NCBI RefSeq assembly: GCF_035917995.1
Contig: NZ_CP109131.1
Span: 2,294,001 to 2,358,000, forward strand
DNA from: Streptosporangium sp. NBC_01755
Lineage (GTDB): Bacteria; Actinomycetota; Actinomycetes; Streptosporangiales; Streptosporangiaceae
Direction: 5' to 3'
DNA: 64,000 nt
Positions 1-64,000 of the stretch are shown here, piece after piece. The position numbers and the translations under genes are program-made. Each line of letters starts with the position of its first letter. Positions within the stretch are counted from its first letter, which is position 1. The notes below the pieces were generated by a model. It had not been told where the DNA came from. It did not search any database and saw only the letters and a list, made by a program, of their open reading frames with translations.

Positions 1-585
1 GTAGGTGGCCCGCAGCAGCGTGCGGCAGCCGTACCGGGTGAGCACCGACCCCACCTGCGCGTCGGTACCGGCCGCGCAGGCCACCTCGGGGGCGAGGCCG
101 ACCCTGCGGGCGTACTGCTGGACCCTCCCGAGGCCGATGTACTGCAACTCGATGGGGAAGACCAGGTCCGCGGTCCAGGTGTACCAGCGTCTGGCGATGT
201 CGTCGGAGATGTAGCGGGCCTGCTCGGCGGCGGTGAGCGGGCGCGAACTCGTCTCGCGCAGCAGCCCGACCGTGCCGGTCAGCACGTTGGTGGCGGAGAT
301 GGCGAGGATCGTGCCCACCAGGATCAGAAAGATCGTACGGAAGCGGATGCCCTGTTCCAGGGTCGCCAGTTCGGCACGCTGGACCATCGCGCGGTCGCGG
401 CCCGCCGCCGGCCAGGCGCGCACACGGTATCGCCTGGGCGTGGCGCCCGACGCGGGCGTCCGCCTGGTCCCGCCGCCCCCGGCACCGCTCACCCGGGAGC
501 CGGATGGTGGCCAGCCGCCGCGAGCGCGGGAGGCCGGGGTTCCCGGACGCCGCTCCGGCTCCCGGGACCGCCCTGACTGCGACAT
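1..585 (-). CDS. Single-pass membrane protein of unknown function, downstream of mycosin (partial)
   Basis: The reading frame on the minus strand is open from an ATG at 585 to the window edge, giving 195 visible residues and no stop. The first 75 residues are rich in Arg, Gly and Pro. One hydrophobic segment follows at about residues 84-102, then an apparently extracytoplasmic domain. This part is clearly homologous to the protein at 1997-2731: both share an ARRW motif, a VFP motif, a Cys-X16-Cys pair (C170 and C187 here) and the sequence LRATY. An internal ATG at 387 (residue 67) would give a length closer to the paralogue, so the start is uncertain. It follows the mycosin on the same strand after 125 bp and probably belongs to the same transcript. 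I do not recognise the family; the position suggests a type VII secretion accessory. Confidence 0.7.
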   Translation of the reverse strand, partial: MSQSGRSREPERRPGTPASRARGGWPPSGSRVSGAGGGGTRRTPASGATPRRYRVRAWPAAGRDRAMVQRAELATLEQGIRFRTIFLILVGTILAISATNVLTGTVGLLRETSSRPLTAAEQARYISDDIARRWYTWTADLVFPIELQYIGLGRVQQYARRVGLAPEVACAAGTDAQVGSVLTRYGCRTLLRATY

Positions 586-710
586 ACTCCGATGCTACGT
601 CGCATGCCCTCTCCGCCTCATCAGCGGCGTGTATTTTCGCGGCACCAAGCCCGGCTCCGGCTCCAAGCCCGACTCCGGGCCCCGACCGCTACCGGGGCCG
701 CCCCCGGTGC

Positions 711-2003
711 TCACGGCCAGGGCGCGGCGACCGGGTCGGGCACGGGTTCCTCGTAGGTCACCGGTGAGCGTGGGCGGCCGACGGACACGGCGATCGTGAC
801 CAGGCAGGCGACCGCGCCGAGACCCGCGACCACGGCCACCCCGCCGTACAGGTTGATCCTGTGCCGGTCACGGTGGACGACCCGCACCGGCTCGACCGCC
901 AGGCCCAGCGGACGGGCGGGGTCGTGTCCGCCGGCCCCCTCGGCGGTGAGGGTGTGCCGGGAGATCCTGGCGGCCGCGGCGAGTGCCCGGGTGGCGTTGA
1001 CGACGCCGAAGCCCATACCGGTGTCGTAGCCGCCGTTGGGCCGCCGGGTGGCTCCCGCAGTGATCGCCTGGACAACCAGCACGGGCGATATTTCTGGATA
1101 TTTCGCCTTAATGAGGGCGGCGACGCCCGATACCAGGGCGGTCGCCTGCGAGGTGCCGCGACCGACCCAGTACTCGTCACCGGGGCCTGCCCCGAGGATG
1201 TCCACCCCCGGCGCGGCCACCAGGACCGAGGGGTTCCGGTTGGAGAACGAGGCCCGGCGCAGCCCCTGGTCCGTCGCGGCGACCGAGACCACCCCCGGGA
1301 AGGCCGCCGGGTAGGAGTAGGGGGCGTTGCCGCCGGCGTCGGGCTCCTCGGCACCGGCGTTGCCCGCCGCCGCGACGAGCACGACCCCCTTGGAGATCGC
1401 ATAGCGGATCGCCGACCGCTCCTCCTTGGTCGCCAGCTCCTTGGAGATCGACATGTTGATCACGTCGGCACCGTGGTCCACCGCGTACCGGATGCCCCTG
1501 GCCACCACGTTCTCGTAGCGCTCGGCGGTGTTGAACTCTCGGAAACCGGGCTCCTCGTCCTCCAGGATGACCCGCACCGACAGCACCTTCGCGCGGGGCG
1601 CGACGCCGATCACCCCGTCTGCCCCGCCCGGCCCGTGACCGTGCCCGGCGATCAGCGACGCCATGTACGTTCCGTGCAGCCGGAGGGGTTGCACACCTCG
1701 CGGGTTGGCCCCGGCGGTGAAGTCCTTGCCCTCGATCACCGATCCGGCCAGGTCGCGATGGTCGCCGTCCACCCCTGAGTCGAGCACGGCCACGGTCACG
1801 CCCTCCCCTTCCGAGACCCGCCAGGCGGCGGGCAGGCCGAGGGTCCGCAGCACATCCCGCTGGCTGTCTCTGACGTCGTCGGCCCGCGCGGCCGGGGCCA
1901 GTGCCGTCAGCCCCGTCAGTCCCGCCAACCCCGCCAGTCCCACCAGCGTTGTCGCCGCGAGCGCCCCGCAGGCGGCGGAAAGACGCCTCGGCATGGTCAG
2001 CAT
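711..2003 (-). CDS. mycP: Mycosin-type S8 serine protease of a type VII secretion locus
   Basis: This is a 430-residue subtilisin-like protease with mycosin architecture. It has a signal peptide of about 40 residues (repeated LAGLAGLTGLT core, then APAARA), the protease domain and a C-terminal membrane anchor at about residues 388-413. The triad is visible: Asp75 in VAVLDSGVDG, His110 in LHGTYMASLIAGHG and Ser285 in GTSQATALVSG, with the oxyanion Asn in AAAGNAG. Mycosins cleave or gate type VII (ESX) substrates on the outer face of the cytoplasmic membrane. The start is the ATG at 2003, which overlaps the stop of the upstream gene as ATGCTGA, indicating translational coupling; a GTG at 2009 is possible. 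The genes on both sides are paralogues of each other. Confidence 0.9.
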   Translation of the reverse strand: MLTMPRRLSAACGALAATTLVGLAGLAGLTGLTALAPAARADDVRDSQRDVLRTLGLPAAWRVSEGEGVTVAVLDSGVDGDHRDLAGSVIEGKDFTAGANPRGVQPLRLHGTYMASLIAGHGHGPGGADGVIGVAPRAKVLSVRVILEDEEPGFREFNTAERYENVVARGIRYAVDHGADVINMSISKELATKEERSAIRYAISKGVVLVAAAGNAGAEEPDAGGNAPYSYPAAFPGVVSVAATDQGLRRASFSNRNPSVLVAAPGVDILGAGPGDEYWVGRGTSQATALVSGVAALIKAKYPEISPVLVVQAITAGATRRPNGGYDTGMGFGVVNATRALAAAARISRHTLTAEGAGGHDPARPLGLAVEPVRVVHRDRHRINLYGGVAVVAGLGAVACLVTIAVSVGRPRSPVTYEEPVPDPVAAPWP

Positions 2004-2731
2004 CGCCACTCCGCGGAGGCACAGTCGGGGCGAGCGGGCCTGGACAGGCCGGCAAGGATCCGGTCGGCGATGTCGCCGGTGAACGCGAACAGGGTGGGCC
2101 GCTGCTCGCCGACCGCACTGGCGGGCCGGCCGTCTGTCTGGCCGACCGTGGCCATCACCACGTACGTGCCCGCCTGCCGGACGAGGCCGGCCTGGCGCCC
2201 GGCGGAGACGAACCGGTCCGCGACGGTGCCGGGGAAGGCCAGCGCCCTCAGACCCGGCAGGGGCCGGCCCCCTCTGGGCAGCGCCGCCTTGGCCCTGGTG
2301 GCGCCGATCTCGTCGGCGAAGGCCGCGACCCCGATGGTGACGACGACCCCCTGGAGCGCGTCGATGTAGGTGGCGCGCAGGATGCCCAGGCAGCCGGCCT
2401 GCCGCAGCGCCTTGCGCAGCTTGGCGTCGACCGCGTCGTCACAGCGGGTCTCCGGCGAGATGCCCACCCTCTGCGCTTTTTCCTCGCCCCCCTGCTCCGC
2501 GGCGTAACGGACCGTCTTGGGGAAGACCCGTCCGGCGGGCCACGCCTGCCAGCGCCGGGCCACCTCGTCGAGGGCTGCCCGATCGAGCTCCGCCTGGGTC
2601 GGCCCCCGGGTGAGCTCCGCCCCGGCGGCGCTGGTCGCCACCCCGGCCACGACCGCGCAGAACAGCGTCAGCGCCGATGCCACGACCAGCGTCGGCCATG
2701 AATGCCGTCGCTGACGTGGGACTTCGTTCAC
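1997..2731 (-). CDS. Single-pass membrane protein of unknown function, upstream of mycosin
   Basis: A 244-residue protein with one membrane segment at about residues 12-34 and a C-terminal extracytoplasmic domain. The GTG start at 2731 is chosen because AAGG lies 8 nt upstream; longer reading would run backwards through the moeZ terminator. The domain carries C97-X16-C114, which aligns with the same pair in the protein at 1-585, and a second Cys pair near the end (C237, C244). The shared ARRW, VFP and LRATY motifs make the two proteins a duplicated family flanking the mycosin. Its stop codon overlaps the mycosin start. The sequence does not look like EccB, EccC, EccD or EccE. Function is unknown; a periplasmic-side partner of the protease is inferred from position only. 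Confidence 0.8.
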   Translation of the reverse strand: MNEVPRQRRHSWPTLVVASALTLFCAVVAGVATSAAGAELTRGPTQAELDRAALDEVARRWQAWPAGRVFPKTVRYAAEQGGEEKAQRVGISPETRCDDAVDAKLRKALRQAGCLGILRATYIDALQGVVVTIGVAAFADEIGATRAKAALPRGGRPLPGLRALAFPGTVADRFVSAGRQAGLVRQAGTYVVMATVGQTDGRPASAVGEQRPTLFAFTGDIADRILAGLSRPARPDCASAEWRC

Positions 2732-2848
2732 GCTCTCGACCTTAATGCGGTGAGGCGGGTGGCATCCGCCGTTCCGTCCATATCCGTCGGCATGGAAAGC
2801 ACATGTGGCGGCGGCGCGAGTGCCGCCCGAACGGCAGGGGAACAGCGA

Positions 2849-2880
2849 GCGCCCCGTGGAGCGCGTGCTCCACGGGGCGC
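2849..2880 (-). terminator. Hairpin terminator after moeZ
   Basis: A perfect 14-bp inverted repeat (2849-2862 with 2867-2880) with a 4-nt loop lies 27 bp after the moeZ stop codon. No U-tract follows, which is common for actinobacterial intrinsic terminators. It separates moeZ from the downstream membrane protein and mycosin genes. Confidence 0.75.
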
Positions 2881-2906
2881 GTGCCGTGAAAACCCCGCCG
2901 GGTCGG

Positions 2907-4088
2907 TCAGTAGGTCGGCAGGCTCGGGTCGACGGTCTTGATCCAGCTGAGCACGCCACCGCCCACGTGGACGGCGTCGTAGAAGCCGGCGCTCTTGACG
3001 ACCGCCAGAACCTCGGCGGAACGGGCACCGGACTTGCAGTGCAGGACGATCTTCTTGTCCTGCGGGAGCCTCTCCAGCGCGGACCCGTTGAGGAACTCGC
3101 CCTTGGGGATGAGCACGGCACCGGGGATGGACACGATCTCGTACTCGTTCGGCTCGCGAACGTCGATCACGTAGATGTTCTCGTCCGCGTCCTGCATGGA
3201 CTTGAGATCGGCCGCGGTGATCGTGGAGCCGGAGACGGCCTCCTGGGCCTCCTCGGAGACCGCGCCGCAGAACGCCTCGTAGTCCTCCAGGAGCTGGGTG
3301 ACCGTCGGATTCTTGCCGCAGAGCACGCACTCGGGGTCCTTGCGGACCTTGACCGAGCGGTAGTTCATCTCCAGGGCGTCGTAGATCATCAGACGGCCGA
3401 CCAGCGGCTCACCGATGCCCGCGAGGAGCTTGATGGCCTCGTTGACCTGGATGGAGCCGATCGACGCGCACAGCACGCCGAGCACGCCGCCCTCGGCGCA
3501 CGAGGGGACCATGCCGGGCGGCGGGGGCTCGGGGTAGAGGCAGCGGTAGCAGGGGCCGTGCTCGGCCCAGAAGACGCTGGCCTGACCGTCGAAGCGGTAG
3601 ATGGAGCCCCAGACATACGGCTTGCCGAGGAGGACCGCCGCGTCGTTGACCATGTAGCGGGTGGCGAAGTTGTCCGTGCCGTCCACGATCAGGTCGTAGC
3701 CGGCGAAGATCTCCATCACGTTGTCGGTGGTGAGCGCCTCGTTGTGGACGATCACGTTGACCAGGGGGTTGATCTCCCTGACGCTGTCCGCGGCGCTCTC
3801 CGCCTTGGGACGGCCGATGTCGGACTGGCCGTGGATGACCTGCCGCTGCAGGTTGGACTCGTCGACCACGTCGAAGTCGATGATGCCGAGCGTGCCCACT
3901 CCCGCGGCGGCGAGGTAGAGCAGCCCCGGGGAACCCAGGCCGCCCGCGCCCACACAGAGCACCTTCGCGTTCTTCAGGCGCTTCTGCCCGGCCATGCCCA
4001 CGTCCGGGATGATCAGGTGACGCGAGTAACGGCGCACCTCGTCGACGGTCAACTCGGCTGCCGGCTCTACCAGCGGTGGCAACGACAC
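2907..4088 (-). CDS. moeZ: Adenylyltransferase/sulfurtransferase MoeZ (MoeB-rhodanese fusion)
   Basis: A 393-residue protein that adenylates the C-terminus of ubiquitin-like sulfur carriers (MoaD or ThiS types) and loads sulfur on them for molybdopterin, thiamine or cysteine synthesis. The N-terminal ThiF/MoeB domain has the nucleotide loop VGAGGLGSP, the family motif ESNLQRQ, the adenylation-site region with GTDNF, and zinc-type Cys pairs CYRC and CVLC. The C-terminal rhodanese domain (about residues 290-393) has the active-site loop CKSGARS, with Cys as sulfur acceptor. Start is a GTG with GGGAG about 8 nt upstream. Length matches actinobacterial MoeZ. It is monocistronic, ending at a strong hairpin. 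Confidence 0.95.
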   Translation of the reverse strand: MSLPPLVEPAAELTVDEVRRYSRHLIIPDVGMAGQKRLKNAKVLCVGAGGLGSPGLLYLAAAGVGTLGIIDFDVVDESNLQRQVIHGQSDIGRPKAESAADSVREINPLVNVIVHNEALTTDNVMEIFAGYDLIVDGTDNFATRYMVNDAAVLLGKPYVWGSIYRFDGQASVFWAEHGPCYRCLYPEPPPPGMVPSCAEGGVLGVLCASIGSIQVNEAIKLLAGIGEPLVGRLMIYDALEMNYRSVKVRKDPECVLCGKNPTVTQLLEDYEAFCGAVSEEAQEAVSGSTITAADLKSMQDADENIYVIDVREPNEYEIVSIPGAVLIPKGEFLNGSALERLPQDKKIVLHCKSGARSAEVLAVVKSAGFYDAVHVGGGVLSWIKTVDPSLPTY

Positions 4089-4168
4089 AGTTCTGCTCCC
4101 GTTTCAGGGGGTCTTGACGATACGGCTAGCGCAGCACGCTCCACTCACAACCTAACCTGGTGCCCTGG

Positions 4169-5080
4169 TCATTCCCCAACCGGAGTGAGGACCGTCTCAC
4201 CTATCAGGATCCTGGCCTCGCGGGCCACCCTGCCGGGGAACTCCATCTGGGCCACATGCCCGGCGTCGGGCAGCAGCACCAGCCTCACCTGCGGGAACGT
4301 CCGGCCGGCCCGGGCCGCCATCCGAGGGTTGACGAGCCGGTCGTGGCGGCCGTGCACGACCAGTGTGGGCGCGGTCACCTGGGCCGCCTGCCGCCACAGG
4401 TTCGTCTCGCCGCGCCGGAAGTACTCGGCGACGATGCCGCGCGCCGAGTTGATCAGTGCCGCCCCCGCGTACGGGAGACCGTCCCTGCGGCGCAGCTCCT
4501 CGATCGCCTCCTTGAGCCGCTCCGGGTGAATCCTCCCCACATCGGCGTAACACATGGCGAGCGTGGCACCGAGTCTGCGCTCGGCGGGCAGGAGGCTCAG
4601 CCGGCTCGCCGCCCACTCGCCGAGCCTGGGCACGGTGGACAGCGCCACCCGCGCGGGACCGTACCTGGGCAGCAGATCGGGCAGGGCCGGTGAGATCAGG
4701 GTGAGCGAGCGGACCAGGTCGGGGCGGGTGGCGGCGACCCGCACGGAGACGGCTCCGCCCAGGGAGTTGCCGAACAGGTGTACGGGGGCTCGTGAGACCT
4801 GCTCTATCAGGGCGGTGACGGTCCGGACGTAGGCGTCGACGGAGTAGTCGCCGCCGGGCGGCTCGGGCGAGTATCCGGCCCCTGGCAGGTCGACGGCGTG
4901 GCCGGTCACCACGTCGGACAACTCACCCATCAGATCTGTCCAGTTGGTCGCGGAGCCCGCGAGGCCGTGCACATAGACGGCGGTCTCCGCGGGGCCTGGC
5001 GGCGTCGACCGCACATGGATTCGCTGATCGCCGAGGTCGATCATCTCGCCCTGCCAGCTGGGGATCGGTTTGTGCACCAC
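4169..5080 (-). CDS. Alpha/beta hydrolase (LipV-like position)
   Basis: A 303-residue alpha/beta-hydrolase-fold enzyme. The nucleophile elbow is GNSLGG, the oxyanion region is YVHGLAGSA, the acid lies in VHGRHDRLV and the His in DAGHVAQ. The GTG at 5080 is preceded by AGGAGG with 5-nt spacing, which fixes the start; the reading frame continues upstream without a good site. No signal peptide, so it is probably cytoplasmic. Substrate cannot be read from sequence. It lies between moeZ and the TetR/DUF3107/helicase group, the place where M. tuberculosis has the esterase LipV, so an esterase role is a reasonable guess. Confidence 0.85.
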   Translation of the reverse strand: MVHKPIPSWQGEMIDLGDQRIHVRSTPPGPAETAVYVHGLAGSATNWTDLMGELSDVVTGHAVDLPGAGYSPEPPGGDYSVDAYVRTVTALIEQVSRAPVHLFGNSLGGAVSVRVAATRPDLVRSLTLISPALPDLLPRYGPARVALSTVPRLGEWAASRLSLLPAERRLGATLAMCYADVGRIHPERLKEAIEELRRRDGLPYAGAALINSARGIVAEYFRRGETNLWRQAAQVTAPTLVVHGRHDRLVNPRMAARAGRTFPQVRLVLLPDAGHVAQMEFPGRVAREARILIGETVLTPVGE

Positions 5081-5483
5081 TCGTACCTCCTGTCGCCCCT
5101 CCGCCCTTCCACGATAGTTCGCCTCGCGACACGCCGGACGACGGCCCCCGGGTACCACAAAAGGCACATAAGCCTATTTTCGCCAGATGTCTTTTTATTA
5201 CACGCTTTATCACCATTAGCTAGATGCCTCCTTCAATGCCCTGTACTTCAAAGAACAAATGCGACATTAAAGACATTTAACCCGAAAGCAGCCGCTAAGT
5301 ATCCAAGATCGGCCACAAATAGATAAGGAGAGGGCAAAAGGCTTTGATCTCTGTTTATCGGCAGACATGCGAGGAAATCATGACAACCAGGGATGGCTCA
5401 CCACTGGCCATCTCCGGTAATTCTCGATCGATTCGGTAAATGCCGAAAATCGGGGCAACCGATCCTTTCAAGGGGGAAACGCA
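5081..5483. other. Intergenic region with AT-rich block and conserved leader of first small secreted protein
   Basis: No gene is seen. Bases 5160-5330 are unusually AT-rich for this genome. From 5255 the sequence begins the leader that recurs upstream of the two following copies (6331 and 7258). It includes a short stem at 5392-5397/5407-5412 and an invariant 5-bp hairpin (ATCGG/CCGAT) just before the AAGGGGG ribosome-binding site. Promoters for the hydrolase and for the secreted protein should both lie here. Confidence 0.5.
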
Positions 5484-5801
5484 ATGCCCAAGTTCAAGGG
5501 TGTCCTCGCAGGGCTCGCGATCAGCACGGCGCTGACCGGCGGAGTCGTCGGCATGGGCGCGGCGACCACCGTCACCAGCGCCAGCGCGACGACCACCACG
5601 ATCACCGGCGCCGCCTTCCCGACCTGGGGCGGCGGCTGCGGTCGCGGCTGCGGTTGCAGCCGCTCGCACCACCACCGTCGTAGCCACCACCGCTTCAGGC
5701 TGATCATCAACAACCACAACAACAACAACAACCGCCTGGACAACTTCAACCGCAACGACCGCCTCGTGCCCGTTCTCGCCGAGCGCGACGGCAGGGAGTA
5801 G
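5484..5801 (+). CDS. Small secreted Cys/His/Asn-rich protein, copy 1
   Basis: A 105-residue protein starting at an ATG preceded by AAGGGGG. Residues 1-35 form a classical signal peptide (positively charged MPKFKG, hydrophobic Gly/Ala-rich core, cleavage likely after SASA). The mature part of about 70 residues has a Gly/Cys stretch with spaced Cys residues (GGGCGRGCGC), a His/Arg cluster, the conserved HHRFRLIINN motif, an Asn run and a charged tail ending in LAERDGRE. I do not recognise the family. Cys, His and Asn density suggests metal or surface binding, but that is speculation. It is the first of three tandem paralogues, each with its own leader and terminator. Confidence 0.75.
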   Translation: MPKFKGVLAGLAISTALTGGVVGMGAATTVTSASATTTTITGAAFPTWGGGCGRGCGCSRSHHHRRSHHRFRLIINNHNNNNNRLDNFNRNDRLVPVLAERDGRE

Positions 5802-6558
5802 CAGGCCTCCCGGTCACCGGACCGAGGTCGCACCCCCGACCGGGGCGCGGCACGGCCAGAACATGAGGCCACCCACGGCCGAATCCGCGATGTCGAGCGG
5901 CTTCGGAACCGTAACGGAGCGACAGGACCCCATATTCGCCACGATCACCACTTCTCACCGAGAAAAAGCGATCGAACAGCGGAAACGGGAACTTGAGGAG
6001 AAATCCCCAAGACCCTGACTCCCAACACAGTGCGAGTTCTCATTTCTCAGGAATTACAGCGGGGCCTCGCGGTTTTCGAACCGCGAGGCCCTCGCCCATG
6101 CACCCGGCCCCCCGGCACATCACCTTCCCCACCCCCTCCCCAACACCCCTCACCTCGACACCGACGCACGAGAACGGCCCCCACGGCATCCACCCACGCT
6201 CACCGGATTCGACAGCAGGACACCTCGGAGACGACCCCGGCAGGACCCCCAGAAAGCCGGCGAGGATTCCCCCCACCGCACTCCGCCCCTCCCCTCGACA
6301 ACGCCCCGGCGCCCTCCCCCCACACAAAGCACAAATACGACATTAAGAACATCTCACTTTAAAACAACTAATAAGAGTTCGACATCAACCATAAGGAGAT
6401 AAGAAGAGGGCAAAAGCCTTCGATCTCTGTTTGTCGGAAGAGATACCAGGAAACCATGACAACCAGGGATGACTCATCACCGATCATCTCCGGCTTTTCC
6501 GACCAATCCGGTAAATGCCGAAAATCGGGGCAACCGATCCTTTCAAGGGGGAAACGCA
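5802..6558 (+). other. Intergenic block between copies 1 and 2: conserved downstream sequence, terminator, second leader
   Basis: No gene is supported. It contains sequence conserved after copies 1 and 2 (about 5800-6060), the terminator hairpin at 6062-6091, a C-rich spacer, and from 6331 the second leader. Its structural stem is at 6468-6473/6483-6488 and its invariant hairpin lies directly before the AAGGGGG site. The purpose of the long conserved 3' segment between stop codon and hairpin is unknown. Confidence 0.5.
6062..6091 (+). terminator. Terminator hairpin after copy 1
   Basis: A perfect 13-bp stem with TTCG tetraloop (GGGCCTCGCGGTT and its complement). It lies about 260 bp after the stop codon of copy 1 and is repeated after copies 2 and 3. 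Confidence 0.75.
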
Positions 6559-6879
6559 ATGCCCAAGTTCAAGGGTGTCCTCGCAGGGCTCGCGATCAGC
6601 ACGGCGCTGACCGGCGGAGTCGTCGGCATGGGCGCAGCGACCACCGTCACCAGCGCCAGCGCGACGACCACCACGATCACCGGCGCCGCCTTCCCGACCT
6701 GCGGCGGCGGCAGCTGCAGGCGTGGCTGCGGCTGCTGCTGCCGCAGCTCGCACCACCGTTACAGCCGCCACCGCTTCAGGCTGATCATCAACAACCGCAA
6801 CAACAACGACAACCACCTGGACAACTTCAACCGCAACGACCGCCTCGTGCCCGTTCTCGCCGAGCGCGACGGCAGGTAA
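6559..6879 (+). CDS. Small secreted Cys/His/Asn-rich protein, copy 2
   Basis: A 106-residue paralogue of the protein at 5484. The signal peptide is identical (residues 1-35). The Cys region is expanded and differs (CGGGSCRRGCGCCCRS, seven Cys), the FRLIINN motif is kept, and the Asn-rich segment and LAERDGR ending are nearly the same. The upstream AAGGGGGAAACGCA site is identical in all three copies. The sequence suggests secretion by the Sec pathway and diversification of the Cys-rich segment. No family is recognised; function unknown. Confidence 0.75.
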   Translation: MPKFKGVLAGLAISTALTGGVVGMGAATTVTSASATTTTITGAAFPTCGGGSCRRGCGCCCRSSHHRYSRHRFRLIINNRNNNDNHLDNFNRNDRLVPVLAERDGR

Positions 6880-7486
6880 TAGCAGGCCTCCCGGTCACCG
6901 GACCGAGGTCGCACCCCCGACCGGGGCGCGGCACGGTCGGAACACGAGGCCACCCACGGCCGAATCCGCGATGTCGAGCGGCTTCGGAACCGTAACGGAG
7001 CGACAGGACCCCATATTCGCCACGATCACCACTTCTCACCGAGAAAAAGCGATCGAACAGCGGAAACGGGAACTTGAGGAGAAATCCCCAAGACCCTGAC
7101 TCCCAACACAGTGCGAGTTCTCATTTCTCAGGAATTACAGCGGGGCCTCGCGGTTTTCGAACCGCGAGGCCCTCGCCCATGCACCCGGCCCCCGGCACAT
7201 CACCTTCCCCACCCCCTCCCCAACACCCCTCACCTCGACACCCCTCCCCCACAAAGCACAAATGCGACATTAAGAACATTTCATTTGAAATCAATCAATA
7301 AGAGTTCAACATCGATGATAAATATCTAAGGAGAGAGCAAAAGCCTTCGATCTCCGTTTATCAGCAGAGATGCCAGGAAACTATGACAACCAGGGATGGC
7401 TCATCACCGGCTATCTCCGGCAATTTCCTACCAACCCAGGAAATGCAGAAAATCGGGGCAACCGATCCTTTCAAGGGGGAAACGCA
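6880..7486 (+). other. Intergenic block between copies 2 and 3
   Basis: No gene is supported. It contains the same conserved downstream segment as after copy 1, the terminator at 7143-7172, a shortened C-rich spacer, and from 7258 the third leader with its stem at 7395-7400/7410-7415. Confidence 0.5.
7143..7172 (+). terminator. Terminator hairpin after copy 2
   Basis: Identical to the hairpin after copy 1: a 13-bp perfect stem with TTCG loop, about 260 bp after the stop codon of copy 2. Confidence 0.75.
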
Positions 7487-7858
7487 ATGCCCAAGTTCAA
7501 GGGTGTCCTCGTAGGGCTCGCGATCAGCACGGCGCTGACCGGCGGAGTCGTCGGCATGGGCGCAGCGACCACCGTCACCAGCGCCAGCGCGATGACCACC
7601 ACGGTCACCTCCGTCGCCTTCCCGACCTGGGGCGGCGGCTGCGGTGGCGGCTGCCACCGCCGTCACAGCCACCGGCGGTTCAGGCTGATCATCAACAACC
7701 ACAACAACAACCGCAACCACCTGAGGAACGACAACCGCCAGGACCGCTTCGAGCCCCTCCGCGAGGAGCGCCGCCGCGACGGCCGCGACGGCAACGGTGG
7801 CGGCAACGGTGGCGGCAACGGTGGCAACAACGACCTTGCCGCCCCCCCGGTCTCCTAG
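7487..7858 (+). CDS. Small secreted His/Asn/Gly-rich protein, copy 3
   Basis: A 123-residue paralogue of the two preceding genes. The signal peptide is the same apart from two substitutions. The Cys segment is reduced (GGGCGGGCHRRHSH), the FRLIINNHNNN core is conserved, and the C-terminus is replaced by an Arg/Asp-rich stretch and a Gly-Asn tail (GNGGGNGGGNGG) that looks like slippage of a 12-bp repeat. It keeps the identical ribosome-binding site and leader. This copy is the most divergent and may be diverging in function. Extracellular location is predicted; role unknown. Confidence 0.75.
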   Translation: MPKFKGVLVGLAISTALTGGVVGMGAATTVTSASAMTTTVTSVAFPTWGGGCGGGCHRRHSHRRFRLIINNHNNNRNHLRNDNRQDRFEPLREERRRDGRDGNGGGNGGGNGGNNDLAAPPVS

Positions 7859-8467
7859 TCTCCTGACCAGGGCCGCGCGCCCCGGGCGGGGCGCGGCACG
7901 ACCAGAGGCCGAAACCACATACGGCCGGATCCGCGATTTCCAGTGGCTCCGAAACCGTGACGGAGAGACAGGATCCCGCATTCGCCACGATCACGGCTTC
8001 TCACCGAGAAAAAGCGGTCGGACGGCAAATACCGGAGCTTGAGGAGAAGTGCCTAAGCTCCTGGCTCTCATATACAGTGCGAGTTCTCATTTCTCAGGAA
8101 TTACCGGCGGGGCCCGCGGTTTTCAAACCGCGGGCCCCGCTGCGACATCCCCCGCCCCTCTGCCAAATCCCCCGCCCCTCCGCCAACCCTCTCCCTCGAA
8201 TGTCGGTCGAGCGGCGCCCGCCCCCGGTCACCTCAATGCCGACGCGACCCACCGGGCCCGACACCTCCGGCCAACTATCGCATACATGTTCTAAAAATCG
8301 CCGGACAGATGTAAAGCATCGCCAATGCGGCAGGTACCGCCATGGGCAATCCGATGCCGTGCCTTTCTCAGCGCGCGGCATCCGAGGTCGTACGCTGGGC
8401 GATGTCCGACGTTTGCAGGAACCGGGCCAGGACAGGAAACGTGCCGAAGCCCGGATGACGACAGGGG
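7859..8467 (+). other. Intergenic region: end of third unit, terminator and upstream region of acidic protein
   Basis: No gene is supported. It contains the diverged downstream segment of copy 3, the hairpin at 8107-8140, a C-rich stretch, and a less GC-rich segment (8270-8300) that probably holds the promoter of the acidic protein at 8468. Confidence 0.45.
8107..8140 (+). terminator. Terminator hairpin after copy 3
   Basis: A 15-16 bp perfect stem around a TTCA-type loop (GCGGGGCCCGCGGTT and its complement). The stem sequence differs from copies 1 and 2, yet pairing is fully kept, which supports selection on the hairpin. Confidence 0.75.
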
Positions 8468-8779
8468 ATGTCAGACATGAACGTGCACGGCGCCGGCAAG
8501 CACGGGAAAACGGTCGACGACCCGTCCGAGGAGATCCCGATCGAGACGCCCGAGGCCGACGCCGCCGAGCAGCGTCAGTCGGCGCGCGAGGGCGGCTCCG
8601 TCTTGTCCCCCGACCTCTCCGCGGAGGCGGAGGTCGACCCCGCGGACGCCGCCGAGCAGGACCGGACCGCGCGCGAGGAGGATCAGGAGTGGCCCGATAC
8701 CGTCCCCATGGAGGCGAATCCCGCCGACATCTTCGAGCAGCGACGCACGATCGAGCTCGATGAGGACGATTATCGCTGA
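8468..8779 (+). CDS. Small acidic hypothetical protein with three internal repeats
   Basis: A 103-residue, very acidic, probably disordered protein. Three imperfect repeats of the type (E/P)AD(A/I)(A/F)EQ-R/D-x-(S/T) are visible at about residues 29-39, 57-68 and 84-95, the last followed by an acidic DEDDYR tail. No signal peptide, membrane segment or Cys. The ATG at 8477 has a better-spaced GGGG site than the ATG at 8468, so it may start three residues later. It precedes the TetR gene on the same strand by about 60 bp. Function not recognised. Confidence 0.6.
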   Translation: MSDMNVHGAGKHGKTVDDPSEEIPIETPEADAAEQRQSAREGGSVLSPDLSAEAEVDPADAAEQDRTAREEDQEWPDTVPMEANPADIFEQRRTIELDEDDYR

Positions 8780-8839
8780 CCCCTGTTACCCGCGCGTAGG
8801 ATGGCCCCAGACACCAGGAGTTTCACCCAAGGAGACCAC

Positions 8840-9469
8840 GTGACCGCTACCCCGGATGCCAAGCCCCGGGGCACCCGGCTGCCCCGGACAGCCCGCCGCC
8901 GCCAGCTGCTCAGCGCGGCGCAGGAGGTCTTCGTGGAGAACGGCTACCACGCGGCCGCGATGGACGAGATCGCCGAGCGTGCCGGGGTCAGCAAGCCGGT
9001 CCTCTACCAGCACTTCCCAGGCAAGCAGGAGCTCTATCTGGCCCTGCTCGACCTGCATGTGGACGACCTGATCACTCGCTGCCGCGACGCCCTCGCCTCC
9101 ACCACGGACAACAAGCAGCGTGTCCAGGCCGCCATCGGCGCGTTCTTCGACTTCGTCTCCAGCCAGGGCGAGGCCTTCCGGCTGGTGTTCGAGTCGGATC
9201 TGCGTAACGCCGCCCCGGTCCGCCAGCGCATGGAGCGCAACCTCCGTGAGAGCGCCGAGATGATCAGCCAGGTCATCCAGGAGGACACCGGCTGCTCCAG
9301 CGACGAGGCACGCCTGCTGGGCGTCGGGCTGGTCGGCATGGCCGAGGTCAGCGCACGTTACTGGATCAGTAGCAACGGCTCCATTCCCAAGGACGCGGCC
9401 ACCCAGCTCATCGCGCGCCTGTCGTGGCGCGGCATCTCCGGTTTCCCCCGCACCGTCGCCGACCACTGA
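8840..9469 (+). CDS. TetR/AcrR family transcriptional regulator
   Basis: A 209-residue regulator. The N-terminal TetR DNA-binding domain (about residues 15-62) contains the HTH with IAERAGVSKPVLYQHFPGK; the C-terminal helical domain is the ligand and dimer part. The GTG at 8840 has GGAG 5 nt upstream and gives the normal N-terminus; an in-frame ATG at 8801 is less likely. It is followed by a DUF3107 gene and a little further by a ferritin-like protein and a RhlE-type helicase. The same order occurs in M. tuberculosis (TetR Rv3208, TB9.4, Rv3210c, RhlE). The regulated genes cannot be told from sequence. Confidence 0.9.
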   Translation: MTATPDAKPRGTRLPRTARRRQLLSAAQEVFVENGYHAAAMDEIAERAGVSKPVLYQHFPGKQELYLALLDLHVDDLITRCRDALASTTDNKQRVQAAIGAFFDFVSSQGEAFRLVFESDLRNAAPVRQRMERNLRESAEMISQVIQEDTGCSSDEARLLGVGLVGMAEVSARYWISSNGSIPKDAATQLIARLSWRGISGFPRTVADH

Positions 9470-9605
9470 GAACGTCCCGCGGCCCCGCCGGCCCCGCCGG
9501 CCCCGCCGGCCCCAGGACATCTGTTCGCTTGGCGCGATCAACCGGCGCGTCGGACCTTCGATGGGGCGACCATGGGACGAGCAACCCTCATCGAAAGGGA
9601 GCACG

Positions 9606-9836
9606 ATGGAAATCAAGATCGGCGTACGTTCCGTGCACCGTGAACTCGTAGTGGAGACCGACCTCACGGCCGACCAGGTCGAGAGCGAGATCGGTGCCGC
9701 CCTCACATCCGGCAGCGGTGTCTTCACCCTCACCGACGTCAACGGCCGGAAGATCATCGTCCCGGTCGCGTCACTCGGCTTCATCGAGATCGGCGAGGAG
9801 GCGGCGCGTCCCGTCGGCTTCGGCGGCACGCTCTAA
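9606..9836 (+). CDS. DUF3107 family small protein
   Basis: A 76-residue protein beginning MEIKIGVRSVHREL, with a beta-rich layout and the characteristic VPVASLGFIEIGE segment. Length and position after a TetR gene match the DUF3107 family (M. tuberculosis TB9.4). Cytoplasmic, biochemical role not established. A GAAAGGGAG site precedes the ATG. The 136 bp upstream contain a 10-12 bp GCCCCGCCG repeat in tandem (9479-9514). A long inverted repeat follows the stop. Confidence 0.85.
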   Translation: MEIKIGVRSVHRELVVETDLTADQVESEIGAALTSGSGVFTLTDVNGRKIIVPVASLGFIEIGEEAARPVGFGGTL

Positions 9837-10352
9837 CGGATTCCGAGGCTCGCGCCGGATCGTCGTCCCCCGCCGGCATGGCGCGGTCCGCGGATCCGGC
9901 GCGAGCACGGGCGTCGAGTGATCATCTCTTGCGGAGAATCCGATGTGGGGCGCCCCGGACCCCCGGCACCCGTCTCGCCGGGCTCAGAAACGCTCGTTCC
10001 CCCATGTGCCCGGGCACTCGTCCCGCTCGCCGAACCCGCAGCAGCGCGGACGTCTGACCCGGCGAAGATGCTCCCGGCCCCGGCCGACGGCCGGACACCC
10101 CGCGCCTCCTCTGCGTAGCACGGGACGCGATGTCCAGCGGTTCGGCCCACATCTCGTCAAGGAACTGCCATAGCGGCGCGAGGCCCTCATGTCTCGCACG
10201 CTACCGCTGTTCGGCGTCCCACGCGCCTCGATCCGCGGACCGGTTCTCCTGCTCCGCCCCCCGGCGAACAGGCCCAGGGCCGCTCCGGGAGCCGGGAACA
10301 TCCCCCGAACGACCATCCCGGCCCCCATGCCAGGGGCGCGGGGGGCAGCGGC
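9837..10352. other. Intergenic region between convergent DUF3107 and ferritin-like genes
   Basis: No gene is supported in these 516 bp. Apart from the inverted repeat at 9848-9906 I see no structured element. Open frames on both strands are high-GC shadows without ribosome-binding sites. Confidence 0.5.
9848..9906 (+). terminator. Long inverted repeat, probable terminator of DUF3107
   Basis: A perfect 14-bp inverted repeat (9848-9861 with 9893-9906) around a 31-nt loop that itself contains GC-rich complementary stretches. It starts 12 bp after the DUF3107 stop codon. Confidence 0.6.
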
Positions 10353-10991
10353 TCACAGCCCCAGAGCGATCATCCGGTTGCCGTGTTTCTCGGTCAGCCG
10401 GGCGAACATCCGGCCGATGTCCTCCCCGGCCGCCTCCGCCAGCAGCGTCGCGAGTTCCGGCCTGGCCGCGGCCACATGCTGTCCCTGGCTCAGCGCCTCC
10501 CCGACCAGCCGCCTGGCCCACAGTGCCAGTCTCCCCGCCTGCGTGGGGTCCTCCTGCAGCGCCGCGCCGACCCTCTCCACGGCGAACCGGGACCTTTCCT
10601 CGTCCGCGAGGACCTCCTCGACGAGGTCCCGCGTCTCGTCGTCCATGCCGATGGCCGCCTCGCGGTAGAAGTCGAGCGCGATCCCCGTACCCACGTACGC
10701 CTTCACCAGAGCCTCCAGCCAGTCTCCGGGAGCGGTCTGGGCGTGCCAGTCGTCCAGCGGCCCGACGAAGGGCGCCATCGCCTCCTCAGGATCGGTCCCG
10801 AGGGCGGCGAGCCGGTCGCGGAGCAGTTCGAAATGCGCGTACTCGACCGCCGCGAGGCCACCGAGGGCCGCCCGATCGGTCAGCGAGGGGGCATACCGGG
10901 TGGCGTCCTCGGCGAGCCTGAGGAACGCCGTCAGCTCGGCGTAGGCGAGAACACCGAGCAGGTCACAGACACCGGGAGGGGAATCACTCAT
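10353..10991 (-). CDS. Ferritin-like (MiaE-related) protein
   Basis: A 212-residue all-helical protein of the ferritin-like superfamily, related to the tRNA ms2io6A hydroxylase fold. Possible di-iron ligands are spread as expected: Glu19 (AYAELTAF), Glu50 with His53 (EYAHFE), and the Glu residues in the EEVLADEERSR segment. ATG at 10991. It lies divergently from the DEAD-box helicase, the same pairing as Rv3210c and RhlE in M. tuberculosis. Whether it hydroxylates tRNA is not established; the family assignment is by fold and context. Confidence 0.75.
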   Translation of the reverse strand: MSDSPPGVCDLLGVLAYAELTAFLRLAEDATRYAPSLTDRAALGGLAAVEYAHFELLRDRLAALGTDPEEAMAPFVGPLDDWHAQTAPGDWLEALVKAYVGTGIALDFYREAAIGMDDETRDLVEEVLADEERSRFAVERVGAALQEDPTQAGRLALWARRLVGEALSQGQHVAAARPELATLLAEAAGEDIGRMFARLTEKHGNRMIALGL

Positions 10992-11169
10992 GGACGCAGC
11001 CTACGAGCTGACCGACCTCTCGATTCACCGGGAATACAAAGAAATCGGTTCTCCGTTGTGGTATCGAGTACACTGCTCTGTGAAAGTGCGACCGCACCGT
11101 GTTAATCCGGGATATCCACTCCCGGACGCCCCCAAAAGTCGGCGTGACGCCGCAGCGGTCGCTGATGAC

Positions 11170-13197
11170 ATGACGAGGGCTGGACCTTCCGCGAGGACTC
11201 GGCACGGGGAACACGTTTTCTGCCCGTGGTCCCGGCGGGCCTGCCTTCAACGGAGATTTAGGCAGGCCAAGCTGACGACGTTCCGAGACCTCGGAGTCAC
11301 CCCAGAGATCGCCGATGCCCTTGAGACCGAGGGCATCATCACGCCGTTCCCGATCCAGGAAATGGCACTCCCCCTGGCCCTAGCCGGCCAGGACATCATC
11401 GGCCAGGCGCGCACCGGCACCGGCAAGACCTACGCCTTCGGCGTGGCGATGCTGCAACGTGTCGGCAAGCCGAGGAAGAACCGCAAGAAGCCCCGCGGGC
11501 TGGTCGTCGTACCGACCCGTGAGCTCGCCGTCCAGGTCACCGAGGACCTCGTGACGGCGGCCGGAAAGCTCGGTTCGCGGATTCTCACCGTGTACGGCGG
11601 GCGCGCCTACGAACCTCAGATCGAGGCGCTCAAGCAGGGCGTCGACGTCATCGTCGGCACCCCGGGCCGCCTGCTCGACCTGGTCAAGCAGAAGCACCTC
11701 GACCTCAGCCAGATCGGGACACTCGTCCTCGACGAGGCCGACCGGATGCTCGACCTGGGCTTCCTGCCCGACATCGAGCGCATCATCAAGCTCATCCCCG
11801 CGGAGCGGCAGACGATGCTGTTCTCCGCGACCCTGCCGGGCGAGATCGTCGCCCTGTCCAGGCGTTACCTCACCCGCCCCACCCACGTGCGGGCCGAGAA
11901 CAACGACGCCGAGGCCGAGGCGACCCCGCAGACGACCCAGTTCGTCTGGCGCACGCACCGGATGGACAAGATCGAGATCGTCGGCCGCCTGCTGCAGTGC
12001 GAGGGCCGCGGGCTCACGATGATCTTCTGCGAGACCAAGCGCGCCTGCGACATGGTCGTCGAGCAGCTCAAGGAGCGCGGCTTCGCCGCCGCGGCCGTCC
12101 ACGGCGACCTCGGCCAGGGCCAGCGAGAGCAGGCCCTGCGCGCCTTCCGCAACGGCAAGATCGACGTGCTGGTCGCGACGGACGTCGCGGCGCGCGGCAT
12201 CGACGTCGACGACGTCACCCACGTCGTCAACTACGACTGCCCGCAGGACGAGAAGGCGTACGTCCACCGGATCGGCCGCACCGGCCGGGCCGGCAAGACG
12301 GGCGTCGCGGTGACCTTCGTCGAGTGGGAGGACCTCACTCGCTGGAAGGTCATCAACAACGCGCTCTCGCTCGCCTTCCCCGAGCCGGTCGAGACCTACT
12401 CGACCTCCCCGCACGTCTTCAGCGACCTGGGCATCCCCGAGGGCACCAAGGGCGTGCTGCCGCGCGCCAACCGGTCCCGGGCCGGCCTGGCCGCCGAGGA
12501 GGTCGAGGATCTCGGCGAGACCGGGCGAATCCGCTCCCGCTCCCCCCGCAAGGGGCGCGAGGACGATCGTGAGGAGCGTCGCGAGCGCCCGGCGCGCACA
12601 TCCCGTGAGCGCCGCCGTACTCGCGGCGGCCGTACCGGCGAGGAGACCCCCGCGCCGGCCACGGCCGAGGGAATCCAGCCCGCTGAGCCCCCTGTCGTCG
12701 AGATCGCCGAGGTGGAGACGGACGTGGCACCCCGCAAGGACATCCATGACGACCAGCACGCCGCCGAGGCCGCGCCCCGCCGGGGCCGGACCCGCAGGGC
12801 CGGGCTGAACCCCGAGGTGAGCCTCGTCGGGAAGTCCGAGTCTCCGGCTCACACCGATTCCGCGACGGACGAGCCGGTCCGCAGGCAGCGCCGTGCCAGG
12901 CGCGAGCAGGTGGCCGAGGCCCCCTCCTGGGGCGAGGAGCCAGTGGCGGAGTTCACGGCCGAGGAGGACGACACCATGGCCGAGCGCTGGGACGACGAAC
13001 CTCCGGCGGAGATCTACACGCCCCTGCCGCAGCCCGAGAAGATCATTCCGCCGAGCCCGTTCGCGGTGATCTTCAAGTCTCCGGACCTGGCGTCGGACGA
13101 CGACGAGATCGCCCCCTCGGCGGCCTCTGAGCGCGTGCAGAGCCGCCGGCGCCCGCCGGTGCGCGGCCCGCAGCGAGGAAATCGTCGCCCGAACTAG
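11170..13197 (+). CDS. DEAD-box RNA helicase (RhlE-like) with long charged tail
   Basis: An ATP-dependent RNA helicase. Visible motifs: Q motif (FPIQEMALPLAL), I (ARTGTGKT), Ia (PTRELA), Ib (TPGRLLD), II (DEAD in VLDEADRML), III (SAT), IV-VI (ATDVAARGIDVDDV, HRIGRTGRAGKTG). A 200-residue tail rich in Arg, Glu and Pro follows, probably disordered and RNA-binding. The start is uncertain. Homology begins at TTFRDLG, directly after a CTG at 11272 that would be the natural first codon. The nearest conventional in-frame start is the ATG at 11170, which lacks a ribosome-binding site and would add 34 unlikely residues. A hairpin occupies 11238-11268. Divergent to the ferritin-like gene. Confidence 0.9.
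   Translation: MTRAGPSARTRHGEHVFCPWSRRACLQRRFRQAKLTTFRDLGVTPEIADALETEGIITPFPIQEMALPLALAGQDIIGQARTGTGKTYAFGVAMLQRVGKPRKNRKKPRGLVVVPTRELAVQVTEDLVTAAGKLGSRILTVYGGRAYEPQIEALKQGVDVIVGTPGRLLDLVKQKHLDLSQIGTLVLDEADRMLDLGFLPDIERIIKLIPAERQTMLFSATLPGEIVALSRRYLTRPTHVRAENNDAEAEATPQTTQFVWRTHRMDKIEIVGRLLQCEGRGLTMIFCETKRACDMVVEQLKERGFAAAAVHGDLGQGQREQALRAFRNGKIDVLVATDVAARGIDVDDVTHVVNYDCPQDEKAYVHRIGRTGRAGKTGVAVTFVEWEDLTRWKVINNALSLAFPEPVETYSTSPHVFSDLGIPEGTKGVLPRANRSRAGLAAEEVEDLGETGRIRSRSPRKGREDDREERRERPARTSRERRRTRGGRTGEETPAPATAEGIQPAEPPVVEIAEVETDVAPRKDIHDDQHAAEAAPRRGRTRRAGLNPEVSLVGKSESPAHTDSATDEPVRRQRRARREQVAEAPSWGEEPVAEFTAEEDDTMAERWDDEPPAEIYTPLPQPEKIIPPSPFAVIFKSPDLASDDDEIAPSAASERVQSRRRPPVRGPQRGNRRPN
11238..11268 (+). 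promoter_or_regulatory. Leader hairpin with possible Shine-Dalgarno in the loop
   Basis: An 8-bp perfect inverted repeat (GGCCTGCC with GGCAGGCC) encloses a 15-nt loop containing GGAG. It ends 3 nt before the in-frame CTG at 11272. If translation starts at that CTG, folding would bring the GGAG near the start codon. Confidence 0.35.
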
Positions 13198-13211
13198 CAG
13201 TACCAGCATTG

Positions 13212-13245
13212 AAGGGGGCGCGACCATACCGGTGGCGCCCCTTTT
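13212..13245 (+). terminator. Intrinsic terminator after the helicase
   Basis: A stem AAGGGG(G)CGC with GCGCCCCTT followed by a T-run (CTTTTC), 14 bp after the helicase stop. It overlaps the region where an upstream start for the next hydrolase would lie, supporting the later start of that gene. Confidence 0.8.
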
Positions 13246-13298
13246 CGCGCTCCCGGACGCACGGAGCGATGTCACCAAGAGAGGTATCGTGGGGCCAC

Positions 13299-14171
13299 GT
13301 GAGTACGCCGCGTTTTCTGACCCTGCCTCCTGGCGTTCGCTCTCGCCAGATCGAGACGGCGGTGGGCAGCTTCGCCGCCCTGGAGGCCCTGCCCGTCAGC
13401 GGCATTCCCGAGCGCTGGCCGGCCCTGCTGGTCCCCGGTCTGACGGGGAGCAAGGAAGACTTCATCGCGGTGCTGCAGACGCTCGCCCAGTCGGGCCGCC
13501 AGGTCGTCGCGATCGACATGAGAGGCCAGTACGAGTCGAGCGGCCCTGACGACAGGAGCCTCTACACCTGTGCCGCGCTCGGCAACGACGTCGACGTTCT
13601 GGCCCAGCTGCTCGGCCACGAAGGCCCGATCCACCTGGTCGGCCACTCCTTCGGCGGCCTGGTCACCCGGGAGGCGGTCATCGACGGCCGTACCCGGTTC
13701 GCGTCCTACACGCTCATGAGCTCCGGGCCCGGCGCGATCGTCGGGCCCCGCGAGCACGCGGGCCGCATCATGCTCTCGGAGCTGCCCGACCTCGGTCTGG
13801 AACACCTGTGGCACACCCGGATGGAGCCCGAGGCCCTGTCCGCCGGGGTGTCCGACGAGATCATCGCCTTCCTGCGCAAGCGGCTGTTCGCCAACTCGCC
13901 CACCGGTATGGCCACGATGACCGAGGAGGTGCTCTCCGCGCCTGACCGATGCGACGAGCTCACACAGGTCGATGTCGCCACCCTGGTCCTGTACGGCGAG
14001 CACGACGACGGCTGGCCACCGCGTATGCAGTCGGAGATGGCCCACCGGCTGGACGCCGACTGCGTGGTGGTCCCCGGCGCGGCCCACTCCCCCGCGGTGG
14101 AGGCCCCGGAGACCACGGCCGCCGCACTCGTCCGCTTCTGGAACGCCGCGGAAAACCGGCTGAGAAGCTGA
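13299..14171 (+). CDS. Alpha/beta hydrolase
   Basis: A 290-residue alpha/beta-hydrolase-fold enzyme. Nucleophile elbow GHSFGG, acid in LYGEHDDGW, His in GAAHSPAVEAP, oxyanion loop LVPGLTGSKED. GTG at 13299 is taken because the helicase terminator (13212-13245) excludes longer forms and the family N-terminus fits; an upstream GGGG is close to the start. No signal peptide. Different from the hydrolase at 4169. The substrate is not predictable. Downstream lie three copies of a hairpin-forming repeat. Confidence 0.85.
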   Translation: MSTPRFLTLPPGVRSRQIETAVGSFAALEALPVSGIPERWPALLVPGLTGSKEDFIAVLQTLAQSGRQVVAIDMRGQYESSGPDDRSLYTCAALGNDVDVLAQLLGHEGPIHLVGHSFGGLVTREAVIDGRTRFASYTLMSSGPGAIVGPREHAGRIMLSELPDLGLEHLWHTRMEPEALSAGVSDEIIAFLRKRLFANSPTGMATMTEEVLSAPDRCDELTQVDVATLVLYGEHDDGWPPRMQSEMAHRLDADCVVVPGAAHSPAVEAPETTAAALVRFWNAAENRLRS

Positions 14172-14178
14172 TCTCCCG

Positions 14179-14296
14179 CATGTCGTCTGGGGTTTTCCTT
14201 CGGGGAGACCCCCTGCCCGCATGTCACCTGGGGTCTTCCACTGGAGGACCCCTGCCCTCATGTCACCTGGGATCTTCCACCAGGGGACCCCTGTTG
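14179..14296 (+). repeat. Three tandem hairpin-forming repeats of about 39 bp
   Basis: Units begin with CATGTC at 14179, 14220 and 14259 and are 41, 39 and about 37 nt long. Each contains a complementary pair of the type GGGGTCTTCC and GGAGGACCCC, so the array would form three successive hairpins. They lie between the hydrolase stop and the oxygenase start. Confidence 0.7.
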
Positions 14297-14333
14297 GACG
14301 AGTCGTCGAATGCCATGTAATGATTTACTTACC

Positions 14334-15251
14334 ATGGCGAGTATCGAAGACATCGTCGTCCAGCCTCCGCACACCGCGACGTGGCTGGTGCACATCGACC
14401 GCTCCATGTGGGTCGGCGGGGTCCGCGGCCTCATGCTCCAGGCCCTGCACCCCCTCGCGATGCGCGGGGTCTGGCAGAACTCCGACTTCCAGCAGGACCC
14501 GTTCGGGAGGCTCCGCCGCACGGCGGACTTCGTGGGCAGGGTCACCTTCGGCAGTCCCGCGGAGGCCGACGAGATCGGCCGCCGCGTCCGGGGAATCCAC
14601 CGGCGGCTCCGTATCGACGATCCCGACACCGGCCGTACCCACCGGGTGGACGACCCGGAACTGCTGCTCTGGGTGCACTGCGCGGAGGTCTCCTCCTACC
14701 TGGCCGTGGCACGGCGGGCGGGCCTGGGGCTCAGCGACCGCCAGGCCGACCGCTACCTGGCCGAGCAGCGCCGCAGCGCCACCTACGTCGGCCTGCACGC
14801 CGAGGACGTGCCCGGCTCCCTGGCGGAGCTGGAGGGCTACCTCGCCTCGGTCCGCCCGGCGCTGAGGGTCACCCCCGAGGCCGCGTCCACTGTGCGCTTC
14901 CTGCTGTGGCCGCGGCTGCCCGCCGGGCTGCGTGCCCTCGCCCCCGGCGAACCCGCCTACTTCGCCTTCGGCGCGCTCTGCTACTACTCGCTGCCCGACT
15001 GGGCCAGACGGATGTACGGCGTACTGCCCGAGGTGCCGCCCGGCACGGTGACGGCGGCGCTGAAGGCGTTCCGGCTGGCCATGAACTCGCTTCCCGAGCA
15101 CGTCCACGACCGGGCGTTCACGCCCGGCACCCGCGAGATGCTCAGAGCCTCCCGCGAGCGGCTCGCCTCGGCGGGCTACGACATGACCAGGGGGCTCAAG
15201 GGGCTGACCGACCCGCGCCGCTGGCCGGACCGGCTGCCCCGCACCGCCTGA
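14334..15251 (+). CDS. Oxygenase MpaB family protein (DUF2236)
   Basis: A 305-residue protein of the latex-clearing-protein/MpaB superfamily of heme b-containing oxygenases. Family signatures visible: HIDRSMWVGGVRGLMLQALHP-type N-terminus, DFVGRVTFGS segment, an WVHCAEVSSY helix with the conserved His, and a late Arg/Trp-rich part. The ATG at 14334 gives the usual N-terminus; an in-frame ATG at 14310 is possible and neither has a clear ribosome-binding site. The AT-rich GTAATGATTTAC just upstream may be promoter or operator sequence. Substrate unknown. Confidence 0.85.
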   Translation: MASIEDIVVQPPHTATWLVHIDRSMWVGGVRGLMLQALHPLAMRGVWQNSDFQQDPFGRLRRTADFVGRVTFGSPAEADEIGRRVRGIHRRLRIDDPDTGRTHRVDDPELLLWVHCAEVSSYLAVARRAGLGLSDRQADRYLAEQRRSATYVGLHAEDVPGSLAELEGYLASVRPALRVTPEAASTVRFLLWPRLPAGLRALAPGEPAYFAFGALCYYSLPDWARRMYGVLPEVPPGTVTAALKAFRLAMNSLPEHVHDRAFTPGTREMLRASRERLASAGYDMTRGLKGLTDPRRWPDRLPRTA

Positions 15252-15254
15252 CAT

Positions 15255-15357
15255 CGCGCCACGCGGTCAGCCGGCGAGGGCGTCGGCGAGGTGGGCCGCG
15301 ACGACCGAGCCGGCGCCGAACTGACGACGCGCCACGTGGTCAGTCGGCGAGGGCGTC
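15255..15357. repeat. 30-bp direct repeat duplicating the nuclease gene 3' end
   Basis: Bases 15328-15357 contain the last codons and stop of the nuclease gene. A copy with 28 of 30 identities lies at 15255-15284, 73 bp further downstream of that gene. Confidence 0.7.
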
Positions 15358-16251
15358 CCACGGCTCGCGGTCGCCGCCCGCGGCCTGGCCCTCCGGGCAG
15401 TGGCGGCGAAAGTCGCACCACGAGCACAGGGGACCCGTACGGGGCGGGAAGGATGCGTCGATCTCGGGGGGCACCGGGGGCGGAGTCCGCTCGGCCCCCC
15501 TGGTCCTCCTCGCGGCCGAGCCCGTCCTGCTGGGGTGGGTGGCCGACCACGCCCGGTAACGCTCGTCGGCCTCGGACGCCTCGACGGCGATCTCCTCGGC
15601 GCGGCCAAGGTGCCGGGCCAGCGACTCGTCGGTGTGCTCCCACTCCACGATGGAGGCGGTCGGCAGATGGTGGAGCTCGACCCGGTGGCAGGGTCGGTGC
15701 AACATCTTCGAGGAGGCGATGGCGTAGACCGCCAGGGCGAGCGAGGAACGGGCGTCGTCGGCGGTCAGCGGGCGCCGGCCGGTCTTGTAGTCGACCACGA
15801 CCAGCTCCTCGCCCCGCCGGTCGAGCCGGTCCACCCGGCCGGAGAGGGCGACGACCGAGGTGCGCGTGGCGACGGTACGCTCGACGCCGACCGGCTCCGC
15901 GGCGGGGTCGAGGCTCGCCACGTATCCGCGGACCATCTCCCCGGCCCGGTCACGCCAGGTGGCCGACTGTTCCGCGTCACGGAAGCCCTCGCCGATCCAC
16001 CCCCTGGTGAGCAGGGTGACGGCGACCTCGGGCGTGCGCCGCTCGTACGGCTCGCGCCACCAGGCGGCCAGGGCGTTGTGCACGCTGGCGCCCACGCTGT
16101 TGTGCGCCCACGGCGGGCCCTTCTGCGGCGCGGGCCTGTCCATGTAGGTGAACCGGTAGCGCCGGGGGCAGTCCAGCCAGTTGTTCAGCCGCGACGGCGT
16201 GCAGGCGTACAGCCGCCGCGGCATGCCCTCCAGGGGAAGCTGGTCCATCAA
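15340..16251 (-). CDS. RecB-family PD-(D/E)XK nuclease with Fe-S cluster motif
   Basis: A 303-residue nuclease of the PDDEXK_1/RecB type. The active-site core is LSGRVDRLDRRG followed by VVVDYKTG, giving the Asp and the DxK. Four Cys residues, one near the N-terminus (DCPRRYRF) and three near the C-terminus (CSWCDFRRHC), form the AddB-type 4Fe-4S staple. Such proteins act in DNA repair or processing. ATG at 16251, 3 bp after the stop of the upstream gene for the metallo-beta-lactamase-fold protein, so co-transcribed. M. tuberculosis carries a RecB-like nuclease in the same general neighbourhood. The 3' end is duplicated downstream. Confidence 0.85.
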   Translation of the reverse strand: MMDQLPLEGMPRRLYACTPSRLNNWLDCPRRYRFTYMDRPAPQKGPPWAHNSVGASVHNALAAWWREPYERRTPEVAVTLLTRGWIGEGFRDAEQSATWRDRAGEMVRGYVASLDPAAEPVGVERTVATRTSVVALSGRVDRLDRRGEELVVVDYKTGRRPLTADDARSSLALAVYAIASSKMLHRPCHRVELHHLPTASIVEWEHTDESLARHLGRAEEIAVEASEADERYRAWSATHPSRTGSAARRTRGAERTPPPVPPEIDASFPPRTGPLCSWCDFRRHCPEGQAAGGDREPWDALAD

Positions 16252-16254
16252 GGG

Positions 16255-16968
16255 CTATTCGTCCCGGAGATTCAGCCGGATTCCCGCCGCGCGCGTGCCA
16301 TCGGTCAGTGGCCCCTCCTCCTGGGCCTCCACCCCGCGGGTCAGCGAGCCGGAGAGCCAGGCGTCGAACTGAGGCTCCAGATCGCCGATCGTCGTCTCCT
16401 CACCGTGCGCCGGCAGCACCCGGGTGCCGTGGGGCAGGGTGAACAGCCGTCCGCCGATGGCGGTCAGCTGGTCGGCCAGGGCGGGATACTCACCGCCGAT
16501 CTTGCCGGGGCCGTCGGCCTGGAGGGTCTTGCCGGTGAAGACCGTCGCGAGGGCCTCGCAGTAGAGCGAGACGCCACCGTGGGAGACGCCCGGGGTGGAC
16601 ATGACCTCCAGATGAACGCCGCCGACCTCGAACAGGCCCTCGTCCTCCATGTCGATGTCCGGCCAGGTGTCGGCCCAGGTCAGCCGCCACAGCGGCCTGT
16701 CCTTGGGGTGCAAGGCGATCACCGCCTCATCTCTGGCCGCGACCTCGATGGCCGCACCCACGTGGTCGGGCAGACCGTGGGTGCAGATGATCGCCAGCAC
16801 CTCCCGCTCGCCGACCTTCTCCAGGATCGCCTCCGCGTCGCGCGCGGGGTCGATGACGATGACATCCTCGTCGTCGCCCAGGATCCACGTGTTGTTCTCG
16901 ACCTTGTGCTCGACGCCGTCGACATCGACGACGCCCTCGGTCACCACTCGCTCGATACGCGCTGTCAC
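16255..16968 (-). CDS. Metallo-beta-lactamase-fold protein with altered metal site
   Basis: A 237-residue glyoxalase II-like protein by overall sequence, but several expected metal ligands are changed. HxHxDH reads HGLPDH (second His is Leu), the usual PGHTPG region reads PGVSHGG, and the bridging Asp of GDT is Lys (GKT). The late His in PAHGEETTIG remains. GTG at 16968 is chosen because it gives the family N-terminus; the ribosome-binding site is weak. It overlaps no neighbour and is followed after 3 bp by the nuclease gene. It may be catalytically dead or use a different metal arrangement. Confidence 0.8.
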   Translation of the reverse strand: MTARIERVVTEGVVDVDGVEHKVENNTWILGDDEDVIVIDPARDAEAILEKVGEREVLAIICTHGLPDHVGAAIEVAARDEAVIALHPKDRPLWRLTWADTWPDIDMEDEGLFEVGGVHLEVMSTPGVSHGGVSLYCEALATVFTGKTLQADGPGKIGGEYPALADQLTAIGGRLFTLPHGTRVLPAHGEETTIGDLEPQFDAWLSGSLTRGVEAQEEGPLTDGTRAAGIRLNLRDE

Positions 16969-17044
16969 GCTTCTGAACTTTACTGCCTCGCCCCGCCCTC
17001 CGGTTCGGACGGAACGGTCAAGGGTTCGCATACCGAGCGGGCGG

Positions 17045-17686
17045 TCAGGGGGCCGGGGCCTCCAGGCGCGGGGAAAACGCCCCGAAGGGCAGGTCGAGGG
17101 TCTGGTCCTGGTCGCGCAGATCGCGCAGGGACAGCTCGGCCAGGGTTATCAGGTAACCGGCCTCGGCGGGCCACACGACCGCCCAGAGCCAGTTTCCCAG
17201 CGCCTCACCCGCGTAGACGGCTCGGTCGGGGGCGGCGGTGACGCACCACAGGGCGGCCGGGTGGCCCTTGACGTCGATCTTGGCGTGCGGTGGCCCCTTG
17301 TCGAACCCGTTGCCCGGATCGGTGCTCTTCAGCCCGGCGAACGCCGCGCCGAGCCCGACCCCGGGCTCCTCGGCGATGAGCAGCAGATCGGCGGGCCCGT
17401 AGGTCAGCGAGGGCCCGGAGACCGCGACCACCGTGGCCCGTACGCCGCTGCGCTCGTCACCCACGTGGGCGAACCCGGTGACCAGCCATCCCGTGGGCAG
17501 CGGCCAGGGGACCCAGACGGGGACACGGGAGGTGCGGGTGATGGCCTCCACAGCGGCGGCGGAGGGAGGCATGGGTGGCTGGAACGGCAGGACATCGCCG
17601 TGGGGACCGCATCTCCAGGAGCTTGACCAAGCACTCGGCGGACGGAGCGGGCCGAAACAGCGTGGGCATGTAGGGGCGGCTTTCAC
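17045..17686 (-). CDS. DUF6758-like protein with zinc-ribbon N-terminus
   Basis: A 213-residue protein whose N-terminus has APTCPRCFGPLRPP and then WRCGPHG, a CxxC...C(x2)H pattern suggestive of a zinc ribbon. The rest is a globular Trp- and Gly-rich domain typical of a conserved actinobacterial family (DUF6758 as I remember it). The GTG at 17686 places the Cys motif close to the N-terminus as in relatives and leaves 74 bp to the divergent NUDIX gene; a longer form from 17743 or 17737 is possible. Role unknown. Confidence 0.7.
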   Translation of the reverse strand: MKAAPTCPRCFGPLRPPSAWSSSWRCGPHGDVLPFQPPMPPSAAAVEAITRTSRVPVWVPWPLPTGWLVTGFAHVGDERSGVRATVVAVSGPSLTYGPADLLLIAEEPGVGLGAAFAGLKSTDPGNGFDKGPPHAKIDVKGHPAALWCVTAAPDRAVYAGEALGNWLWAVVWPAEAGYLITLAELSLRDLRDQDQTLDLPFGAFSPRLEAPAP

Positions 17687-17760
17687 GCCTACCCACGCTG
17701 CTTCTTCGACAGTCCATCCGTCAAGAGGCCTGGTCATTATCACACCGTAATATTGTTCAC

Positions 17761-18159
17761 GTGCGCGTAAATTGTGTCGGCGCGATCATTCTCGACGGCG
17801 CGGGGCGGATGCTTCTGGTCCGCCGCGGCCGCCCGCCCGGTATGGGGCTGTGGTCCATCCCGGGTGGCCGGGTCGAGCCGGGCGAGTCCGACCCCGAGGC
17901 GGTCACCAGGGAGGTGCTGGAGGAGACCGGCCTGGTCGTCGTCCCCGGGCGCCTGGCGGGAACCGTCGACCGCCCCGGCCCCGGTGGTGCCGTCTACGAG
18001 ATCCGCGACTACCTGGCCGAGGTCTCCGGCGGCACGCTCGCCGCCGGGGACGACGCCGCGGACGTCCGCTGGGTCACCCGCGCGGAGCTCCGGCGGCTCC
18101 CGCTCGCCCCCGGCCTGCTGGACGCGCTGGTCGAATGGGCGGTCATCGCGTCGAGGTGA
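17761..18159 (+). CDS. NUDIX hydrolase
   Basis: A 132-residue single-domain NUDIX protein. The Nudix box is complete: G-x5-E-x7-REVLEETG-L from about residue 36 to 58, with catalytic Glu residues in REVLEE. GTG at 17761; the AT-rich TAATATTGTTCAC directly upstream with no ribosome-binding site suggests a leaderless transcript. Substrate is a nucleoside diphosphate linked to another group, not further predictable. It is convergent with the beta-propeller gene, the two stop codons being only about 17 bp apart, with an 11-bp sequence shared by both 3' ends. Confidence 0.9.
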   Translation: MRVNCVGAIILDGAGRMLLVRRGRPPGMGLWSIPGGRVEPGESDPEAVTREVLEETGLVVVPGRLAGTVDRPGPGGAVYEIRDYLAEVSGGTLAAGDDAADVRWVTRAELRRLPLAPGLLDALVEWAVIASR

Positions 18160-18176
18160 GTGACGCGGGACCCACC

Positions 18177-21100
18177 TCACCGTGTCGAGGTGAGCTTGGA
18201 GCGCCACAGGGTGAGGTGGTCCGCGCTGTAGGTGGTGGAGCGGCCCAGAGCCACGACCTGGCCGCCCAGGACCGCCACCGCGCCGAGCCACTGGGCTCCG
18301 TCGCCTTCCAGCCTGCCCTGGCTGGGGGTATGGAGCTGCCAGTTCAGCCCGTCCTCCGAGGTCCAGGCCGCGCTGTCGCCCTCTCCGGGAACCCCGTGCC
18401 AGCCCACGGCCACCACGCCCTCCGGCGTCGCGGCGAGATCCTGTACGGCGGACGCGGCATCCGTGGGGAGCCAGGAGAACTCCCAACTCGTCCCGTTGTC
18501 CGCGGACACCGCGCCGAAGGCCTTCTGGCCGTCCTCCGTCCTGGCCGTGCCCGCCACGACGATGTCCCCGCCGTAAAGGACCACGTGCCGGAGCCCCGCC
18601 GATGTCGCCCCCGGGGGCAGGACCGGCTTGCGCGCGCTCCAGTTGACCCCGTCGGCCGACACCCAGACCACCCCGGTCTCGCGCTCGGCCGTGCCGGTGC
18701 CGCCGACGGCCACGTACCCGGACGAGGTCGCCGAGACGTCGTGCAGCCGCACGCCCGTACCGCCCGCGGGAAGCTTGGCCGCCCTGGAGTAGCGCTTGAG
18801 GTCGGTTGAGAACCACAGGACGGGCACGGTGGCGGCGGGACCTTGGTCCTCACCCGCCATGACGTAACCGGAAGGGCCCGCCGCCACGGCGTGCGGGGCG
18901 AGGAAGTCGTGGTCGCCCGCCGGGGCGAGGGAACCCAGCACCGGAACCCTGCGCCAGCTCTCGCCGTCGGAAGAGGTGAGCAGCAGCGGCTCGGTGGAGG
19001 CGGCGTCGGTCATCGTGCTGCCCGCGGCCAGCCAGCCCCGCCTGCCGTGCGCGACGTCGGCGAGCGCCTGCCGCCTCGGGCCGCCGAGGAGCTGCTCCGG
19101 CCCGGCCACCTTCCAGCTCTGGCCGTCGGCGCTGCTCCAGATACCGGCATCGCCCGAGACGGCCCCCACCGCGACGAATCTGCCGTCACCTGCGGCCACC
19201 CTGGCCGTCTCGCGGGCGGCCCTGGCCAGGCCCTCGATACTCCCCAGGGAGACCGACCTCGGTTCCCCGCCCTTGGGCGCGGTGATGAGAACCACCCTGT
19301 TGTCCACGTCGGCGGCGCGCTCGTCGCCACCGATGACGAGCGTGCCGGTGTCGGACAGGGCGAGCGCCCGCAGCGAGCCCGGCACCTCGCCGAGGTCCGT
19401 GGTCTTGCTCCAGTCCTGGCCGTCCTGACTGGTGTGGACCGTGTAGCGCTCGAAGCCCGACTCGACGACCGCGGCCACCCCCGCCGAGGAGGAGGCCAGC
19501 CGCCTGACGCCGGAACCGTCGGCCCCCAGGCCGGTGATGGCCCCGCAGGCCTTCCAGTCGGTGCCCTCGGGCGAGCAGTAGACGCGGACCTCGCCCTTTT
19601 CGCTGCGCTGCTGGGTCGGTACGAGGACGAACCCCCCGGCGGCCACGGCCAGCGCGCCCGGCTCGGGGATGACTCCGTTGAGCGCGGCACCGGTCCGCTG
19701 CCAGCTCCCGCCCCCGTCGGCCGAGCGCAGGATGACCGAGGTGGACTGCCCCTGGGCCGGGTCCGCCAGCGCGACCACGGTGTCACCCCTGGCGGCGACC
19801 GCCTTGATACCCCGCACCTTGTCCGGCATGCCGATCTCCCTGGTCGCCACCCGTTTCCAGGCGCGCCCGTCGGGAGAGACCCAGGCGACGGCCCCGGTGG
19901 TGCCGTCTTCCAGCACGGCCGCACCGACCGCGACGAAACCCGAGTCGGTCCTGGCCAGGTCCATGATCTTGTCCCCGCGCGCGAAGGCGCCCAGATCACC
20001 GGGGTCGGCCGCGGTCCAGCTGTAGCCGTCGGAGCTGGTCCACAGCCCGTGCCCCGAGCCGAGCGGGTCGTTGCCCGCCGCCAGCCAGCGACCGTCGCCG
20101 CCCGCCACCCGGCCCACCGTGGTCGGTCCCGTCTCGTACCCCGCGGGGCCGGTCATCCTGCCCAGCTGCCAGGTCGTGCCGCCGTCGGGAGAGACCAGGA
20201 ACAACGGTCTGGGTACCGGGCTGGTGGTGTCGCTGCCGACCGCGACCATGACGGAGCCCACCGAGGCCACCGCGTTGAGAACCTGGTTGGAGCCGTTGCC
20301 GCCGACACCGGCCCGCGGCACGAAATTGTCGTCGCCCGAGCCCGCCTCGTCGCCGACCAGTCGGAGACCGGTGGCGAACGGGCTGCTCACCCAGCCCCAC
20401 AGGGCCAGGCCGCCGCCGACCGTGACGGTGAGGACCAGGACCATCAGGAACGGGATCGCCAGGCCCCTGCCACGCCTGCGCCGCGTCGGGCTGGAACGGC
20501 GTACCGCGGAGGGCGCGGTGGCCGGGCGGTGATGCCGCCCGCCGTTCGGGCCCCGCCTGCCGGGCGGGCCCTCCGCGACGAGCAGGTCGGGCCGGGCGGG
20601 CCGGCCACCGGGCGGGCGCCCCACCCTGCGCACGGGCTCGAAAGCGTCCTCGACGGGCGCGACGAGCCCCTCGGGCTCGGGTCCCGGCTCCGGTTCGAAA
20701 CCGGGTGCTCTCCCCTGTTCGGGGGTCGACCCGGACGTCGACCCGGGCTCCGGAGTGGGCGCCGGAGTGGGCGCCGGAGTGGGCGCCGGAGTGGGCGCCG
20801 GTTCGGGCGTCGCCGGAATGCTCGGCCGCACCCTGATCCTGTCCTCGGACGCGGGCCGCGGTGGCTGCGGGGACTCTGTCCGCCCGTCCTCCCCCCGCTC
20901 GCGGGCCGGCCCCGAGGCGACCAGGAGATCGGGCCGGTCCGCCCTCCTCCTGCCCCTGCGCTCGGGCGTCGGCCCCGAGGCGACCAGCAGGTCAGGACGG
21001 TCCACCAGGCGCGGGCGTCCCTGCTCCGGTGTGGCCCTACGCCCCCACCCCGTACCCCGTTCCTCCGCGGGTTCCTCGGCGGGCGGTGAGCCCATGAGGG

Positions 21101-21446
21101 GGTGATCGGCGGTGGGGGGCTCTGACGGGAACGACTGCCCGGGGTACGGGGTGGGGGCGTAGGGCTGGGCGTACGGACGGCGACGCTCGCCGCCGAGACC
21201 TTCAGGGCGGGCCTGGGGCGGTTCGCCGTCGTCCGGGGTCGGGGCCGCGAACGGCGGGAGCATCCACGGGGAGGCCATGGGAAGCCCTAGCGCGTCGTCA
21301 CCGGAGGGGCCTGGTGGGGAGTGCTGGATCGTCGGCGGGGACGCGTGTGGCTCCTGGGACCTGCCTTCACGCATGGCGTCGTCGTGAACGCCGCCGTCAT
21401 CCGCCGGCCACTCTCGCGAGCGCGGGTCGTGGGGGCCCGAGGCCAC
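18177..21446 (-). CDS. Large membrane-anchored beta-propeller protein with Asp-box repeats
   Basis: A 1089-residue protein. Residues 1 to about 330 are Pro/Arg/Glu-rich and presumably cytoplasmic, with LLVASGP repeats and a 12-bp tandem repeat encoding Pro-Thr-Pro-Ala (20753-20800). One membrane segment follows at about 340-365 (LAIPFLMVLVLTVTVGGGLALW, shown in part). The rest is an extracellular sialidase-like propeller with many Asp-box motifs such as SPDGGTTW, SSDGYSW, SADGGGSW and SADGVNW. No sialidase catalytic Arg triad was identified. GTG at 21446 is preceded by GAGGAGG at good spacing. Role might be adhesion or sensing. No paired gene is seen. Confidence 0.85.
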   Translation of the reverse strand: MASGPHDPRSREWPADDGGVHDDAMREGRSQEPHASPPTIQHSPPGPSGDDALGLPMASPWMLPPFAAPTPDDGEPPQARPEGLGGERRRPYAQPYAPTPYPGQSFPSEPPTADHPLMGSPPAEEPAEERGTGWGRRATPEQGRPRLVDRPDLLVASGPTPERRGRRRADRPDLLVASGPARERGEDGRTESPQPPRPASEDRIRVRPSIPATPEPAPTPAPTPAPTPAPTPEPGSTSGSTPEQGRAPGFEPEPGPEPEGLVAPVEDAFEPVRRVGRPPGGRPARPDLLVAEGPPGRRGPNGGRHHRPATAPSAVRRSSPTRRRRGRGLAIPFLMVLVLTVTVGGGLALWGWVSSPFATGLRLVGDEAGSGDDNFVPRAGVGGNGSNQVLNAVASVGSVMVAVGSDTTSPVPRPLFLVSPDGGTTWQLGRMTGPAGYETGPTTVGRVAGGDGRWLAAGNDPLGSGHGLWTSSDGYSWTAADPGDLGAFARGDKIMDLARTDSGFVAVGAAVLEDGTTGAVAWVSPDGRAWKRVATREIGMPDKVRGIKAVAARGDTVVALADPAQGQSTSVILRSADGGGSWQRTGAALNGVIPEPGALAVAAGGFVLVPTQQRSEKGEVRVYCSPEGTDWKACGAITGLGADGSGVRRLASSSAGVAAVVESGFERYTVHTSQDGQDWSKTTDLGEVPGSLRALALSDTGTLVIGGDERAADVDNRVVLITAPKGGEPRSVSLGSIEGLARAARETARVAAGDGRFVAVGAVSGDAGIWSSADGQSWKVAGPEQLLGGPRRQALADVAHGRRGWLAAGSTMTDAASTEPLLLTSSDGESWRRVPVLGSLAPAGDHDFLAPHAVAAGPSGYVMAGEDQGPAATVPVLWFSTDLKRYSRAAKLPAGGTGVRLHDVSATSSGYVAVGGTGTAERETGVVWVSADGVNWSARKPVLPPGATSAGLRHVVLYGGDIVVAGTARTEDGQKAFGAVSADNGTSWEFSWLPTDAASAVQDLAATPEGVVAVGWHGVPGEGDSAAWTSEDGLNWQLHTPSQGRLEGDGAQWLGAVAVLGGQVVALGRSTTYSADHLTLWRSKLTSTR
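20753..20800 (-). repeat. Four 12-bp coding repeats (Pro-Thr-Pro-Ala)
   Basis: Four tandem copies of GGAGTGGGCGCC on the plus strand, encoding the APTP repeat in the cytoplasmic part of the propeller protein. Confidence 0.75.
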
Positions 21447-21842
21447 GCTCAGCACCTCCTCGCAGGAAGCCCGTTTCAGCCCGGAGTCACCACCCCGGAC
21501 CGTTCCAGTCGTCTCCGTAACGGTAGGCCGCAATCCCTACGGATGCGGCAAATCGCACGCGACCCTACTACTACCCCGTTCTCCGGAAACGATCACCTCC
21601 TGCGGCCGACCGACCGGATCTCGGCCGTACACAGTCAAGAGCAACACGTCCCGGCCGTGATGACGAGACCTCTCTAGTCAGATTTATCAGCTAGGCGCCT
21701 GAATCGTCATAGTTTGTCCACAAAAATCCTGAATCACTGGTCTCCCGAGGCCAATGGCCCCTGGCTCACCTCTACCTGCCACCGCGGCCCACCCTCGTGT
21801 CGACACCGTCACGTCGACACCGTCACGTCGACACCGTCGGTG
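21447..21842 (-). other. Intergenic region upstream of the propeller gene
   Basis: No gene is supported in about 400 bp. The stretch 21540-21740 is less GC-rich and should contain the propeller promoter; I see no confident -35/-10 pair. The end next to citE holds the 14-bp repeats at 21799-21840. Confidence 0.45.
21799..21840 (-). repeat. Three 14-bp tandem repeats at the end of the CitE-like gene
   Basis: Three copies of GTCGACACCGTCAC, the last ending GG and merging into a small hairpin GACACC-GTC-GGTGTC that reaches the stop codon of the lyase gene. It may serve as terminator for that gene. Confidence 0.6.
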
Positions 21843-22790
21843 TCAGGCCGTGGGTGGTGTGAAGGCCGTGGTTCGCACGAGACCGGCGGCCCTGCCCTTC
21901 GCAACCACCACCAGTGCCATCTTTCTGGACGCCTCGTCGATCATCTCGTCGCCGAGCATGACCGCGCCGCGCCTCTCGACGGTCGTGTAGTAGTCGTACG
22001 CGTCGAGGATCAGCTCGGCGTGGTCGTAGTCCTCCTGCGTCGGCGAGAACACCTCGTTCGCGGCCTCGATCTGGGTCGGGTGCAGCACCCACTTCCCGTC
22101 GAGGCCCAGTGCCGCGGCACGCCCCGCCACCCGGCGAAAGCCGTCCAGGTCCTTGATCGCCAGGTACGGGCCGTCGATGGCCTGCAGGTCGTGCGTCCGG
22201 GCTGCCATCAGGATGCGCATCAGGATGTAGTGGTAGGCGTCTCCCTCGGTGTAGCCGGGCGGCTGCTCACCGACCACCAGGGTCCGCATGTTGATCGAGG
22301 CCATGAAGTCGGCCGGGCCGAAGATGAGCGTCTCAAGACGCCGGGACGCGCCTCCGATGGCGTCCACGTTCACCAGGCCCTTGGCGCTCTCGATCTGGGC
22401 CTCGATGCCGATCCTGCCGACCGGAAGACCGTTCGCCTTCTCGATCTGGGTGAGCAGCGTGTCGAGCCACATCACCTGGGCCTCGTCCTCCACCTTGGGC
22501 AGTATCAGGCAGTCGACGAACTCCCCGGCACCCTCCACGACCTCGATGACATCGCGGTAGGTCCACTGGGTGCCGAGATCGTTGACCCTGACGGCCCTCG
22601 TCCGGCCCGACCAGTCGCCCTCGCGCAGGGCCGCCACGACGTTCTTCCGCGCCCCCTCCTTGACGAGGGGCGCGACGGAGTCCTCCAGATCGAGGAAGAT
22701 CTCGTCGGCCGGGAGCCCCTGGGCCTTCTCCAGGAATCGGGGGTTGCTGCCGGGCACCGCGAGACACGAACGTCGAGAACGCATGGGCAC
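21843..22790 (-). CDS. HpcH/HpaI aldolase family lyase (CitE or malyl-CoA lyase-like)
   Basis: A 315-residue TIM-barrel enzyme of the CitE/malyl-CoA lyase group. Visible: RSCLAVPGSNPRFLEKA with phosphate/CoA-binding residues, FLDLEDSV with the metal-associated Asp/Glu, VRVND, the magnesium-binding Glu in IEAQIESAKGL, and the Asp in FGPADF. It probably cleaves or hydrolyses malyl-CoA-type thioesters; the exact substrate is not fixed by sequence. Start GTG 22790 or ATG 22784. No citrate lyase alpha or gamma subunit is nearby, so it is not a classical citrate lyase. Confidence 0.85.
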   Translation of the reverse strand: MPMRSRRSCLAVPGSNPRFLEKAQGLPADEIFLDLEDSVAPLVKEGARKNVVAALREGDWSGRTRAVRVNDLGTQWTYRDVIEVVEGAGEFVDCLILPKVEDEAQVMWLDTLLTQIEKANGLPVGRIGIEAQIESAKGLVNVDAIGGASRRLETLIFGPADFMASINMRTLVVGEQPPGYTEGDAYHYILMRILMAARTHDLQAIDGPYLAIKDLDGFRRVAGRAAALGLDGKWVLHPTQIEAANEVFSPTQEDYDHAELILDAYDYYTTVERRGAVMLGDEMIDEASRKMALVVVAKGRAAGLVRTTAFTPPTA

Positions 22791-22943
22791 ACGTTAACGC
22801 CCGCCCGAAAGCAGATCGGTGGCAGGGCGGCGCTATGGCGTCCGTACAAAGACCTCCCCCCGTTCTTGGCGGTGATCTCGCAGGGCCTCCACCCGAGCTG
22901 CCAGAAGAATGAGCATCAAGAATCTGCAAAGGAGACACGCACG

Positions 22944-23519
22944 ATGGCAAACGCCTCTTCTGTGGCCAGGCCCGCCGTACTGTCCGACCTCATCCCGGGC
23001 TCCCGTGCCCGCGACGTCGCGCTCGTGGTCGGCGGCGCCACCCTGACGGGCCTGGCGGCGCAGCTCAGCTTCCCGCTGCCCGGCTCACCCGTCCCGGTCA
23101 CCGGCCAGACCTTCGCGGTCGTGCTCATCGGCGCGGCCCTCGGCATGAACCGCGCGGTGGCGAGCATGGCGCTCTACCTGCTGGCCGGTGTCGCGGGCAT
23201 GCCCTGGTTCGCCGAGGGCGCCTCCGGTTTCGGCGGGGCCTCCTTCGGATACGTCATCGGCTTCATCGCCGCCGCGGGCCTCGTCGGCAAACTCGCCGAG
23301 CGCGGCGGCGACCGCACCGTCCCGCGCACCGTCGGCACGATGATCCTGGGCAACCTGGTCATCTACGCCTTCGGCCTGCCGGTCCTCGTCGCCGTCGCCG
23401 GGGTGGACCTCGCCACGGGGCTCGCCCTGGGCGTGCTGCCCTTCCTGGTCGGCGACGCCCTCAAGATCATCGTCGCGGCCGGCCTGCTCCCGGCCGCCTG
23501 GAAACTCTCCCGGCGCTGA
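22944..23519 (+). CDS. bioY: BioY biotin transporter S component
   Basis: A 191-residue integral membrane protein with about six membrane segments. BioY signatures: PGSPVPVTGQTFAV near the N-terminus, GLPVLVAV, and PFLVGDALKI near the end. It is the substrate-binding subunit of an ECF-type biotin importer, or a solitary transporter. The ATG at 22944 has AAAGGAG upstream. No EcfA or EcfT gene is in the window, so it either shares an energising module elsewhere or works alone. No biotin operator was recognised upstream. Confidence 0.92.
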   Translation: MANASSVARPAVLSDLIPGSRARDVALVVGGATLTGLAAQLSFPLPGSPVPVTGQTFAVVLIGAALGMNRAVASMALYLLAGVAGMPWFAEGASGFGGASFGYVIGFIAAAGLVGKLAERGGDRTVPRTVGTMILGNLVIYAFGLPVLVAVAGVDLATGLALGVLPFLVGDALKIIVAAGLLPAAWKLSRR

Positions 23520-23579
23520 CCTCGCGATGTGTGCGGCCTGTATCGCCCCTCGGGGAGGCACAGGCCGTACATTCGTCTC

Positions 23580-23945
23580 ATGGGTGTGATCGAGGAGGGC
23601 GCGAAGAAGTCGAGCGTCCTATGGCTGTCGCTGGACCGGCCCCGGCTGGCCTGGCACACCTGGCACGACGGGGCGATCTACTTGGTCACCGGCGGGGGCG
23701 AGCAGCCGCTGCCGGGGCTGGCCGAGGCCGGCGAGGTACGGGTGACGCTGCGCAGCAAGGACAACGGCGGGCGCCTGGTGGCCTTCGACGCCGGCGTGGA
23801 GGTGATCGACCAGGTGGAGGCCGCCGACGCGGTGGCCGCGCTCGCCAAGGAGCGGCTCAACGCCCCCGACGGCGCGAGGCTGGTGGAGCGCTGGGCCGCC
23901 GGCTCCCAGGTGATACGGCTCACCCCACGGGAGCCGGTTCCCTGA
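23580..23945 (+). CDS. Conserved hypothetical protein
   Basis: A 121-residue soluble protein without signal peptide. Beginning MGVIEEGAKKSSVLWLSLD, it alternates short beta and helical segments (LAWHTWHDGAIYLV, VRVTLRSKDNGGRLV), loosely reminiscent of a small split-barrel domain, but I do not recognise a family. It follows bioY by 60 bp on the same strand and overlaps the 3' end of the convergent transporter gene by 26 bp. The ATG at 23580 is chosen from the natural N-terminus; no strong ribosome-binding site. Confidence 0.65.
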   Translation: MGVIEEGAKKSSVLWLSLDRPRLAWHTWHDGAIYLVTGGGEQPLPGLAEAGEVRVTLRSKDNGGRLVAFDAGVEVIDQVEAADAVAALAKERLNAPDGARLVERWAAGSQVIRLTPREPVP

Positions 23946-24864
23946 CCTCCGGCACGGACGCGGGCGACACGGCCGTGGCCCGCTGGGCCAGGTAGGCGCC
24001 GATCAGCACGATCACGCCACCCGCGATCTGAAAGGGGCCGAGCGCCTCGCCCAGCAGGATCCAGGCGACCACCGCCCCGGCGATGACCTCGAGCGAGGCG
24101 ACGGTGGAGCCGATGGCGGCCGACAGGCGGCGTACCGCGATGACGCCGAGGATGTAGGCGACGACCGTGGCGACCACGATCAGGCAGACCAGCGCCGCGG
24201 CCACCGGCAGCGTGTAGCCGCCCGCGGGCGTGGCCGTGGTGCCGAACGCCTCCCAGGGGATGTCCCAGGGCCGGGAGATCGGGACAAGCGCCACGGCGGC
24301 GCCGAGCAGGCCCCAGGCGACCAGGCCGAGCGGGTCGACGTCGTCGCCGAAGCTGTCGCTGAGCAGGAAGTAGCCGGTGCAGCACGCCGCCGCGGCGAAG
24401 GCGAGGAGCAGTCCCACCGGGTCTAGGGCGAGACCCGACCAGACCTCCACCACGATGCCGAGCCCGACCACGGCGATGGCGGCCCCGACGAAGGCCGCCC
24501 GCGGCAGCCGTACCCGCCGGACGAACCGTACCCAGAGCACCACCAGCACCGGCGAGGTGTACTCGATCAGCAGGGTGACGCCGACCGGCAGCCGGGTGAT
24601 CGCCGCGAAGAAGAGCGCCTGCACGCCGGCGACCGCGATCACCGCGTACGCCGCCAGGAACGGCAGCCGCGAGCGCGGGATGCGCAGGGCCGAGGGCCTG
24701 GCCACGGCGAGGACACCGACGAGCAGCAGCCCGGCGCCCGCCATGCGTACCCAGACCGCCTCCAGCGGGGCCGGCCCGGCCGCGCCCACGTATTTGGCCA
24801 TGGGGCCCGAGAAGGCGAAACACAGAGACGAGGCGAGCGCGATCAGCAGTCCTGCACGTCTCAT
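23920..24864 (-). CDS. EamA/DMT family exporter
   Basis: A 314-residue membrane protein with ten predicted membrane segments formed by two EamA repeats (RhtA type). Visible features: LASSLCFAFSGPMAKY at segment 1, RMAGAGLLLVGVL, FLAAYAVIAVAGVQALFF and the second repeat with AIGSTVASLEVIAGAVVAWILLGE (in part), typical of the family. It probably exports amino acids or metabolites; substrate not known. ATG at 24864. Convergent with and overlapping the small protein gene at 23580. Confidence 0.88.
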   Translation of the reverse strand: MRRAGLLIALASSLCFAFSGPMAKYVGAAGPAPLEAVWVRMAGAGLLLVGVLAVARPSALRIPRSRLPFLAAYAVIAVAGVQALFFAAITRLPVGVTLLIEYTSPVLVVLWVRFVRRVRLPRAAFVGAAIAVVGLGIVVEVWSGLALDPVGLLLAFAAAACCTGYFLLSDSFGDDVDPLGLVAWGLLGAAVALVPISRPWDIPWEAFGTTATPAGGYTLPVAAALVCLIVVATVVAYILGVIAVRRLSAAIGSTVASLEVIAGAVVAWILLGEALGPFQIAGGVIVLIGAYLAQRATAVSPASVPEVREPAPVG

Positions 24865-25003
24865 GAAGCACCATTCTCGTAATTACCGTTATGCACCTTT
24901 GATGCTGTCATGTTGGGATACTGGCCAGCAAATCAAATCCGGCATGTGAGCCGGGGAGCGTGGCAGCAGCCGGTTGGCCCGAGACGCGGCCTACGCTTCG
25001 AAT

Positions 25004-26248
25004 GTGAGGATCTTCATCGCGCGTCTCGCCGGTACCCCGGTCTTCGACCCCGCCGGGGACCAGATCGGCCGGGTCCGCGATGTGGTGGTGGCCATCGCCG
25101 GCAGCGCGCCGCCGCACGTGCACGGGCTGGTCGTCGAGGTGCAGCCCAGGCGCCGGGTCTTCCTGCCGATCACCCGGATACGGTCCGCCCAGGCCGGTTC
25201 CGTCGTCTTCGGCGGCCAGCTCAACATGCGCAGATTCGAGCAGCGGGCGACCGAGACCCTGGCCGTCGCCGAGCTGCTCGACCTCGGTGTGGAGGTCGGC
25301 GGCGAGCGGATGACGGTCCTGGACCTGGCCATGGAGGAGACCGGGCGCGCCGAGTGGCTGGTCACCAAGGTGGCGGTGGTCCCGAGCACACCCGGCATGG
25401 CGCTGCGCCGGCGCGGCGCGACCAAAATCGTCGACTGGGCCGAGGTCCGCGGCTTCGGCGCCGTCCAGAAGGACCAGGGCGCCGCCAACCTGCTGGTCGC
25501 CTTCGAGTCGATGCGCGCCGCCGACCTGGCGGGGGCGCTGCACGAGCTGCCGGACAAGCGTCGGGTCGAGGTGGCGGCGGCCCTCGACGACGTACGGCTC
25601 GCCGACGTGCTGGAGGAGCTCCCCGAACGGGACCAGATCAGCATTCTGAGCCGGCTCTCCCCGGAGCGGGCCGCGGACGTGCTGGAGGAGATGAACCCCG
25701 ACGACGCGGCCGACCTGCTGCAGGACCTCCCCGCCGAGCAGGCCGAGGCGCTGATGGCGCTGATGGAGCCCGAGGAGGCCGCGCCGATCAGACGGCTGCT
25801 GATCTACCCGGAGAACACCGCGGGCGGGATGATGACCAGCGAGCCGGTGGTCCTGCCGCCGAACGCGACGGTCGCCGAGGCGCTGGCCAACATCCGCCAG
25901 CACGAACTCACACCCGCGGTGGCCGCGCAGGTCTACGTGGCCAGGCCGCCCATCGAGACACCCACCGGCCGCTTCCTCGGCCTGGCCCACTTCCAGCGCC
26001 TGCTACGCGAGCCGCCGTCGACACTGCTCGGCAGCATCCTGGACACCTCCCTCGACCCGATCAGGCCGGAGTTCACCCTGAACCAGGTGACCTTCTACCT
26101 GGCCAACTACAACCTGGTGGCGGTTCCCGTGGTGAACGAGGCCGGGCGCCTGGTCGGGGCCGTCACCGTGGACGACGTGCTCGACCACCTGCTGCCGGAG
26201 GACTGGCGCGAGCAGGACGACCGGCCTCGGGAGGACAGGGATGGCTGA
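25004..26248 (+). CDS. PRC-barrel / MgtE N-terminal / CBS protein lacking the channel domain
   Basis: A 414-residue soluble protein. Residues 1-90 resemble a PRC barrel (VFDPAGDQIGRVRDVVV), followed by another beta-rich part, the MgtE_N superhelical repeats with LHELPDKRRVEVAAAL, LEELPERDQ, DAADLLQDLPAEQAE, and a C-terminal CBS pair (TAGGMMTSEPVVLPPN, VVNEAGRLVGAVTVDDVLDHLL in part). The MgtE membrane channel domain is absent. GTG at 25004 gives the family N-terminus VRIFIARLAGTPV; probably leaderless. Its stop overlaps the start of the DUF1003 membrane protein by 8 bp. A magnesium or nucleotide sensor role is inferred. Confidence 0.85.
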   Translation: MRIFIARLAGTPVFDPAGDQIGRVRDVVVAIAGSAPPHVHGLVVEVQPRRRVFLPITRIRSAQAGSVVFGGQLNMRRFEQRATETLAVAELLDLGVEVGGERMTVLDLAMEETGRAEWLVTKVAVVPSTPGMALRRRGATKIVDWAEVRGFGAVQKDQGAANLLVAFESMRAADLAGALHELPDKRRVEVAAALDDVRLADVLEELPERDQISILSRLSPERAADVLEEMNPDDAADLLQDLPAEQAEALMALMEPEEAAPIRRLLIYPENTAGGMMTSEPVVLPPNATVAEALANIRQHELTPAVAAQVYVARPPIETPTGRFLGLAHFQRLLREPPSTLLGSILDTSLDPIRPEFTLNQVTFYLANYNLVAVPVVNEAGRLVGAVTVDDVLDHLLPEDWREQDDRPREDRDG

Positions 26249-26720
26249 TCGCCTCGACCAGCCCAGACAGCCTGGCCTGCGGCTCCGGCCCCACTACGAC
26301 CCCGAGGCGTTCGGACGGCTCTCCGAGCAGATCGCCCGCTTCCTCGGTACCGCGAGGTTCCTGGTCTACATGACGGTCTTCGTCACCGTCTGGGGCCTGT
26401 GGAATGCCTTCGGCCCCCCGTCACTGCGGTTCGACCCCTACCCGTTCATCTTCCTGACGCTGATCCTGTCCCTGCAGGCCTCGTACGCGGCGCCGCTGAT
26501 CCTGCTCGCCCAGAACCGGCAGGACGACCGCGACCGGGTCCAGAACGAGCACGACCGCAGGGCCGCGGAACGGAACCAGGCCGATCTGGAATATCTCACC
26601 CGGGAGGTCGCCGCCCTGCGCATGTCGCTCGGCGAGGTGGCCACCCGCGACTACATCCGCTCGGAACTGCAGCGCCTGCAGGAGGATCTCCAGGAGCCGC
26701 AGACGTTCACGGAGGCGTGA
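26241..26720 (+). CDS. DUF1003 membrane protein
   Basis: A 159-residue protein with two membrane segments (about residues 38-57 and 66-90) and a DUF1003 signature (FDPYPFIFLTLILSLQASYAAPLILLAQNRQ, of which only part is quoted here: YPFIFLTLILSLQA). The C-terminal third is a charged coiled coil rich in Arg, Glu and Gln. ATG at 26241 overlaps the preceding gene, so translation is coupled and the two proteins probably act together, the soluble MgtE_N/CBS protein with this membrane partner. Function unknown. Confidence 0.88.
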   Translation: MADRLDQPRQPGLRLRPHYDPEAFGRLSEQIARFLGTARFLVYMTVFVTVWGLWNAFGPPSLRFDPYPFIFLTLILSLQASYAAPLILLAQNRQDDRDRVQNEHDRRAAERNQADLEYLTREVAALRMSLGEVATRDYIRSELQRLQEDLQEPQTFTEA

Positions 26721-26805
26721 CCGCGGGCGGGTGCCGCGGGCGGGTGGAGACGGAGACGGTGAGACGGAGGCGGTGAGGGGGCGTGTGGCTCCGTGCCGCG
26801 AGGCC

Positions 26806-27285
26806 TCAGCAGGGGTCGGTGCCGGAGGTCGGCAGGAGCCTGTTCAGCACGGCCGCGCACTGGCGCAACTCGTCGGTGTCGAGCATGCCCAGGAACTGGG
26901 CTCGGACGCCGCGCAGGTAGGTGGGGCCGGCCTCGGCCAGCCGCGCGGCGCCCGCGTCGGTGAGGACCGCGAACAGGCCGCGCGCGTCACTGGTGCACGC
27001 CTCGCGCTCGACCAGCCCGTCACGCTGGAGGCGGTCGATGAGCCGGGTCAGGCCGCTGCGCGAGAGCAGCACTCTGTCCGCCAGGTCGTTCATCCTCAGC
27101 CGCCGCTCGGGCACCTCGGAGAGCTGCAGGAGGACCTCGTAGGAGGCCAGGGGCAGATCGTGCTCGACCAGCAGGTCGGTCTCCAGCACCCGGGCGATGC
27201 GGACCTGGGCTCGTTGGAGCATGCGCCAGAGCGTCAGCTCCTCCGAGCTGACGTTCTCCTTGGACTCGCCCGCCGTGAGGGTCAC
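26806..27285 (-). CDS. MarR family transcriptional regulator
   Basis: A 159-residue winged-helix regulator: LASYEVLLQLSEVPERRLRM leads into the HTH (NDLADRVLLSRSGLTRLIDRL, partly shown) and the wing with EREACTSDARGLFAVLTDAG. The DxRG motif is present. Starts at ATG 27285. The upstream 15 bp are AT-rich relative to surroundings. The target genes are not evident; it lies convergent to the DUF1003 gene and divergent from mrp. Confidence 0.88.
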   Translation of the reverse strand: MTLTAGESKENVSSEELTLWRMLQRAQVRIARVLETDLLVEHDLPLASYEVLLQLSEVPERRLRMNDLADRVLLSRSGLTRLIDRLQRDGLVEREACTSDARGLFAVLTDAGAARLAEAGPTYLRGVRAQFLGMLDTDELRQCAAVLNRLLPTSGTDPC

Positions 27286-27516
27286 GCAGTAACCTTAGAA
27301 CGTTGCACGCGCATCTACACAGTGAATTGTCCGAATCCGGCGACCATGGCCGGGGCCGGAATTCCTATCGGCGTCCCGGGGTTCATACCATGGACTTACG
27401 ACGCCGACCGTTCCCTGAAGGGATCGGCCTCTCGCCAAGCCATACGAGCGCCGCGACGGGCAGTTCCTGCCCCTGAGACGCCTCATCGATAACAGACAAG
27501 GAGGGACGGCATCCTC

Positions 27517-27534
27517 CGTCACCCCAGGGTGACG
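27517..27534 (+). promoter_or_regulatory. Palindrome upstream of mrp
   Basis: An 8-bp perfect inverted repeat (CGTCACCC CA GGGTGACG) centred 28 bp upstream of the mrp start codon. It could be an operator or a short leader hairpin. Confidence 0.4.
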
Positions 27535-27553
27535 CCGCGTTGCCGACACTTCG

Positions 27554-28696
27554 ATGGCACCTACCCCGGAACTGGTGATGGCCGCTCTCGCGACCGTCAA
27601 CGACCCTGAGATCCGTCGGCCGATCACCGAACTCGAAATGGTCAAGAGCGTCGACATCTCCCCCGAGGGAGCGGTGCGTGTCGCGATCTTCCTCACGGTG
27701 TCCGGCTGTCCCATGAAGGACACCATCACCCGAGACGTCACCAGCGCGGTCTCCAAGATCGACGGAGTGACCGGCGTCTCCGTTGAGATGGATGTCATGA
27801 GCGCCGAGCAGCGCAAGGCGCTGCAGACCAAGCTGCGCGGCAACAAGGGCCCCGAGAAGGAGATCCCCTTCGCCCAGCCCGGCTCGCTGACCCGCGTCTT
27901 CGCCGTCGCCTCCGGCAAGGGCGGTGTCGGCAAGTCGTCGGTCACCGTCAACCTGGCCGCCGCGATGGCCGCGAGCGGTCTCAAGGTCGGCGTCGTCGAC
28001 GCCGACATCTACGGCCACAGCATCCCTCGCATGCTCGGCACCTCCGAGCGTCCCACCAAGGTCGAGGACATGATCATGCCGCCGGTGGCGCATGACATCA
28101 AGGTCATCTCGGTCGGCATGTTCAAGCCGGAGGGCAACACCCCCGTCGTGTGGCGCGGTCCCATGCTCGACCGGGCCCTGCACCAGTTCCTCGCCGACGT
28201 CTACTGGGGCGACCTGGACGTGCTGCTGATGGACCTGCCCCCGGGCACCGGTGACATCGCGATCTCCGTGGCGCAGCGGATGCCTTCGGCGGAGCTCCTG
28301 GTGGTGACCACCCCGCAGCAGGCCGCCGCCGAGGTCGCCGAGCGTGCGGGATCGATCGCCGTCCAGACCCACCAGCAGATCGCCGGCGTCATCGAGAACA
28401 TGTCATGGCTGCCCTGCCCGCACTGCGACGAGCGGGTCTCGGTCTTCGGCGAGGGCGGCGGCCAGACCGTGGCCGACGCGCTCACCCGCACCCTCGGCGC
28501 CCGCGTGCCGCTCCTCGGCCAGGTGCCGATCGACATACGCCTGCGCGAGGGCGGCGACGAGGGCAAGCCGCTCGTGCTGACCGACCCGGACGCCCCGGCC
28601 GCGGCCGAGCTGATCCGCGTCGCAGGCTCCCTCAGCAAGAAGTCGACCAGTCTCAAGGGCCTCCAACTCGGCATCTCGCCCACCCGGCGCGGCTGA
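27554..28696 (+). CDS. mrp: Mrp/ApbC-type Fe-S cluster carrier P-loop ATPase
   Basis: A 380-residue protein. Residues 1-90 form a MIP18/DUF59 domain with the conserved SGCPMKD Cys; the rest is a ParA-like ATPase with deviant Walker A GKGGVGKS, DADIYGHS, DLPPGTGD and the CPHC metal-binding motif. It carries and transfers 4Fe-4S clusters in the cytoplasm. ATG at 27554 without a good ribosome-binding site. It is convergent to tatB, matching the mrp position near sigE-rseA-htrA-tatB in M. tuberculosis. A palindrome and an AGGAGGG that is not correctly placed for this start lie upstream. Confidence 0.93.
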   Translation: MAPTPELVMAALATVNDPEIRRPITELEMVKSVDISPEGAVRVAIFLTVSGCPMKDTITRDVTSAVSKIDGVTGVSVEMDVMSAEQRKALQTKLRGNKGPEKEIPFAQPGSLTRVFAVASGKGGVGKSSVTVNLAAAMAASGLKVGVVDADIYGHSIPRMLGTSERPTKVEDMIMPPVAHDIKVISVGMFKPEGNTPVVWRGPMLDRALHQFLADVYWGDLDVLLMDLPPGTGDIAISVAQRMPSAELLVVTTPQQAAAEVAERAGSIAVQTHQQIAGVIENMSWLPCPHCDERVSVFGEGGGQTVADALTRTLGARVPLLGQVPIDIRLREGGDEGKPLVLTDPDAPAAAELIRVAGSLSKKSTSLKGLQLGISPTRRG

Positions 28697-28784
28697 CGGC
28701 ACCTGCTCCGACACGGCGGCGGCGCCCCCTGGTAGGGGGACGCCGCCGTCGGCCGTCTGAGGCGGACCAGGCCCTGCCCTTGAG

Positions 28785-28975
28785 TCTTTTGTCCGCCGCC
28801 TGGGTGGGTCTTTTACCCGCCGCTTAGGTTTTTGCCCACTGCTTGGGTGGGCGTTTTGCTCGCCGCTTGGGTTGTTGCCCGCTGCTTGGGTGGGCCTTTT
28901 GCCCGCCGCTTGGGTTGTTGTCCGCTGCCTGGGTGGGCGTTTTGCTCACTGCTCGGGCCTTTTGCCCACTGCGAT
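28785..28975. repeat. Tandem array of about nine 20-24 bp imperfect repeats
   Basis: Between the convergent mrp and tatB genes the sequence is built of alternating half-units of the type (C)TTTTGCCCGCCGCTTGGGTTG and TTGCCCGCTGCTTGGGTGGG, giving a 43-bp period repeated about 4.5 times. Units diverge by 1-4 bases. It is not a CRISPR array: there are no unique spacers. Confidence 0.75.
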
Positions 28976-28989
28976 CGCCCAGGCGGGGT

Positions 28990-29346
28990 CTAGGTCGCCT
29001 CGGAGTCGTACGGGGGGATCTCGCCGTAGCCCAGTTCGCCGCCCGCCGGGTAGGAGGGGACGGGTTCGGCGGTGGCGGTGGCCGAGGTGGCGTTCCAGTC
29101 GTCCTCAAGGTCGGCGGTGAGGTGTTTGCGGACGAAGTTCTTCGGGTTCAGGTCGGCCGGGTCGAAGTCGGCGAACTCCGGTCCCAGACCGCTCCGCAGG
29201 TCGTCTCTCGCGTTGTTGGCCATCCGGCGCAGGTTGCGCAGCGTCTTGCCCGCCTGGGCCGCGGCCTGGGGCAGCTTCTCCGGGCCGAAGACGAGAAGGG
29301 CGATGACCACCAGCGCCACGATCTCAGGCCAGCCGAGTCCGAACAC
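28990..29346 (-). CDS. tatB: Sec-independent translocase TatB
   Basis: A 118-residue protein with one N-terminal membrane helix (MFGLGWPEIVALVVIALLVF, start of the protein), the PEKLP hinge and an amphipathic helix with ARDDLRSGLGPEFADFDP, the actinobacterial TatB signature, rather than TatA. It forms part of the twin-arginine receptor complex with TatC. ATG at 29346. It is the last gene of the sigE-anti-sigma-rseB-like-htrA-tatB order, 105 bp after htrA. tatC is not in the window. Confidence 0.92.
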   Translation of the reverse strand: MFGLGWPEIVALVVIALLVFGPEKLPQAAAQAGKTLRNLRRMANNARDDLRSGLGPEFADFDPADLNPKNFVRKHLTADLEDDWNATSATATAEPVPSYPAGGELGYGEIPPYDSEAT

Positions 29347-29451
29347 GGTGATCTCCTACCGGGACGATGCCATGGGCACCTCTCCGGCTACACACCGGAG
29401 AGGTTTCAGACTAGTACCGTCAGGCGTGAGCACGCGCCCCTGCCCGACGGC

Positions 29452-31071
<1,620 letters not shown>

Positions 31072-31166
31072 CGAATACTCACTACTCCTCGCCTCGCAGA
31101 CGACCACTCACCGGGTCAACCCGGCAATCTTCCCCCGAGCGGCATACGAGATGTGTAAAACACACG

Positions 31167-32207
31167 TCATCCAAAGGGATTGACCCATGAGAGCAGGCGG
31201 CTCGCACCTCGGCCGAGCCTCGTCCAGAGATCCGGAACGTTCTCGTGTGGCAGGGCCGTGACAGCCGCGTCGACCATGTCGGCCGGCGCGTCCGCGAAGA
31301 CTGTATAGACATGCCCCCCACTCGCCCAGATCATCTCCTGCCCAGCCGGGCCTCGAACCCAGATCGTATGCCCGCTGCGCCGTTCCGTATGCCAACCCTG
31401 GAGGTGATCCTCATCAAGCACCCCAGGCTGCACAAAAACCGACACAACTGACAATCCATCTGAATATCCCAGATATAAGTATCCAGGAGGGGCGCTACGC
31501 GCGGCGAACAACTCCAGGCGGCCCGGCAGGGCACGGGGTATACGCCAGCCGGCGTCCAGCAGGCGGGGCATCTCCACGAGGTCGAGGCCGCCGGGGGCCA
31601 TCGGCGGCACCTTGGGCACCGCCCCCCTGGGCACCGGGTCGAGGGCCAGATCGACGAAGGCTCCGACGTTGACGACCCGGCCCCTGGCGTCCATGAGTTC
31701 ACGGCGCAGCACCAGCCCCGCGGCCTCGTCGATCCAGTAGCGGGCGGCGACCGTACCGTCCGCGCGCAGGGCGTTCACGAGGCGGGCGGGGCGCCCGCAG
31801 GCGTGGCCCTCCCCCGCGGCCACGACCCGGTAGTTGCGGGCCAGCACCTTGAGCATCATCTCGGACGGGCTGGACATGCCTCCGGCGGGGGTGCCGGGAT
31901 CGGCGCTCTGCACGGAGCCCGAGGGCTCGGTGCGCACCGTCAACCCTTTTCCGGGGACGTTGTGCACCTCCAGCACCGCGGAGGCGGAGCCGGAGGCGCC
32001 CCAGACCATGACGTACTGGGTGCCCGAGTATCCACGGGTCCGGCCCGCGACCGCCGCCTCACGGAGCAGGTGCAGGCCGGTGTCCTCGTTCTCGGCCTCG
32101 TCCGGCGGCACGACCTGCGAGGTCCTCGCAGCGTGCACCGCACCGCCCGTCACCAGCCCCAGCAGCATGACAGCCACCAGGATGACCGTGGCGGGCAGCC
32201 GGATCAC
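31167..32207 (-). CDS. RseB/MucB-like extracytoplasmic regulator of SigE
   Basis: A 346-residue protein with an N-terminal signal or anchor (residues 4-27), then a domain recalling the MucB/RseB and LolA-like fold: the GYSGTQYVMVWG segment matches the RseB start, and the C-terminal third (PGYLYLGYSDGLSVVSVFVQ in part) resembles the RseB C-terminal domain with a late W-H-T-E-R segment. Its ATG/GTG overlaps the anti-sigma gene end by 4 bp, so it is co-translated. It probably binds the extracytoplasmic part of the anti-sigma factor and gates its degradation. M. tuberculosis has no gene at this position. Family call moderately sure. Confidence 0.75.
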   Translation of the reverse strand: MIRLPATVILVAVMLLGLVTGGAVHAARTSQVVPPDEAENEDTGLHLLREAAVAGRTRGYSGTQYVMVWGASGSASAVLEVHNVPGKGLTVRTEPSGSVQSADPGTPAGGMSSPSEMMLKVLARNYRVVAAGEGHACGRPARLVNALRADGTVAARYWIDEAAGLVLRRELMDARGRVVNVGAFVDLALDPVPRGAVPKVPPMAPGGLDLVEMPRLLDAGWRIPRALPGRLELFAARSAPPGYLYLGYSDGLSVVSVFVQPGVLDEDHLQGWHTERRSGHTIWVRGPAGQEMIWASGGHVYTVFADAPADMVDAAVTALPHENVPDLWTRLGRGASRLLSWVNPFG

Positions 32208-32734
32208 GGAGTGAGCGAGAAGGTCGGCGTCGCCGATCCGCCGTAGGGTGCCGTGTTCCTGTGCTGGTTGGCGAACATGTCGACCGGCGGTACGACACGC
32301 GGGTTGGGGTCGGCCCCGCCTACCACGAACAGCGTGCCGATCGCCACGGCCGCCGAGGCGACGCCCACCGCGACGTAACCCGCCCTTCGCGTGCGGCGAG
32401 GGCCTCCGGCCCGGCCCCGGGGACGGTTGTCGGGGGGAGCGACGCTGTGCATGCTCGGAATGGGCGCTCCGCCGAAGGTGCGCGGGGCCGGAAAGGGGCG
32501 CTCACGCGGGGGCAGCGGGCCGCCGGGCTCCGCCATCCGCAGCAGGGACATCGTCAGGTCGGCCGGCATCGCGGGCCCGTCGAGGGACCGCAACCGGCTC
32601 TTCAGCGCTCGCATGGCGTCGACCTCGGCCCGGCAGTCGGCGCAGAAGGCCAGATGCGACAGGGCTCGGTCGCGCTCGTGGTGGTTCAGCTCACCGTCTA
32701 CCAGTGCGGAAACGCGTTCTCCTAGATGACTCAT
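32204..32734 (-). CDS. rseA: Membrane anti-sigma factor with ZAS zinc motif
   Basis: A 176-residue protein. The N-terminal ZAS domain contains HLAFCADC (His-x3-Cys-x2-Cys) that binds zinc and holds the sigma factor. A Pro-rich linker follows, then one membrane segment (AGYVAVGVASAAVAIGTLFV, about residues 122-141) and a short outer tail. The ATG at 32734 has AAGGAG at ideal spacing. It lies 52 bp after the sigE stop and overlaps the RseB-like gene. Role: sequestering SigE until envelope stress triggers release, presumably by proteolysis. Confidence 0.9.
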   Translation of the reverse strand: MSHLGERVSALVDGELNHHERDRALSHLAFCADCRAEVDAMRALKSRLRSLDGPAMPADLTMSLLRMAEPGGPLPPRERPFPAPRTFGGAPIPSMHSVAPPDNRPRGRAGGPRRTRRAGYVAVGVASAAVAIGTLFVVGGADPNPRVVPPVDMFANQHRNTAPYGGSATPTFSLTP

Positions 32735-32786
32735 GCGCACTCCTTGCCAAGTGGCTCGTCGTGACATTCGTCATGACTGTGATTTC

Positions 32787-33419
32787 TCATGCGAATTCCT
32801 CCCCGTGAGTAACGCTCGGGGGGAATGGATCGTTCCGCGGCGCACGATGCTCCAGCGCCTCACGCAGCTGCGCCCGCCCACGGTGGATCCTGCTTCGAAC
32901 CGTGCCGAGCTTCACACCCAGCGTCGCCGCGATCTCCTCGTAGGACAGCCCCTCGATGTCACACAGAACGACGGCCGCGCGGAACTCGGGCGCGAGCGCG
33001 TCGAGTGCCGCCTGGATATCGGGCTCCAGATGGGTGTCGTCGTACACCTGTGCGGGAGAAGGCTCGCGCCCGCGCAGCCGCTCGGCGGCGTCGTCCGCGA
33101 GTCCCTCGAACCTGATGCGCTGCCTGCGCCGCGCCATGTCGAGGAACAGGTTGGTGGTGATGCGGTGCAGCCAGCCCTCGAAAGTGCCTGGCGTGTAGTT
33201 CGACAACGACCTGAAGACCCGGACGAAGACCTCCTGTGTGAGATCTTCCGCATCGTGCACGTTGCCGGTCAGCCGATAGGCCAGCCGGTACACGCGCGCC
33301 GAGTGCGCCCGGACCACCTCCTCCCATGTAGGAGGCGTCCAATCAGACACGGGAGCTTCGGTCTGGTGGTCAGGCTCGTCCACCAGCACTCCTCTCTCCG
33401 GGACCACCGCTATCGCCAT
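32787..33419 (-). CDS. sigE: ECF sigma factor, SigE-like
   Basis: A sigma-70 family ECF factor. Region 2: [20 protein letters not shown] then VFVRVFRSL; region 4: [20 protein letters not shown] then the HTH with [20 protein letters not shown]. It directs RNA polymerase to envelope-stress promoters. The start is ambiguous: ATG 33419 (210 aa) or GTG 33389 and 33383, the last two with GGAG/AGGAG at good spacing; a frame from 33470 also exists. Multiple starts are known for M. tuberculosis SigE. Divergent from an O-methyltransferase, as Rv1220c and sigE are. Confidence 0.9.
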
Positions 33420-33590
33420 AGTGCCTGGTTTCGTCCCTTCGTGCGCACTGACTACCTTCAGGACCGGCAAAGGCCGCTTAAACCGTGCAACGCACCGGGG
33501 GCGACATGAGTTCCCGATCGGGCCTGCCTCCCTTAGGCTGCGACCCAGCGCCTATATGACTGTGTACGGAGAAAGCGGGAGGAGAGGCCG

Positions 33591-34241
33591 ATGGCAGAGA
33601 CGCCGACAAGTCCGTTGGAGGCCACTCTGGCCTATGCCGATGAGTTCCACAGGGAGGACGACATCCTGCTGGCCGCGCGCATGCGCGGCGCGGAGGTGGG
33701 AGCGCCCCCGATCCTGCCCGGCGGCGGCGCCGCTCTCTGCTTCCTCGCCACCGCCATCAACGCCCGTGCCGTCGTGGAGATCGGCACCGGCTGCGGGGTG
33801 TCAGGCCTGTGGCTGCTCCGCGGCATGCGCCAGGACGGCACGCTCACCAGCGTGGACGTGGAACCGGAGCACCAGCGGCTGGCCAGGCAGAGCTTCGCCC
33901 AGGCCGGATTCTCCGGCGGCCGGACCCGCCTGATCACCGGCCGCGCCCTCGACGTGCTCCCCCGCCTGTCCGACGGCGGCTACGACCTGGTCTTCTGCGA
34001 CGGCGCCATGCACGAGTACGCCGACTACCTGGCCGAGTCCATCCGGCTGCTCCGGGTCGGCGGCATCGTCGTCTTCGACAACGCCCTCTGGGGCAACAGG
34101 GTGGCCGACCCCGCGCAGCGGGACCCCGACACGGTCTCCATCAGGGAGCTTGGCAAGCTCGTCCGCTCCGACGAGCGGCTCCGCCCGCTGATGATGCCTC
34201 TCGGAGACGGCATCCTGGCTGCCGTCAAGCTCGCCGACTGA
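33591..34241 (+). CDS. Class I SAM-dependent O-methyltransferase
   Basis: A 216-residue enzyme of the caffeoyl-CoA O-methyltransferase-like family. SAM-binding motif I is VVEIGTGCGVSG; the Asp of motif II is in SVDVEP; motif with FCDGAMHEY and VVFDNALWGN supplies the metal-binding Asp/Asn residues of the family. GGGAGGAG precedes the ATG. It is divergent from sigE, a linkage conserved with Rv1220c-sigE in M. tuberculosis. The methyl acceptor is unknown. A strong terminator follows. Confidence 0.9.
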   Translation: MAETPTSPLEATLAYADEFHREDDILLAARMRGAEVGAPPILPGGGAALCFLATAINARAVVEIGTGCGVSGLWLLRGMRQDGTLTSVDVEPEHQRLARQSFAQAGFSGGRTRLITGRALDVLPRLSDGGYDLVFCDGAMHEYADYLAESIRLLRVGGIVVFDNALWGNRVADPAQRDPDTVSIRELGKLVRSDERLRPLMMPLGDGILAAVKLAD

Positions 34242-34266
34242 CGCCTCCCGCGCTTACCCGGCCAAG

Positions 34267-34299
34267 GGCCGGCGGGACGGTGGCACCGTCCCGCCGGCC
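34267..34299 (+). terminator. Terminator after the O-methyltransferase
   Basis: A perfect 14-bp stem (34267-34280 with 34286-34299) with a 5-nt loop, 25 bp after the stop codon. The convergent pepA gene ends 60 bp away, so the hairpin may serve both directions. Confidence 0.85.
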
Positions 34300-34369
34300 A
34301 CAGAATCACCGCTCACCACAGAATCACCGCTCACCACAGAATCCCGCTCACCGCGGAATCACCGCTCCT
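34299..34369 (-). repeat. Four 18-bp tandem repeats derived from the pepA 3' end
   Basis: Units at 34299-34316, 34317-34334 (identical, CACAGAATCACCGCTCAC), 34335-34351 (one base shorter) and 34352-34369. The last contains the end of pepA with its stop codon (34359-34361). Confidence 0.8.
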
Positions 34370-35840
34370 GGAGCCCCGCCAGCCATTCGAGCAACAGGCG
34401 CACGCCGTACCCGGTGGCTCCCTTGCTGAAGAGACCCTCGTCCGCGCCGCTACGGCCAACGCCGGCGATGTCCAGATGTGCCCAGGGCCGCCCGCCGGTG
34501 AACTCGCGCAGGAACAGCGCCGCGGTGACGGAACCCGCGCCGTAGGTCGATCCGGCCTCGATGTTGGTCAGGTCGGCCACCGACGAGTCGAGCGCGGGAA
34601 GATAGTCCTCGATCAGCGGCATCCGCCAGAGCCGCTCCCCACTGGCCTCCCCCGCCTCGACCAGCGCGCCCGCCAGCGCGTCGTCGGAGGCGAAGACCGC
34701 GCCGAGATTCTTGCTCAGGGCCATGCTGATCGCCCCGGTCAGCGTGGCGACGTCGACCATGACGTCCGGGTCCAGCTCCGCGTCGGCGTAGGCCAGCGCG
34801 TCGGCCAGTACCAGGCGGCCCTCGGCGTCTGTGTTGAGCACCTCCACGGTCCGGCCGCCGTACTGCGTGATCACGTCCGAGGGACGCTGGGCCGTACCCG
34901 AGAAGGAGTTCTCGGCGGCGGCGACGAGGCCGGTGACCCGGATCGGCACACCGAGCGAGGCCAGCGCGCCCAGGACCGCGATGACCACCGCTCCGCCGGC
35001 CATGTCGGTCTTCATGAACACCATGCCGGCGGTCGGCTTGAGCGACAGGCCGCCGGTGTCGTACGTGATGCCCTTGCCGACCAGAACCACGTGGCGCGTC
35101 GCGCCCTCGGGCTCGTAGGAGAGCTGGATCAGCCGGGGCGGGTTCACCGACCCCTGCCCGACGGCGAGGATGCCGCCGAAGCCGCCGGAGCGCAGCTCCC
35201 GCTCGTCCCACACCCGCGCGGCGACGCCCTGCTCGGCGGCGCGCTCGGCGAGCCAGGCGGGCGACTTCACCGAGGCAGGGGTGTTGGCCAGATCCCTGGC
35301 GAGCGCGACGGCCCCGGCGATCACCTCCGCGCCGGCGACCTCCGCCTCGACCCCGTCTCCGACGAGTTCGAGCGTCGTCACCGGGGACTTCGCCTCGCCG
35401 ACCCTGAAGGTGTACGTGGCCAGCAGCGCGCCCTCCACGAAGGCCGCCACCGGCCCGCCGGGCAGCACGATCCTGATCGCGTCCTTGCCCTTGCCTCGCC
35501 GCGCCACCGCGGCGCCGGCCTTGCGCAGGGCCGTCGCCGAGCCGTCTCCGACCCCGTAGAGGAGCACCCGGCCCACGACGTCACCGTTCGTGACGGGAAC
35601 CTCGACGATCTCACCCGCCTCGCCCTTGGCCTGGTAGTGGGCCAGTAACGCCGCCGCGGGCACCGGTAGCCCGATCTCGGGTGCGAGATCCTCGGCGAAG
35701 GGGACGGCCAGCAACTCGGCGTCGCCGAAAGACTCGGTCTCGGCGTCCTGCCCGGTGAAGAGCCCTTGGGCGTCCTGCCCGGTGAAGAGCCCTTGGGCGT
35801 AGGGCACGCGGGGTAGGAGCAGGTAAGGGGAGATAGGCAT
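34359..35840 (-). CDS. pepA: Leucyl aminopeptidase (M17)
   Basis: A 493-residue cytosolic aminopeptidase. The signature NTDAEGRL is present, as are the catalytic Lys in KGITYDTGG and metal ligands around MKTDMAGGA. It removes N-terminal residues from peptides in the cytoplasm using two divalent metals. The ATG at 35840 has GGAG 8 nt upstream; the frame continues further but without a site. Near the N-terminus a 27-bp tandem duplication (35743-35796) repeats AQGLFTGQD twice in a region outside the catalytic domain. Its 3' end is tandemly duplicated downstream. Confidence 0.93.
   Translation of the reverse strand: MPISPYLLLPRVPYAQGLFTGQDAQGLFTGQDAETESFGDAELLAVPFAEDLAPEIGLPVPAAALLAHYQAKGEAGEIVEVPVTNGDVVGRVLLYGVGDGSATALRKAGAAVARRGKGKDAIRIVLPGGPVAAFVEGALLATYTFRVGEAKSPVTTLELVGDGVEAEVAGAEVIAGAVALARDLANTPASVKSPAWLAERAAEQGVAARVWDERELRSGGFGGILAVGQGSVNPPRLIQLSYEPEGATRHVVLVGKGITYDTGGLSLKPTAGMVFMKTDMAGGAVVIAVLGALASLGVPIRVTGLVAAAENSFSGTAQRPSDVITQYGGRTVEVLNTDAEGRLVLADALAYADAELDPDVMVDVATLTGAISMALSKNLGAVFASDDALAGALVEAGEASGERLWRMPLIEDYLPALDSSVADLTNIEAGSTYGAGSVTAALFLREFTGGRPWAHLDIAGVGRSGADEGLFSKGATGYGVRLLLEWLAGLQER
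35743..35796 (-). repeat. In-frame 27-bp tandem duplication in pepA
   Basis: Two identical 27-bp copies encode AQGLFTGQD twice near residues 17-34 of PepA. Reading frame is kept. Confidence 0.85.
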
Positions 35841-36034
35841 GGGGTGACTCCAGTCATCAGGCCCGGCAGGAGAGAAACACCGGGGAGAACACCGCGGCCC
35901 TGGCGCGAGCCGCCGTGAGGCGGTCCGACGGCCAGGGCCGTGTTCATCGTCGGTCGCGCGGGCCATCGAAGGTGTCATGCTCCCCGAGCAAGCTCAAATA
36001 GGGCCCGGCTCCGCCGCTCTGTCTTAGGTCGGGA

Positions 36035-36202
36035 TTAACCGACGATTTTCTTCAATTCCTCACCAAGGGCGCTTGCCTCGTCCGCTGAGAGCTCAACGAC
36101 GAGGCGGCCGCCACCCTCCAGAGGAACCCGCATGACGATCCCCCTGCCTTCCTTGACGACCTCCAGCGGACCATCACCGGTCCTCGGCTTCATAGCCGCC
36201 AT
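36035..36202 (-). CDS. DUF3117 family protein
   Basis: A 55-residue protein starting MAAMKPRTGDGPLEV, with GRGIVMRVPLEGGGRLVVEL and a helical end, matching DUF3117 in full length (M. tuberculosis Rv1211 is a member). The ATG at 36202 follows GGAAGGGA. Cytoplasmic, function unknown. Divergent from the PaaX regulator. The longer frame upstream to 36268 has no family support. Confidence 0.88.
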   Translation of the reverse strand: MAAMKPRTGDGPLEVVKEGRGIVMRVPLEGGGRLVVELSADEASALGEELKKIVG

Positions 36203-36391
36203 GCGTGTATCCCTTCCTGCTTCGGGCTCCGGATCTCCGACTGACCCGAGGGTGGCCGACGCATTCACGTCTTCTGTGATGTCCTATTATCCCGCCTCCG
36301 CACGGAGAATGGGAACGATCAGTCTCAGCGTCGGCTCATCCGGCGATCAAGACCGTTGTCCGAGACCCCTCAGACGGCCAAACTTGTCCTC

Positions 36392-37174
36392 GTGAACGCC
36401 CGCGCCGCTCTCTTCGATCTGTACGGGGACCACCTCAGATCCCGAGGCGGTCGTGCGTCCGTGGCCGCCCTCGTTCGACTGCTCGCCCCGCTGGACATCG
36501 CCGCCCCAGCCGTGCGCACCGCCGTCTCGCGGATGGTACGGCAGGGTTGGCTGGCGCCCGCCCGGCTGCCTCGGGGCCCCGGCTACGAGGTCACCCCCAA
36601 GTGCGTGCGCCGCCTCGACGAAGCCGCGCTGAGAATTTACCGAGTTGGGACGATCCCCTGGAACGGCCGGTGGCACATCCTCGTGGTCGGCCCCGTGCGC
36701 GAGCGGTCCAGAAGGGAGCGCCTGCGGGCCGAGCTGTCCTTCATCGGGTACGCCCCCCTGTCCGAGACCACCTGGATCGGGCCCCGGCCCTCCCCCGAGC
36801 TGGAAACGATCCTCGGCGGCGGGGGCGTCGGCGCCGACCGGTTCGACGCGGTGCTCGACGGTGACCCCGCGGCACTGGTCGCCAGGACATGGGACCTGGA
36901 CGGCATCGGTGCCGCCTACCAGAGCTGGCTGGCCCAGGCGATGGACCTGATCGGCGAGCTGCCCGACGGCGCGAGCGACGCCCGGGTGTTCGCCGCCCGC
37001 AGCAGGCTGCTGCACGGCTGGCGCAACTTCCTGTTCCGCGACCCCGGGCTCCCAACCGAGCTCCTGCCGCGAGGCTGGCCGGGGGAGCAGGCCAGAATCT
37101 ACTTCGAACACGAGGCCGGACGGCTGCTCCCAGCCGCCGCCGCCTTCGTCGACCGCCACCTCGGCGAGCCGTAG
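36392..37174 (+). CDS. paaX: PaaX family transcriptional repressor
   Basis: A 260-residue regulator with the PaaX layout: an N-terminal HTH (SVAALVRLLAPLDIAAPAVR in part), a middle domain with TIPWNGRWHILVVG and a C-terminal domain with WRNFLFRDPGLPTELLP. PaaX senses phenylacetyl-CoA and represses phenylacetate catabolism genes. The GTG at 36392 gives the normal N-terminus NARAALFDLYG; no ribosome-binding site. Followed 33 bp later by a PaaG-type isomerase gene on the same strand, supporting a phenylacetate role. Other paa genes are absent here. Confidence 0.85.
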   Translation: MNARAALFDLYGDHLRSRGGRASVAALVRLLAPLDIAAPAVRTAVSRMVRQGWLAPARLPRGPGYEVTPKCVRRLDEAALRIYRVGTIPWNGRWHILVVGPVRERSRRERLRAELSFIGYAPLSETTWIGPRPSPELETILGGGGVGADRFDAVLDGDPAALVARTWDLDGIGAAYQSWLAQAMDLIGELPDGASDARVFAARSRLLHGWRNFLFRDPGLPTELLPRGWPGEQARIYFEHEAGRLLPAAAAFVDRHLGEP

Positions 37175-37207
37175 CACGCGGAGCCGAGAAGCCTGAAGGA
37201 GCCTTTG

Positions 37208-37990
37208 TTGAACGACGTTCTCCACTCCATCGACGACGCCGTCGCCACCATCGTCATCAACCGGCCGGAGGCGATGAACTCACTGACCTCTCGGGCGAGG
37301 GCCGCCCTGCTGGAGGCGCTGACCGCGGCGTCGCAGGAGCGCGCGGTGCGGGCGGTACTGCTGACAGGGGCGGGGCGGGCGTTCTGTGCCGGCCAGGACC
37401 TGAGCGAGCACGCCGCGAACCTGGAGGCCGGCCGGGGCCTGAACGACACGGTACGTACGCAGTACAACCCGATCGTCCGCACGATCACCGAGATGGACAA
37501 ACCGGTCGTCGCGGCGGTGAACGGTGTCGCCGCGGGCGCGGGCGCCGCGCTGGCCTTCGCCTGCGACCTGCGAATCGCCTCGGAGAAGGCCAGGTTCGCG
37601 ATGGCCTTCTCCGGCATCGCCCTGGCCCCGGACTCGGGCGCCTCCTGGACCCTGCAGCGCCTGGTCGGCGCGGGCCGCGCGGCCGAGCTGCTGCTGCTCG
37701 GCGAGCCCCTCGGCTCGGCCCGCGCGCTCGAACTCGGGATCGTCTCCCAGGTCGTCCCGGCCGACGAACTGGACACCGCGGCCCGCGCGCTGGCCGTACG
37801 GCTGGCGCAGGGCCCCACCGGCGCCTACGCGGCGGCCAAGCACGCCCTGCGGTTCGCCGCGTCCGCCTCCCTGGCCGAGACCCTGGAGCTGGAAGCCGAC
37901 CTCCAGGACGCCTGCGTCAAGACCGACGACCACCTGAACGCGACCCGCGCCTTCCTCGCCAAGGAGCGCCCTGTCTTCCAGGGCCACTGA
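37208..37990 (+). CDS. paaG: Enoyl-CoA hydratase/isomerase, PaaG-like
   Basis: A crotonase-fold enzyme of about 260 residues. The oxyanion residues lie in AFCAGQDL and GAGAALAFACDLRIA; the PaaG-type Asp is in ALAPDSGASW. In phenylacetate degradation PaaG isomerises epoxyphenylacetyl-CoA to the oxepin. TTG at 37208 follows GGAG with 6-nt spacing; a TTG at 37205 is the alternative. Linked to paaX, 33 bp upstream. The last 21 bp including the stop are duplicated immediately downstream. Confidence 0.85.
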   Translation: MNDVLHSIDDAVATIVINRPEAMNSLTSRARAALLEALTAASQERAVRAVLLTGAGRAFCAGQDLSEHAANLEAGRGLNDTVRTQYNPIVRTITEMDKPVVAAVNGVAAGAGAALAFACDLRIASEKARFAMAFSGIALAPDSGASWTLQRLVGAGRAAELLLLGEPLGSARALELGIVSQVVPADELDTAARALAVRLAQGPTGAYAAAKHALRFAASASLAETLELEADLQDACVKTDDHLNATRAFLAKERPVFQGH

Positions 37991-38015
37991 CGACTCTTCC
38001 GGGGCCACTGACGAC
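37974..38015 (+). repeat. 21-bp tandem duplication spanning the paaG stop codon
   Basis: TCTTCCAGGGCCACTGACGAC (37974-37994) is followed directly by a copy with one change (37995-38015). The first copy contains the paaG stop TGA. Confidence 0.85.
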
Positions 38016-38177
38016 CTTTGGCCGGTGCCCGCCGGGAACCGGTCGGCCGTCGCCACGGATGACCCCGCCGAACCGCCGCGTACGTGCCGGCGGGGAACTC
38101 CCGGCGTCAACGGAGCCCGGCCGCGCGGACGGTGCGGCGCTCGCGCGAGGCTCCCCTCGCTCGCGGCGGGGAGGCCG

Positions 38178-38783
38178 TCAGGCGCGGCGTGTCCAGCAGT
38201 CGGCCAGGTGGTCGTTGACGAGGCCGATGGCCTGCATCAGCGCGTAGGCGGTGGTCGGGCCGACGAAACGGAAGCCGCGTGACTTGAGCTCCCTGGCCAG
38301 CACCTTGGAACCGGGGGTCTGGGCGGGCAGGTCCGCCGGGATCTTCGGGACCGGCGCGCCGGGGTCCGCGTGACTCCAGACGAGGTCGGACAGGCCGATG
38401 CCGAGCGCGGCCCTCGCGTTGGCGATCGTCGCCTCGATCTTGGCCCGGTTCCTGACGATGCCCGCGTCTCCGAGCAGGCGGTCGACGTCCCGCTCGTCGA
38501 AGGCGGCCACGGCCGAGATGGAGAATCCCGCGAAGGCGGCACGGAAGTTCTCCCGCTTACGCAGGATCGTGATCCATGACAGGCCGGACTGGAACGCCTC
38601 CAGCGTGATCCGCTCGAACACCCGGTCGTCACCGGTGACCGGGCGACCCCACTCCTCGTCGTGGTAGGCGACGTAGTCGAGGGCCGAGGTCACCCACCCG
38701 CAGCGCACGAGCTCCACGGGTGCCACGGGTGCCACGAGCTCCACGGGTGCCACCGGCACAACGGGGCGCGAGGTCTCGGTCAA
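38178..38783 (-). CDS. tag: DNA-3-methyladenine glycosylase I
   Basis: A 201-residue base-excision repair enzyme that removes 3-methyladenine from DNA. Tag hallmarks: RCGWVTSALDYVAYHDEEWG with the zinc Cys and His, the conserved Glu in that stretch, EAFQSGLSWITILRKR, and the final zinc pair in LVNDHLADCW. The N-terminal 25 residues are unusual: a direct repeat PVELVAPVAPVELV encoded by a duplicated GAGCTCCACGGGTGCCAC. Its ATG overlaps the stop of the upstream DivIVA-like gene (ATGA). Confidence 0.93.
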   Translation of the reverse strand: MTETSRPVVPVAPVELVAPVAPVELVRCGWVTSALDYVAYHDEEWGRPVTGDDRVFERITLEAFQSGLSWITILRKRENFRAAFAGFSISAVAAFDERDVDRLLGDAGIVRNRAKIEATIANARAALGIGLSDLVWSHADPGAPVPKIPADLPAQTPGSKVLARELKSRGFRFVGPTTAYALMQAIGLVNDHLADCWTRRA

Positions 38784-39364
38784 CGAGGCTCCTCCTTCTC
38801 GTTCTTCCCGGGCCGCTCATCGAGGTGGACACCGACGGCACCGGAGGACGGCTCCGGCGAGGCTCCGGAAGGCTCCTCGCCCACCGCGGGCCCGGCCGCG
38901 TCGGGGAGCCGGTACGACACCTCGCTCTCGACGAGCGAAACGGCGGACGACCCGCCGGAACGCTCCTCGCCCACCGTGGACCTACCGTGGCCGGAGAGCT
39001 CGTACGGCGCCTCAAGCTCGTGCAGAGCGGCGGACAGGCCGCCCTTGAGCTCGTGGCGGGCCTGGAGCCTGCCGGCGAGCAGCTCGGACACCCGCTGCTC
39101 CAGCACGGCGATCCTGGTGTCTCGCTCGCTCAGGGCGCCGGCGACCCGGTTCAGCGTCTCGTCCACGCTCTGGGTGTGATAGCCGACAAGGCTCACCGGG
39201 AGCTGGAGTGCCATGAAGTCGACAGCACCGAGCTGGCCGCCCTTGGGCAGGTCCAGCGGAGGCACGTCGGGGGCGAACTCACTCAGCTCACCTCCTCGGC
39301 CCATGGCGACCATCGTGACACCGGCGATGACGGCTACGGCAGCGAGGGCTAATACGACCAGCAC
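38780..39364 (-). CDS. Membrane-anchored DivIVA-like coiled-coil protein
   Basis: A 194-residue protein with one N-terminal membrane helix (VLVVLALAAVAVIAGVTMVA), a short outer or linker part with PPLDLPKGG, then the DivIVA-like segment LQLPVSLVGYHTQSVDETLN and a coiled coil (LSERDTRIAVLEQRVSELL, partly shown), and an acidic tail. The GTG at 39364 starts the helix. It matches the small DivIVA-like gene next to tag in M. tuberculosis (Rv1209). It may mark cell poles or septa; not demonstrated. Overlaps tag by 4 bp. Confidence 0.8.
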   Translation of the reverse strand: MLVVLALAAVAVIAGVTMVAMGRGGELSEFAPDVPPLDLPKGGQLGAVDFMALQLPVSLVGYHTQSVDETLNRVAGALSERDTRIAVLEQRVSELLAGRLQARHELKGGLSAALHELEAPYELSGHGRSTVGEERSGGSSAVSLVESEVSYRLPDAAGPAVGEEPSGASPEPSSGAVGVHLDERPGKNEKEEPR

Positions 39365-39405
39365 ATACGAATCGTGCCACAACTCCGCTGACCTAGGATC
39401 GGGTC

Positions 39406-39924
39406 GTGACTCCTCCGTTCCCTGAAGAGAGCAGCCTCCCGCCGGCCTCGGTCGAGGTGGGCGACGGCCAGGCTCCGACCTCTCCGAGCGGGCAGACCGG
39501 GGCGGGAAGCCGATCCGTCCGCGAGGTGGCTCCGGCAGCACTCCCAGCGATGCCGACGACGGCTCCCGTCGTGCTCGGCCCCGGCGACCCGGGCGAGCCC
39601 GGCTGGGTCGAGGCCCACTCGATCGGGGAGGTCGAGGAGCTCGTCCGTACCGGGCACACCGTGGTCGTCACCCCCGCCGACTTGGCCGCCACGGCCGCCA
39701 CGCCCCCCAGGAGGGCCGGGAGGGCCGTCGAGGAGGCCGACGCCACCGCCGGAAGCGAGAGGGACGCCGAGGCCGCGGAGCTCACCGCGGCCTCGATCTG
39801 CGCCTGGGCGGGTGCCCGCGTGTTCCGTACGAACCGCCGGGAACAGGTGCGGCTCGCCGTCGAGATGACCGACTCCCTCGCCGGGCGGCGTCCACCCGCG
39901 CTAACCCGCCGTGGCCTCGCCTAG
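39406..39924 (+). CDS. Protein with stand-alone dihydropteroate synthase C-terminal-like domain
   Basis: A 172-residue protein. Residues 1-60 are Pro/Ala/Ser-rich; a middle part has the DPGEPGWVEAHSIGEVEELV segment; the last 50 residues (TAASICAWAGARVFRTNRRE, then QVRLAVEMTDSLAGRRPPAL in order) resemble the end of the FolP TIM barrel. The substrate-binding N-terminal part of FolP is missing, so it cannot be a complete synthase. It occupies the position between LOG and the DivIVA-like gene where M. tuberculosis has folP2 and gpgS. GTG at 39406. Overlaps the convergent LOG gene by 24 bp. Confidence 0.65.
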   Translation: MTPPFPEESSLPPASVEVGDGQAPTSPSGQTGAGSRSVREVAPAALPAMPTTAPVVLGPGDPGEPGWVEAHSIGEVEELVRTGHTVVVTPADLAATAATPPRRAGRAVEEADATAGSERDAEAAELTAASICAWAGARVFRTNRREQVRLAVEMTDSLAGRRPPALTRRGLA

Positions 39925-40488
39925 TTCCTCGGCGCTCGGTTCCAGGTGCCTGGTCGACTTCTCCAGCAGCCGGAACGCCTCGTCGACGGTGGCGGTCCAG
40001 GAGATGGCGTCGAAGACGTTCGGCCGGGTGAAACCCGCCTCCTGCATGCCCTCGACCAGGTCCCGCAACGGCCGGTAGATGCCCCACGGGTCGAGAACCA
40101 CCAGGGGCTTGTCGTGCAGGCCCAGCGTGCGGGACGTCCAGATCTCGAACAGCTCCTCCAGCGTCCCGATGCCGCCCGGCAGCACCAGGAAGGCGTCGGA
40201 GCGGGCGTCCATGACACCCTTGCGCTCGCGCATGTCGCCGGTGATCACCAGCTCGTCGGCCTCCTCGTCCGCGAGCTCGATGTCCACCAGCGACTGGGGG
40301 ATCACACCCACGGTGCGGGCGCCGCCCGCGCGGGCCGCGCGGGCGATCGTACCCATGCAGGAGACCTTGGCCCCTCCGCTCACCAGGTCGTGCCCGCGCC
40401 TGGCGAGCTCGGCACCGACCTCTTCAGCCAGTTCCTGATACTTCTGGTCGATTCTCTGACTCGACGCGAGGAATACACAGATGAACAC
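39901..40488 (-). CDS. LOG family protein (TIGR00730 type), copy 1
   Basis: A 195-residue Rossmann-fold protein with LOG motifs: SGGAKVSCMG, GDMRERKGVM and LPGGIGTLEELFE. Family members release cytokinin-type bases from nucleotide monophosphates, by cleaving the N-glycosidic bond. ATG at 40488. Only 32 bp separate it from a second LOG gene on the same strand, so both may be co-expressed. Confidence 0.88.
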   Translation of the reverse strand: MFICVFLASSQRIDQKYQELAEEVGAELARRGHDLVSGGAKVSCMGTIARAARAGGARTVGVIPQSLVDIELADEEADELVITGDMRERKGVMDARSDAFLVLPGGIGTLEELFEIWTSRTLGLHDKPLVVLDPWGIYRPLRDLVEGMQEAGFTRPNVFDAISWTATVDEAFRLLEKSTRHLEPSAEELGEATAG

Positions 40489-40520
40489 GTCCCGACCTTA
40501 TTCGGCATCGCCGGGGGTGG

Positions 40521-41291
40521 TCACGGCCTTCTCCGCTCGTCCCTCGCCCGCCCGATCCTGTTCTGATCGGCCTCCACGATGATCCGGACCGCCTCATCCA
40601 CGTCGTCGGTGACGTGGATGAGGTTCGCGTCCGACGCGGAGATCTTGCCGGTCCCCACGAGGGTCTTCCTGATCCAGCCGATCAGGTCGCCCCAGAACTC
40701 GGTGCCCATCAGCACCACGGGGAAGGAGGTGACCTTCCCCGTCTGGACCAGGGTGAGCGCCTCGAACAACTCGTCCAGGGTGCCGAACCCGCCGGGCAGC
40801 GTGATGAAACCGCAGGAGTACTTCACGAACATGGTCTTGCGGACGAAGAAGTAGCGGAACTCGACGCCGAGGTCGACGTACTCGTTCATGCTCTGCTCGA
40901 AGGGCAGCTCGATGCCCAGGCCGACCGAGACGCCGCCGGACTCCGCCGCCCCCTTGTTGGCGGCCTCCATGCAGCCGGGGCCGCCGCCGGTGATCACGGC
41001 GTAGCCCGCCTGGGAGAGCCTCGTGCCCAGCTCGACCCCCATCTCGTACTCGGGGGTGCCCGCGGGGGTACGCGCGGATCCGAAGACGGTCACGGCCTGG
41101 GGCAGCTCGGCGAGCTGGCCGAAGCCCTCCACGAACTCGGCCTGGATCCGCATCACCCGCCAGGGGTCCATGTGCAGCCAGTCGGCCGGACCTCTCCTGT
41201 CGAGAAGCCGCTGGTCGTAGGTGGAGTCGGAGACGAGGTCACCGCGGACCACCGCGGCTCCCTGGCGGCGTTCAGGACGTGTTTTCTTCAT
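40521..41291 (-). CDS. LOG family protein (TIGR00730 type), copy 2
   Basis: A 256-residue LOG family protein with an extra N-terminal region of about 60 residues (MDPWRVMRIQAEFVEGFGQL motif). Motifs: VFGSART, ITGGGPGCMEAANKGA, FFVRKTMFVKYS and LPGGFGTLDELFE. Longer than copy 1 and only distantly similar, so not a recent duplicate. The ATG at 41291 is chosen over GTG 41300. Nucleotide monophosphate phosphoribohydrolase activity is the family function; substrate not known. Confidence 0.87.
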   Translation of the reverse strand: MKKTRPERRQGAAVVRGDLVSDSTYDQRLLDRRGPADWLHMDPWRVMRIQAEFVEGFGQLAELPQAVTVFGSARTPAGTPEYEMGVELGTRLSQAGYAVITGGGPGCMEAANKGAAESGGVSVGLGIELPFEQSMNEYVDLGVEFRYFFVRKTMFVKYSCGFITLPGGFGTLDELFEALTLVQTGKVTSFPVVLMGTEFWGDLIGWIRKTLVGTGKISASDANLIHVTDDVDEAVRIIVEADQNRIGRARDERRRP

Positions 41292-41400
41292 GCGGGACAC
41301 CGTAGTGCCGTCCCGGAAAAATCTTGAAAAATCTCCATGAAAACATGGAACCGGATTTTGACGGGGGCGCGTCTAACTGCCGAGGGTGCTGCTCGGGACT

Positions 41401-41446
41401 GAAAGTGGCTTTCCCCGCCAAATGGCCGGCGAGGAAAGCCACTTTC
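41401..41446 (-). terminator. Long perfect hairpin between dapE and LOG genes
   Basis: A 14-bp perfect inverted repeat (GAAAGTGGCTTTCC with its complement) around an 18-nt loop that can itself pair. It lies about 140 bp after the dapE stop and 110 bp before the LOG gene. At 41532-41562 a 15-bp sequence (ACCGTGAACGGCACA) is repeated once. Confidence 0.6.
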
Positions 41447-41586
41447 ATTTGCATCCGGCCCCGCTCCGGCCCGGCCCGGCGCAACCGCCCACGTCAGGGA
41501 GGGGCGGATCCCACACGCCGGGGACCGCACAACACCGTGAACGGCACAACCGTGAACGGCACTCCTGGCCCGGTGAGTCCGGCCTT

Positions 41587-42648
41587 TCAGGACAGCCAGC
41601 CGAGCATTCCGCGCTCGCAGTCGGCGATCTTCTTCAGTGACACGAACTCCCCCTGCTGGTGCGCCATATTCGGATCTCCGGGACCGTAGTTGACGGCGGG
41701 CACGCCGAGACCGGCGAAGAGCGAGACGTCGGTCCAGCCGAGCTTGGCCCTCGGCGTGCCCCCCACGGCGTCGACGAAGGCCGCCGCCACCGGATGGGTC
41801 AGGCCGGGCCGCGCGGCGGCGGCGCCGTCGGTGAAGCGGACCTCGTACCCCTCGAACACCTCGCTCACATGGGCCCGCGCCTCCTCCAGGAACAGGTCGG
41901 GGGCGAAGCGGTAGTTCACGGTCACCACGCACTCGTCCGGGATCACGTTGCCCGCGACGCCACCGCCGATGCCCACCGCGTTCAGGCCCTCGTGGTACTC
42001 CAGCCCGTCGACGACGGGGAGCCTCGCCTCGTAGGCGTTCAGGATCGCGAGCACCGGCTGGGCGGCGTGGATCGCGTTGACCCCGAACCAGGACCTGGCA
42101 CTGTGCGCCCGCTTGCCCCGGGTGACGACCTGGGCCCGGAGCGTCCCCTGGCAGCCGCCCTCGATCGTGCCGTCGGTGGGCTCCATGAGCACCGCGAAGT
42201 CCCCGGCGAGCCAGTCGGGATGCCTGCGGCTGAGCCCGAGCAGGCCGTTGCGCTCGGCCTCGATCTCCTCGCAGTCGTAGAAGACGTAGGTCACGTCCCT
42301 GCTGGGCTCGGGGAGGGCCGCGGCCAGCTTCAGCGCGACCGCGACGCCGGACTTCATGTCCGAGGTGCCACAGCCGTAGAGCAGGTCGCCCTCGACGCGG
42401 CTGGGCAGGTTGCCGGCGACGGGGACGGTGTCAAGGTGCCCGGCGATCACCACCCGCTCGCCGCGGCCCAGATGCGTACGGGCCACGATCGACTCGCCGT
42501 CGCGCTCGACAGTCAGGTGCGGGAGGAGCCGGAGGGCATCCTCCACGGCGTTGGCCAGTGCCTTCTCATCGCCGCTGACCGACTCGACGTCCACGATCCG
42601 GGCGGTGAGCTCCCCGACATCCTGTGTGAGATCCAGACGCGTACTCAT
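41587..42648 (-). CDS. dapE: Succinyl-diaminopimelate desuccinylase
   Basis: A 353-residue M20 family zinc hydrolase that removes succinate from N-succinyl-LL-diaminopimelate. Metal ligands and catalytic residues: His in GHLDTVP, Asp in GTSDMKSG, Glu pair in CEEIEAE, Glu in MEPTD, His in MAHQQGEF. The ATG at 42648 has AGGG upstream and gives the correct N-terminus MSTRLDL. It follows dapD by 53 bp on the same strand, an operon for lysine and peptidoglycan precursor synthesis. A large hairpin follows downstream. Confidence 0.93.
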   Translation of the reverse strand: MSTRLDLTQDVGELTARIVDVESVSGDEKALANAVEDALRLLPHLTVERDGESIVARTHLGRGERVVIAGHLDTVPVAGNLPSRVEGDLLYGCGTSDMKSGVAVALKLAAALPEPSRDVTYVFYDCEEIEAERNGLLGLSRRHPDWLAGDFAVLMEPTDGTIEGGCQGTLRAQVVTRGKRAHSARSWFGVNAIHAAQPVLAILNAYEARLPVVDGLEYHEGLNAVGIGGGVAGNVIPDECVVTVNYRFAPDLFLEEARAHVSEVFEGYEVRFTDGAAAARPGLTHPVAAAFVDAVGGTPRAKLGWTDVSLFAGLGVPAVNYGPGDPNMAHQQGEFVSLKKIADCERGMLGWLS

Positions 42649-42701
42649 GTCCGCGACCCTAGTGCCCGCGAGGGATCCCGCCGAGCCCGACCCCGCCGGC
42701 C

Positions 42702-43562
42702 CTATCCGTGTCCGTGCAGCATCCGGTCGAGCTCGCCCCTGCCGGGCCGGTGGCCCTCCTCCAGGCGCTCCAGCACCAAGACGCAGCGCAGGCCGAAGGT
42801 GCCACCGGGAAACTCGCGCCACCGGGTGCCCTGCGCCGCCACACACCAGTCGGGGACGCGGCCGCGGCCGAGTTCCTCTCCCGTCCGCACATCGACGACC
42901 GGGGTCGAGCCCGACAGGATCGTCCCGGCGCCGACCACGGCGCCCCGGCCCACGCGGGCCCCCTCGGCGATCACCGCACGGCGGCCGATCAGCGCGCCGT
43001 CCTCGACGACCGCGGGTGCGGCCCTGGAAGGCTCCCACGGGGCACCGGCCCCCTCCTCGCCCACCTGGCCGCCCGCCTCTCCGACGCCGACCCCTCCGGC
43101 CAGGTGGACGTTCTTGCCGATCTGGGCACACGAGCCGATCGAGACCCAGGTGTCCACGGTGCTGCCCTCGTCCAGATGGGCGCCGATGTCGACGAACGAG
43201 GGCATCAGCACCACACCTCGTGCCAGGTAGGCACCCCAGCGGGCGATCGCCCCCGGCACGACGCGGACCCCGTCGACGGAGGTCTTCAACGGAAGGCGGT
43301 CATGGTGATGGAAATCACCCACCTGGGACCTGGCCATGCCGAGCACCCGGAACGCGAGCATGACAGCCCGCCGGGCGCGCTCGTCCACAACCACCTCGCC
43401 GGTAGGGGAAACCTCCGCCACCCGGGCCTTTCCGCCGTCGAGCATGTCCACCGCGCTCACCACGACGGCGCGGGCCTCGGTGTCGGCGGGGCTCAGCTCG
43501 GCCCGGCGCCACCACAGCTCGTCGACGGCCGCGGGCAGCGGGCTGGCATCGCTCTGGGTCAT
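42702..43562 (-). CDS. dapD: Tetrahydrodipicolinate N-succinyltransferase
   Basis: A 286-residue left-handed beta-helix acyltransferase of the actinobacterial DapD type. Hexapeptide repeats are visible in VDIGAHLDEGSTVDTWVSIG, then AQIGKNVHLAGGVGVG and GALIGRRAVIAEGARVGRGA-type repeats. A GEEGAGAPWEPSR stretch inserted before APAVVEDGALIG looks longer than usual for the family by a handful of residues. ATG at 43562. Followed by dapE. It catalyses the succinylation step of the DAP pathway in the cytoplasm. Confidence 0.92.
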   Translation of the reverse strand: MTQSDASPLPAAVDELWWRRAELSPADTEARAVVVSAVDMLDGGKARVAEVSPTGEVVVDERARRAVMLAFRVLGMARSQVGDFHHHDRLPLKTSVDGVRVVPGAIARWGAYLARGVVLMPSFVDIGAHLDEGSTVDTWVSIGSCAQIGKNVHLAGGVGVGEAGGQVGEEGAGAPWEPSRAAPAVVEDGALIGRRAVIAEGARVGRGAVVGAGTILSGSTPVVDVRTGEELGRGRVPDWCVAAQGTRWREFPGGTFGLRCVLVLERLEEGHRPGRGELDRMLHGHG

Positions 43563-43632
43563 GGGCCGGAGCCTAGTGTTCACAGCGTTATCACAGGCTG
43601 AGCAATCGCTGGGGGCCTGTAGGTTCTTGACC

Positions 43633-44451
43633 GTGCGAAGGCGCTTCTCAAAAGGGGTTATCGCGATCATCGCGATCGTGGTCGTGCTCGTGGTGGCCAT
43701 CACCGCGGGTCTGTTCACCCTGCTCAAGCGGGCGAAACCGTTCGTCGACCTCGGCGAGGGGTGCAGGGTCACGACTCCGGAGGGCTCGCTGGACTTAGAT
43801 ATCTCGCAGGCCCAGGTGGCGGCGGCCATCGCGGCCGTGGCGGCTCGCAGGAGGCTGCCCGAGCGGGCCGCCGTGATCGCCTACGCCACCGCAATTCAGG
43901 AGTCGAAGCTGGAGAACCTGAGGGGCGGCGACCGCGACTCGGTCGGCGTGTTCCAGCAGCGGCCCTCCCAGGGGTGGGGAGAACCCAGCCAGCTCATCGA
44001 TCCCGTCTACGCCTCGGAGAAGTTCTTCGCCGAGCTGGTGAAGGTGCGGGGATACCGGGAGCTGCCGCTGCACGAGGCGGCCCAGGCCGTGCAGCGTTCG
44101 GCCGACGGGTCGGCGTACGCCCAGCACGAGGAGGACGGGAAGATCCTCGCCGCGGCGTTCACCGGACGTGTCCCCAAGGCCGTGCACTGCTGGTTTCCCG
44201 CTCCCTCGGGCAAGACCCCGCGCCCTGACACGGGCGAGGCGAAGCGCGAGCTCACCAGGGCGCTCGGGGCCGCGTTCGAGGCCCCCTCGCGCAGGCGCGG
44301 CTGGCTGGTGGCCGGCTGGTCGGTCGCCCACGCCAAGGAATTCGGGCTGACCGGCATCCGCTACGACGGCCAGTCGTGGGTCTCCGTGAACGGCCACGAC
44401 GGATGGAAGCCCGACCCCAAGGCGTCCGCCGGGAAGATCGAGCTCTCCTAG
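43633..44451 (+). CDS. Lysozyme-like membrane-anchored protein
   Basis: A 272-residue protein with one N-terminal membrane segment (about residues 8-30, IAIIAIVVVLVVAITAGLF) and an outer domain. The AIQESKLENLRGGDRDSVGV stretch followed by FQQRP is the fingerprint of lysozyme-like/transglycosylase folds: a Glu then GxxDSxGxFQxRP. It is a conserved actinobacterial family of uncertain activity, probably peptidoglycan-binding or cleaving. GTG at 43633. Divergent from dapD by about 70 bp. The stop codon is the start of a downstream repeat. Confidence 0.82.
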   Translation: MRRRFSKGVIAIIAIVVVLVVAITAGLFTLLKRAKPFVDLGEGCRVTTPEGSLDLDISQAQVAAAIAAVAARRRLPERAAVIAYATAIQESKLENLRGGDRDSVGVFQQRPSQGWGEPSQLIDPVYASEKFFAELVKVRGYRELPLHEAAQAVQRSADGSAYAQHEEDGKILAAAFTGRVPKAVHCWFPAPSGKTPRPDTGEAKRELTRALGAAFEAPSRRRGWLVAGWSVAHAKEFGLTGIRYDGQSWVSVNGHDGWKPDPKASAGKIELS

Positions 44452-44531
44452 ACGTTCTTGTGCCGGTAGACGTTCTGTTCCGGCCGTTCCAGTGCCGGTA
44501 GATGTTCTCGTTCCGGTCGTTCTCGTGCCGG
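44449..44531 (+). repeat. Three downstream repeats beginning at the stop codon
   Basis: Units at 44449-44466, 44467-44498 and 44499-44531 all start TAGA(C/T)GTTCT and end GTGCCGG. The first TAG is the stop of the lysozyme-like gene. Unit lengths are 18, 32 and 33 bp. Confidence 0.75.
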
Positions 44532-44547
44532 AGCCGGAGGCGCCCCG

Positions 44548-45219
44548 TCAGACGCCCTTTTTCTCGATCCTGATCGTGCCGGGGGGCAGGGGCTCGGCGT
44601 GCGAGGATCTCCAGCGCTGGCCCTGCAGGCGTTCGAAGCTGAGCAGGCGGCCGTCGGCCGCCCGGTAGTCGGCGAAGTCGAGCAGACCCCGCTCGGGCAT
44701 CGAGGTGACACCCTCGCCACGGAAGGCCGCCGTGCCACGGTCGACGGGGAAGAAGTCGACCCCCTCGACGCTCAGGGTGGTCTTGGCGGGGATCATGCCC
44801 TCGGTGGGCACCTGCGTCCACAGCAGCACCTCCAGGTGCGGCGGTTCACCGGTCGCCAGGCCGTCGCGCATCTGGATCGACAGCCACTGGTAGCGGCGGT
44901 TGCCGTCGTCGAGGAGGTACTCGGTCCACTGGGTGCCCTGCCACGACAGGTACAGGGCGCCGAGAACCCGGCTGCGCACCCCCTGGCATTCGATCGCGTC
45001 GCCGACCTTGATCGTACGAGGGTCGGGATAGTCGATGCCGACACGGCCCATGGCCGGTTGGGGCGGCTGCGCGGCCCCAACCGAGGAGGGGGGGGTCTCG
45101 CCGGGAGGCTCGGAGTCGTCGGCCCTCCTGTCCTGACGCGTCGTCGCGAAGAACGCGCCGAACAACAGGACAAGGGTTGCCACACTCAATCCGAGTATCA
45201 CAGCGACCTCGGGGGTCAT
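44548..45219 (-). CDS. DUF4178 domain membrane protein
   Basis: A 223-residue protein with an N-terminal membrane helix (VAVILGLSVATLVLLFGAFF), a Pro-rich linker and a DUF4178 domain (IKVGDAIECQGVRSRVLGAL then WQGTQWTEYLLDD). ATG at 45219. DUF4178 genes often occur with membrane-stress or PspA-like genes, but none is here. The dapC gene ends 11 bp upstream on the same strand, so both are likely in one transcript. Function unknown. Confidence 0.8.
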   Translation of the reverse strand: MTPEVAVILGLSVATLVLLFGAFFATTRQDRRADDSEPPGETPPSSVGAAQPPQPAMGRVGIDYPDPRTIKVGDAIECQGVRSRVLGALYLSWQGTQWTEYLLDDGNRRYQWLSIQMRDGLATGEPPHLEVLLWTQVPTEGMIPAKTTLSVEGVDFFPVDRGTAAFRGEGVTSMPERGLLDFADYRAADGRLLSFERLQGQRWRSSHAEPLPPGTIRIEKKGV

Positions 45220-45230
45220 GCCGCGCGATC

Positions 45231-46310
45231 CTACTGGAGGCGGCGCACTGCCGCACTGATGCGTTCGTCGCCGGCCGTCACGGCGACTCTGATGTGCCCC
45301 TCGCCCGCGGTCCCGTAGAAGTCGCCGGGAGCGACCAGGATCCCTCTCTCCGCCAGCGCGCGGACCTGCTCCCAGCAGCCCGTCCCGTTGGACGCCCACA
45401 GGTACAGACCCGCGGTGGAGTGCTCGATCTTCCAACCGGCCGCCTCCAGGGCGGGACGGAGCGCCGCGCGGCGGGCGGCATAGCGGACCCGCTGTTCCTC
45501 GGCGTGCTCGTCGTCGTCCAGGGCGACGGCCATCGCCGCCTGGACCGGCGCGGGCATCAACATGCCGGCGTGCTTGCGTATCTCCAGCAGCCGCTTGATC
45601 AGTGCGGGGTCGCCGGCGACGAACCCGGCGCGGTAGCCGGCCAGGTTGGAACGCTTGGACAGCGAGTGCACCGCCAGCAGGCCCTCGTGCGAGCCACCGC
45701 AGACGTCCGGGTGCAGGATCGAGACCGGCTGCTCCTCCCAGCCCAGCTCGATGTAGCACTCATCGGAGGCCACGACCGTCCCGCGCTCGCGCGCCCACGA
45801 GACGACCTTGCGCAGGTGCTCGGCGGGCAGGACCTTACCCGTCGGGTTGGACGGGGAGTTGACCCAGAGCAGCGGCACCCGCTCGGGCCCGAGCGCGAGC
45901 AGCCCGTCGGCGGCGTACGGCTCGGCGCCCGAGAGGCGGGCTCCCACGTCGTAGGTGGGGTAGGCCAGCTCGGGGAAGATCACTCGTTGCCCCGCCCCGA
46001 TGCCGAGCAGCGTCGGCAGCCAGGCCACGAACTCCTTGGAACCGATCAGCGGCAGCACGTTCGCCTGGTCGAGGATCACTCCGTGCCTGCGTCGCAGCCA
46101 TCCGGCCGCGGCCGAGCGAAGGCGTTCGGAACCGTGCGTCTGCGGGTATCCGGGGCTGTCCGAGGCGTCCGCGAGCGCCTGGCGCACGACGGCGGGCACC
46201 GGATCGACGGGAGTGCCCACCGACAGGTCGACGATCCCGTCGGGGTGCGACGCCGCCAGTTCCTTCAGCGGCGCGAGCCGGTCCCATGGAAAGTCCGGCA
46301 GACCGATCAT
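45231..46310 (-). CDS. dapC: Succinyldiaminopimelate transaminase (DapC)
   Basis: A 359-residue class I/II PLP-dependent aminotransferase. Visible: SVGTPVDPVP at the N-terminus, NPSNPTGKV as NSPSNPTGK, ASDECYIELGW, the PLP Lys in SLSKRSNLAGYRAG and the C-terminal Arg in GHIRVAV. The ATG at 46310 gives the normal start MIGLPDFPWDRL. It transfers the amino group in the succinylase branch to meso-diaminopimelate. Ferredoxin fdxA is encoded about 140 bp upstream on the same strand, as with fdxC-dapC in M. tuberculosis. Confidence 0.9.
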   Translation of the reverse strand: MIGLPDFPWDRLAPLKELAASHPDGIVDLSVGTPVDPVPAVVRQALADASDSPGYPQTHGSERLRSAAAGWLRRRHGVILDQANVLPLIGSKEFVAWLPTLLGIGAGQRVIFPELAYPTYDVGARLSGAEPYAADGLLALGPERVPLLWVNSPSNPTGKVLPAEHLRKVVSWARERGTVVASDECYIELGWEEQPVSILHPDVCGGSHEGLLAVHSLSKRSNLAGYRAGFVAGDPALIKRLLEIRKHAGMLMPAPVQAAMAVALDDDEHAEEQRVRYAARRAALRPALEAAGWKIEHSTAGLYLWASNGTGCWEQVRALAERGILVAPGDFYGTAGEGHIRVAVTAGDERISAAVRRLQ

Positions 46311-46450
46311 CGGAGCCTCGCGGAAATGTTCGGGTTCTCTGACCGGTCGGGAATGGCGCTCACTTGAATCAGCCGTCGTCTTTCGCTCTATCGGAACTGG
46401 CGATGGCACGCACCGGAGGAGCGAGTCCTCGCCCCTCCGGCACAGGACAC

Positions 46451-46777
46451 CTAGTGGCTCTCGGCCTGCGGGGGCAGAGCCGCGACGACCGGGTGGTCCT
46501 TCTCGATCTTGCCGACCTTGGAGGCGCCGCCAGGCGACCCCAGGTCCTCGAAGAAGTCCACGTTCGCCTTGTAGAAGTCCTTCCACTGCTCGGGGAGATC
46601 GTCCTCGTAGAAGATGGCCTCCACCGGGCAGACGGGTTCGCACGCGCCGCAGTCGACGCATTCGTCAGGGTGGATGTAAAGCATCCGCCCTCCCTCGTAG
46701 ATGCAATCGACAGGGCACTCCTCGATGCACGCCTTGTCCAGGACGTCCACGCAAGGCTGCGCGATGACGTAGGTCAC
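46451..46777 (-). CDS. fdxA: Seven-iron ferredoxin
   Basis: A 108-residue ferredoxin. Cluster motifs: C-x7-C-x3-CP ([17 protein letters not shown]) for the 3Fe-4S and 4Fe-4S part and [15 protein letters not shown] for the 4Fe-4S part. The GTG at 46777 has GGAG six nt upstream. It carries electrons in the cytoplasm. The C-terminal extension ([18 protein letters not shown]) is typical of the actinobacterial FdxA/FdxC group. Divergent from an SH3-like small protein. Confidence 0.93.
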
Positions 46778-46886
46778 CTCGGGCTCCTTCTTCTTTACGC
46801 ACCTAGGCACGACTTCGACCGCGGGTTGCTTAGCCCTAGTATTGCCGGGCCTGCCACGTGTCTGAAACGGGAGGGGGCAAAAGTCG

Positions 46887-47123
46887 ATGGCCCTTGGTTT
46901 CGGTGCCCACCTGAATATCACCATAACCCCCTCTGACGTGGGCAAAAGAGTCACCACGCGGAGACGGGTTCCCGAGGGATTCCGGGACGCGGTGGGCGAG
47001 CTGGAATTCTGGCGGGACGGGGTACTCGGCGTGCGCAAACGGGACGGCACACTGGTCGAGATCGGCGAGGAGACGCTCGCCGCGGCGAAGGTGGTCCAGG
47101 AGCCTCGGCGTCCGCGTGCCTGA
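46887..47123 (+). CDS. Small SH3-like (Rv0428c N-terminal type) protein
   Basis: A 78-residue protein with the order [53 protein letters not shown]. This matches the SH3-like domain that precedes GNAT acetyltransferase domains in actinobacteria, such as Rv0428c. Here it stands alone. The ATG at 46887 follows GGAGGGGG. Divergent from fdxA. A DNA- or protein-binding role is conceivable; none is established. Confidence 0.7.
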
Positions 47124-47235
47124 GGCGCCCGCCGGCACGTTCCGGTAAGCCGCTCGCCAAGACACGTATAAGCCGTCCGGTAGGAAGGGCCGCGCCTGCT
47201 CGACCAGGCGAACGACAGCGGAGAGTATTTTCTCC

Positions 47236-48297
47236 GTGACCGTACGTATCAGCGCCGCAGCCGCCGTGATCCTCACGGCCACGATCGCCGGATGTGGCGC
47301 CCCGGCTCCCCAGAACGTCCAATTCCCGCCGGTCAACACCCGGGCCGCCTCCATGAAGGAGGGCTTCTCGACGATGGAACGCCTCGTCGAGGCGGCCAAG
47401 AAGGAGGGGACCCTCACGGTGATCGCGCTACCGCGCGACTGGGTGAACTACGGCGAGATCATCGACACCTTCGCCGAGGAATACGGGATCAAGGTCGACC
47501 AGCTGGAGCCCGACGCGAACAGTGCCAGGGAGATCGCGGCCATCCCCGCTCTCAAACCCGACGTGTTCGACCTGAGCGTGGACGTCGCCGTGGCCAAGTC
47601 CGACCTCTTCGCCCCGTACCGGGTTCAGGGCTGGCAGGACATCCCCGACCACCTGAAGGATCACAGGGGCGCCTGGTACGCCGGGTACGGCGGCTACATG
47701 TCCATCGGCTACGACCCGAGCAAGGTCGCGGCGCCCGCCTCCTTCTCCGACCTGCTGAAGCCGGGTCACAGCGTCTCGCTACCCGGCGACCCCCGGGAGG
47801 TCGCCGCGGCCTTCAACGGGGTGATGGCCGTCTCGCTCAGGGGCGGCGAGGCGAGGGCGGAACGAGGTGTGGAGTTCTTCCATCGACTCAAGGGGGCGGG
47901 CAACCTCGCGCCCAACCCCAAGGCGGCCTCGGTCATCGTCGACTGGGACTACCACAACGCCGAACGGGCGGCCGGCGGCAAGGACTGGAAGGTCGCGATT
48001 CCCGGCGACGCCGTGCTCGGCTCGTACTACGTCCAGGCCATCAGCAAGCAGGCCCCGCACCCGGCCGCCGCCCGGCTCTGGCAGGAGTTCCTGTTCTCCG
48101 ACAGGGGCCAGAACCTCTTCCTGAAGGGCTACGCCCGCCCGGTCAGGATGGAGGCCCTCCAGATGCGCGGAACCCTGGACGAGGAGCTCGCGGCCAAGCT
48201 CCCCGCCACCAGTACGAAGCCCGTGATCCTCACCGTCTCGGAGATCGACAGGGCCAGGGCCTACCTCCAGCGCGAGTGGGCCAGAAAGGTGAGATGA
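47236..48297 (+). CDS. Extracellular solute-binding lipoprotein
   Basis: A 353-residue periplasmic-binding-type protein. The signal peptide ends in the lipobox TIAGCG, so it is membrane-tethered by lipid. The mature protein follows the ABC substrate-binding type 2 fold seen in PotD/AfuA-like families ([50 protein letters not shown]). The GTG at 47236 is the natural start. No permease or ATPase gene is nearby, so either it is orphaned or its partners lie elsewhere. Substrate unknown, possibly polyamine or iron. Confidence 0.85.
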
Positions 48298-48401
48298 GGG
48301 TGAGGCTGGTGAGACTGATATGTCGTGACTTCCCAGAGGCTCTAAAGTGTCTGGAGAGTACCGATAAGAGACCTTAGCGTCTCAGAATGTGAGCTGACGT
48401 C

Positions 48402-49178
48402 TTGCGATACGACACCCCTAGCTTGACGAGGTGGAACGCTCGCGCCTACGACAGCAGCTTTGGGTACGTTTCAGCACATGGCGCCCCCCTGGTCGAACTA
48501 CTCGACCCGCAGCCGGGGGAACGCATCGTGGATCTCGGCTGCGGCACGGGGACGCTGACCGCCGAGATCACCTCCCGGGGTGCGCGTGTCCTGGGGATCG
48601 ACGGATCACAGGCGATGATCGAAAAAGCCCTGGCGCAGTATCCGGGGCTGGACTTCATAGTCGGCGACGGCCGCGACTTCACGGTGGCCCAGCCCTACGA
48701 CGCGGTCTTCTCCAACGCGGCCCTGCACTGGATGGGCCAGGAGCCGGATGCGGTGATCACCAGCGTCCGCGAGGCCCTCGCACCCGGTGGGCGGTTCGTG
48801 GCCGAGATGGGCGGGGCGGGCAACTGCGCCGCGCTGACGGCGGCACTGTCCACCGCATGGCGGGAGTACGGGCTCCGTGAGCCCGGCCTGCCGTGGTACT
48901 TCCCCACCCCCGCCGAATATGCCACGAGGCTGGAGAAAGGCGGCTTCACAGTCCGCCTGCTGGAATACTTTGATCGGCCGACCCCGCTCGACGAGTGCCC
49001 CAACGGGGCGGCCGACTGGGTGCGGATGTTCGCCGGTTCACTGCTCCAGGAAGTGCCGCCGGAGATGGTCGACTCGCTGCTCCACCGGGTGAACGAGCTG
49101 GCCGCCCCCGCCCTGCGGCGGGAGAGCGGCTGGATGGCCGACTACGTGCGACTGCGGTTCGCGGCTGTACGCCGCTGA
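48402..49178 (+). CDS. Class I SAM-dependent methyltransferase
   Basis: A 258-residue enzyme with motif I VDLGCGTGTLTAEI, the Asp of motif II in GIDGSQAM and the FSNAALHWM motif of the trans-aconitate methyltransferase-like group. The TTG at 48402 is the first start in frame; the ribosome-binding site is weak. The acceptor substrate is not known. Downstream begins the helicase module. Confidence 0.85.
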   Translation: MRYDTPSLTRWNARAYDSSFGYVSAHGAPLVELLDPQPGERIVDLGCGTGTLTAEITSRGARVLGIDGSQAMIEKALAQYPGLDFIVGDGRDFTVAQPYDAVFSNAALHWMGQEPDAVITSVREALAPGGRFVAEMGGAGNCAALTAALSTAWREYGLREPGLPWYFPTPAEYATRLEKGGFTVRLLEYFDRPTPLDECPNGAADWVRMFAGSLLQEVPPEMVDSLLHRVNELAAPALRRESGWMADYVRLRFAAVRR

Positions 49179-49288
49179 ACCGACCCAATGCGCCGCGGCG
49201 ATTTGCCAGACTATGGTCTGTTCCATGAGTCTCGTTCCCGGCCACATGGAGTGACTCGGGCGGCTTAAGGGGCTGGTGAAGGGAACGG

Positions 49289-51508
49289 ATGAACTTCTGT
49301 CTGAGTGACCTCGTGCCGCCGCTACGCTGGAGCGACGCGGCCACGATCCCACTTCTGCGCGACCAGCCGGACCTGCCGGACGCCTGGTGGCGGAGCCTGC
49401 CGATGGCCCACGTGCTCGCCGTACTGCCTCCTGAGAGGCTGGCCGAGATCCTCACCGCGCTCGCCCTGAGCCACTGGCCTGCCGCTACCGTGGGCGACGT
49501 GCTGCCCGCACTGCACGTCCTGGATCCGGACGAGGCTGACGAGCCCTGCACGGCCATAGCCCTCGACCGCGCGGGATCCTGGCCGGGTCTCCTCGCGCTG
49601 ACCGGCCACGACCTGCGCGACCAGCCGTTCATCCAGCCGGTCCCGCTGCTGCACGCCCTTTTCACAGCGGTCTTCGCACGCCTGGCGGCTCCGGTCCCGG
49701 CGACCCCGCTCCCGGTCGCTTCGGTCCCGGTCGCTTCAGTCCCGGCGCCTGCCGCGCGGAGCGAGTCAGCCCCGGGCGAGTCCGATGCCATACCGAATGA
49801 GTCTGAAGCCACCCCCGCCCCCGTGCCGGGGACCGGGCCCGGCGTCGTGACGGAGTCCCCCGCCGAACCCCCCGCGCCCCCTGCCGAGAGCGCCACCGAC
49901 CCGGAAGCCCTACCGGAGCCAGAAGCCCGGCCAGAGCCGGAAGCCCTAGCAGAGCCGGAAGCCCTACCGGTGCCCGAGGCACGTCGCGCGGCGGAGACCA
50001 AGGCGGAGACCAAGGCTGAGGCTGAGCCCGCTGCCGTCCCTGGATCGCTCTTCCAGCCCGGCCCGGCGAGGGACGGCCTGCCCACGGCCGACCCGGCGAG
50101 GAACGACACGCCCGCGGCCGGCATGGAAGCTCGGGCCGCCGCGTCAGGAGAGGCCCGGCCGACGGAGTCCTCCGCCGAGAGCGTGCCCGAGTCCGAGGTG
50201 GGTGCCGACGCCCCGGTCGAGTCGGTCACCGAGGCCGGCGAGGACTCCGTACCCGCCGACGCCCCGGAGGCGGCGGGCGCTCCCGAGCCGGAAAAGCCGG
50301 AGAAGGCCGTGCGGAGCCAGGGAGCCGAGCGGCCTGCGGAGAGCCTGCACGCGCTGGTGGACGGTGTCTTCGCCAACGTGGAGGACAAGCGCTGGGCGGT
50401 GGCGCAGAACAGGCTGTTCAGCGACACCCCGGCGACCGCGGAGGCGCTGGCCAAGCTCTTCGCGGTGCGGCCGGAGGTCATCTTCGGCATCGAGGTCGAC
50501 CTGCGCCGGGAGCTCGGGGAGTGGATCGCCTCCGACGAGGCCGCCCCGTACCGGGAGCACCTGGAAGAGATGAAAAGGCTCCTCGGCAGGGCGGCACCCA
50601 AGGAGCGGCTGATCAACGCCGCCGACTGGCACACCCAGGAGCTGTACTCTCTCGACATACCGGCCTGGCAGTTCGTGCTGGCCACGCTCCCCGGTTACCA
50701 CCTGGTCGACGAGTGGCTGGTGGAGGGCGACATCGCCGAGCTCCGCCACCGCACCCGCGACATGCTCAGCGAGGCCCCGCCGCCGCTGACCATCAACAAG
50801 GCCCTCGACATGGTCTCCTCGCTGGGCATCCACCCCGAGGTGTCCAAGGAGTGGCTGGAGAACGTTCCGCAGCTCCGCATCCTCGGCGCGGGTGAACGAC
50901 CTCCCCAGCGCCCGAACGGCGTCCCCGCCCTGATCGCGGAGATGCCCGCCGGCGTGCCGAGGAAGAACGGGGAACCGGCGAAGGCACCCTTCCGCCCGCT
51001 GAAGGACGTCTCGCTGACCAGGCGCTGCTTCCGCCAGCCCGACGGCCGCTGGTGGCTGAGGATCGACGTCACCTCCGATCACCTGCAGGGCGCCGAGTGC
51101 TCGCTGCCCAGCGGGTTCGCCGCCTATCTCGGGATGTCACCCGGTGAGGGCCGCACAGTCAGCAGCGCGGTCGGCGAACTGGTCCTCAGCTGGCATGACA
51201 GGCCCGTGCTGGAGTCGCTCAGGACGCTCCTGGAGGACGTGGGAGCCAAAGAGGGCAGCCACCTGTTCCTGACCCTGTCGGACGAGGGGGTCCTGCGGGC
51301 CAGGCACCTACCGGCCTCGGAGGGCGAGGGCGAGGCGACGGCCCAGGCACTGAGGCTTGTCGGCTACACCGCCTCGGGCGGCACCCCGGAGCAGGCCGGG
51401 CGGGTCATCGCCACCCGGGTCGGCATGACAGGCCCCGTGGGCATACCCGACCTTCTCACCCGGCTGCGAGAACGCGGGGACCGCGATCTCCTGTCACTGT
51501 TGGCCTAG
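49289..51508 (+). CDS. Helicase-module protein A: degenerate homologue of the sigma-region-4-like protein, with long Pro/Glu-rich insert
   Basis: A 739-residue protein homologous to the one at 53619 in three parts. The N-terminal segment (about 1-130) shares LSD, PPLRW, AWW and VLP motifs. A central part (about 352-560) has SLHALVDGVFANVEDKR and an HTH-sized region. A C-terminal domain (about 576-739) starts LTRRCFRQPDGRWWLRIDV. Between the first two parts is a 220-residue Ala/Pro/Glu-rich low-complexity insert. In the HTH position it reads AVRPEVIFGIEVDL, while its homologue reads SVTRERIRQIERDL, so the DNA-recognition residues look lost. The two winged helices of the homologue are absent. 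The GAAGGGA site precedes the ATG. The helicase starts 3 bp after its stop. Confidence 0.75.
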   Translation: MNFCLSDLVPPLRWSDAATIPLLRDQPDLPDAWWRSLPMAHVLAVLPPERLAEILTALALSHWPAATVGDVLPALHVLDPDEADEPCTAIALDRAGSWPGLLALTGHDLRDQPFIQPVPLLHALFTAVFARLAAPVPATPLPVASVPVASVPAPAARSESAPGESDAIPNESEATPAPVPGTGPGVVTESPAEPPAPPAESATDPEALPEPEARPEPEALAEPEALPVPEARRAAETKAETKAEAEPAAVPGSLFQPGPARDGLPTADPARNDTPAAGMEARAAASGEARPTESSAESVPESEVGADAPVESVTEAGEDSVPADAPEAAGAPEPEKPEKAVRSQGAERPAESLHALVDGVFANVEDKRWAVAQNRLFSDTPATAEALAKLFAVRPEVIFGIEVDLRRELGEWIASDEAAPYREHLEEMKRLLGRAAPKERLINAADWHTQELYSLDIPAWQFVLATLPGYHLVDEWLVEGDIAELRHRTRDMLSEAPPPLTINKALDMVSSLGIHPEVSKEWLENVPQLRILGAGERPPQRPNGVPALIAEMPAGVPRKNGEPAKAPFRPLKDVSLTRRCFRQPDGRWWLRIDVTSDHLQGAECSLPSGFAAYLGMSPGEGRTVSSAVGELVLSWHDRPVLESLRTLLEDVGAKEGSHLFLTLSDEGVLRARHLPASEGEGEATAQALRLVGYTASGGTPEQAGRVIATRVGMTGPVGIPDLLTRLRERGDRDLLSLLA

Positions 51509-51511
51509 CTC

Positions 51512-53569
51512 ATGCCCCGCCTCGCCATCTCCCCCGACTTCCCCGTCGAACTCGGCGCCCTGGCCCAGCCGGTGCGGCGGGACGTCGTGGTGTCGGCACG
51601 CAGGTTCCTGCAGAACGTGGCGGGTGCTCCGCACCCCGAGCGGGTCAGGGGGGCCAGGGACCCCCGGATCGTCACCCTGAGGCTGGCCGACCGCCACCGG
51701 GGTGTCGTGGTCAAGCAGCGGGACGTCTACTGGCTGCTGACCGTGCTGCCGGACGTGGAGGCGTGGGCGTACGCCCAGCGCTACCGGTTCGGCGTCAACA
51801 CGGCGATTGGAGTGGTCGAGATGTGGGACGCCGAGGCGCTGGACCAGGTACGACCCGCGGTGCGCAGGGCTGCCGAGGCGTCCACGACACGGCTGTTCTC
51901 CGAGATCTGCGACAGTGACCTGGCCGAACTGGGGGTGGACGGCCGGTTCCTGCCGCTGGTCAGGCAGATCACCGACCAGCTCACCCTGGAGGCGCTCGAA
52001 CCGCTCCTGCCTCCGACGCAGTACGAGCCGCTGGCGGCGCTCGCCAGGGGCGAGTCGATGGCCGCGGCCTGGCGGGAGTTGGAGAACTGCCGCGCCGTCG
52101 CCGCGGGGCCCGAGCCGATCAACCCCGAGGACTTCGGTGCCGCGCTCCTGCGCAGCCCGGACCGGGCCGTCTTCACAAACCACCCGCGCGAGCTGAACCG
52201 CGTGCTCGACGCGCCCGGCTGGTGCGTGTTCCTGCGGCCGCCTCAGCACCGGCTGGCGTACTGGGCGTCCTACCAGCAGCCGACGCTGGTCACCGGTGGC
52301 GCGGGCACCGGCAAGACGCTCGTCGCCCTGCACAGGGCGGCCTACCTGGCCAGGCGCGCGGGCGGCCAGATCCTGCTCGTCACCTTCTCCCAGAGGCTGA
52401 GCGCCGAACTCGCGGCCAAACTCGACGTGCTGATCGAGGACGAGATGATCCGCAAGCGGATCGAGGTCGGCAACGTGGACCGGCTGGCCCACCGCATCGT
52501 CGCCGAGGCCGAGGGGCGTCCGCCCTCGCTGGTCGGCGCCGCCGAGCTGACGGCGCTCTGGGGGGAGACGGAGACGGGCCACAGCCCGGCGTTCCTGCTG
52601 CGCGAATGGGAGCAGGTGGTACTGGCGCAGAACCTCCGGACGCTGGAGGAGTATCTGGACACCCCCCGCTCGGGCCGCGGCGTCGAGTTGTCGGCCGAGG
52701 AGCGCGTCGCCGTCTGGGACGCCATCGGGCACGTCACCGGCCGGCTGCGAGAGCGCGGCAAGCGGACCCTGCTGCAACTGGCCTCCGAGGCGTCGGTGCT
52801 GCTCGGCCAGACCACGGGAGACCTGCTGGAGGAGGCGGAGCCCATGCGGGAGCCGTACCGGCACATCGTGGTGGACGAGGCGCAGGACCTGCACCCCGCG
52901 CAGTGGCGGCTGCTGCGGGCGGCGGTGCCGCACACCCGCGACGACCTGTTCATCGTGGGCGACCCGCACCAGCGCATCTTCGACACTCGGGTGACGCTCA
53001 GCGCCGTCGGGATCGACGCGATCCGGCAGCGCCTGCAGGTGTCGTACCGGCTCCCGCAGGAGATTCTGTCCTGGGGGGTCCGGCTGCGCGGAGGCGGTCC
53101 CGCCGACGGGCTCGTCAACGGTGTGCAGGAGCTTTACGGCTTCCGGAGCACCCGGCACGGGCTCAGGCCGATGGTCCGTGCCTACGATTCACCACGAGAT
53201 GAGCTGACGGGGCTGGTGGCACAGGTGGGACAGTGGGTGGATGAGGGCGTGACGCCCGAGGAGATAGCGGTGGCCGCCAGGACCGCCGGCCTCGTGCGTG
53301 ACGCGCGGACCGCTCTGCGCGAGCTGGGGGTGCGAGTGACGACGCTGCACGGCATGAAGGGACTCGAGTTCCGGCGGGTCGCGGTGATCGGCGTGGGCGA
53401 GGGGATCGTGCCCGACCCCGACTCGCTGACCCCGGTCGGCGAGGATCCAGCCGCCAGGGCCCACGATCTCCAGCGGGAGCGTGGCCTGCTCTATGTCGCC
53501 TGCACCCGGGCACGAGAACTCCTTTACGTATCCCATTCCGGACGGGCGAGTCCCTTCCTTCCCAACTGA
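51512..53569 (+). CDS. UvrD/Rep-type superfamily 1 helicase
   Basis: A 685-residue SF1 helicase. Motifs: Walker A GGAGTGKT at about residues 261-268, VTFSQRL, Walker B VVDEAQDL at about 453-460, VGDPHQRIF, the Arg-rich QVSYRLPQEI, TTLHGMKGLEF and LYVACTRARELLYV. The N-terminal 110 residues (IVTLRLADRHRGVVVKQRDV then YWLLTVLPDVEAW) look like a small RelE/ParE-type fold, a combination seen in some stand-alone UvrD-like proteins; that part is an inference. It sits between two homologous DNA-binding-type proteins, with gaps of 3 and 49 bp, and should be co-expressed. It does not look like RecBCD, AddAB, UvrD2 or PcrA in its neighbourhood. Confidence 0.88.
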   Translation: MPRLAISPDFPVELGALAQPVRRDVVVSARRFLQNVAGAPHPERVRGARDPRIVTLRLADRHRGVVVKQRDVYWLLTVLPDVEAWAYAQRYRFGVNTAIGVVEMWDAEALDQVRPAVRRAAEASTTRLFSEICDSDLAELGVDGRFLPLVRQITDQLTLEALEPLLPPTQYEPLAALARGESMAAAWRELENCRAVAAGPEPINPEDFGAALLRSPDRAVFTNHPRELNRVLDAPGWCVFLRPPQHRLAYWASYQQPTLVTGGAGTGKTLVALHRAAYLARRAGGQILLVTFSQRLSAELAAKLDVLIEDEMIRKRIEVGNVDRLAHRIVAEAEGRPPSLVGAAELTALWGETETGHSPAFLLREWEQVVLAQNLRTLEEYLDTPRSGRGVELSAEERVAVWDAIGHVTGRLRERGKRTLLQLASEASVLLGQTTGDLLEEAEPMREPYRHIVVDEAQDLHPAQWRLLRAAVPHTRDDLFIVGDPHQRIFDTRVTLSAVGIDAIRQRLQVSYRLPQEILSWGVRLRGGGPADGLVNGVQELYGFRSTRHGLRPMVRAYDSPRDELTGLVAQVGQWVDEGVTPEEIAVAARTAGLVRDARTALRELGVRVTTLHGMKGLEFRRVAVIGVGEGIVPDPDSLTPVGEDPAARAHDLQRERGLLYVACTRARELLYVSHSGRASPFLPN

Positions 53570-53618
53570 CCACATAGTCTGAACTGCGGATGTAATCCCC
53601 TTTGCCGGTTGGACCTCA

Positions 53619-55466
53619 ATGAACCTCAGCCTGAGCGACATCGCGCCACCTTTGCGCTGGACCTCTCCTGGCCAGGTAGCGCCGATCGCAACCGATCCAC
53701 GCCTCCCAGAGGCGTGGTGGCAGGCGCTTCCGCTCGACAGGGCCTGCTCCACCATCGGGACGTCCGAGGTCGCCGGACGCCTGACCGACCTCGCCCTGAC
53801 GTGCTGGGGTCACCTGATGCTCGGCGACGTCCTCCCCCTGCTCAGGTTCTCCGACCCCGCTTCGAGCGTGCGCACGCCCGAGGGGCTCGGCCGCGAGACG
53901 GTGCACAAGCTGTTCACCGGGGTGCTGGAGCGACTGCTCGAACCGGTCACCGAGGAGAGCGTCGCCCAGGTCCGCCCCGCAAGGCCCGACCGGCCGCTGC
54001 CCGAGCTGATCGACGAGGTCTTCGCCACGCTGGACGAGCGGCAGCGGGCCATCGCCAGGGACCGGCTCTACGCCTCCCAGCGGGCCACGCTCGACGACCT
54101 GGCCCAGCGCTTCTCCGTCACCAGGGAACGCATCCGGCAGATCGAGCGTGACCTGCGCGACCATGTCGAGGCCTGGCTCGCCAAGGACGACGCGGCTCCG
54201 CTGACAGGCCACGTGTCCTGGCTGCGAGGCCGGTTGGGCTCCGCCGTGCCCGCCGACGACCTGGCCGCGGCGGTGCCCTGGCACCGCACCGACCTGGCCA
54301 CGCTGGGCATCCCCTCCTGGCGGTTCGTCAGGACCCTGCTGAGCGGATACGAGCAGGTGGACGGCTGGCTGGTCGCGGGCGGTTCGGACGAGCTCAGGGA
54401 GAAGACCCGGCAGCTGTTCACAGACGGGCCGCGCCCGCTGGACGAGGCCGTCACGCTGGTCAGCCAGCTCGGCATCCGCGAGGACGTGGCCGAGCGCTGG
54501 CTCATCGCGGTGCCCCAGCTGCGGGTGCTGGAGAACCACGTGGTGCCCTGGCCGCGCAGCGTCAACGACAAGGCCGAGGCCGTGCTCGCGGTGGCGGGCA
54601 ACCCGCTGACGCCCGAGGAGATCCAGGAACGCATCGGCGAGGACTACAGCCTCGTCGGCATCCGCAACCAGCTCACCGCCGACGACCGGTTCCTGCGGGT
54701 CGACCGGAACAAGTACGGGCTGGCACGCTGGGGCGGCGAGCAGTATCTGGGCATCCGGGAAATGATCGTTCGGGAGATCGAACGCGCCAACGGCGAGGCG
54801 TCCGTCAACACGATCGTCACCAACCTCACCGCGCGCTACGACGTGAGCGAGAGTTCGGTCCGCGCGTACGCCGGCGGCCCCGGCTTCGAGCGCACCCAGC
54901 GCGGATGGATCCGGGTGGCCGGAGCCGAGCAGTCCGACTACCAGCCACGCCGCGACGTCTCGGAGACCCGGCGCTGCTTCCGCAGCCGCGACGGGCGCTG
55001 GTGGCACCGGGTGGACGTCAACGCCGAGCACCTGCGCGGCTCCGGCTCCCCGCTGCCGACCGGCTTCGCCGCGCACCTCGGCATGGCCCCCGGCGGCCAG
55101 CTGACCGCCTCCACCCCCTCGGGCGACGTGGTGATCAGCTGGCACAACCAGCCGACCATGGGCTCCATCCGCCCCGTGCTGATCGCCGCCAACGCCTCCG
55201 AGGGTGACCACGTCTTCCTGACCGTGTCCGACGGCGGCGAGCTGCTGACCCGCTACCTGCCCGCCGCCTCACCGGCGCTGCCCGCCCTGAACCGGGCGCT
55301 GCACCTGATCGGCTACACGGCACCGGTGGCCTCGGAAGCCGAGGGCATCCGCCTGATCGGCGCCCGCATCGGCCTCTCGGACGGCTGCACCCGCGATGAG
55401 GTGATCGCCCGCCTGCGCGACCGAGGAGACCGCGAGATCCTGGCCTTCCTGGAAGGCAGTGTCTGA
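53619..55466 (+). CDS. Helicase-module protein B: sigma-70 region 4-like HTH with tandem winged helices
   Basis: A 615-residue protein. A sigma-70 region 4-type HTH lies at about residues 154-180: LDDLAQRFSVTRERIRQIER. Two winged-helix-like segments follow at about 315-371 (LTPEEIQERIGEDYSLVGIR) and 377-433 (IREMIVREIERANGEASVN). The C-terminal domain (about 445-615) with TRRCFRSRDGRWWHRVDVN is shared with the protein at 49289. No sigma region 2 is present, so it is not a sigma factor; it may be a sequence-specific DNA-binding partner of the helicase. The ATG is 49 bp after the helicase stop. A perfect palindrome after the gene is the likely end of the operon. Confidence 0.8.
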   Translation: MNLSLSDIAPPLRWTSPGQVAPIATDPRLPEAWWQALPLDRACSTIGTSEVAGRLTDLALTCWGHLMLGDVLPLLRFSDPASSVRTPEGLGRETVHKLFTGVLERLLEPVTEESVAQVRPARPDRPLPELIDEVFATLDERQRAIARDRLYASQRATLDDLAQRFSVTRERIRQIERDLRDHVEAWLAKDDAAPLTGHVSWLRGRLGSAVPADDLAAAVPWHRTDLATLGIPSWRFVRTLLSGYEQVDGWLVAGGSDELREKTRQLFTDGPRPLDEAVTLVSQLGIREDVAERWLIAVPQLRVLENHVVPWPRSVNDKAEAVLAVAGNPLTPEEIQERIGEDYSLVGIRNQLTADDRFLRVDRNKYGLARWGGEQYLGIREMIVREIERANGEASVNTIVTNLTARYDVSESSVRAYAGGPGFERTQRGWIRVAGAEQSDYQPRRDVSETRRCFRSRDGRWWHRVDVNAEHLRGSGSPLPTGFAAHLGMAPGGQLTASTPSGDVVISWHNQPTMGSIRPVLIAANASEGDHVFLTVSDGGELLTRYLPAASPALPALNRALHLIGYTAPVASEAEGIRLIGARIGLSDGCTRDEVIARLRDRGDREILAFLEGSV

Positions 55467-55488
55467 TGGCGCTCGCTCCGCTCGCGCG

Positions 55489-55508
55489 GGCTCGGCCGCG
55501 GCCGAGCC
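55489..55508 (+). terminator. Terminator palindrome ending the helicase module
   Basis: The 20-bp perfect palindrome GGCTCGGCCGCGGCCGAGCC lies 23 bp after the stop of the protein at 53619. It separates the module from cysS. Confidence 0.65.
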
Positions 55509-55573
55509 GGGTCCCATCGCGTGTTGTGGAGCCCGTCCTGTGTGGGGTGGGGTTGATTGCGTAGGCTCGGCGT

Positions 55574-56962
55574 ATGTTGCGGCTTTATGACACGCGGAAT
55601 CGGCGGATCGAGCGGATCGTTCCCGAGGGGAGCCGCTCGCTGCGGATGTACACCTGCGGACCGACCGTCTACAGGTCGGCCCACGTGGGCAATCTCCGGT
55701 CGTACCTGCTCTCCGACCTGATCAGGCGGGTCAGCGAGCGGCAGCGGGTCCGGGTGGTGGTCTGCCGCAACATCACCGACGTCGGTCACCTGGTCGACGA
55801 CGCCGAGATCGACCCCTCCGGCGAGGACAAGGTACTCGCCCAGGCGAGGGCCGAGGGGCGCAGCGCCCTGGAGATCTCGCGCTTCTACGAGGGGACCTTT
55901 CTCGCGGACACGGCCGCGCTGAACATCCGGCCGCCCGAGCACTCGCCCCGGGCGAGCGAGACGATCGACCTGATGATCGAGATGATCGCCAAGCTGATCG
56001 AGAAGGGGCACGCGTACGCGGTGCCCGACGGGTCGGTCTTCTTCGACGCGGCATCCTTCCCGACGTACGGCGAGATCTCCGGCAACCGGCTCGACCAGCT
56101 GAGGCCGGGCCATCGGGTCGAGGGCGTCGATCCACGCAAGCGCTTCCACGCCGACTGGGCGCTGTGGAAGCCCTCGGACCGGGAGCTGACCTGGGAGACG
56201 CCGTGGGGCCGAGGTTTCCCCGGCTGGCACATCGAGTGCTCGGCCATGTCACTGCGGTTCCTCGGCGAGCGCATCGACGTGCACACCGGCGGGATCGACC
56301 TGCGTTTCCCGCACCACGAGGACGAGCGCGCCCAGTCCGACGCCACCGCCGGGCACGAGGTGGTACGGCACTGGGTCCACGGCGAACACCTGCTCTTCGA
56401 CGGGCGCAAGATGTCGAAGTCCACCGGCAACGTGGTCCTGCTCAAGGACGTGGCGGACGCAGGCCTGGATCCGCTGGCCGTGCGGCTGGCGCTGCTTGAG
56501 CACCGCCACCGCCAGCAGATGAACCTCACCTGGGACACCCTGCGGGCCGCCGACAGGACCCTGCGACGCTGGCGGAGCCAGGTGGCCGAGTGGTCGGAGT
56601 CGCCGAGCAGCCCGATGCCCGCCGATCGGGTCTCCCGGATCGAGGCGGCCTTCGACGACGACCTCGACACCCCGCTGGCGCTCCGGCTGCTGCGCGAACT
56701 GGAACGCGACGGCTCGGTCGCCCCCGGCTCCCGCTTCGAGGCGTTCCTGCACCTCGACCAGATCCTCGCCCTGGACCTCTCCCTCGACATCGGCCGGTCG
56801 GTCAGGCCGAGGAGCCTGCCCGGAGGCGCCGCTGAACTGCTTGAGCAACGCGCCCGAGCCCGTGACGCCCAGGACTGGTCCACCTCCGACCGCCTCCGCG
56901 ACGAGTTGGCCGCCCTCGGCGTGAAGGTCGCCGACACCCCGGACGGCCAGACCTGGTCCTGA
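55574..56962 (+). CDS. cysS: Cysteinyl-tRNA synthetase
   Basis: A 462-residue class Ia synthetase. HIGH-like motif SAHVGN in CGPTVYRSAHVGN, zinc ligands Cys in YTCGPTVY and IECSAMS plus His in FPHHEDE, KMSKS motif intact (KMSKSTGNVV). The C-terminal anticodon-binding part (RARDAQDWSTSDRLRDELAA) is present, so it is not MshC, which lacks it. The motif RSAHVGN differs from the common DYAHIGN, so it may be a second cysS copy. ATG at 55574; the ribosome-binding site is weak. It follows the helicase module after its terminator. Confidence 0.88.
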   Translation: MLRLYDTRNRRIERIVPEGSRSLRMYTCGPTVYRSAHVGNLRSYLLSDLIRRVSERQRVRVVVCRNITDVGHLVDDAEIDPSGEDKVLAQARAEGRSALEISRFYEGTFLADTAALNIRPPEHSPRASETIDLMIEMIAKLIEKGHAYAVPDGSVFFDAASFPTYGEISGNRLDQLRPGHRVEGVDPRKRFHADWALWKPSDRELTWETPWGRGFPGWHIECSAMSLRFLGERIDVHTGGIDLRFPHHEDERAQSDATAGHEVVRHWVHGEHLLFDGRKMSKSTGNVVLLKDVADAGLDPLAVRLALLEHRHRQQMNLTWDTLRAADRTLRRWRSQVAEWSESPSSPMPADRVSRIEAAFDDDLDTPLALRLLRELERDGSVAPGSRFEAFLHLDQILALDLSLDIGRSVRPRSLPGGAAELLEQRARARDAQDWSTSDRLRDELAALGVKVADTPDGQTWS

Positions 56963-57070
56963 CGGTCAGGTGAAGATGTGCGTGATGACAGGGTCGCGTA
57001 CGGAATCGGGGATCAGCCGATGATCGGCCAGGGAATCGACCTGCTATCGACGATCCGGTCTCCGCCATAA

Positions 57071-57214
57071 TCAGTTCTTACTGCCATTCAACAAGCACAC
57101 GCCTGTTTCAATCGGAAGCTCGGCCCAGACCGTATGTCCTGCAATGGGGGTTTCGTCGAAGCCCAGCGAGATGGCCATCTTGGACACGACCAAAAGGCCT
57201 CGACCTCCTCGACC
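57071..57214 (-). pseudogene. C-terminal remnant of a HATPase_c_2 (RsbW-like) protein
   Basis: Read on the minus strand, a frame without a start runs from just after a stop (57215-57217) to TGA at 57071-57073. It reads GRGGRGLLVVSKMAISLGFD and ends IAGHTVWAELPIE plus a few residues. This resembles the G2 box and C-terminal strand of RsbW-like anti-sigma kinases (GRGLLLV, then VWAEL). The N-terminal ATPase part is missing. It lies in the intergenic space before the pentapeptide gene and is probably a decayed gene. Confidence 0.6.
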
Positions 57215-57310
57215 TCAATGCCGCATTCGCCGTCTACAACATCTGATCAACATGCCGGAACTGGACATAACGAATCAACGCCGGGGCCCTGCCCCCTGGA
57301 AGGCAAGACG

Positions 57311-57973
57311 ATGGACACACGCACCGTACGCCAGACGAGCGTCACGCTGCCCAATCTGGACGACACGGACCTGGACGAGGTCGATTCGCTGGAAGGCGAG
57401 CACGGCAAGCTGCGCGACTTCCGATACCTTGACGCCCATCTGCGCGAGCCACCCCTGTCGGGGACTCAGCTCATGGACGGGCGCGTCACCGGCCTCACCA
57501 CCCAGCGTGCCCGCCTAGACGAGCTGCGTCTGAACTCGGTGGAGTTCTCCGACTGCGACCTGTCCGGCCTCCGCTGGGAGGACAGCAAGCTCTCCAGGGT
57601 CACGTTCACCAACTGCAAGATGCTCGGCGCCGAGTGGGAGAACGTCACGCTCGATGACGTGGTCTTCGAGCGGTGCAAGCTGGACTACGCGACCGTCACT
57701 CACCTCCGTGCCGTAGGCCGGGTAATCTTCACCGGCTGCTCGCTGCGAGAAGCGCGGTTCGTCGGGTCCGACCTGAGCGACGTGGCATTCGATGAGTGCG
57801 ACCTGCACCTGACGGAGTTCGACGGCGGCACCTATCGCGGCTGCGACCTGCGCGGCAACGACCTGTCCGGCCTTCGCGGAGTGAGCGCGCTCAGAAAGAT
57901 CATCGTTGATCAGCCACAGCTTCAGGGTCTAGCCCAGGCACTCGCGGCCGAACTGGAGGTCAGTTTCGGTTAG
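57311..57973 (+). CDS. Pentapeptide-repeat protein
   Basis: A 220-residue protein with irregular A(D/N)LXX-type repeats from about residue 68 to 196: SDCDLSGLRWEDSKLSRVTF, TNCKMLGAEW, ERCKLDYATV, TGCSLREARF, GSDLSDVAF, DECDLHLTEF and RGCDLRGNDLSGL. These build a right-handed quadrilateral beta-helix. The ATG at 57311 follows GGAAGG. Cytoplasmic. Pentapeptide proteins can mimic DNA (gyrase protection) or act as scaffolds; neither is shown. Adjacent to the remnant of an anti-sigma kinase and to the RiPP genes. Confidence 0.88.
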   Translation: MDTRTVRQTSVTLPNLDDTDLDEVDSLEGEHGKLRDFRYLDAHLREPPLSGTQLMDGRVTGLTTQRARLDELRLNSVEFSDCDLSGLRWEDSKLSRVTFTNCKMLGAEWENVTLDDVVFERCKLDYATVTHLRAVGRVIFTGCSLREARFVGSDLSDVAFDECDLHLTEFDGGTYRGCDLRGNDLSGLRGVSALRKIIVDQPQLQGLAQALAAELEVSFG

Positions 57974-58169
57974 GACTTCGACAACTGGCTACGCGGAAGG
58001 CCGGGACATGCTCCCGCCACTCCGTCGAGGCATTCGCTGTTAATTGTCCAGTCACGTGTGTCCTCGTGGTCCGTCGCATGCGTCGCACTGACATCGGCGC
58101 GACTCGGTGTGTCTTGTCACACACTCTCCGCGACTTCAACTATGGACACCAATCAGCGTCACGTAAAGC

Positions 58170-58204
58170 GGAACCCCGCAGGCGGACAGGCCATGCGGGG
58201 TTCC
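58170..58204 (+). terminator. Hairpin upstream of a small open frame
   Basis: An 11-bp perfect stem (GGAACCCCGCA with its complement) around a 13-nt loop, ending 10 bp before AAAGGAG at 58213-58219. It is either a terminator of the upstream unit or an attenuator in the leader of the small frame at 58229. Confidence 0.55.
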
Positions 58205-58228
58205 TTGATCGCAAAGGAGCTGCGATCC

Positions 58229-58615
58229 ATGAGCGATGCTAGGGCCACCGTGCCCGCATCGGCCATCCCGGGATGGCGGTTGATCACCAGTGACCGGGGC
58301 CGTTTCCGGGCCATACACCGAGAGCCGTCCCCCCTGGACGCGTTGCAGGCCGGGGCGGAACCCAACCCCCCTTGGGAGGCGCGGGGCGCTTCTTCGTGTT
58401 TCCTAAGCGGGCAGGTCCCAGGACCGGCCATCCGGTTCGCCCAGCCAGACGTATTGGCGGTCCCTGGTGACAGTGAGTCCGAACGCCGACTGGTGCGGAG
58501 ATCCGGCGTCCTGCCAGATCAGGATGGCGTCCTCAATCGCGTCCCACAGCCGCAGCGGGCCGTGCTGGTGAACCGTCCACCCGCCGTCGGGGTTCGGCCT
58601 GGTGTCGGCCCGTGA
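58229..58615 (+). CDS. Small open frame, possibly truncated hypothetical gene
   Basis: An ATG at 58229 follows AAGGAG with 9-nt spacing and begins MSDARATVPASAIPGWRLIT, resembling short actinobacterial proteins with an IPGWRxxxSDRGRFRA start. After about 50 residues the frame runs into the antisense 3' end of the RiPP maturase gene and becomes implausible. Either a short protein whose true 3' end was lost or a decayed gene. Low confidence. Confidence 0.35.
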   Translation: MSDARATVPASAIPGWRLITSDRGRFRAIHREPSPLDALQAGAEPNPPWEARGASSCFLSGQVPGPAIRFAQPDVLAVPGDSESERRLVRRSGVLPDQDGVLNRVPQPQRAVLVNRPPAVGVRPGVGP

Positions 58616-59974
58616 TCCGGTGCCGACGTCTAACAGGATTGTCGTGTCTCCGCTCGATGATCGCTGGGCGGCCGGCGCAGCGAGCTGGGCGACGAACAGC
58701 GGGGCTTCGCCATTGAGGATCGCCGGGTCGATCCTGGTCTCTCGGGCCTGGCCGATGCCCGTCATGATGGGTGGCCGCGGCGGCGGCAGGTGGGAGCGGG
58801 CACGCATGAAGTACACGTCATCCTTCAGGAACCGTCCGCTCGCCGTACCGTCCTCGTCGAGGGTGAGGTGCGCGAACGCGATTCCGCCCATCCAGCCCCA
58901 CGTTGGCGTGGTGATGGTCCCTCCGGTACGGACCTGCCCCATCCATGCCGGGGGGATCGTCCGTACCGAGCAGGTGCCGATCAGCCGGTCGTAGGGGGCG
59001 TTGTCGTCGTAGCCGTGGAGGCCGTCCCCGGTCACGAGTGTCGGCGCGTATCCGACCTCGGTGATGGCTTTCCTCGCACGCTCGGCCACGGCGGGGTCGT
59101 ACTCGATGAAGATCCATTTCCCGCTGGCTTCGAGCGCGAAATCGAACGCGCCGAACATCAGCCCGAAGTGGTCAAGGTAGGCGTGTAGAGCGTTCCTGAT
59201 CGGCTCGGGCACATCGATGGGGTCATGGGTCAACTGCTCCCAGTCGCCGCTGCGCCAGTCGAGCGCACCGTCAGGAGTGGTGATCCTACTGGCGAACACG
59301 CGCCGCCCAATCACTGTCACCCGCGCGTCCGCGACCTTGCGCACCTCCTGCTGGAACAGGTGGGCGGTCACCGACACTGAGTCATCCAGGTCTTCGGAGG
59401 TGACCCGCTGCGTCCATATCGCAACGCGACCCTCCGAAGAGGGTGGGACGCCTCGGAACGACTTGTAGATGATCGGGCCATGCTCAGCGGCGAACTTCCG
59501 CGCCTGTTCGAGGTCGTTGGTGATCAGGCTCAGCGGGATGCTCAGCCCGAGCCGGACAGCCGTTCGGAGCTGCGCGACCTTGTAGTCGGCGCGGTTGATC
59601 GCTGCGGGATGGCTGACGTATCTCGCGCCGTGCAGGGTGCGCAGGATGCCGCCGAGCCCGTGCTGGGCTTCGGCGGTGGCGAAGGTGCTTTGCCGAGCGG
59701 GCAGGTGGGCGAATCGGACCGAGTACAGGCTGGGGCGGCGGTAGTACACCGCCCCAACCTCCGCGAGTGCGATGTCGCGACTCGCCGTACGCAGCCGACC
59801 AGCCCATTCCCCGCGGTCATCAATGGCGGCGCTGAACATCAGCCCGGCGCCGATATCGGCCGGATCGGCTCGGACGACCCGCGCCTGGCGCTCGTTCAGC
59901 ACCCCGATCACCAGGTTGGCAGTGGCGTCCTCTACCGATGTGATGACCAGCACGGTCTGTGGTGATGGCCGCAT
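58403..59974 (-). CDS. tgmB: Chimeric RiPP maturase: ATP-grasp (TgmB-like) joined to C-terminal half of methyltransferase (TgmC-like)
   Basis: A 523-residue protein starting at ATG 59974. Residues 1-291 follow the ATP-grasp RiPP maturase (SAV_5884/TgmB family): YYRRPSLYSV, HPAAINRADYKVAQL, IYKSFRGVP with the ATP-binding Lys171, FGAFDFALEASGKWIFIE. At Glu291 the sequence changes without a break to EYDPAVAERARKAITEVGYA, GDGLHGYDDNAPYDRLIGTC, the second half of the PCMT-like methyltransferase partner (TgmC). SAM motif I of that partner and the last strand of the ATP-grasp fold (ECNPN metal ligands) are both missing. Both activities may be lost or altered. The stop of tgmA is 3 bp upstream. Confidence 0.85.
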   Translation of the reverse strand: MRPSPQTVLVITSVEDATANLVIGVLNERQARVVRADPADIGAGLMFSAAIDDRGEWAGRLRTASRDIALAEVGAVYYRRPSLYSVRFAHLPARQSTFATAEAQHGLGGILRTLHGARYVSHPAAINRADYKVAQLRTAVRLGLSIPLSLITNDLEQARKFAAEHGPIIYKSFRGVPPSSEGRVAIWTQRVTSEDLDDSVSVTAHLFQQEVRKVADARVTVIGRRVFASRITTPDGALDWRSGDWEQLTHDPIDVPEPIRNALHAYLDHFGLMFGAFDFALEASGKWIFIEYDPAVAERARKAITEVGYAPTLVTGDGLHGYDDNAPYDRLIGTCSVRTIPPAWMGQVRTGGTITTPTWGWMGGIAFAHLTLDEDGTASGRFLKDDVYFMRARSHLPPPRPPIMTGIGQARETRIDPAILNGEAPLFVAQLAAPAAQRSSSGDTTILLDVGTGSRADTRPNPDGGWTVHQHGPLRLWDAIEDAILIWQDAGSPHQSAFGLTVTRDRQYVWLGEPDGRSWDLPA

Positions 59975-59977
59975 CCG

Positions 59978-60214
59978 CTAGCTGTCGGTGTTGGAGTCGT
60001 CGGCCACGTTGGCGCTACCGCCAGAGCCGTCGCTCCCGCCGCCCTTCGACGTGGTCACGGTGACCTTGTTGCCCATGTCCACGATGACGCCGGCACGGTT
60101 GCGGAAGCTGGTGAGCTGGGTCACCGGGTCGAACTGGATGGTGTCGTACAGCGGCGGGCACTCCGAAAGCGGCTCGGTCATCCGGCTGAGTCCCCAGGGG
60201 GCAACTGTGGTCAT
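59978..60214 (-). CDS. tgmA: ATP-grasp-modified RiPP precursor peptide (TgmA-like)
   Basis: A 78-residue precursor with the family leader VAPWGLSRMT, a middle part PPLYDTIQFDPVTQLTSF and the VDMGNKVT segment, followed by a Gly/Ser/Asp/Asn-rich core with TSKGGGSDGSGGSANVADDS. The acidic core residues are the expected sites of macrocyclic ester or amide links made by the ATP-grasp maturase encoded right after it. ATG at 60214. A 10-bp hairpin 36 bp upstream may control it. The final natural product is unknown. Confidence 0.88.
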   Translation of the reverse strand: MTTVAPWGLSRMTEPLSECPPLYDTIQFDPVTQLTSFRNRAGVIVDMGNKVTVTTSKGGGSDGSGGSANVADDSNTDS

Positions 60215-60249
60215 GCTGTCCTGCTTTCTGTCGTTGTTGCTGGTGCGGC

Positions 60250-60273
60250 CCTGACAGGGGAGTCCCTGTCAGG
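60250..60273 (-). promoter_or_regulatory. Hairpin upstream of tgmA
   Basis: A 10-bp perfect stem (CCTGACAGGG with CCCTGTCAGG, loop GAGT), 36 bp before the tgmA start. It could terminate the upstream transcript or attenuate tgmA. The remaining 180 bp up to 60452 hold no recognisable gene. Confidence 0.55.
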
Positions 60274-60452
60274 GAGTCTTAGAGAGGGAGGGGCCGGCTC
60301 CCGCGTACGGCCGCGCCGCCGCTCGCGGTCTTGCTGCCGTGAAGCCGTTACCTGTGGTGCGATGATCATGGTCTTCGTGACCCGCTCTCAGTCCTGGGTC
60401 GCTGGCTGGAGGTCGTGAACCTGGACGATCAGCTGTGTGGCCGCGGCGGCCG

Positions 60453-60845
60453 TCATGACCTGCCGCCTGGTTGAGCGGTGAGGATCAAGTCTGCGACCTG
60501 TCGAGGTTCCCGCACCGTCTCAAGGCTGGGACCGCTGCGGAGGGACACCAGGTAGCAGCCGGAGCGCGGCCCGATGGTCACTGTGGCGTCCACCCATCCG
60601 GCGTCGTTGTGAACGACGAGTTCGGGCACGTGCCGCTTGGGTTTCTCCAGCGGGATCAGTCGGCTGGCGTCGTCCGTCAGCTTCAGGCCGACGGTGTGAA
60701 CGGCGTACGAGCGGACTCCCTGGACCTTCAGCAGCCGCTGCACGGCTGCCAACGCCTGGTCGTGCTTTTCCGCCGTTGCGTCGGTGACCTCGTCGTTCTC
60801 ATGCCCCTTGGCGCGGGACCCTGTTGCTGTCTGTCCAGTGGCCAT
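60453..60845 (-). CDS. Conserved hypothetical protein between XRE regulator and tgmA
   Basis: A 130-residue soluble protein. It begins with a charged, flexible 25 residues, then HDQALAAVQRLLKVQGVRSY as a helix and beta-rich sections with TVGLKLTDDASRLIPLEKPK and SGCYLVSLRSG. No Cys pairs, no membrane segment. I do not recognise a family. ATG at 60845. It lies between the XRE/DUF5753 gene and tgmA on the same strand and may be part of the regulatory block. Function unknown. Confidence 0.6.
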   Translation of the reverse strand: MATGQTATGSRAKGHENDEVTDATAEKHDQALAAVQRLLKVQGVRSYAVHTVGLKLTDDASRLIPLEKPKRHVPELVVHNDAGWVDATVTIGPRSGCYLVSLRSGPSLETVREPRQVADLILTAQPGGRS

Positions 60846-60906
60846 GCATCAGACGGTAGGAGTGCGCGTTTCTGTGGCTCAATGAGTATGCGGAAACTTG
60901 CGGAGA

Positions 60907-61755
60907 TTAGTTCAAGGCGGCGATGGCCGCTGTGATAAGGCTGCGCGCCTGCGCCCCATAAACGGCGATATCAGCTAGTTCGGTGAAGCCCTTCACGTAC
61001 AAAGCCACCTCGCGAGGCTGGGTGACGGAAACAGTCGCCGTTAACAATTCCACTTGCACAAGGTCATCATCGAAGATGTTGAAACCTTCGAGAGTCCAAA
61101 GGGGACGTTCAACGGTGAAGGGGATCACTCCTAGGGCCACCGATGGGAGCGACACGATGGCCAGGAGGTGACCGAGTTGCCCGGCCATCGCTTCGGCGTC
61201 GCCGAGGCGGTAGCGCAGCACCGATTCTTCCAGGAGGAGGGCGAAACGGTGGTCGCCCTCGTGCAGGATGCGTGAGCGCGCGACTCGCGCGGCTACGGCC
61301 TCTTCTGTGTCGTCGGGGACGCCGTGGAACGACCCGAAGGCCGTGAGGAGCGCACGGGCGTATGCGGGGGTTTGCAGGAATCCGGGGATAACGTGGGAGC
61401 AGTACACGCGGAAATGTCGGGTGGCTTCGTAGAGAGGGACCTTCGACTCTTGGAGCTGGCGTAGGCCCGACTTTTGGAGTCTGCGCCATTCGACGTACAT
61501 CGAATCGACCACGCGTGATGCTGCGATGAGATCGGACACCTGGTCTTCGGCGTCGCACGCTGCGCACCATGCGCGGATATCAGCGTCTGACGGTTTCATA
61601 CGGGCATGTTCGATTCGCGAAGATTTCGATTCGTGCCACCCCGCCGATCTCGCGATGGCACGGGCGGTCAGGCCCGCGTCCAGGCGGATGTCCCGTAAGC
61701 GTGCGGCTAGTGCCTGTTGGGCCTGTTGGGTGGTGGAATGCGGAGAGGTGGACAC
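60907..61755 (-). CDS. XRE family HTH regulator with DUF5753 domain
   Basis: A 282-residue regulator. The N-terminal HTH (about residues 16-60) has LRDIRLDAGLTARAIARSAG then WHESKSSRIEHARMKPSDAD; the rest is DUF5753, with FRVYCSHVIPGFLQTPAYAR and GVIPFTVERPLWTLEGFNIF. This family is often paired with small DUF397 or DUF6879 proteins in actinobacteria. The DUF6879 gene is immediately upstream, stop to start 15 bp. Target probably includes the neighbouring RiPP genes. The ligand or signal is not known. Confidence 0.88.
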   Translation of the reverse strand: MSTSPHSTTQQAQQALAARLRDIRLDAGLTARAIARSAGWHESKSSRIEHARMKPSDADIRAWCAACDAEDQVSDLIAASRVVDSMYVEWRRLQKSGLRQLQESKVPLYEATRHFRVYCSHVIPGFLQTPAYARALLTAFGSFHGVPDDTEEAVAARVARSRILHEGDHRFALLLEESVLRYRLGDAEAMAGQLGHLLAIVSLPSVALGVIPFTVERPLWTLEGFNIFDDDLVQVELLTATVSVTQPREVALYVKGFTELADIAVYGAQARSLITAAIAALN

Positions 61756-61770
61756 GTGCGGGAATCGTTG

Positions 61771-62286
61771 TCAGGCGGGCCGGTAGTCCGCGTGGTCGAT
61801 CGCTCGTTCCCAGACGGCATCGAACGCCGACAAGCACAGCTTGATCACGGCGGGGGCGTCGGCCAGTTCCTCGCCCAGGTAATCCCCGATGCCTGAGAAG
61901 AAGCCGAATCGGACGAGGTGATCATCGAACACCCAGAAGTCGTTGCCAGGCAAAGCCAGATCGGATGCTTGCCGACGGGGCAGCCACCGCACCGACTCAC
62001 CGGCCGCGAGGTTCAGCGGGCCGGTGAGGTCATACTCATGCCGAACGAAGTCGGTCACGGGTTCCGAGATGATGCGTGCCCGCCGGATACTCACCCCTCG
62101 GGCGATTGTCGCGCCTGCGAGGTCAAGCCACTCCCGCCAGTAGGCGTCCACGTCGATCGTTCCGTCTGCTTTCCAGCGGAGGTAAGCGGGGTCATCGGGA
62201 GTGTACTCGTCGCGCATCTCCAGATGTACGGCGGAGTGTTGCGCGGTGGCGAGCATGTCAGCGAACGTCATGTGGGGCTTCGGCAT
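61771..62286 (-). CDS. DUF6879 family protein
   Basis: A 171-residue protein with the DUF6879 marks: EMRDEYTPDDPAYLRWKADG, WREWLDLAGATIARGVSIRR and RWLPRRQASDLALPGNDFWV. Typical partner of XRE/DUF5753 regulators. ATG at 62286 overlaps the upstream 81-residue gene by 29 bp, showing tight coupling. Cytoplasmic, mechanism unknown; roles in sporulation or secondary-metabolite regulation and toxin-antitoxin-like action have been suggested for related pairs. Confidence 0.82.
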   Translation of the reverse strand: MPKPHMTFADMLATAQHSAVHLEMRDEYTPDDPAYLRWKADGTIDVDAYWREWLDLAGATIARGVSIRRARIISEPVTDFVRHEYDLTGPLNLAAGESVRWLPRRQASDLALPGNDFWVFDDHLVRFGFFSGIGDYLGEELADAPAVIKLCLSAFDAVWERAIDHADYRPA

Positions 62287-62503
62287 TACACGCCTCCATG
62301 AGCATCGACGCCATGCGCCGGGGAATCCGAACGACCTTTTCGTGATCCGGGATCGGGCTACGTGCCGCGACTTGCGCCAGCTCGGCGGAGTCGGTCACTT
62401 CCCATCCTTGGATTACTATGCTGCCGTCTTTGTCGTCCACCCAGACTGAAGGGCAGTTGTTGCCGCCAGTGTTGGGGTCGATCCCAACGAACCGTAGCGC
62501 CAT
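62258..62503 (-). CDS. Small conserved protein upstream of DUF6879
   Basis: An 81-residue protein starting MALRFVGIDPNTGGNNCPSV then WVDDKDGSIVIQGWEVTD and a helical C-terminus. It has the layout of small actinobacterial proteins that accompany XRE/DUF6879 genes. The ATG at 62503 follows GGAGA. It overlaps the DUF6879 gene by 29 bp. Not recognised further. Confidence 0.65.
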   Translation of the reverse strand: MALRFVGIDPNTGGNNCPSVWVDDKDGSIVIQGWEVTDSAELAQVAARSPIPDHEKVVRIPRRMASMLMEACNAEAPHDVR

Positions 62504-62603
62504 GACGGTCTCCCGTGCTCGGAGTATGCGCGGACTTGCGCACTCGTGAGCCTGACCCGAGTGCGCAGGGTCGTCAAGCGGTTCGGGAAGATGCCAGCGG
62601 TAG

Positions 62604-62876
62604 GTCTTCCTCGATGAGTCGGACCCACATCGGGTTCGCGACGATCCGCATCAGTTCGACCAGGCGGCCCCGCTCATCGCAGAAGAGAAGACCGGCGTCC
62701 ACGTCAAGCCCGAGACATTGACCGGCGCGTACAAGAACATGCTCCTTGGCGTCGTCTCGCTGACCTTCCGCTGTCACGCGATCAGCGGTGACCCCAAGCC
62801 CCCTTGGCGTCGGGAGGTCAACGAGGGCCAGGACGCCGAGGTGTTCAGCCTGGACGAGTGGTGCCGTAGGCGCTGA
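62604..62876 (+). pseudogene. Truncated NUDIX hydrolase remnant
   Basis: A frame without start runs from a TAG at 62601-62603 to TGA at 62874-62876. Its second part reads LIAEEKTGVHVKPETLTGAY, KNMLLGVVSLTFRC, which is the part of NUDIX proteins just after the Nudix box (usually REVAEETGV, LTGVYKN, VALVFRC). The box is incomplete (IAEEKTGV) and the upstream half of the domain is missing. It is divergent from the 81-residue gene and probably decayed. Confidence 0.6.
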
Positions 62877-62886
62877 TCAACAATGT

Positions 62887-62919
62887 GATGCCCCGCCGGT
62901 CGGTGCCCGGCGGGGCATC
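62887..62919. terminator. Hairpin between NUDIX remnant and the TPR-type regulator
   Basis: An 11-bp perfect stem (62887-62897 with 62909-62919) and 11-nt loop, 10 bp after the remnant stop and 12 bp before the end of the convergent regulator gene. Probably a bidirectional terminator. Confidence 0.7.
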
Positions 62920-62931
62920 GTCGTGTCCGAC

Positions 62932-64000
62932 TCAGGCCGACCGGCTGGCGGTCAGCGCGCGCAGCTCACGAGCAGCAGGCAGAGCACGGGCCTGCTCAGG
63001 TAGAGCGCCGAGCACGAGATGTGCATCCATCACGTAGCGGGTCATCCAGCGCTCGATGGAAAGGTCATCGACAATCCGGAGAGCCTCTTGTACGGCGTTC
63101 CCCGGATCAGTGCGAGCGTGTAGCGCGGCACGGTGCAACCGAATCCGAGGCAGTGTTTGATCATTCACCGGGTACAGATCTTCGGCGGCATCCTGCGATT
63201 GGGTAGCGTTCTTCACATCACCCGCGAGAGTGTAAATCAGGCTCCGATCGAACCACAGTCCGCGTTCGCCGAGGCTACGGAATGCGCCGGTCATGGCCGA
63301 AAGCTGGTCGAACGTCTTCTCGGCTTCTCGCAGTGCACCGATCGCGTCCGTGTGGGAACCCATTGCCGCGAGCGTTTTCGCCTCTGCGGTCAAAGCGGCC
63401 ACAAGCGGAGCGTTCGGCCGCTGACCGGCCAGACGGCGAGCCTCCTGAGAGAGTTTGAGAACCTCGGTGAGATCCTCGGCCGGGTCGCTGCGCCTGTGGA
63501 TCGCCTCGCGGCTACGCAACCAGGAGGCAAGCAACCGATCTCCGGATTCGTCGATGAGCGCCCGGGTTGTTCCCCACCAACGGCGCGCCTGCCGGCGACT
63601 GCCCATGTCGGTCCACTTTCCAGCGATCAAAGCGGCATGCCGGGCGGCGGCATGGGTCAGATCTCGTCGTACGGCGTCGGGCTGCTTACGGGCAAGATGG
63701 GGCGCCATCTCAGCGAAGTCAGCGGCGAGCGCGGCGAGGACGACGGCGGGCGGTTCGGTGCGGGCGGTTTTCGCGTGCGCGGCGGCGGCGTCCTCCCAAT
63801 CGTCGATCATTACCCCCGACACGCTCGCACCGGAGATCCGAGGCTCAGACGCCTGCCAGGCATCCGTCAGGGCGGCCAGCACAGGCGCCACGGCACCGCC
63901 GACAGCAACGACAGCGGCATCCCGGATGAGCCGTCTGCGCTCCATATCTTCGCCCTCATCCCGGGTTGAGGCTTTTGCCTCGACGGTACTCTTCCGCGCC
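62932..64000 (-). CDS. C-terminal part of a TPR-type XRE regulator (partial)
   Basis: The frame on the minus strand is open from the window edge to the stop at 62932. A possible ATG at 63945 would give 337 residues, but the sequence before it continues in frame (STRDEGEDMERRRLIRDA) without a stop, and relatives have an HTH domain of about 80 residues before this point. The visible part starts with ERRRLIRDAAVVAVGGAVAP and contains helical TPR-like repeats (LVAALTAEAKTLAAMGSHTD, ALREAEKTFDQL). It is probably a cytoplasmic regulator whose N-terminus lies beyond the window. Target unknown. Confidence 0.72.
   Translation of the reverse strand, partial: ARKSTVEAKASTRDEGEDMERRRLIRDAAVVAVGGAVAPVLAALTDAWQASEPRISGASVSGVMIDDWEDAAAAHAKTARTEPPAVVLAALAADFAEMAPHLARKQPDAVRRDLTHAAARHAALIAGKWTDMGSRRQARRWWGTTRALIDESGDRLLASWLRSREAIHRRSDPAEDLTEVLKLSQEARRLAGQRPNAPLVAALTAEAKTLAAMGSHTDAIGALREAEKTFDQLSAMTGAFRSLGERGLWFDRSLIYTLAGDVKNATQSQDAAEDLYPVNDQTLPRIRLHRAALHARTDPGNAVQEALRIVDDLSIERWMTRYVMDAHLVLGALPEQARALPAARELRALTASRSA

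Follow-up and report, generated by a model that had tools for sequence, protein, structure and literature searches.

The A-HEL-B trio, a pair of paralogous genes on either side of a UvrD-type helicase gene, shares parts with several described systems. Among these is PbeABCD (CxC ABC-ATPase/DndE), which is linked to phosphorothioate. In several actinobacteria a PbeA-type gene adjoins a full-length homologue of B that carries the sigma-4, winged-helix and C-terminal domains of that protein. Of the 14 loci with B homologues that were fetched, 6 have PbeA/PbeC genes alongside; the Pbe genes run on the same strand in five loci, with a one-base overlap of the two genes in L066 and L068, and on the opposite strand in locus L090. 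DISARM-type operons combine DrmA and DrmB with a kinase and GmrSD, and their UvrD-type helicase is a paralogue of HEL, including its N-terminal 240 residues, with 37–44% identity to the trio protein. One operon of this kind is found in the same genome as the trio described here.

The trio differs from all of these. DrmA and DrmB lie beside the helicase in 7 of 12 HEL-paralogue loci but in 0 of 22 trio loci, and the genes next to the trio are ordinary ones, with no PbeA or PbeC; DISARM and Pbe assignments were rejected on these grounds. The sigma-like protein MzaA of MZA has a sigma-4-like helix-turn-helix (HTH), as does B, and the match (35.7 bits over 51 residues) is limited to the HTH and far under the MzaA cut-off of 800 bits, so MZA was also set aside. 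HEL shares its SF1 core with HelD/HelR (58.7, 68, 45.7 and 42.1 bits against cut-offs of 419, 750, 1100 and 1051) and with UvrD/PcrA/Rep (PcrA 85.8 against 911, UvrD 77.2 against 1144, Rep 68.9 against 951 bits), and differs from both groups in having an N-terminal domain of its own; neither identity was accepted, as no equivalog or exception cut-off was reached. The best of its matches to 50 PADLOC families was GajB (103.4 bits), but no GajA-like gene adjoins HEL and Gabija was rejected for want of this partner.

A conserved three-gene unit

The window analysed is a stretch of 64,000 nt from Streptosporangium sp. NBC_01755 (NZ_CP109131.1, positions 2,294,001–2,358,000), and all coordinates are given in window numbering. 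Its features are as follows.

49200..49220, +, element before A, GATTTGCCAGACTATGGTCTG, with the dyad CAGAC-TATG-GTCTG at 49207–49220
49289..51508, +, gene A, a paralogue of B that has no winged helices and whose sigma-4-like HTH is eroded
49289..49690, +, N-terminal domain of A (residues 1–134)
49691..50338, +, low-complexity linker of A, rich in Pro/Ala/Glu, acidic in the window and of variable length
50369..50560, +, eroded sigma-4-like HTH of A (residues 361–424)
50981..51505, +, C-terminal domain of A (residues 565–739), common to B
51512..53569, +, HEL, a compact UvrD-type SF1 helicase of 685 aa
51512..52231, +, N-terminal domain of HEL (residues 1–240), common to the helicases of DrmAB/kinase/GmrSD operons
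53570..53618, +, HEL-B gap, conserved, 49 bp, containing CATAGTCTGAACTGCGGAT and TTTGCCGGTTGGACC
53619..55466, +, gene B, 615 aa, with sigma-4 HTH, winged-helix and C-terminal domains
54021..54152, +, sigma-70 region 4 domain of B (residues 135–178), Sigma70_r4 above cut-off
54558..54731, +, HARE-type winged helix of B (residues 314–371), below the Pfam cut-off
54936..55463, +, C-terminal domain of B (residues 440–615), common to A and to distant homologues
55489..55508, +, GC-rich palindrome, not conserved and probably not a part of the unit

A sequence-only reading of this DNA had placed the three genes at these positions, separated by gaps of 3 and 49 bp, and these values are correct. Its interpretation survives in part: the paralogy of A and B, the eroded HTH of A and the conserved unit stand, while the palindrome as the end of the unit does not. 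The trio does not lie in a defence island either.

HEL and B are adjacent in all 95 genomes that have both on one contig and strand, with 1856–2239 nt from the start of HEL to the start of B; trio-type B and HEL hardly ever occur apart. In 22 loci from 19 genera the trio sits at the same fixed position in the chromosome, one of these loci having lost A. The genes adjoining HEL or the trio are A, B, a methyltransferase gene and a CysS-like gene, and the flanking genes read are ordinary and recur across trio loci. Within one actinobacterial family, A-HEL-B appears to be inherited vertically as a fixed unit. Searches for DrmA, DrmB, kinase, GmrSD and methylase genes gave no match in any of the 22 trio loci. 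Among the 12 HEL-paralogue loci fetched, on the other hand, DrmA and DrmB were present in 7, a kinase in 7, GmrSD in 5 and a methylase in 4, with at least one of these genes in 10; HEL paralogues on plasmids have a DNA methylase and a helicase of very large size as neighbours. The defence link of the trio comes from its relatives and not from its own locus. In sister genera, a lone A-type gene (seven loci fetched) or a lone B-type gene (six loci) is found with no HEL match in the 16–18 kb read around it, and neither type therefore needs HEL everywhere. A scan of named genomes returned 80 loci, mostly sigma-factor-like stretches because the search pattern was the sigma-4 helix; only L119, L120 and L121 matched trio proteins at E ≤ 1e-12, and L119 (Microbispora sp. 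H11081) holds a full trio. Nonomuraea gerenzanensis has the trio as well.

The helicase assignment of HEL is clear (PF00580, E 1.8e-23, 84.1 bits against a cut-off of 23; UvrD_C, E 1.8e-12, 47.8 against 25.6 bits), and the GK at residues 267–268 and DE at 455–456 are invariant in 22 orthologues. In UvrD, the 2B domain is located between motifs IV and V; in HEL, the motifs that we take to be IV and V are separated by no more than about 100 residues. PDB searches with the N-terminal domain of HEL gave no match; Pfam gave none in the window protein, and ParE/RelE matched none of 15 orthologues. The same type of domain is fused to a protein kinase in one Streptomyces plasmid. An hhalign comparison with RelE/ParE scored 23.9, whereas the highest of 50 column shuffles reached 17.8; the alignment spans only 30 columns at 24% probability and is no more than suggestive of a RelE/ParE-like fold.

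Paralogues A and B

The homology of A and B proposed from the letters held up: the proteins align in three blocks, with 34% identity in the N-terminal, 43% in the middle and 45% in the C-terminal block (best block E 5e-47). Trio A and trio B are sisters in trees of the whole family (support 1.0), the N-terminal segment (0.99) and the middle segment (0.985). The C-terminal tree is discordant: there, the Nocardiopsis-like A-type is the neighbour of trio B (support 0.968; the node above this is weak, 0.226). The segment trees kept 48, 54 and 52 of 55 rows, those with too few letters being dropped. Traits of the A type, namely the absence of winged helices and an N-terminal insertion, are also present in the lone A-like genes and a third paralogue. 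A PDB sequence search with the shared C-terminal domain found no significant relative (best E 0.22).

B has the sigma-70 region 4 domain attributed to it, at 30.2 bits against a cut-off of 24.1, and no region 2 model matched it at E ≤ 1. All 21 orthologues have the same recognition helix, VTRERIRQIERDL, with its four arginines. The two winged helices claimed for B fared less well: the HARE-type one scores 22.1 bits, under the Pfam cut-off of 25.9, and the second is represented by weak matches alone (PqqD, E 0.05; MCM_WH, E 0.27). B is under strong constraint (dN/dS 0.13–0.18 in four pairs). Domain searches of A, HEL and B did not find a nuclease or DNA-modification domain. Homologues of B occur in 15 plasmid records besides N. 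gerenzanensis; none was found in phage records at E ≤ 1e-5, or in viral contigs searched with the C-terminal profile.

A gave no match in a Pfam search, and Sigma70_r4 was matched at E ≤ 1 by none of 29 A-type proteins (19 trio A, 7 lone A-like and 3 of the third paralogue). The recognition residues of A are altered, as had been suspected: three of the four arginines of B are missing from all 19 A orthologues, the fourth (position 7) is retained in 3 of the 19, and the mean column identity of the helix is 0.57 in A versus 1.00 in B. Evolution is roughly twofold faster in the middle of A than at its ends (dN/dS 0.42–0.59 versus 0.16–0.27 in four within-genus pairs). The low-complexity insert, put at some 220 residues by the sequence-only reading, is real and roughly 210 residues long, with a net charge of −28 over residues 136–341 (from −61 to +1 across 17 orthologues for which it was calculated) and dN/dS of 0.38–0.81. 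The insert is highly variable, and the 19 orthologues of A range in length from 517 to 1580 aa. The N-terminal domain of A matches the N-termini of homologues (hhalign E 9.2e-6, 83%), and residues 86–133 or so correspond in position to an RNA polymerase alpha-CTD-like segment of distant homologues. Compared directly with alpha-CTD it gave no match (hhalign 0.16%), and the link runs via the homologues only. Trio B lacks the alpha-CTD-like segment that is present in its distant, Pbe-adjoining homologues.

Control elements of the trio

Two conserved control elements, a dyad before A and a box before B, are new here. The dyad is present in 87 of 96 trio genomes, allowing up to one mismatch on the same strand within 8 kb upstream of HEL; in three of the nine genomes without it by this measure, a copy is found on another contig. 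The box lies in the HEL-B gap, where CATAGTCTG and CAGACTATG are reverse complements; the gap has a mean pairwise identity of 0.805 (22 loci) versus 0.598 at fourfold sites of B (20 loci). Each element has one exact copy in the genome of the window, and near copies with 2–3 mismatches are in no excess over a reversed-pattern control there; accordingly, there is no sign of a regulon. The case for B as a probable sequence-specific DNA binder is strengthened by these two elements, the dyad and the box related to it, although another regulator could be the reader of the dyad. A simple sigma-70 scan of the region found no promoter-like site.

The palindrome after B had been read as the end of the unit. 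Its letters are as described, but the 50 nt after B have only 40% mean identity (21 loci), 102 of 200 shuffles fold as well as the palindrome (z 0.12) and a scan of the region found no terminator-like site. We rejected it as a boundary, since it is unconserved and folds no better than shuffles; as regulatory sites, the elements preceding A and B have the better support.

Candidate functions

The explanation that we favour, tentatively and at a little under an even chance, is that A-HEL-B is a domesticated and self-regulated operon, vertically inherited and built of defence-type parts, in which B binds operators, A restrains B and HEL is the effector. With its sigma-4 HTH and winged helices, B would bind both conserved elements, the dyad preceding A and the related box preceding its own gene, and so control the unit. 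A, having kept the shared N- and C-terminal domains and lost the DNA-reading residues and winged helices, would pair with B and restrain or retune it, in the role of regulator or decoy. HEL may act as an ATP-driven effector that opens or strips DNA once some trigger has lifted the block. Its paralogues, at most loci looked at, sit in restriction-like defence operons, and the module would now be part of the core chromosome in this actinobacterial family, where it probably serves the surveillance of abnormal or foreign DNA. In favour of this explanation are the adjacency of HEL and B, the fixed place, the constraint on B, the invariant helix of B with its eroded counterpart in A, the two control elements and the defence setting of relatives. 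Against it stand the ordinary neighbours of the trio, the A-type and B-type genes found without HEL, the loss of A and most of HEL in one genome, the shortened HEL frames of one genus, the nine genomes without a nearby dyad and the lack of a promoter-like site in the simple scan.

An active anti-phage system fixed in the core genome, with B recognizing foreign or modified DNA and recruiting HEL to it and A holding the complex away from self DNA, seems unlikely, though it has points in its favour. B homologues adjoin PbeA/PbeC, HEL paralogues adjoin DrmA, DrmB, kinase and GmrSD genes or the plasmid-borne methylase and very large helicase, and PMC10853773 proposes HARE-type winged helices as sensors of modified DNA. 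The fixed place and apparent vertical inheritance of the trio argue against such a system, as does the failure to find a nuclease or DNA-modification domain in its three proteins. Turnover is usual for defence genes, moreover, unlike the strong constraint on B. Another possibility is that B docks on RNA polymerase or promoters via sigma-4, with HEL removing stalled complexes or clearing transcription–replication conflicts and A modulating the docking. The polymerase flap and −35 DNA are established targets of sigma-4 domains, distant homologues carry an alpha-CTD-like domain too, HEL gives weak scores against HelD/HelR models and the trio is constrained and part of the core genome, all of which is consistent with this role. 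The wide margin by which HEL misses the HelD/HelR cut-offs, the failure to find sigma region 2 and the cis-elements at a single locus, which suggest a dedicated regulator, make it less probable still.

Least probable, in our view, is that HEL is a repair helicase induced by stress, with B simply its repressor and A a co-regulator, and the defence link reflecting shared ancestry only. The single exact copy of each cis-element at the trio locus, the ordinary neighbours, the constraint and the A-type and B-type genes that stand alone in sister genera fit this proposal; the company kept by HEL paralogues (at least one tested defence gene in most fetched loci) and by B homologues, beside PbeA/PbeC and on plasmids, speaks against it.

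A broader reading, which we regard as speculative and on the doubtful side, is that A and B represent an actinobacterial family not described before, which joins alpha-CTD-like and sigma-4 pieces, resembling the promoter-facing surface of RNA polymerase, to winged helices and a private C-terminal domain. Several unrelated machines that attack DNA would draw their control or sensing subunit from this family: PbeAC systems, plasmid helicase clusters and, in the trio, a DrmAB-operon type of helicase. The trio would be a chromosomally fixed, self-regulated version with one copy turned into a non-binding partner. If this is true, a sigma-4/winged-helix family is tied to at least two types of defence, Pbe systems and DrmAB-type helicases, and shows how defence parts that control themselves can become fixed in a core genome.

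The invariant recognition helix of B and the conserved dyad form a directly testable protein–DNA pair, and the eroded twin A is a natural candidate for a dominant-negative partner. Two further variants offer natural experiments. In one genome (G125), A has been lost and only 240 aa of HEL remain, with B intact. In one genus (g7), the HEL frame is only 605–642 aa in 24 of 25 genomes, compared with at least 682 aa in the other 71 genomes; the aligned case from this genus (L048) lacks some 75 residues between motif Ia and motif II.

Trio genes and the divergence of A from B

The trio consists of a UvrD-type helicase gene, HEL, between two paralogues, A and B.

49289–51508, plus strand: A, ORF of 739 aa
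51512–53569, plus strand: HEL, ORF of 685 aa, UvrD-type helicase
53619–55466, plus strand: B, ORF of 615 aa

The gaps of 3 and 49 bp agree with the earlier sequence-only reading of this stretch, which had also proposed that A and B are homologous. Identity in the three common blocks is 34%, 43% and 45%, with E 5e-47 for the best of them, and profile comparison matched the two N-termini with 99.7% probability. The DNA-binding domains ascribed to B were upheld in part: sigma-70 region 4 scores above the Pfam cut-off, a HARE-type winged helix falls under it and support for the second winged helix is weak. All 21 trio B proteins have VTRERIRQIERDL as their recognition helix. A lacks the HTH and winged-helix matches of B (at E ≤ 1, none of 29 A-type proteins matched Sigma70_r4) and, as had been claimed, has altered recognition residues. 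Its helix is variable (mean column identity 0.57 across 19 A proteins): of the four arginines, none of these proteins has those at positions 3, 5 and 11, and three retain the one at position 7. A is an eroded twin of B. Its length ranges from 517 to 1580 aa across orthologues. The low-complexity linker of the window's A carries a net charge of −28, but the linker is not acidic in every orthologue. In four within-genus pairs, dN/dS was 0.42–0.59 for the middle of A versus 0.16–0.27 for its ends, with values of 0.13–0.18 for B, 0.20–0.33 for HEL and 0.04–0.46 for neighbouring genes.

Distribution of the trio and its control elements

Full-length trio-type B was found in 96 of 200 genomes of the order, with one further genome (G197) carrying B split over contigs; trio-type HEL was likewise present in 96 of the 200, from 18 genera (E ≤ 1e-75). 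Where both lay on one contig and strand, B started 1856–2239 nt downstream of HEL in every case (95/95), so these genes are not mostly apart, the outcome that would have refuted the earlier reading. A was checked in 22 fetched trio loci, which span 19 genera. As far as the stretches reach, the recurring gene order is aminotransferase, ferredoxin, solute-binding protein, methyltransferase, A, HEL, B and a CysS-like gene. The methyltransferase is present in 21 loci, the remaining one being cut by a contig end; the CysS-like gene is absent from L047 and inverted in L046, and L049 is truncated at the edge of its contig. This fixed chromosomal place argues for vertical inheritance of the trio. Among named organisms it occurs in Microbispora sp. 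H11081 and Nonomuraea gerenzanensis, in the latter on an 11.85 Mb record labelled plasmid.

Only one of the 200 genomes (G125) has B without HEL: at its locus A is gone, HEL is a 240-aa remnant and B has stayed whole, which offers a natural test of whether B functions alone. The HEL frame is 605–642 aa in 24 of 25 genomes of one genus (g7) versus at least 682 in the other 71 genomes, and is also shortened at L048 and in N. gerenzanensis (L245). The L048 protein lacks approximately 75 residues, presumably subdomain 1B, from the stretch that separates motifs Ia and II, and retains the catalytic motifs.

Sister genera, which we take to be Nocardiopsis-like, carry lone A-type genes (seven loci, L077–L083) or lone B-type genes (six loci, L060–L065, 35–44% identity), with no HEL match in the 16–18 kb read. 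A-type and B-type genes are thus not always coupled to HEL, and only in the trio clade are they tightly linked to it. The window's genome and genus g2 contain a third paralogue, of A-type and lacking winged helices (L069, at C1:472610–474313 of the window's genome, L084 and L085); neighbour families at these three loci are common to two genera.

Upstream of A lies GATTTGCCAGACTATGGTCTG, which contains the dyad CAGAC-TATG-GTCTG. Allowing at most one mismatch, 87 of 96 trio genomes have this dyad 1.6–4.9 kb ahead of HEL, on the strand of that gene; in the other nine it was not found within 8 kb, and three of these (G159, G128, G189) have a copy on another contig. Counting each palindromic site once, copies away from the trio number 35 across the 96 genomes that carry it and 21 across the 104 others, and a reversed-pattern control gave 0–4 matches per strand and genome. 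The 49-bp gap before B contains CATAGTCTGAACTGCGGAT, whose CATAGTCTG is the reverse complement of CAGACTATG. Mean pairwise identity of the HEL–B gap is 0.805 (22 loci) versus 0.598 at fourfold sites of B (20 sequences); for the 50 nt 3′ of B it is 0.402 (21 loci). The palindrome there (55489–55508), previously taken to end the unit, is not conserved and folds no better than shuffles. Each control element has one exact copy in the window's genome, and near copies there showed no excess over control (18 vs 16, 3 vs 3 and 4 vs 3 rows). We read the elements before A and B as putative operators or promoters of the trio itself, to which B may bind; a simple promoter scan of the region gave no promoter-like site.

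Relatives of HEL and B and their neighbouring genes

The N-terminal 240 residues of HEL define a wider family; at E ≤ 1e-5, 54 of 296 genomes searched across the class have a match, trio genomes included. We fetched 12 HEL paralogue loci outside the trio and searched them by tblastn (E ≤ 1e-8) with one methylase and with six proteins, helicase included, encoded at the paralogue locus that the window's genome has itself, using PADLOC labels. At least one tested defence gene was found at 10 of the 12 loci, a count that includes the query loci L107 and L109, and none at L113 and L117. DrmA and DrmB both adjoin the helicase at seven, and kinase, GmrSD and methylase genes occur at seven, five and four, respectively. 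At L107 (window's genome, C1:1674440–1689159), DrmA, DrmB, a PD-T4-6-like kinase, the HEL paralogue and GmrSD stand in a row, which is a combined DISARM/kinase/GmrSD-type cluster; no open-licence paper was found with drmA, drmB, UvrD and kinase together. On plasmids of E. coli and Pseudanabaena, a HEL-type N-terminal domain heads helicases adjoining a DNA methylase and a very large helicase. On a Streptomyces sp. Alt3 plasmid (L247, 9001–11061) the domain is fused to a serine/threonine kinase with no helicase, and is therefore modular. For this domain, a RelE/ParE-like fold is a lead at most.

We also collected 14 loci with B homologues that belong to neither the trio nor the Nocardiopsis-like groups; neighbours were examined at all but L096, and L094 lies on a short contig. 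At six (L066, L067, L068, L086, L088 and L090) the homologue has PbeA and PbeC cluster genes next to it, which share its strand except at L090, where they run the other way; the L068 and L090 genes were given their PADLOC labels directly. A DndA/SspA-like gene is also near at L068. Elsewhere the homologue adjoins an Orf5/SspE-like gene (L087) or a 2064-aa helicase (L095), or has nearby NADH dehydrogenase genes (L089, L091), a weak AAA_30 ATPase match (L092) or a siderophore-interacting/methyltransferase gene (L093). PbeABCD was described in PMC6459918 and reinterpreted in PMC10853773; the parts of these papers available to us name no sigma-like partner of PbeA, while the latter notes a sigma-related HTH in some DndH proteins. 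MzaA is mentioned as a sigma factor in PMC9523054.

Besides N. gerenzanensis, 15 plasmid records from Mycolicibacterium, Mycobacterium, Microbacterium and Arthrobacter carry B homologues. Those of Microbacterium adjoin UvrD-type genes, with a nuclease gene too on one plasmid; in the two fuller mycolicibacterial stretches and in M. avium, no obvious defence operon adjoins B. Two Pbe-linked B homologues contain an RNAP alpha-CTD domain above the Pfam cut-off, and four homologues, two of them not Pbe-linked, match true alpha-CTDs as a group (hhalign, 94.9%, E 4.6e-8). The A N-terminal domain matches the N-termini of the homologues (83%, E 9.2e-6) and gave no match to the alpha-CTD itself.

Function of the trio and other features of the window

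The best-supported account is that the trio may be a self-regulated operon of defence-type parts, now core in one bacterial family, in which B would read the operators, A would be a non-binding partner and HEL the effector. Our confidence in it falls a little short of evens because all steps rest on sequence. The defence genes beside HEL paralogues and B homologues also bear on a second reading, a fixed anti-phage system, which seems somewhat unlikely; the trio itself does not lie in a defence island, the helicase being the sole query matched in the 22 trio loci. That the trio is a polymerase-clearing module, a reading touched by the alpha-CTD matches, is distinctly doubtful, and a plain repair operon around the UvrD-type helicase is improbable. 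The open-licence literature yielded nothing on this combination of parts and nothing recognised as an A–HEL–B unit.

Elsewhere in the window, a 523-aa ORF (58403–60214, minus strand) combines an MvdD-type pre-ATP-grasp region with a PCMT-type methyltransferase segment, a junction that suggests a fused or internally deleted pair; an adjoining 78-aa ORF resembles a graspetide precursor. Positions 4001–10000 have lower GC and strong AT skew (up to 0.27), in contrast to most of the window.
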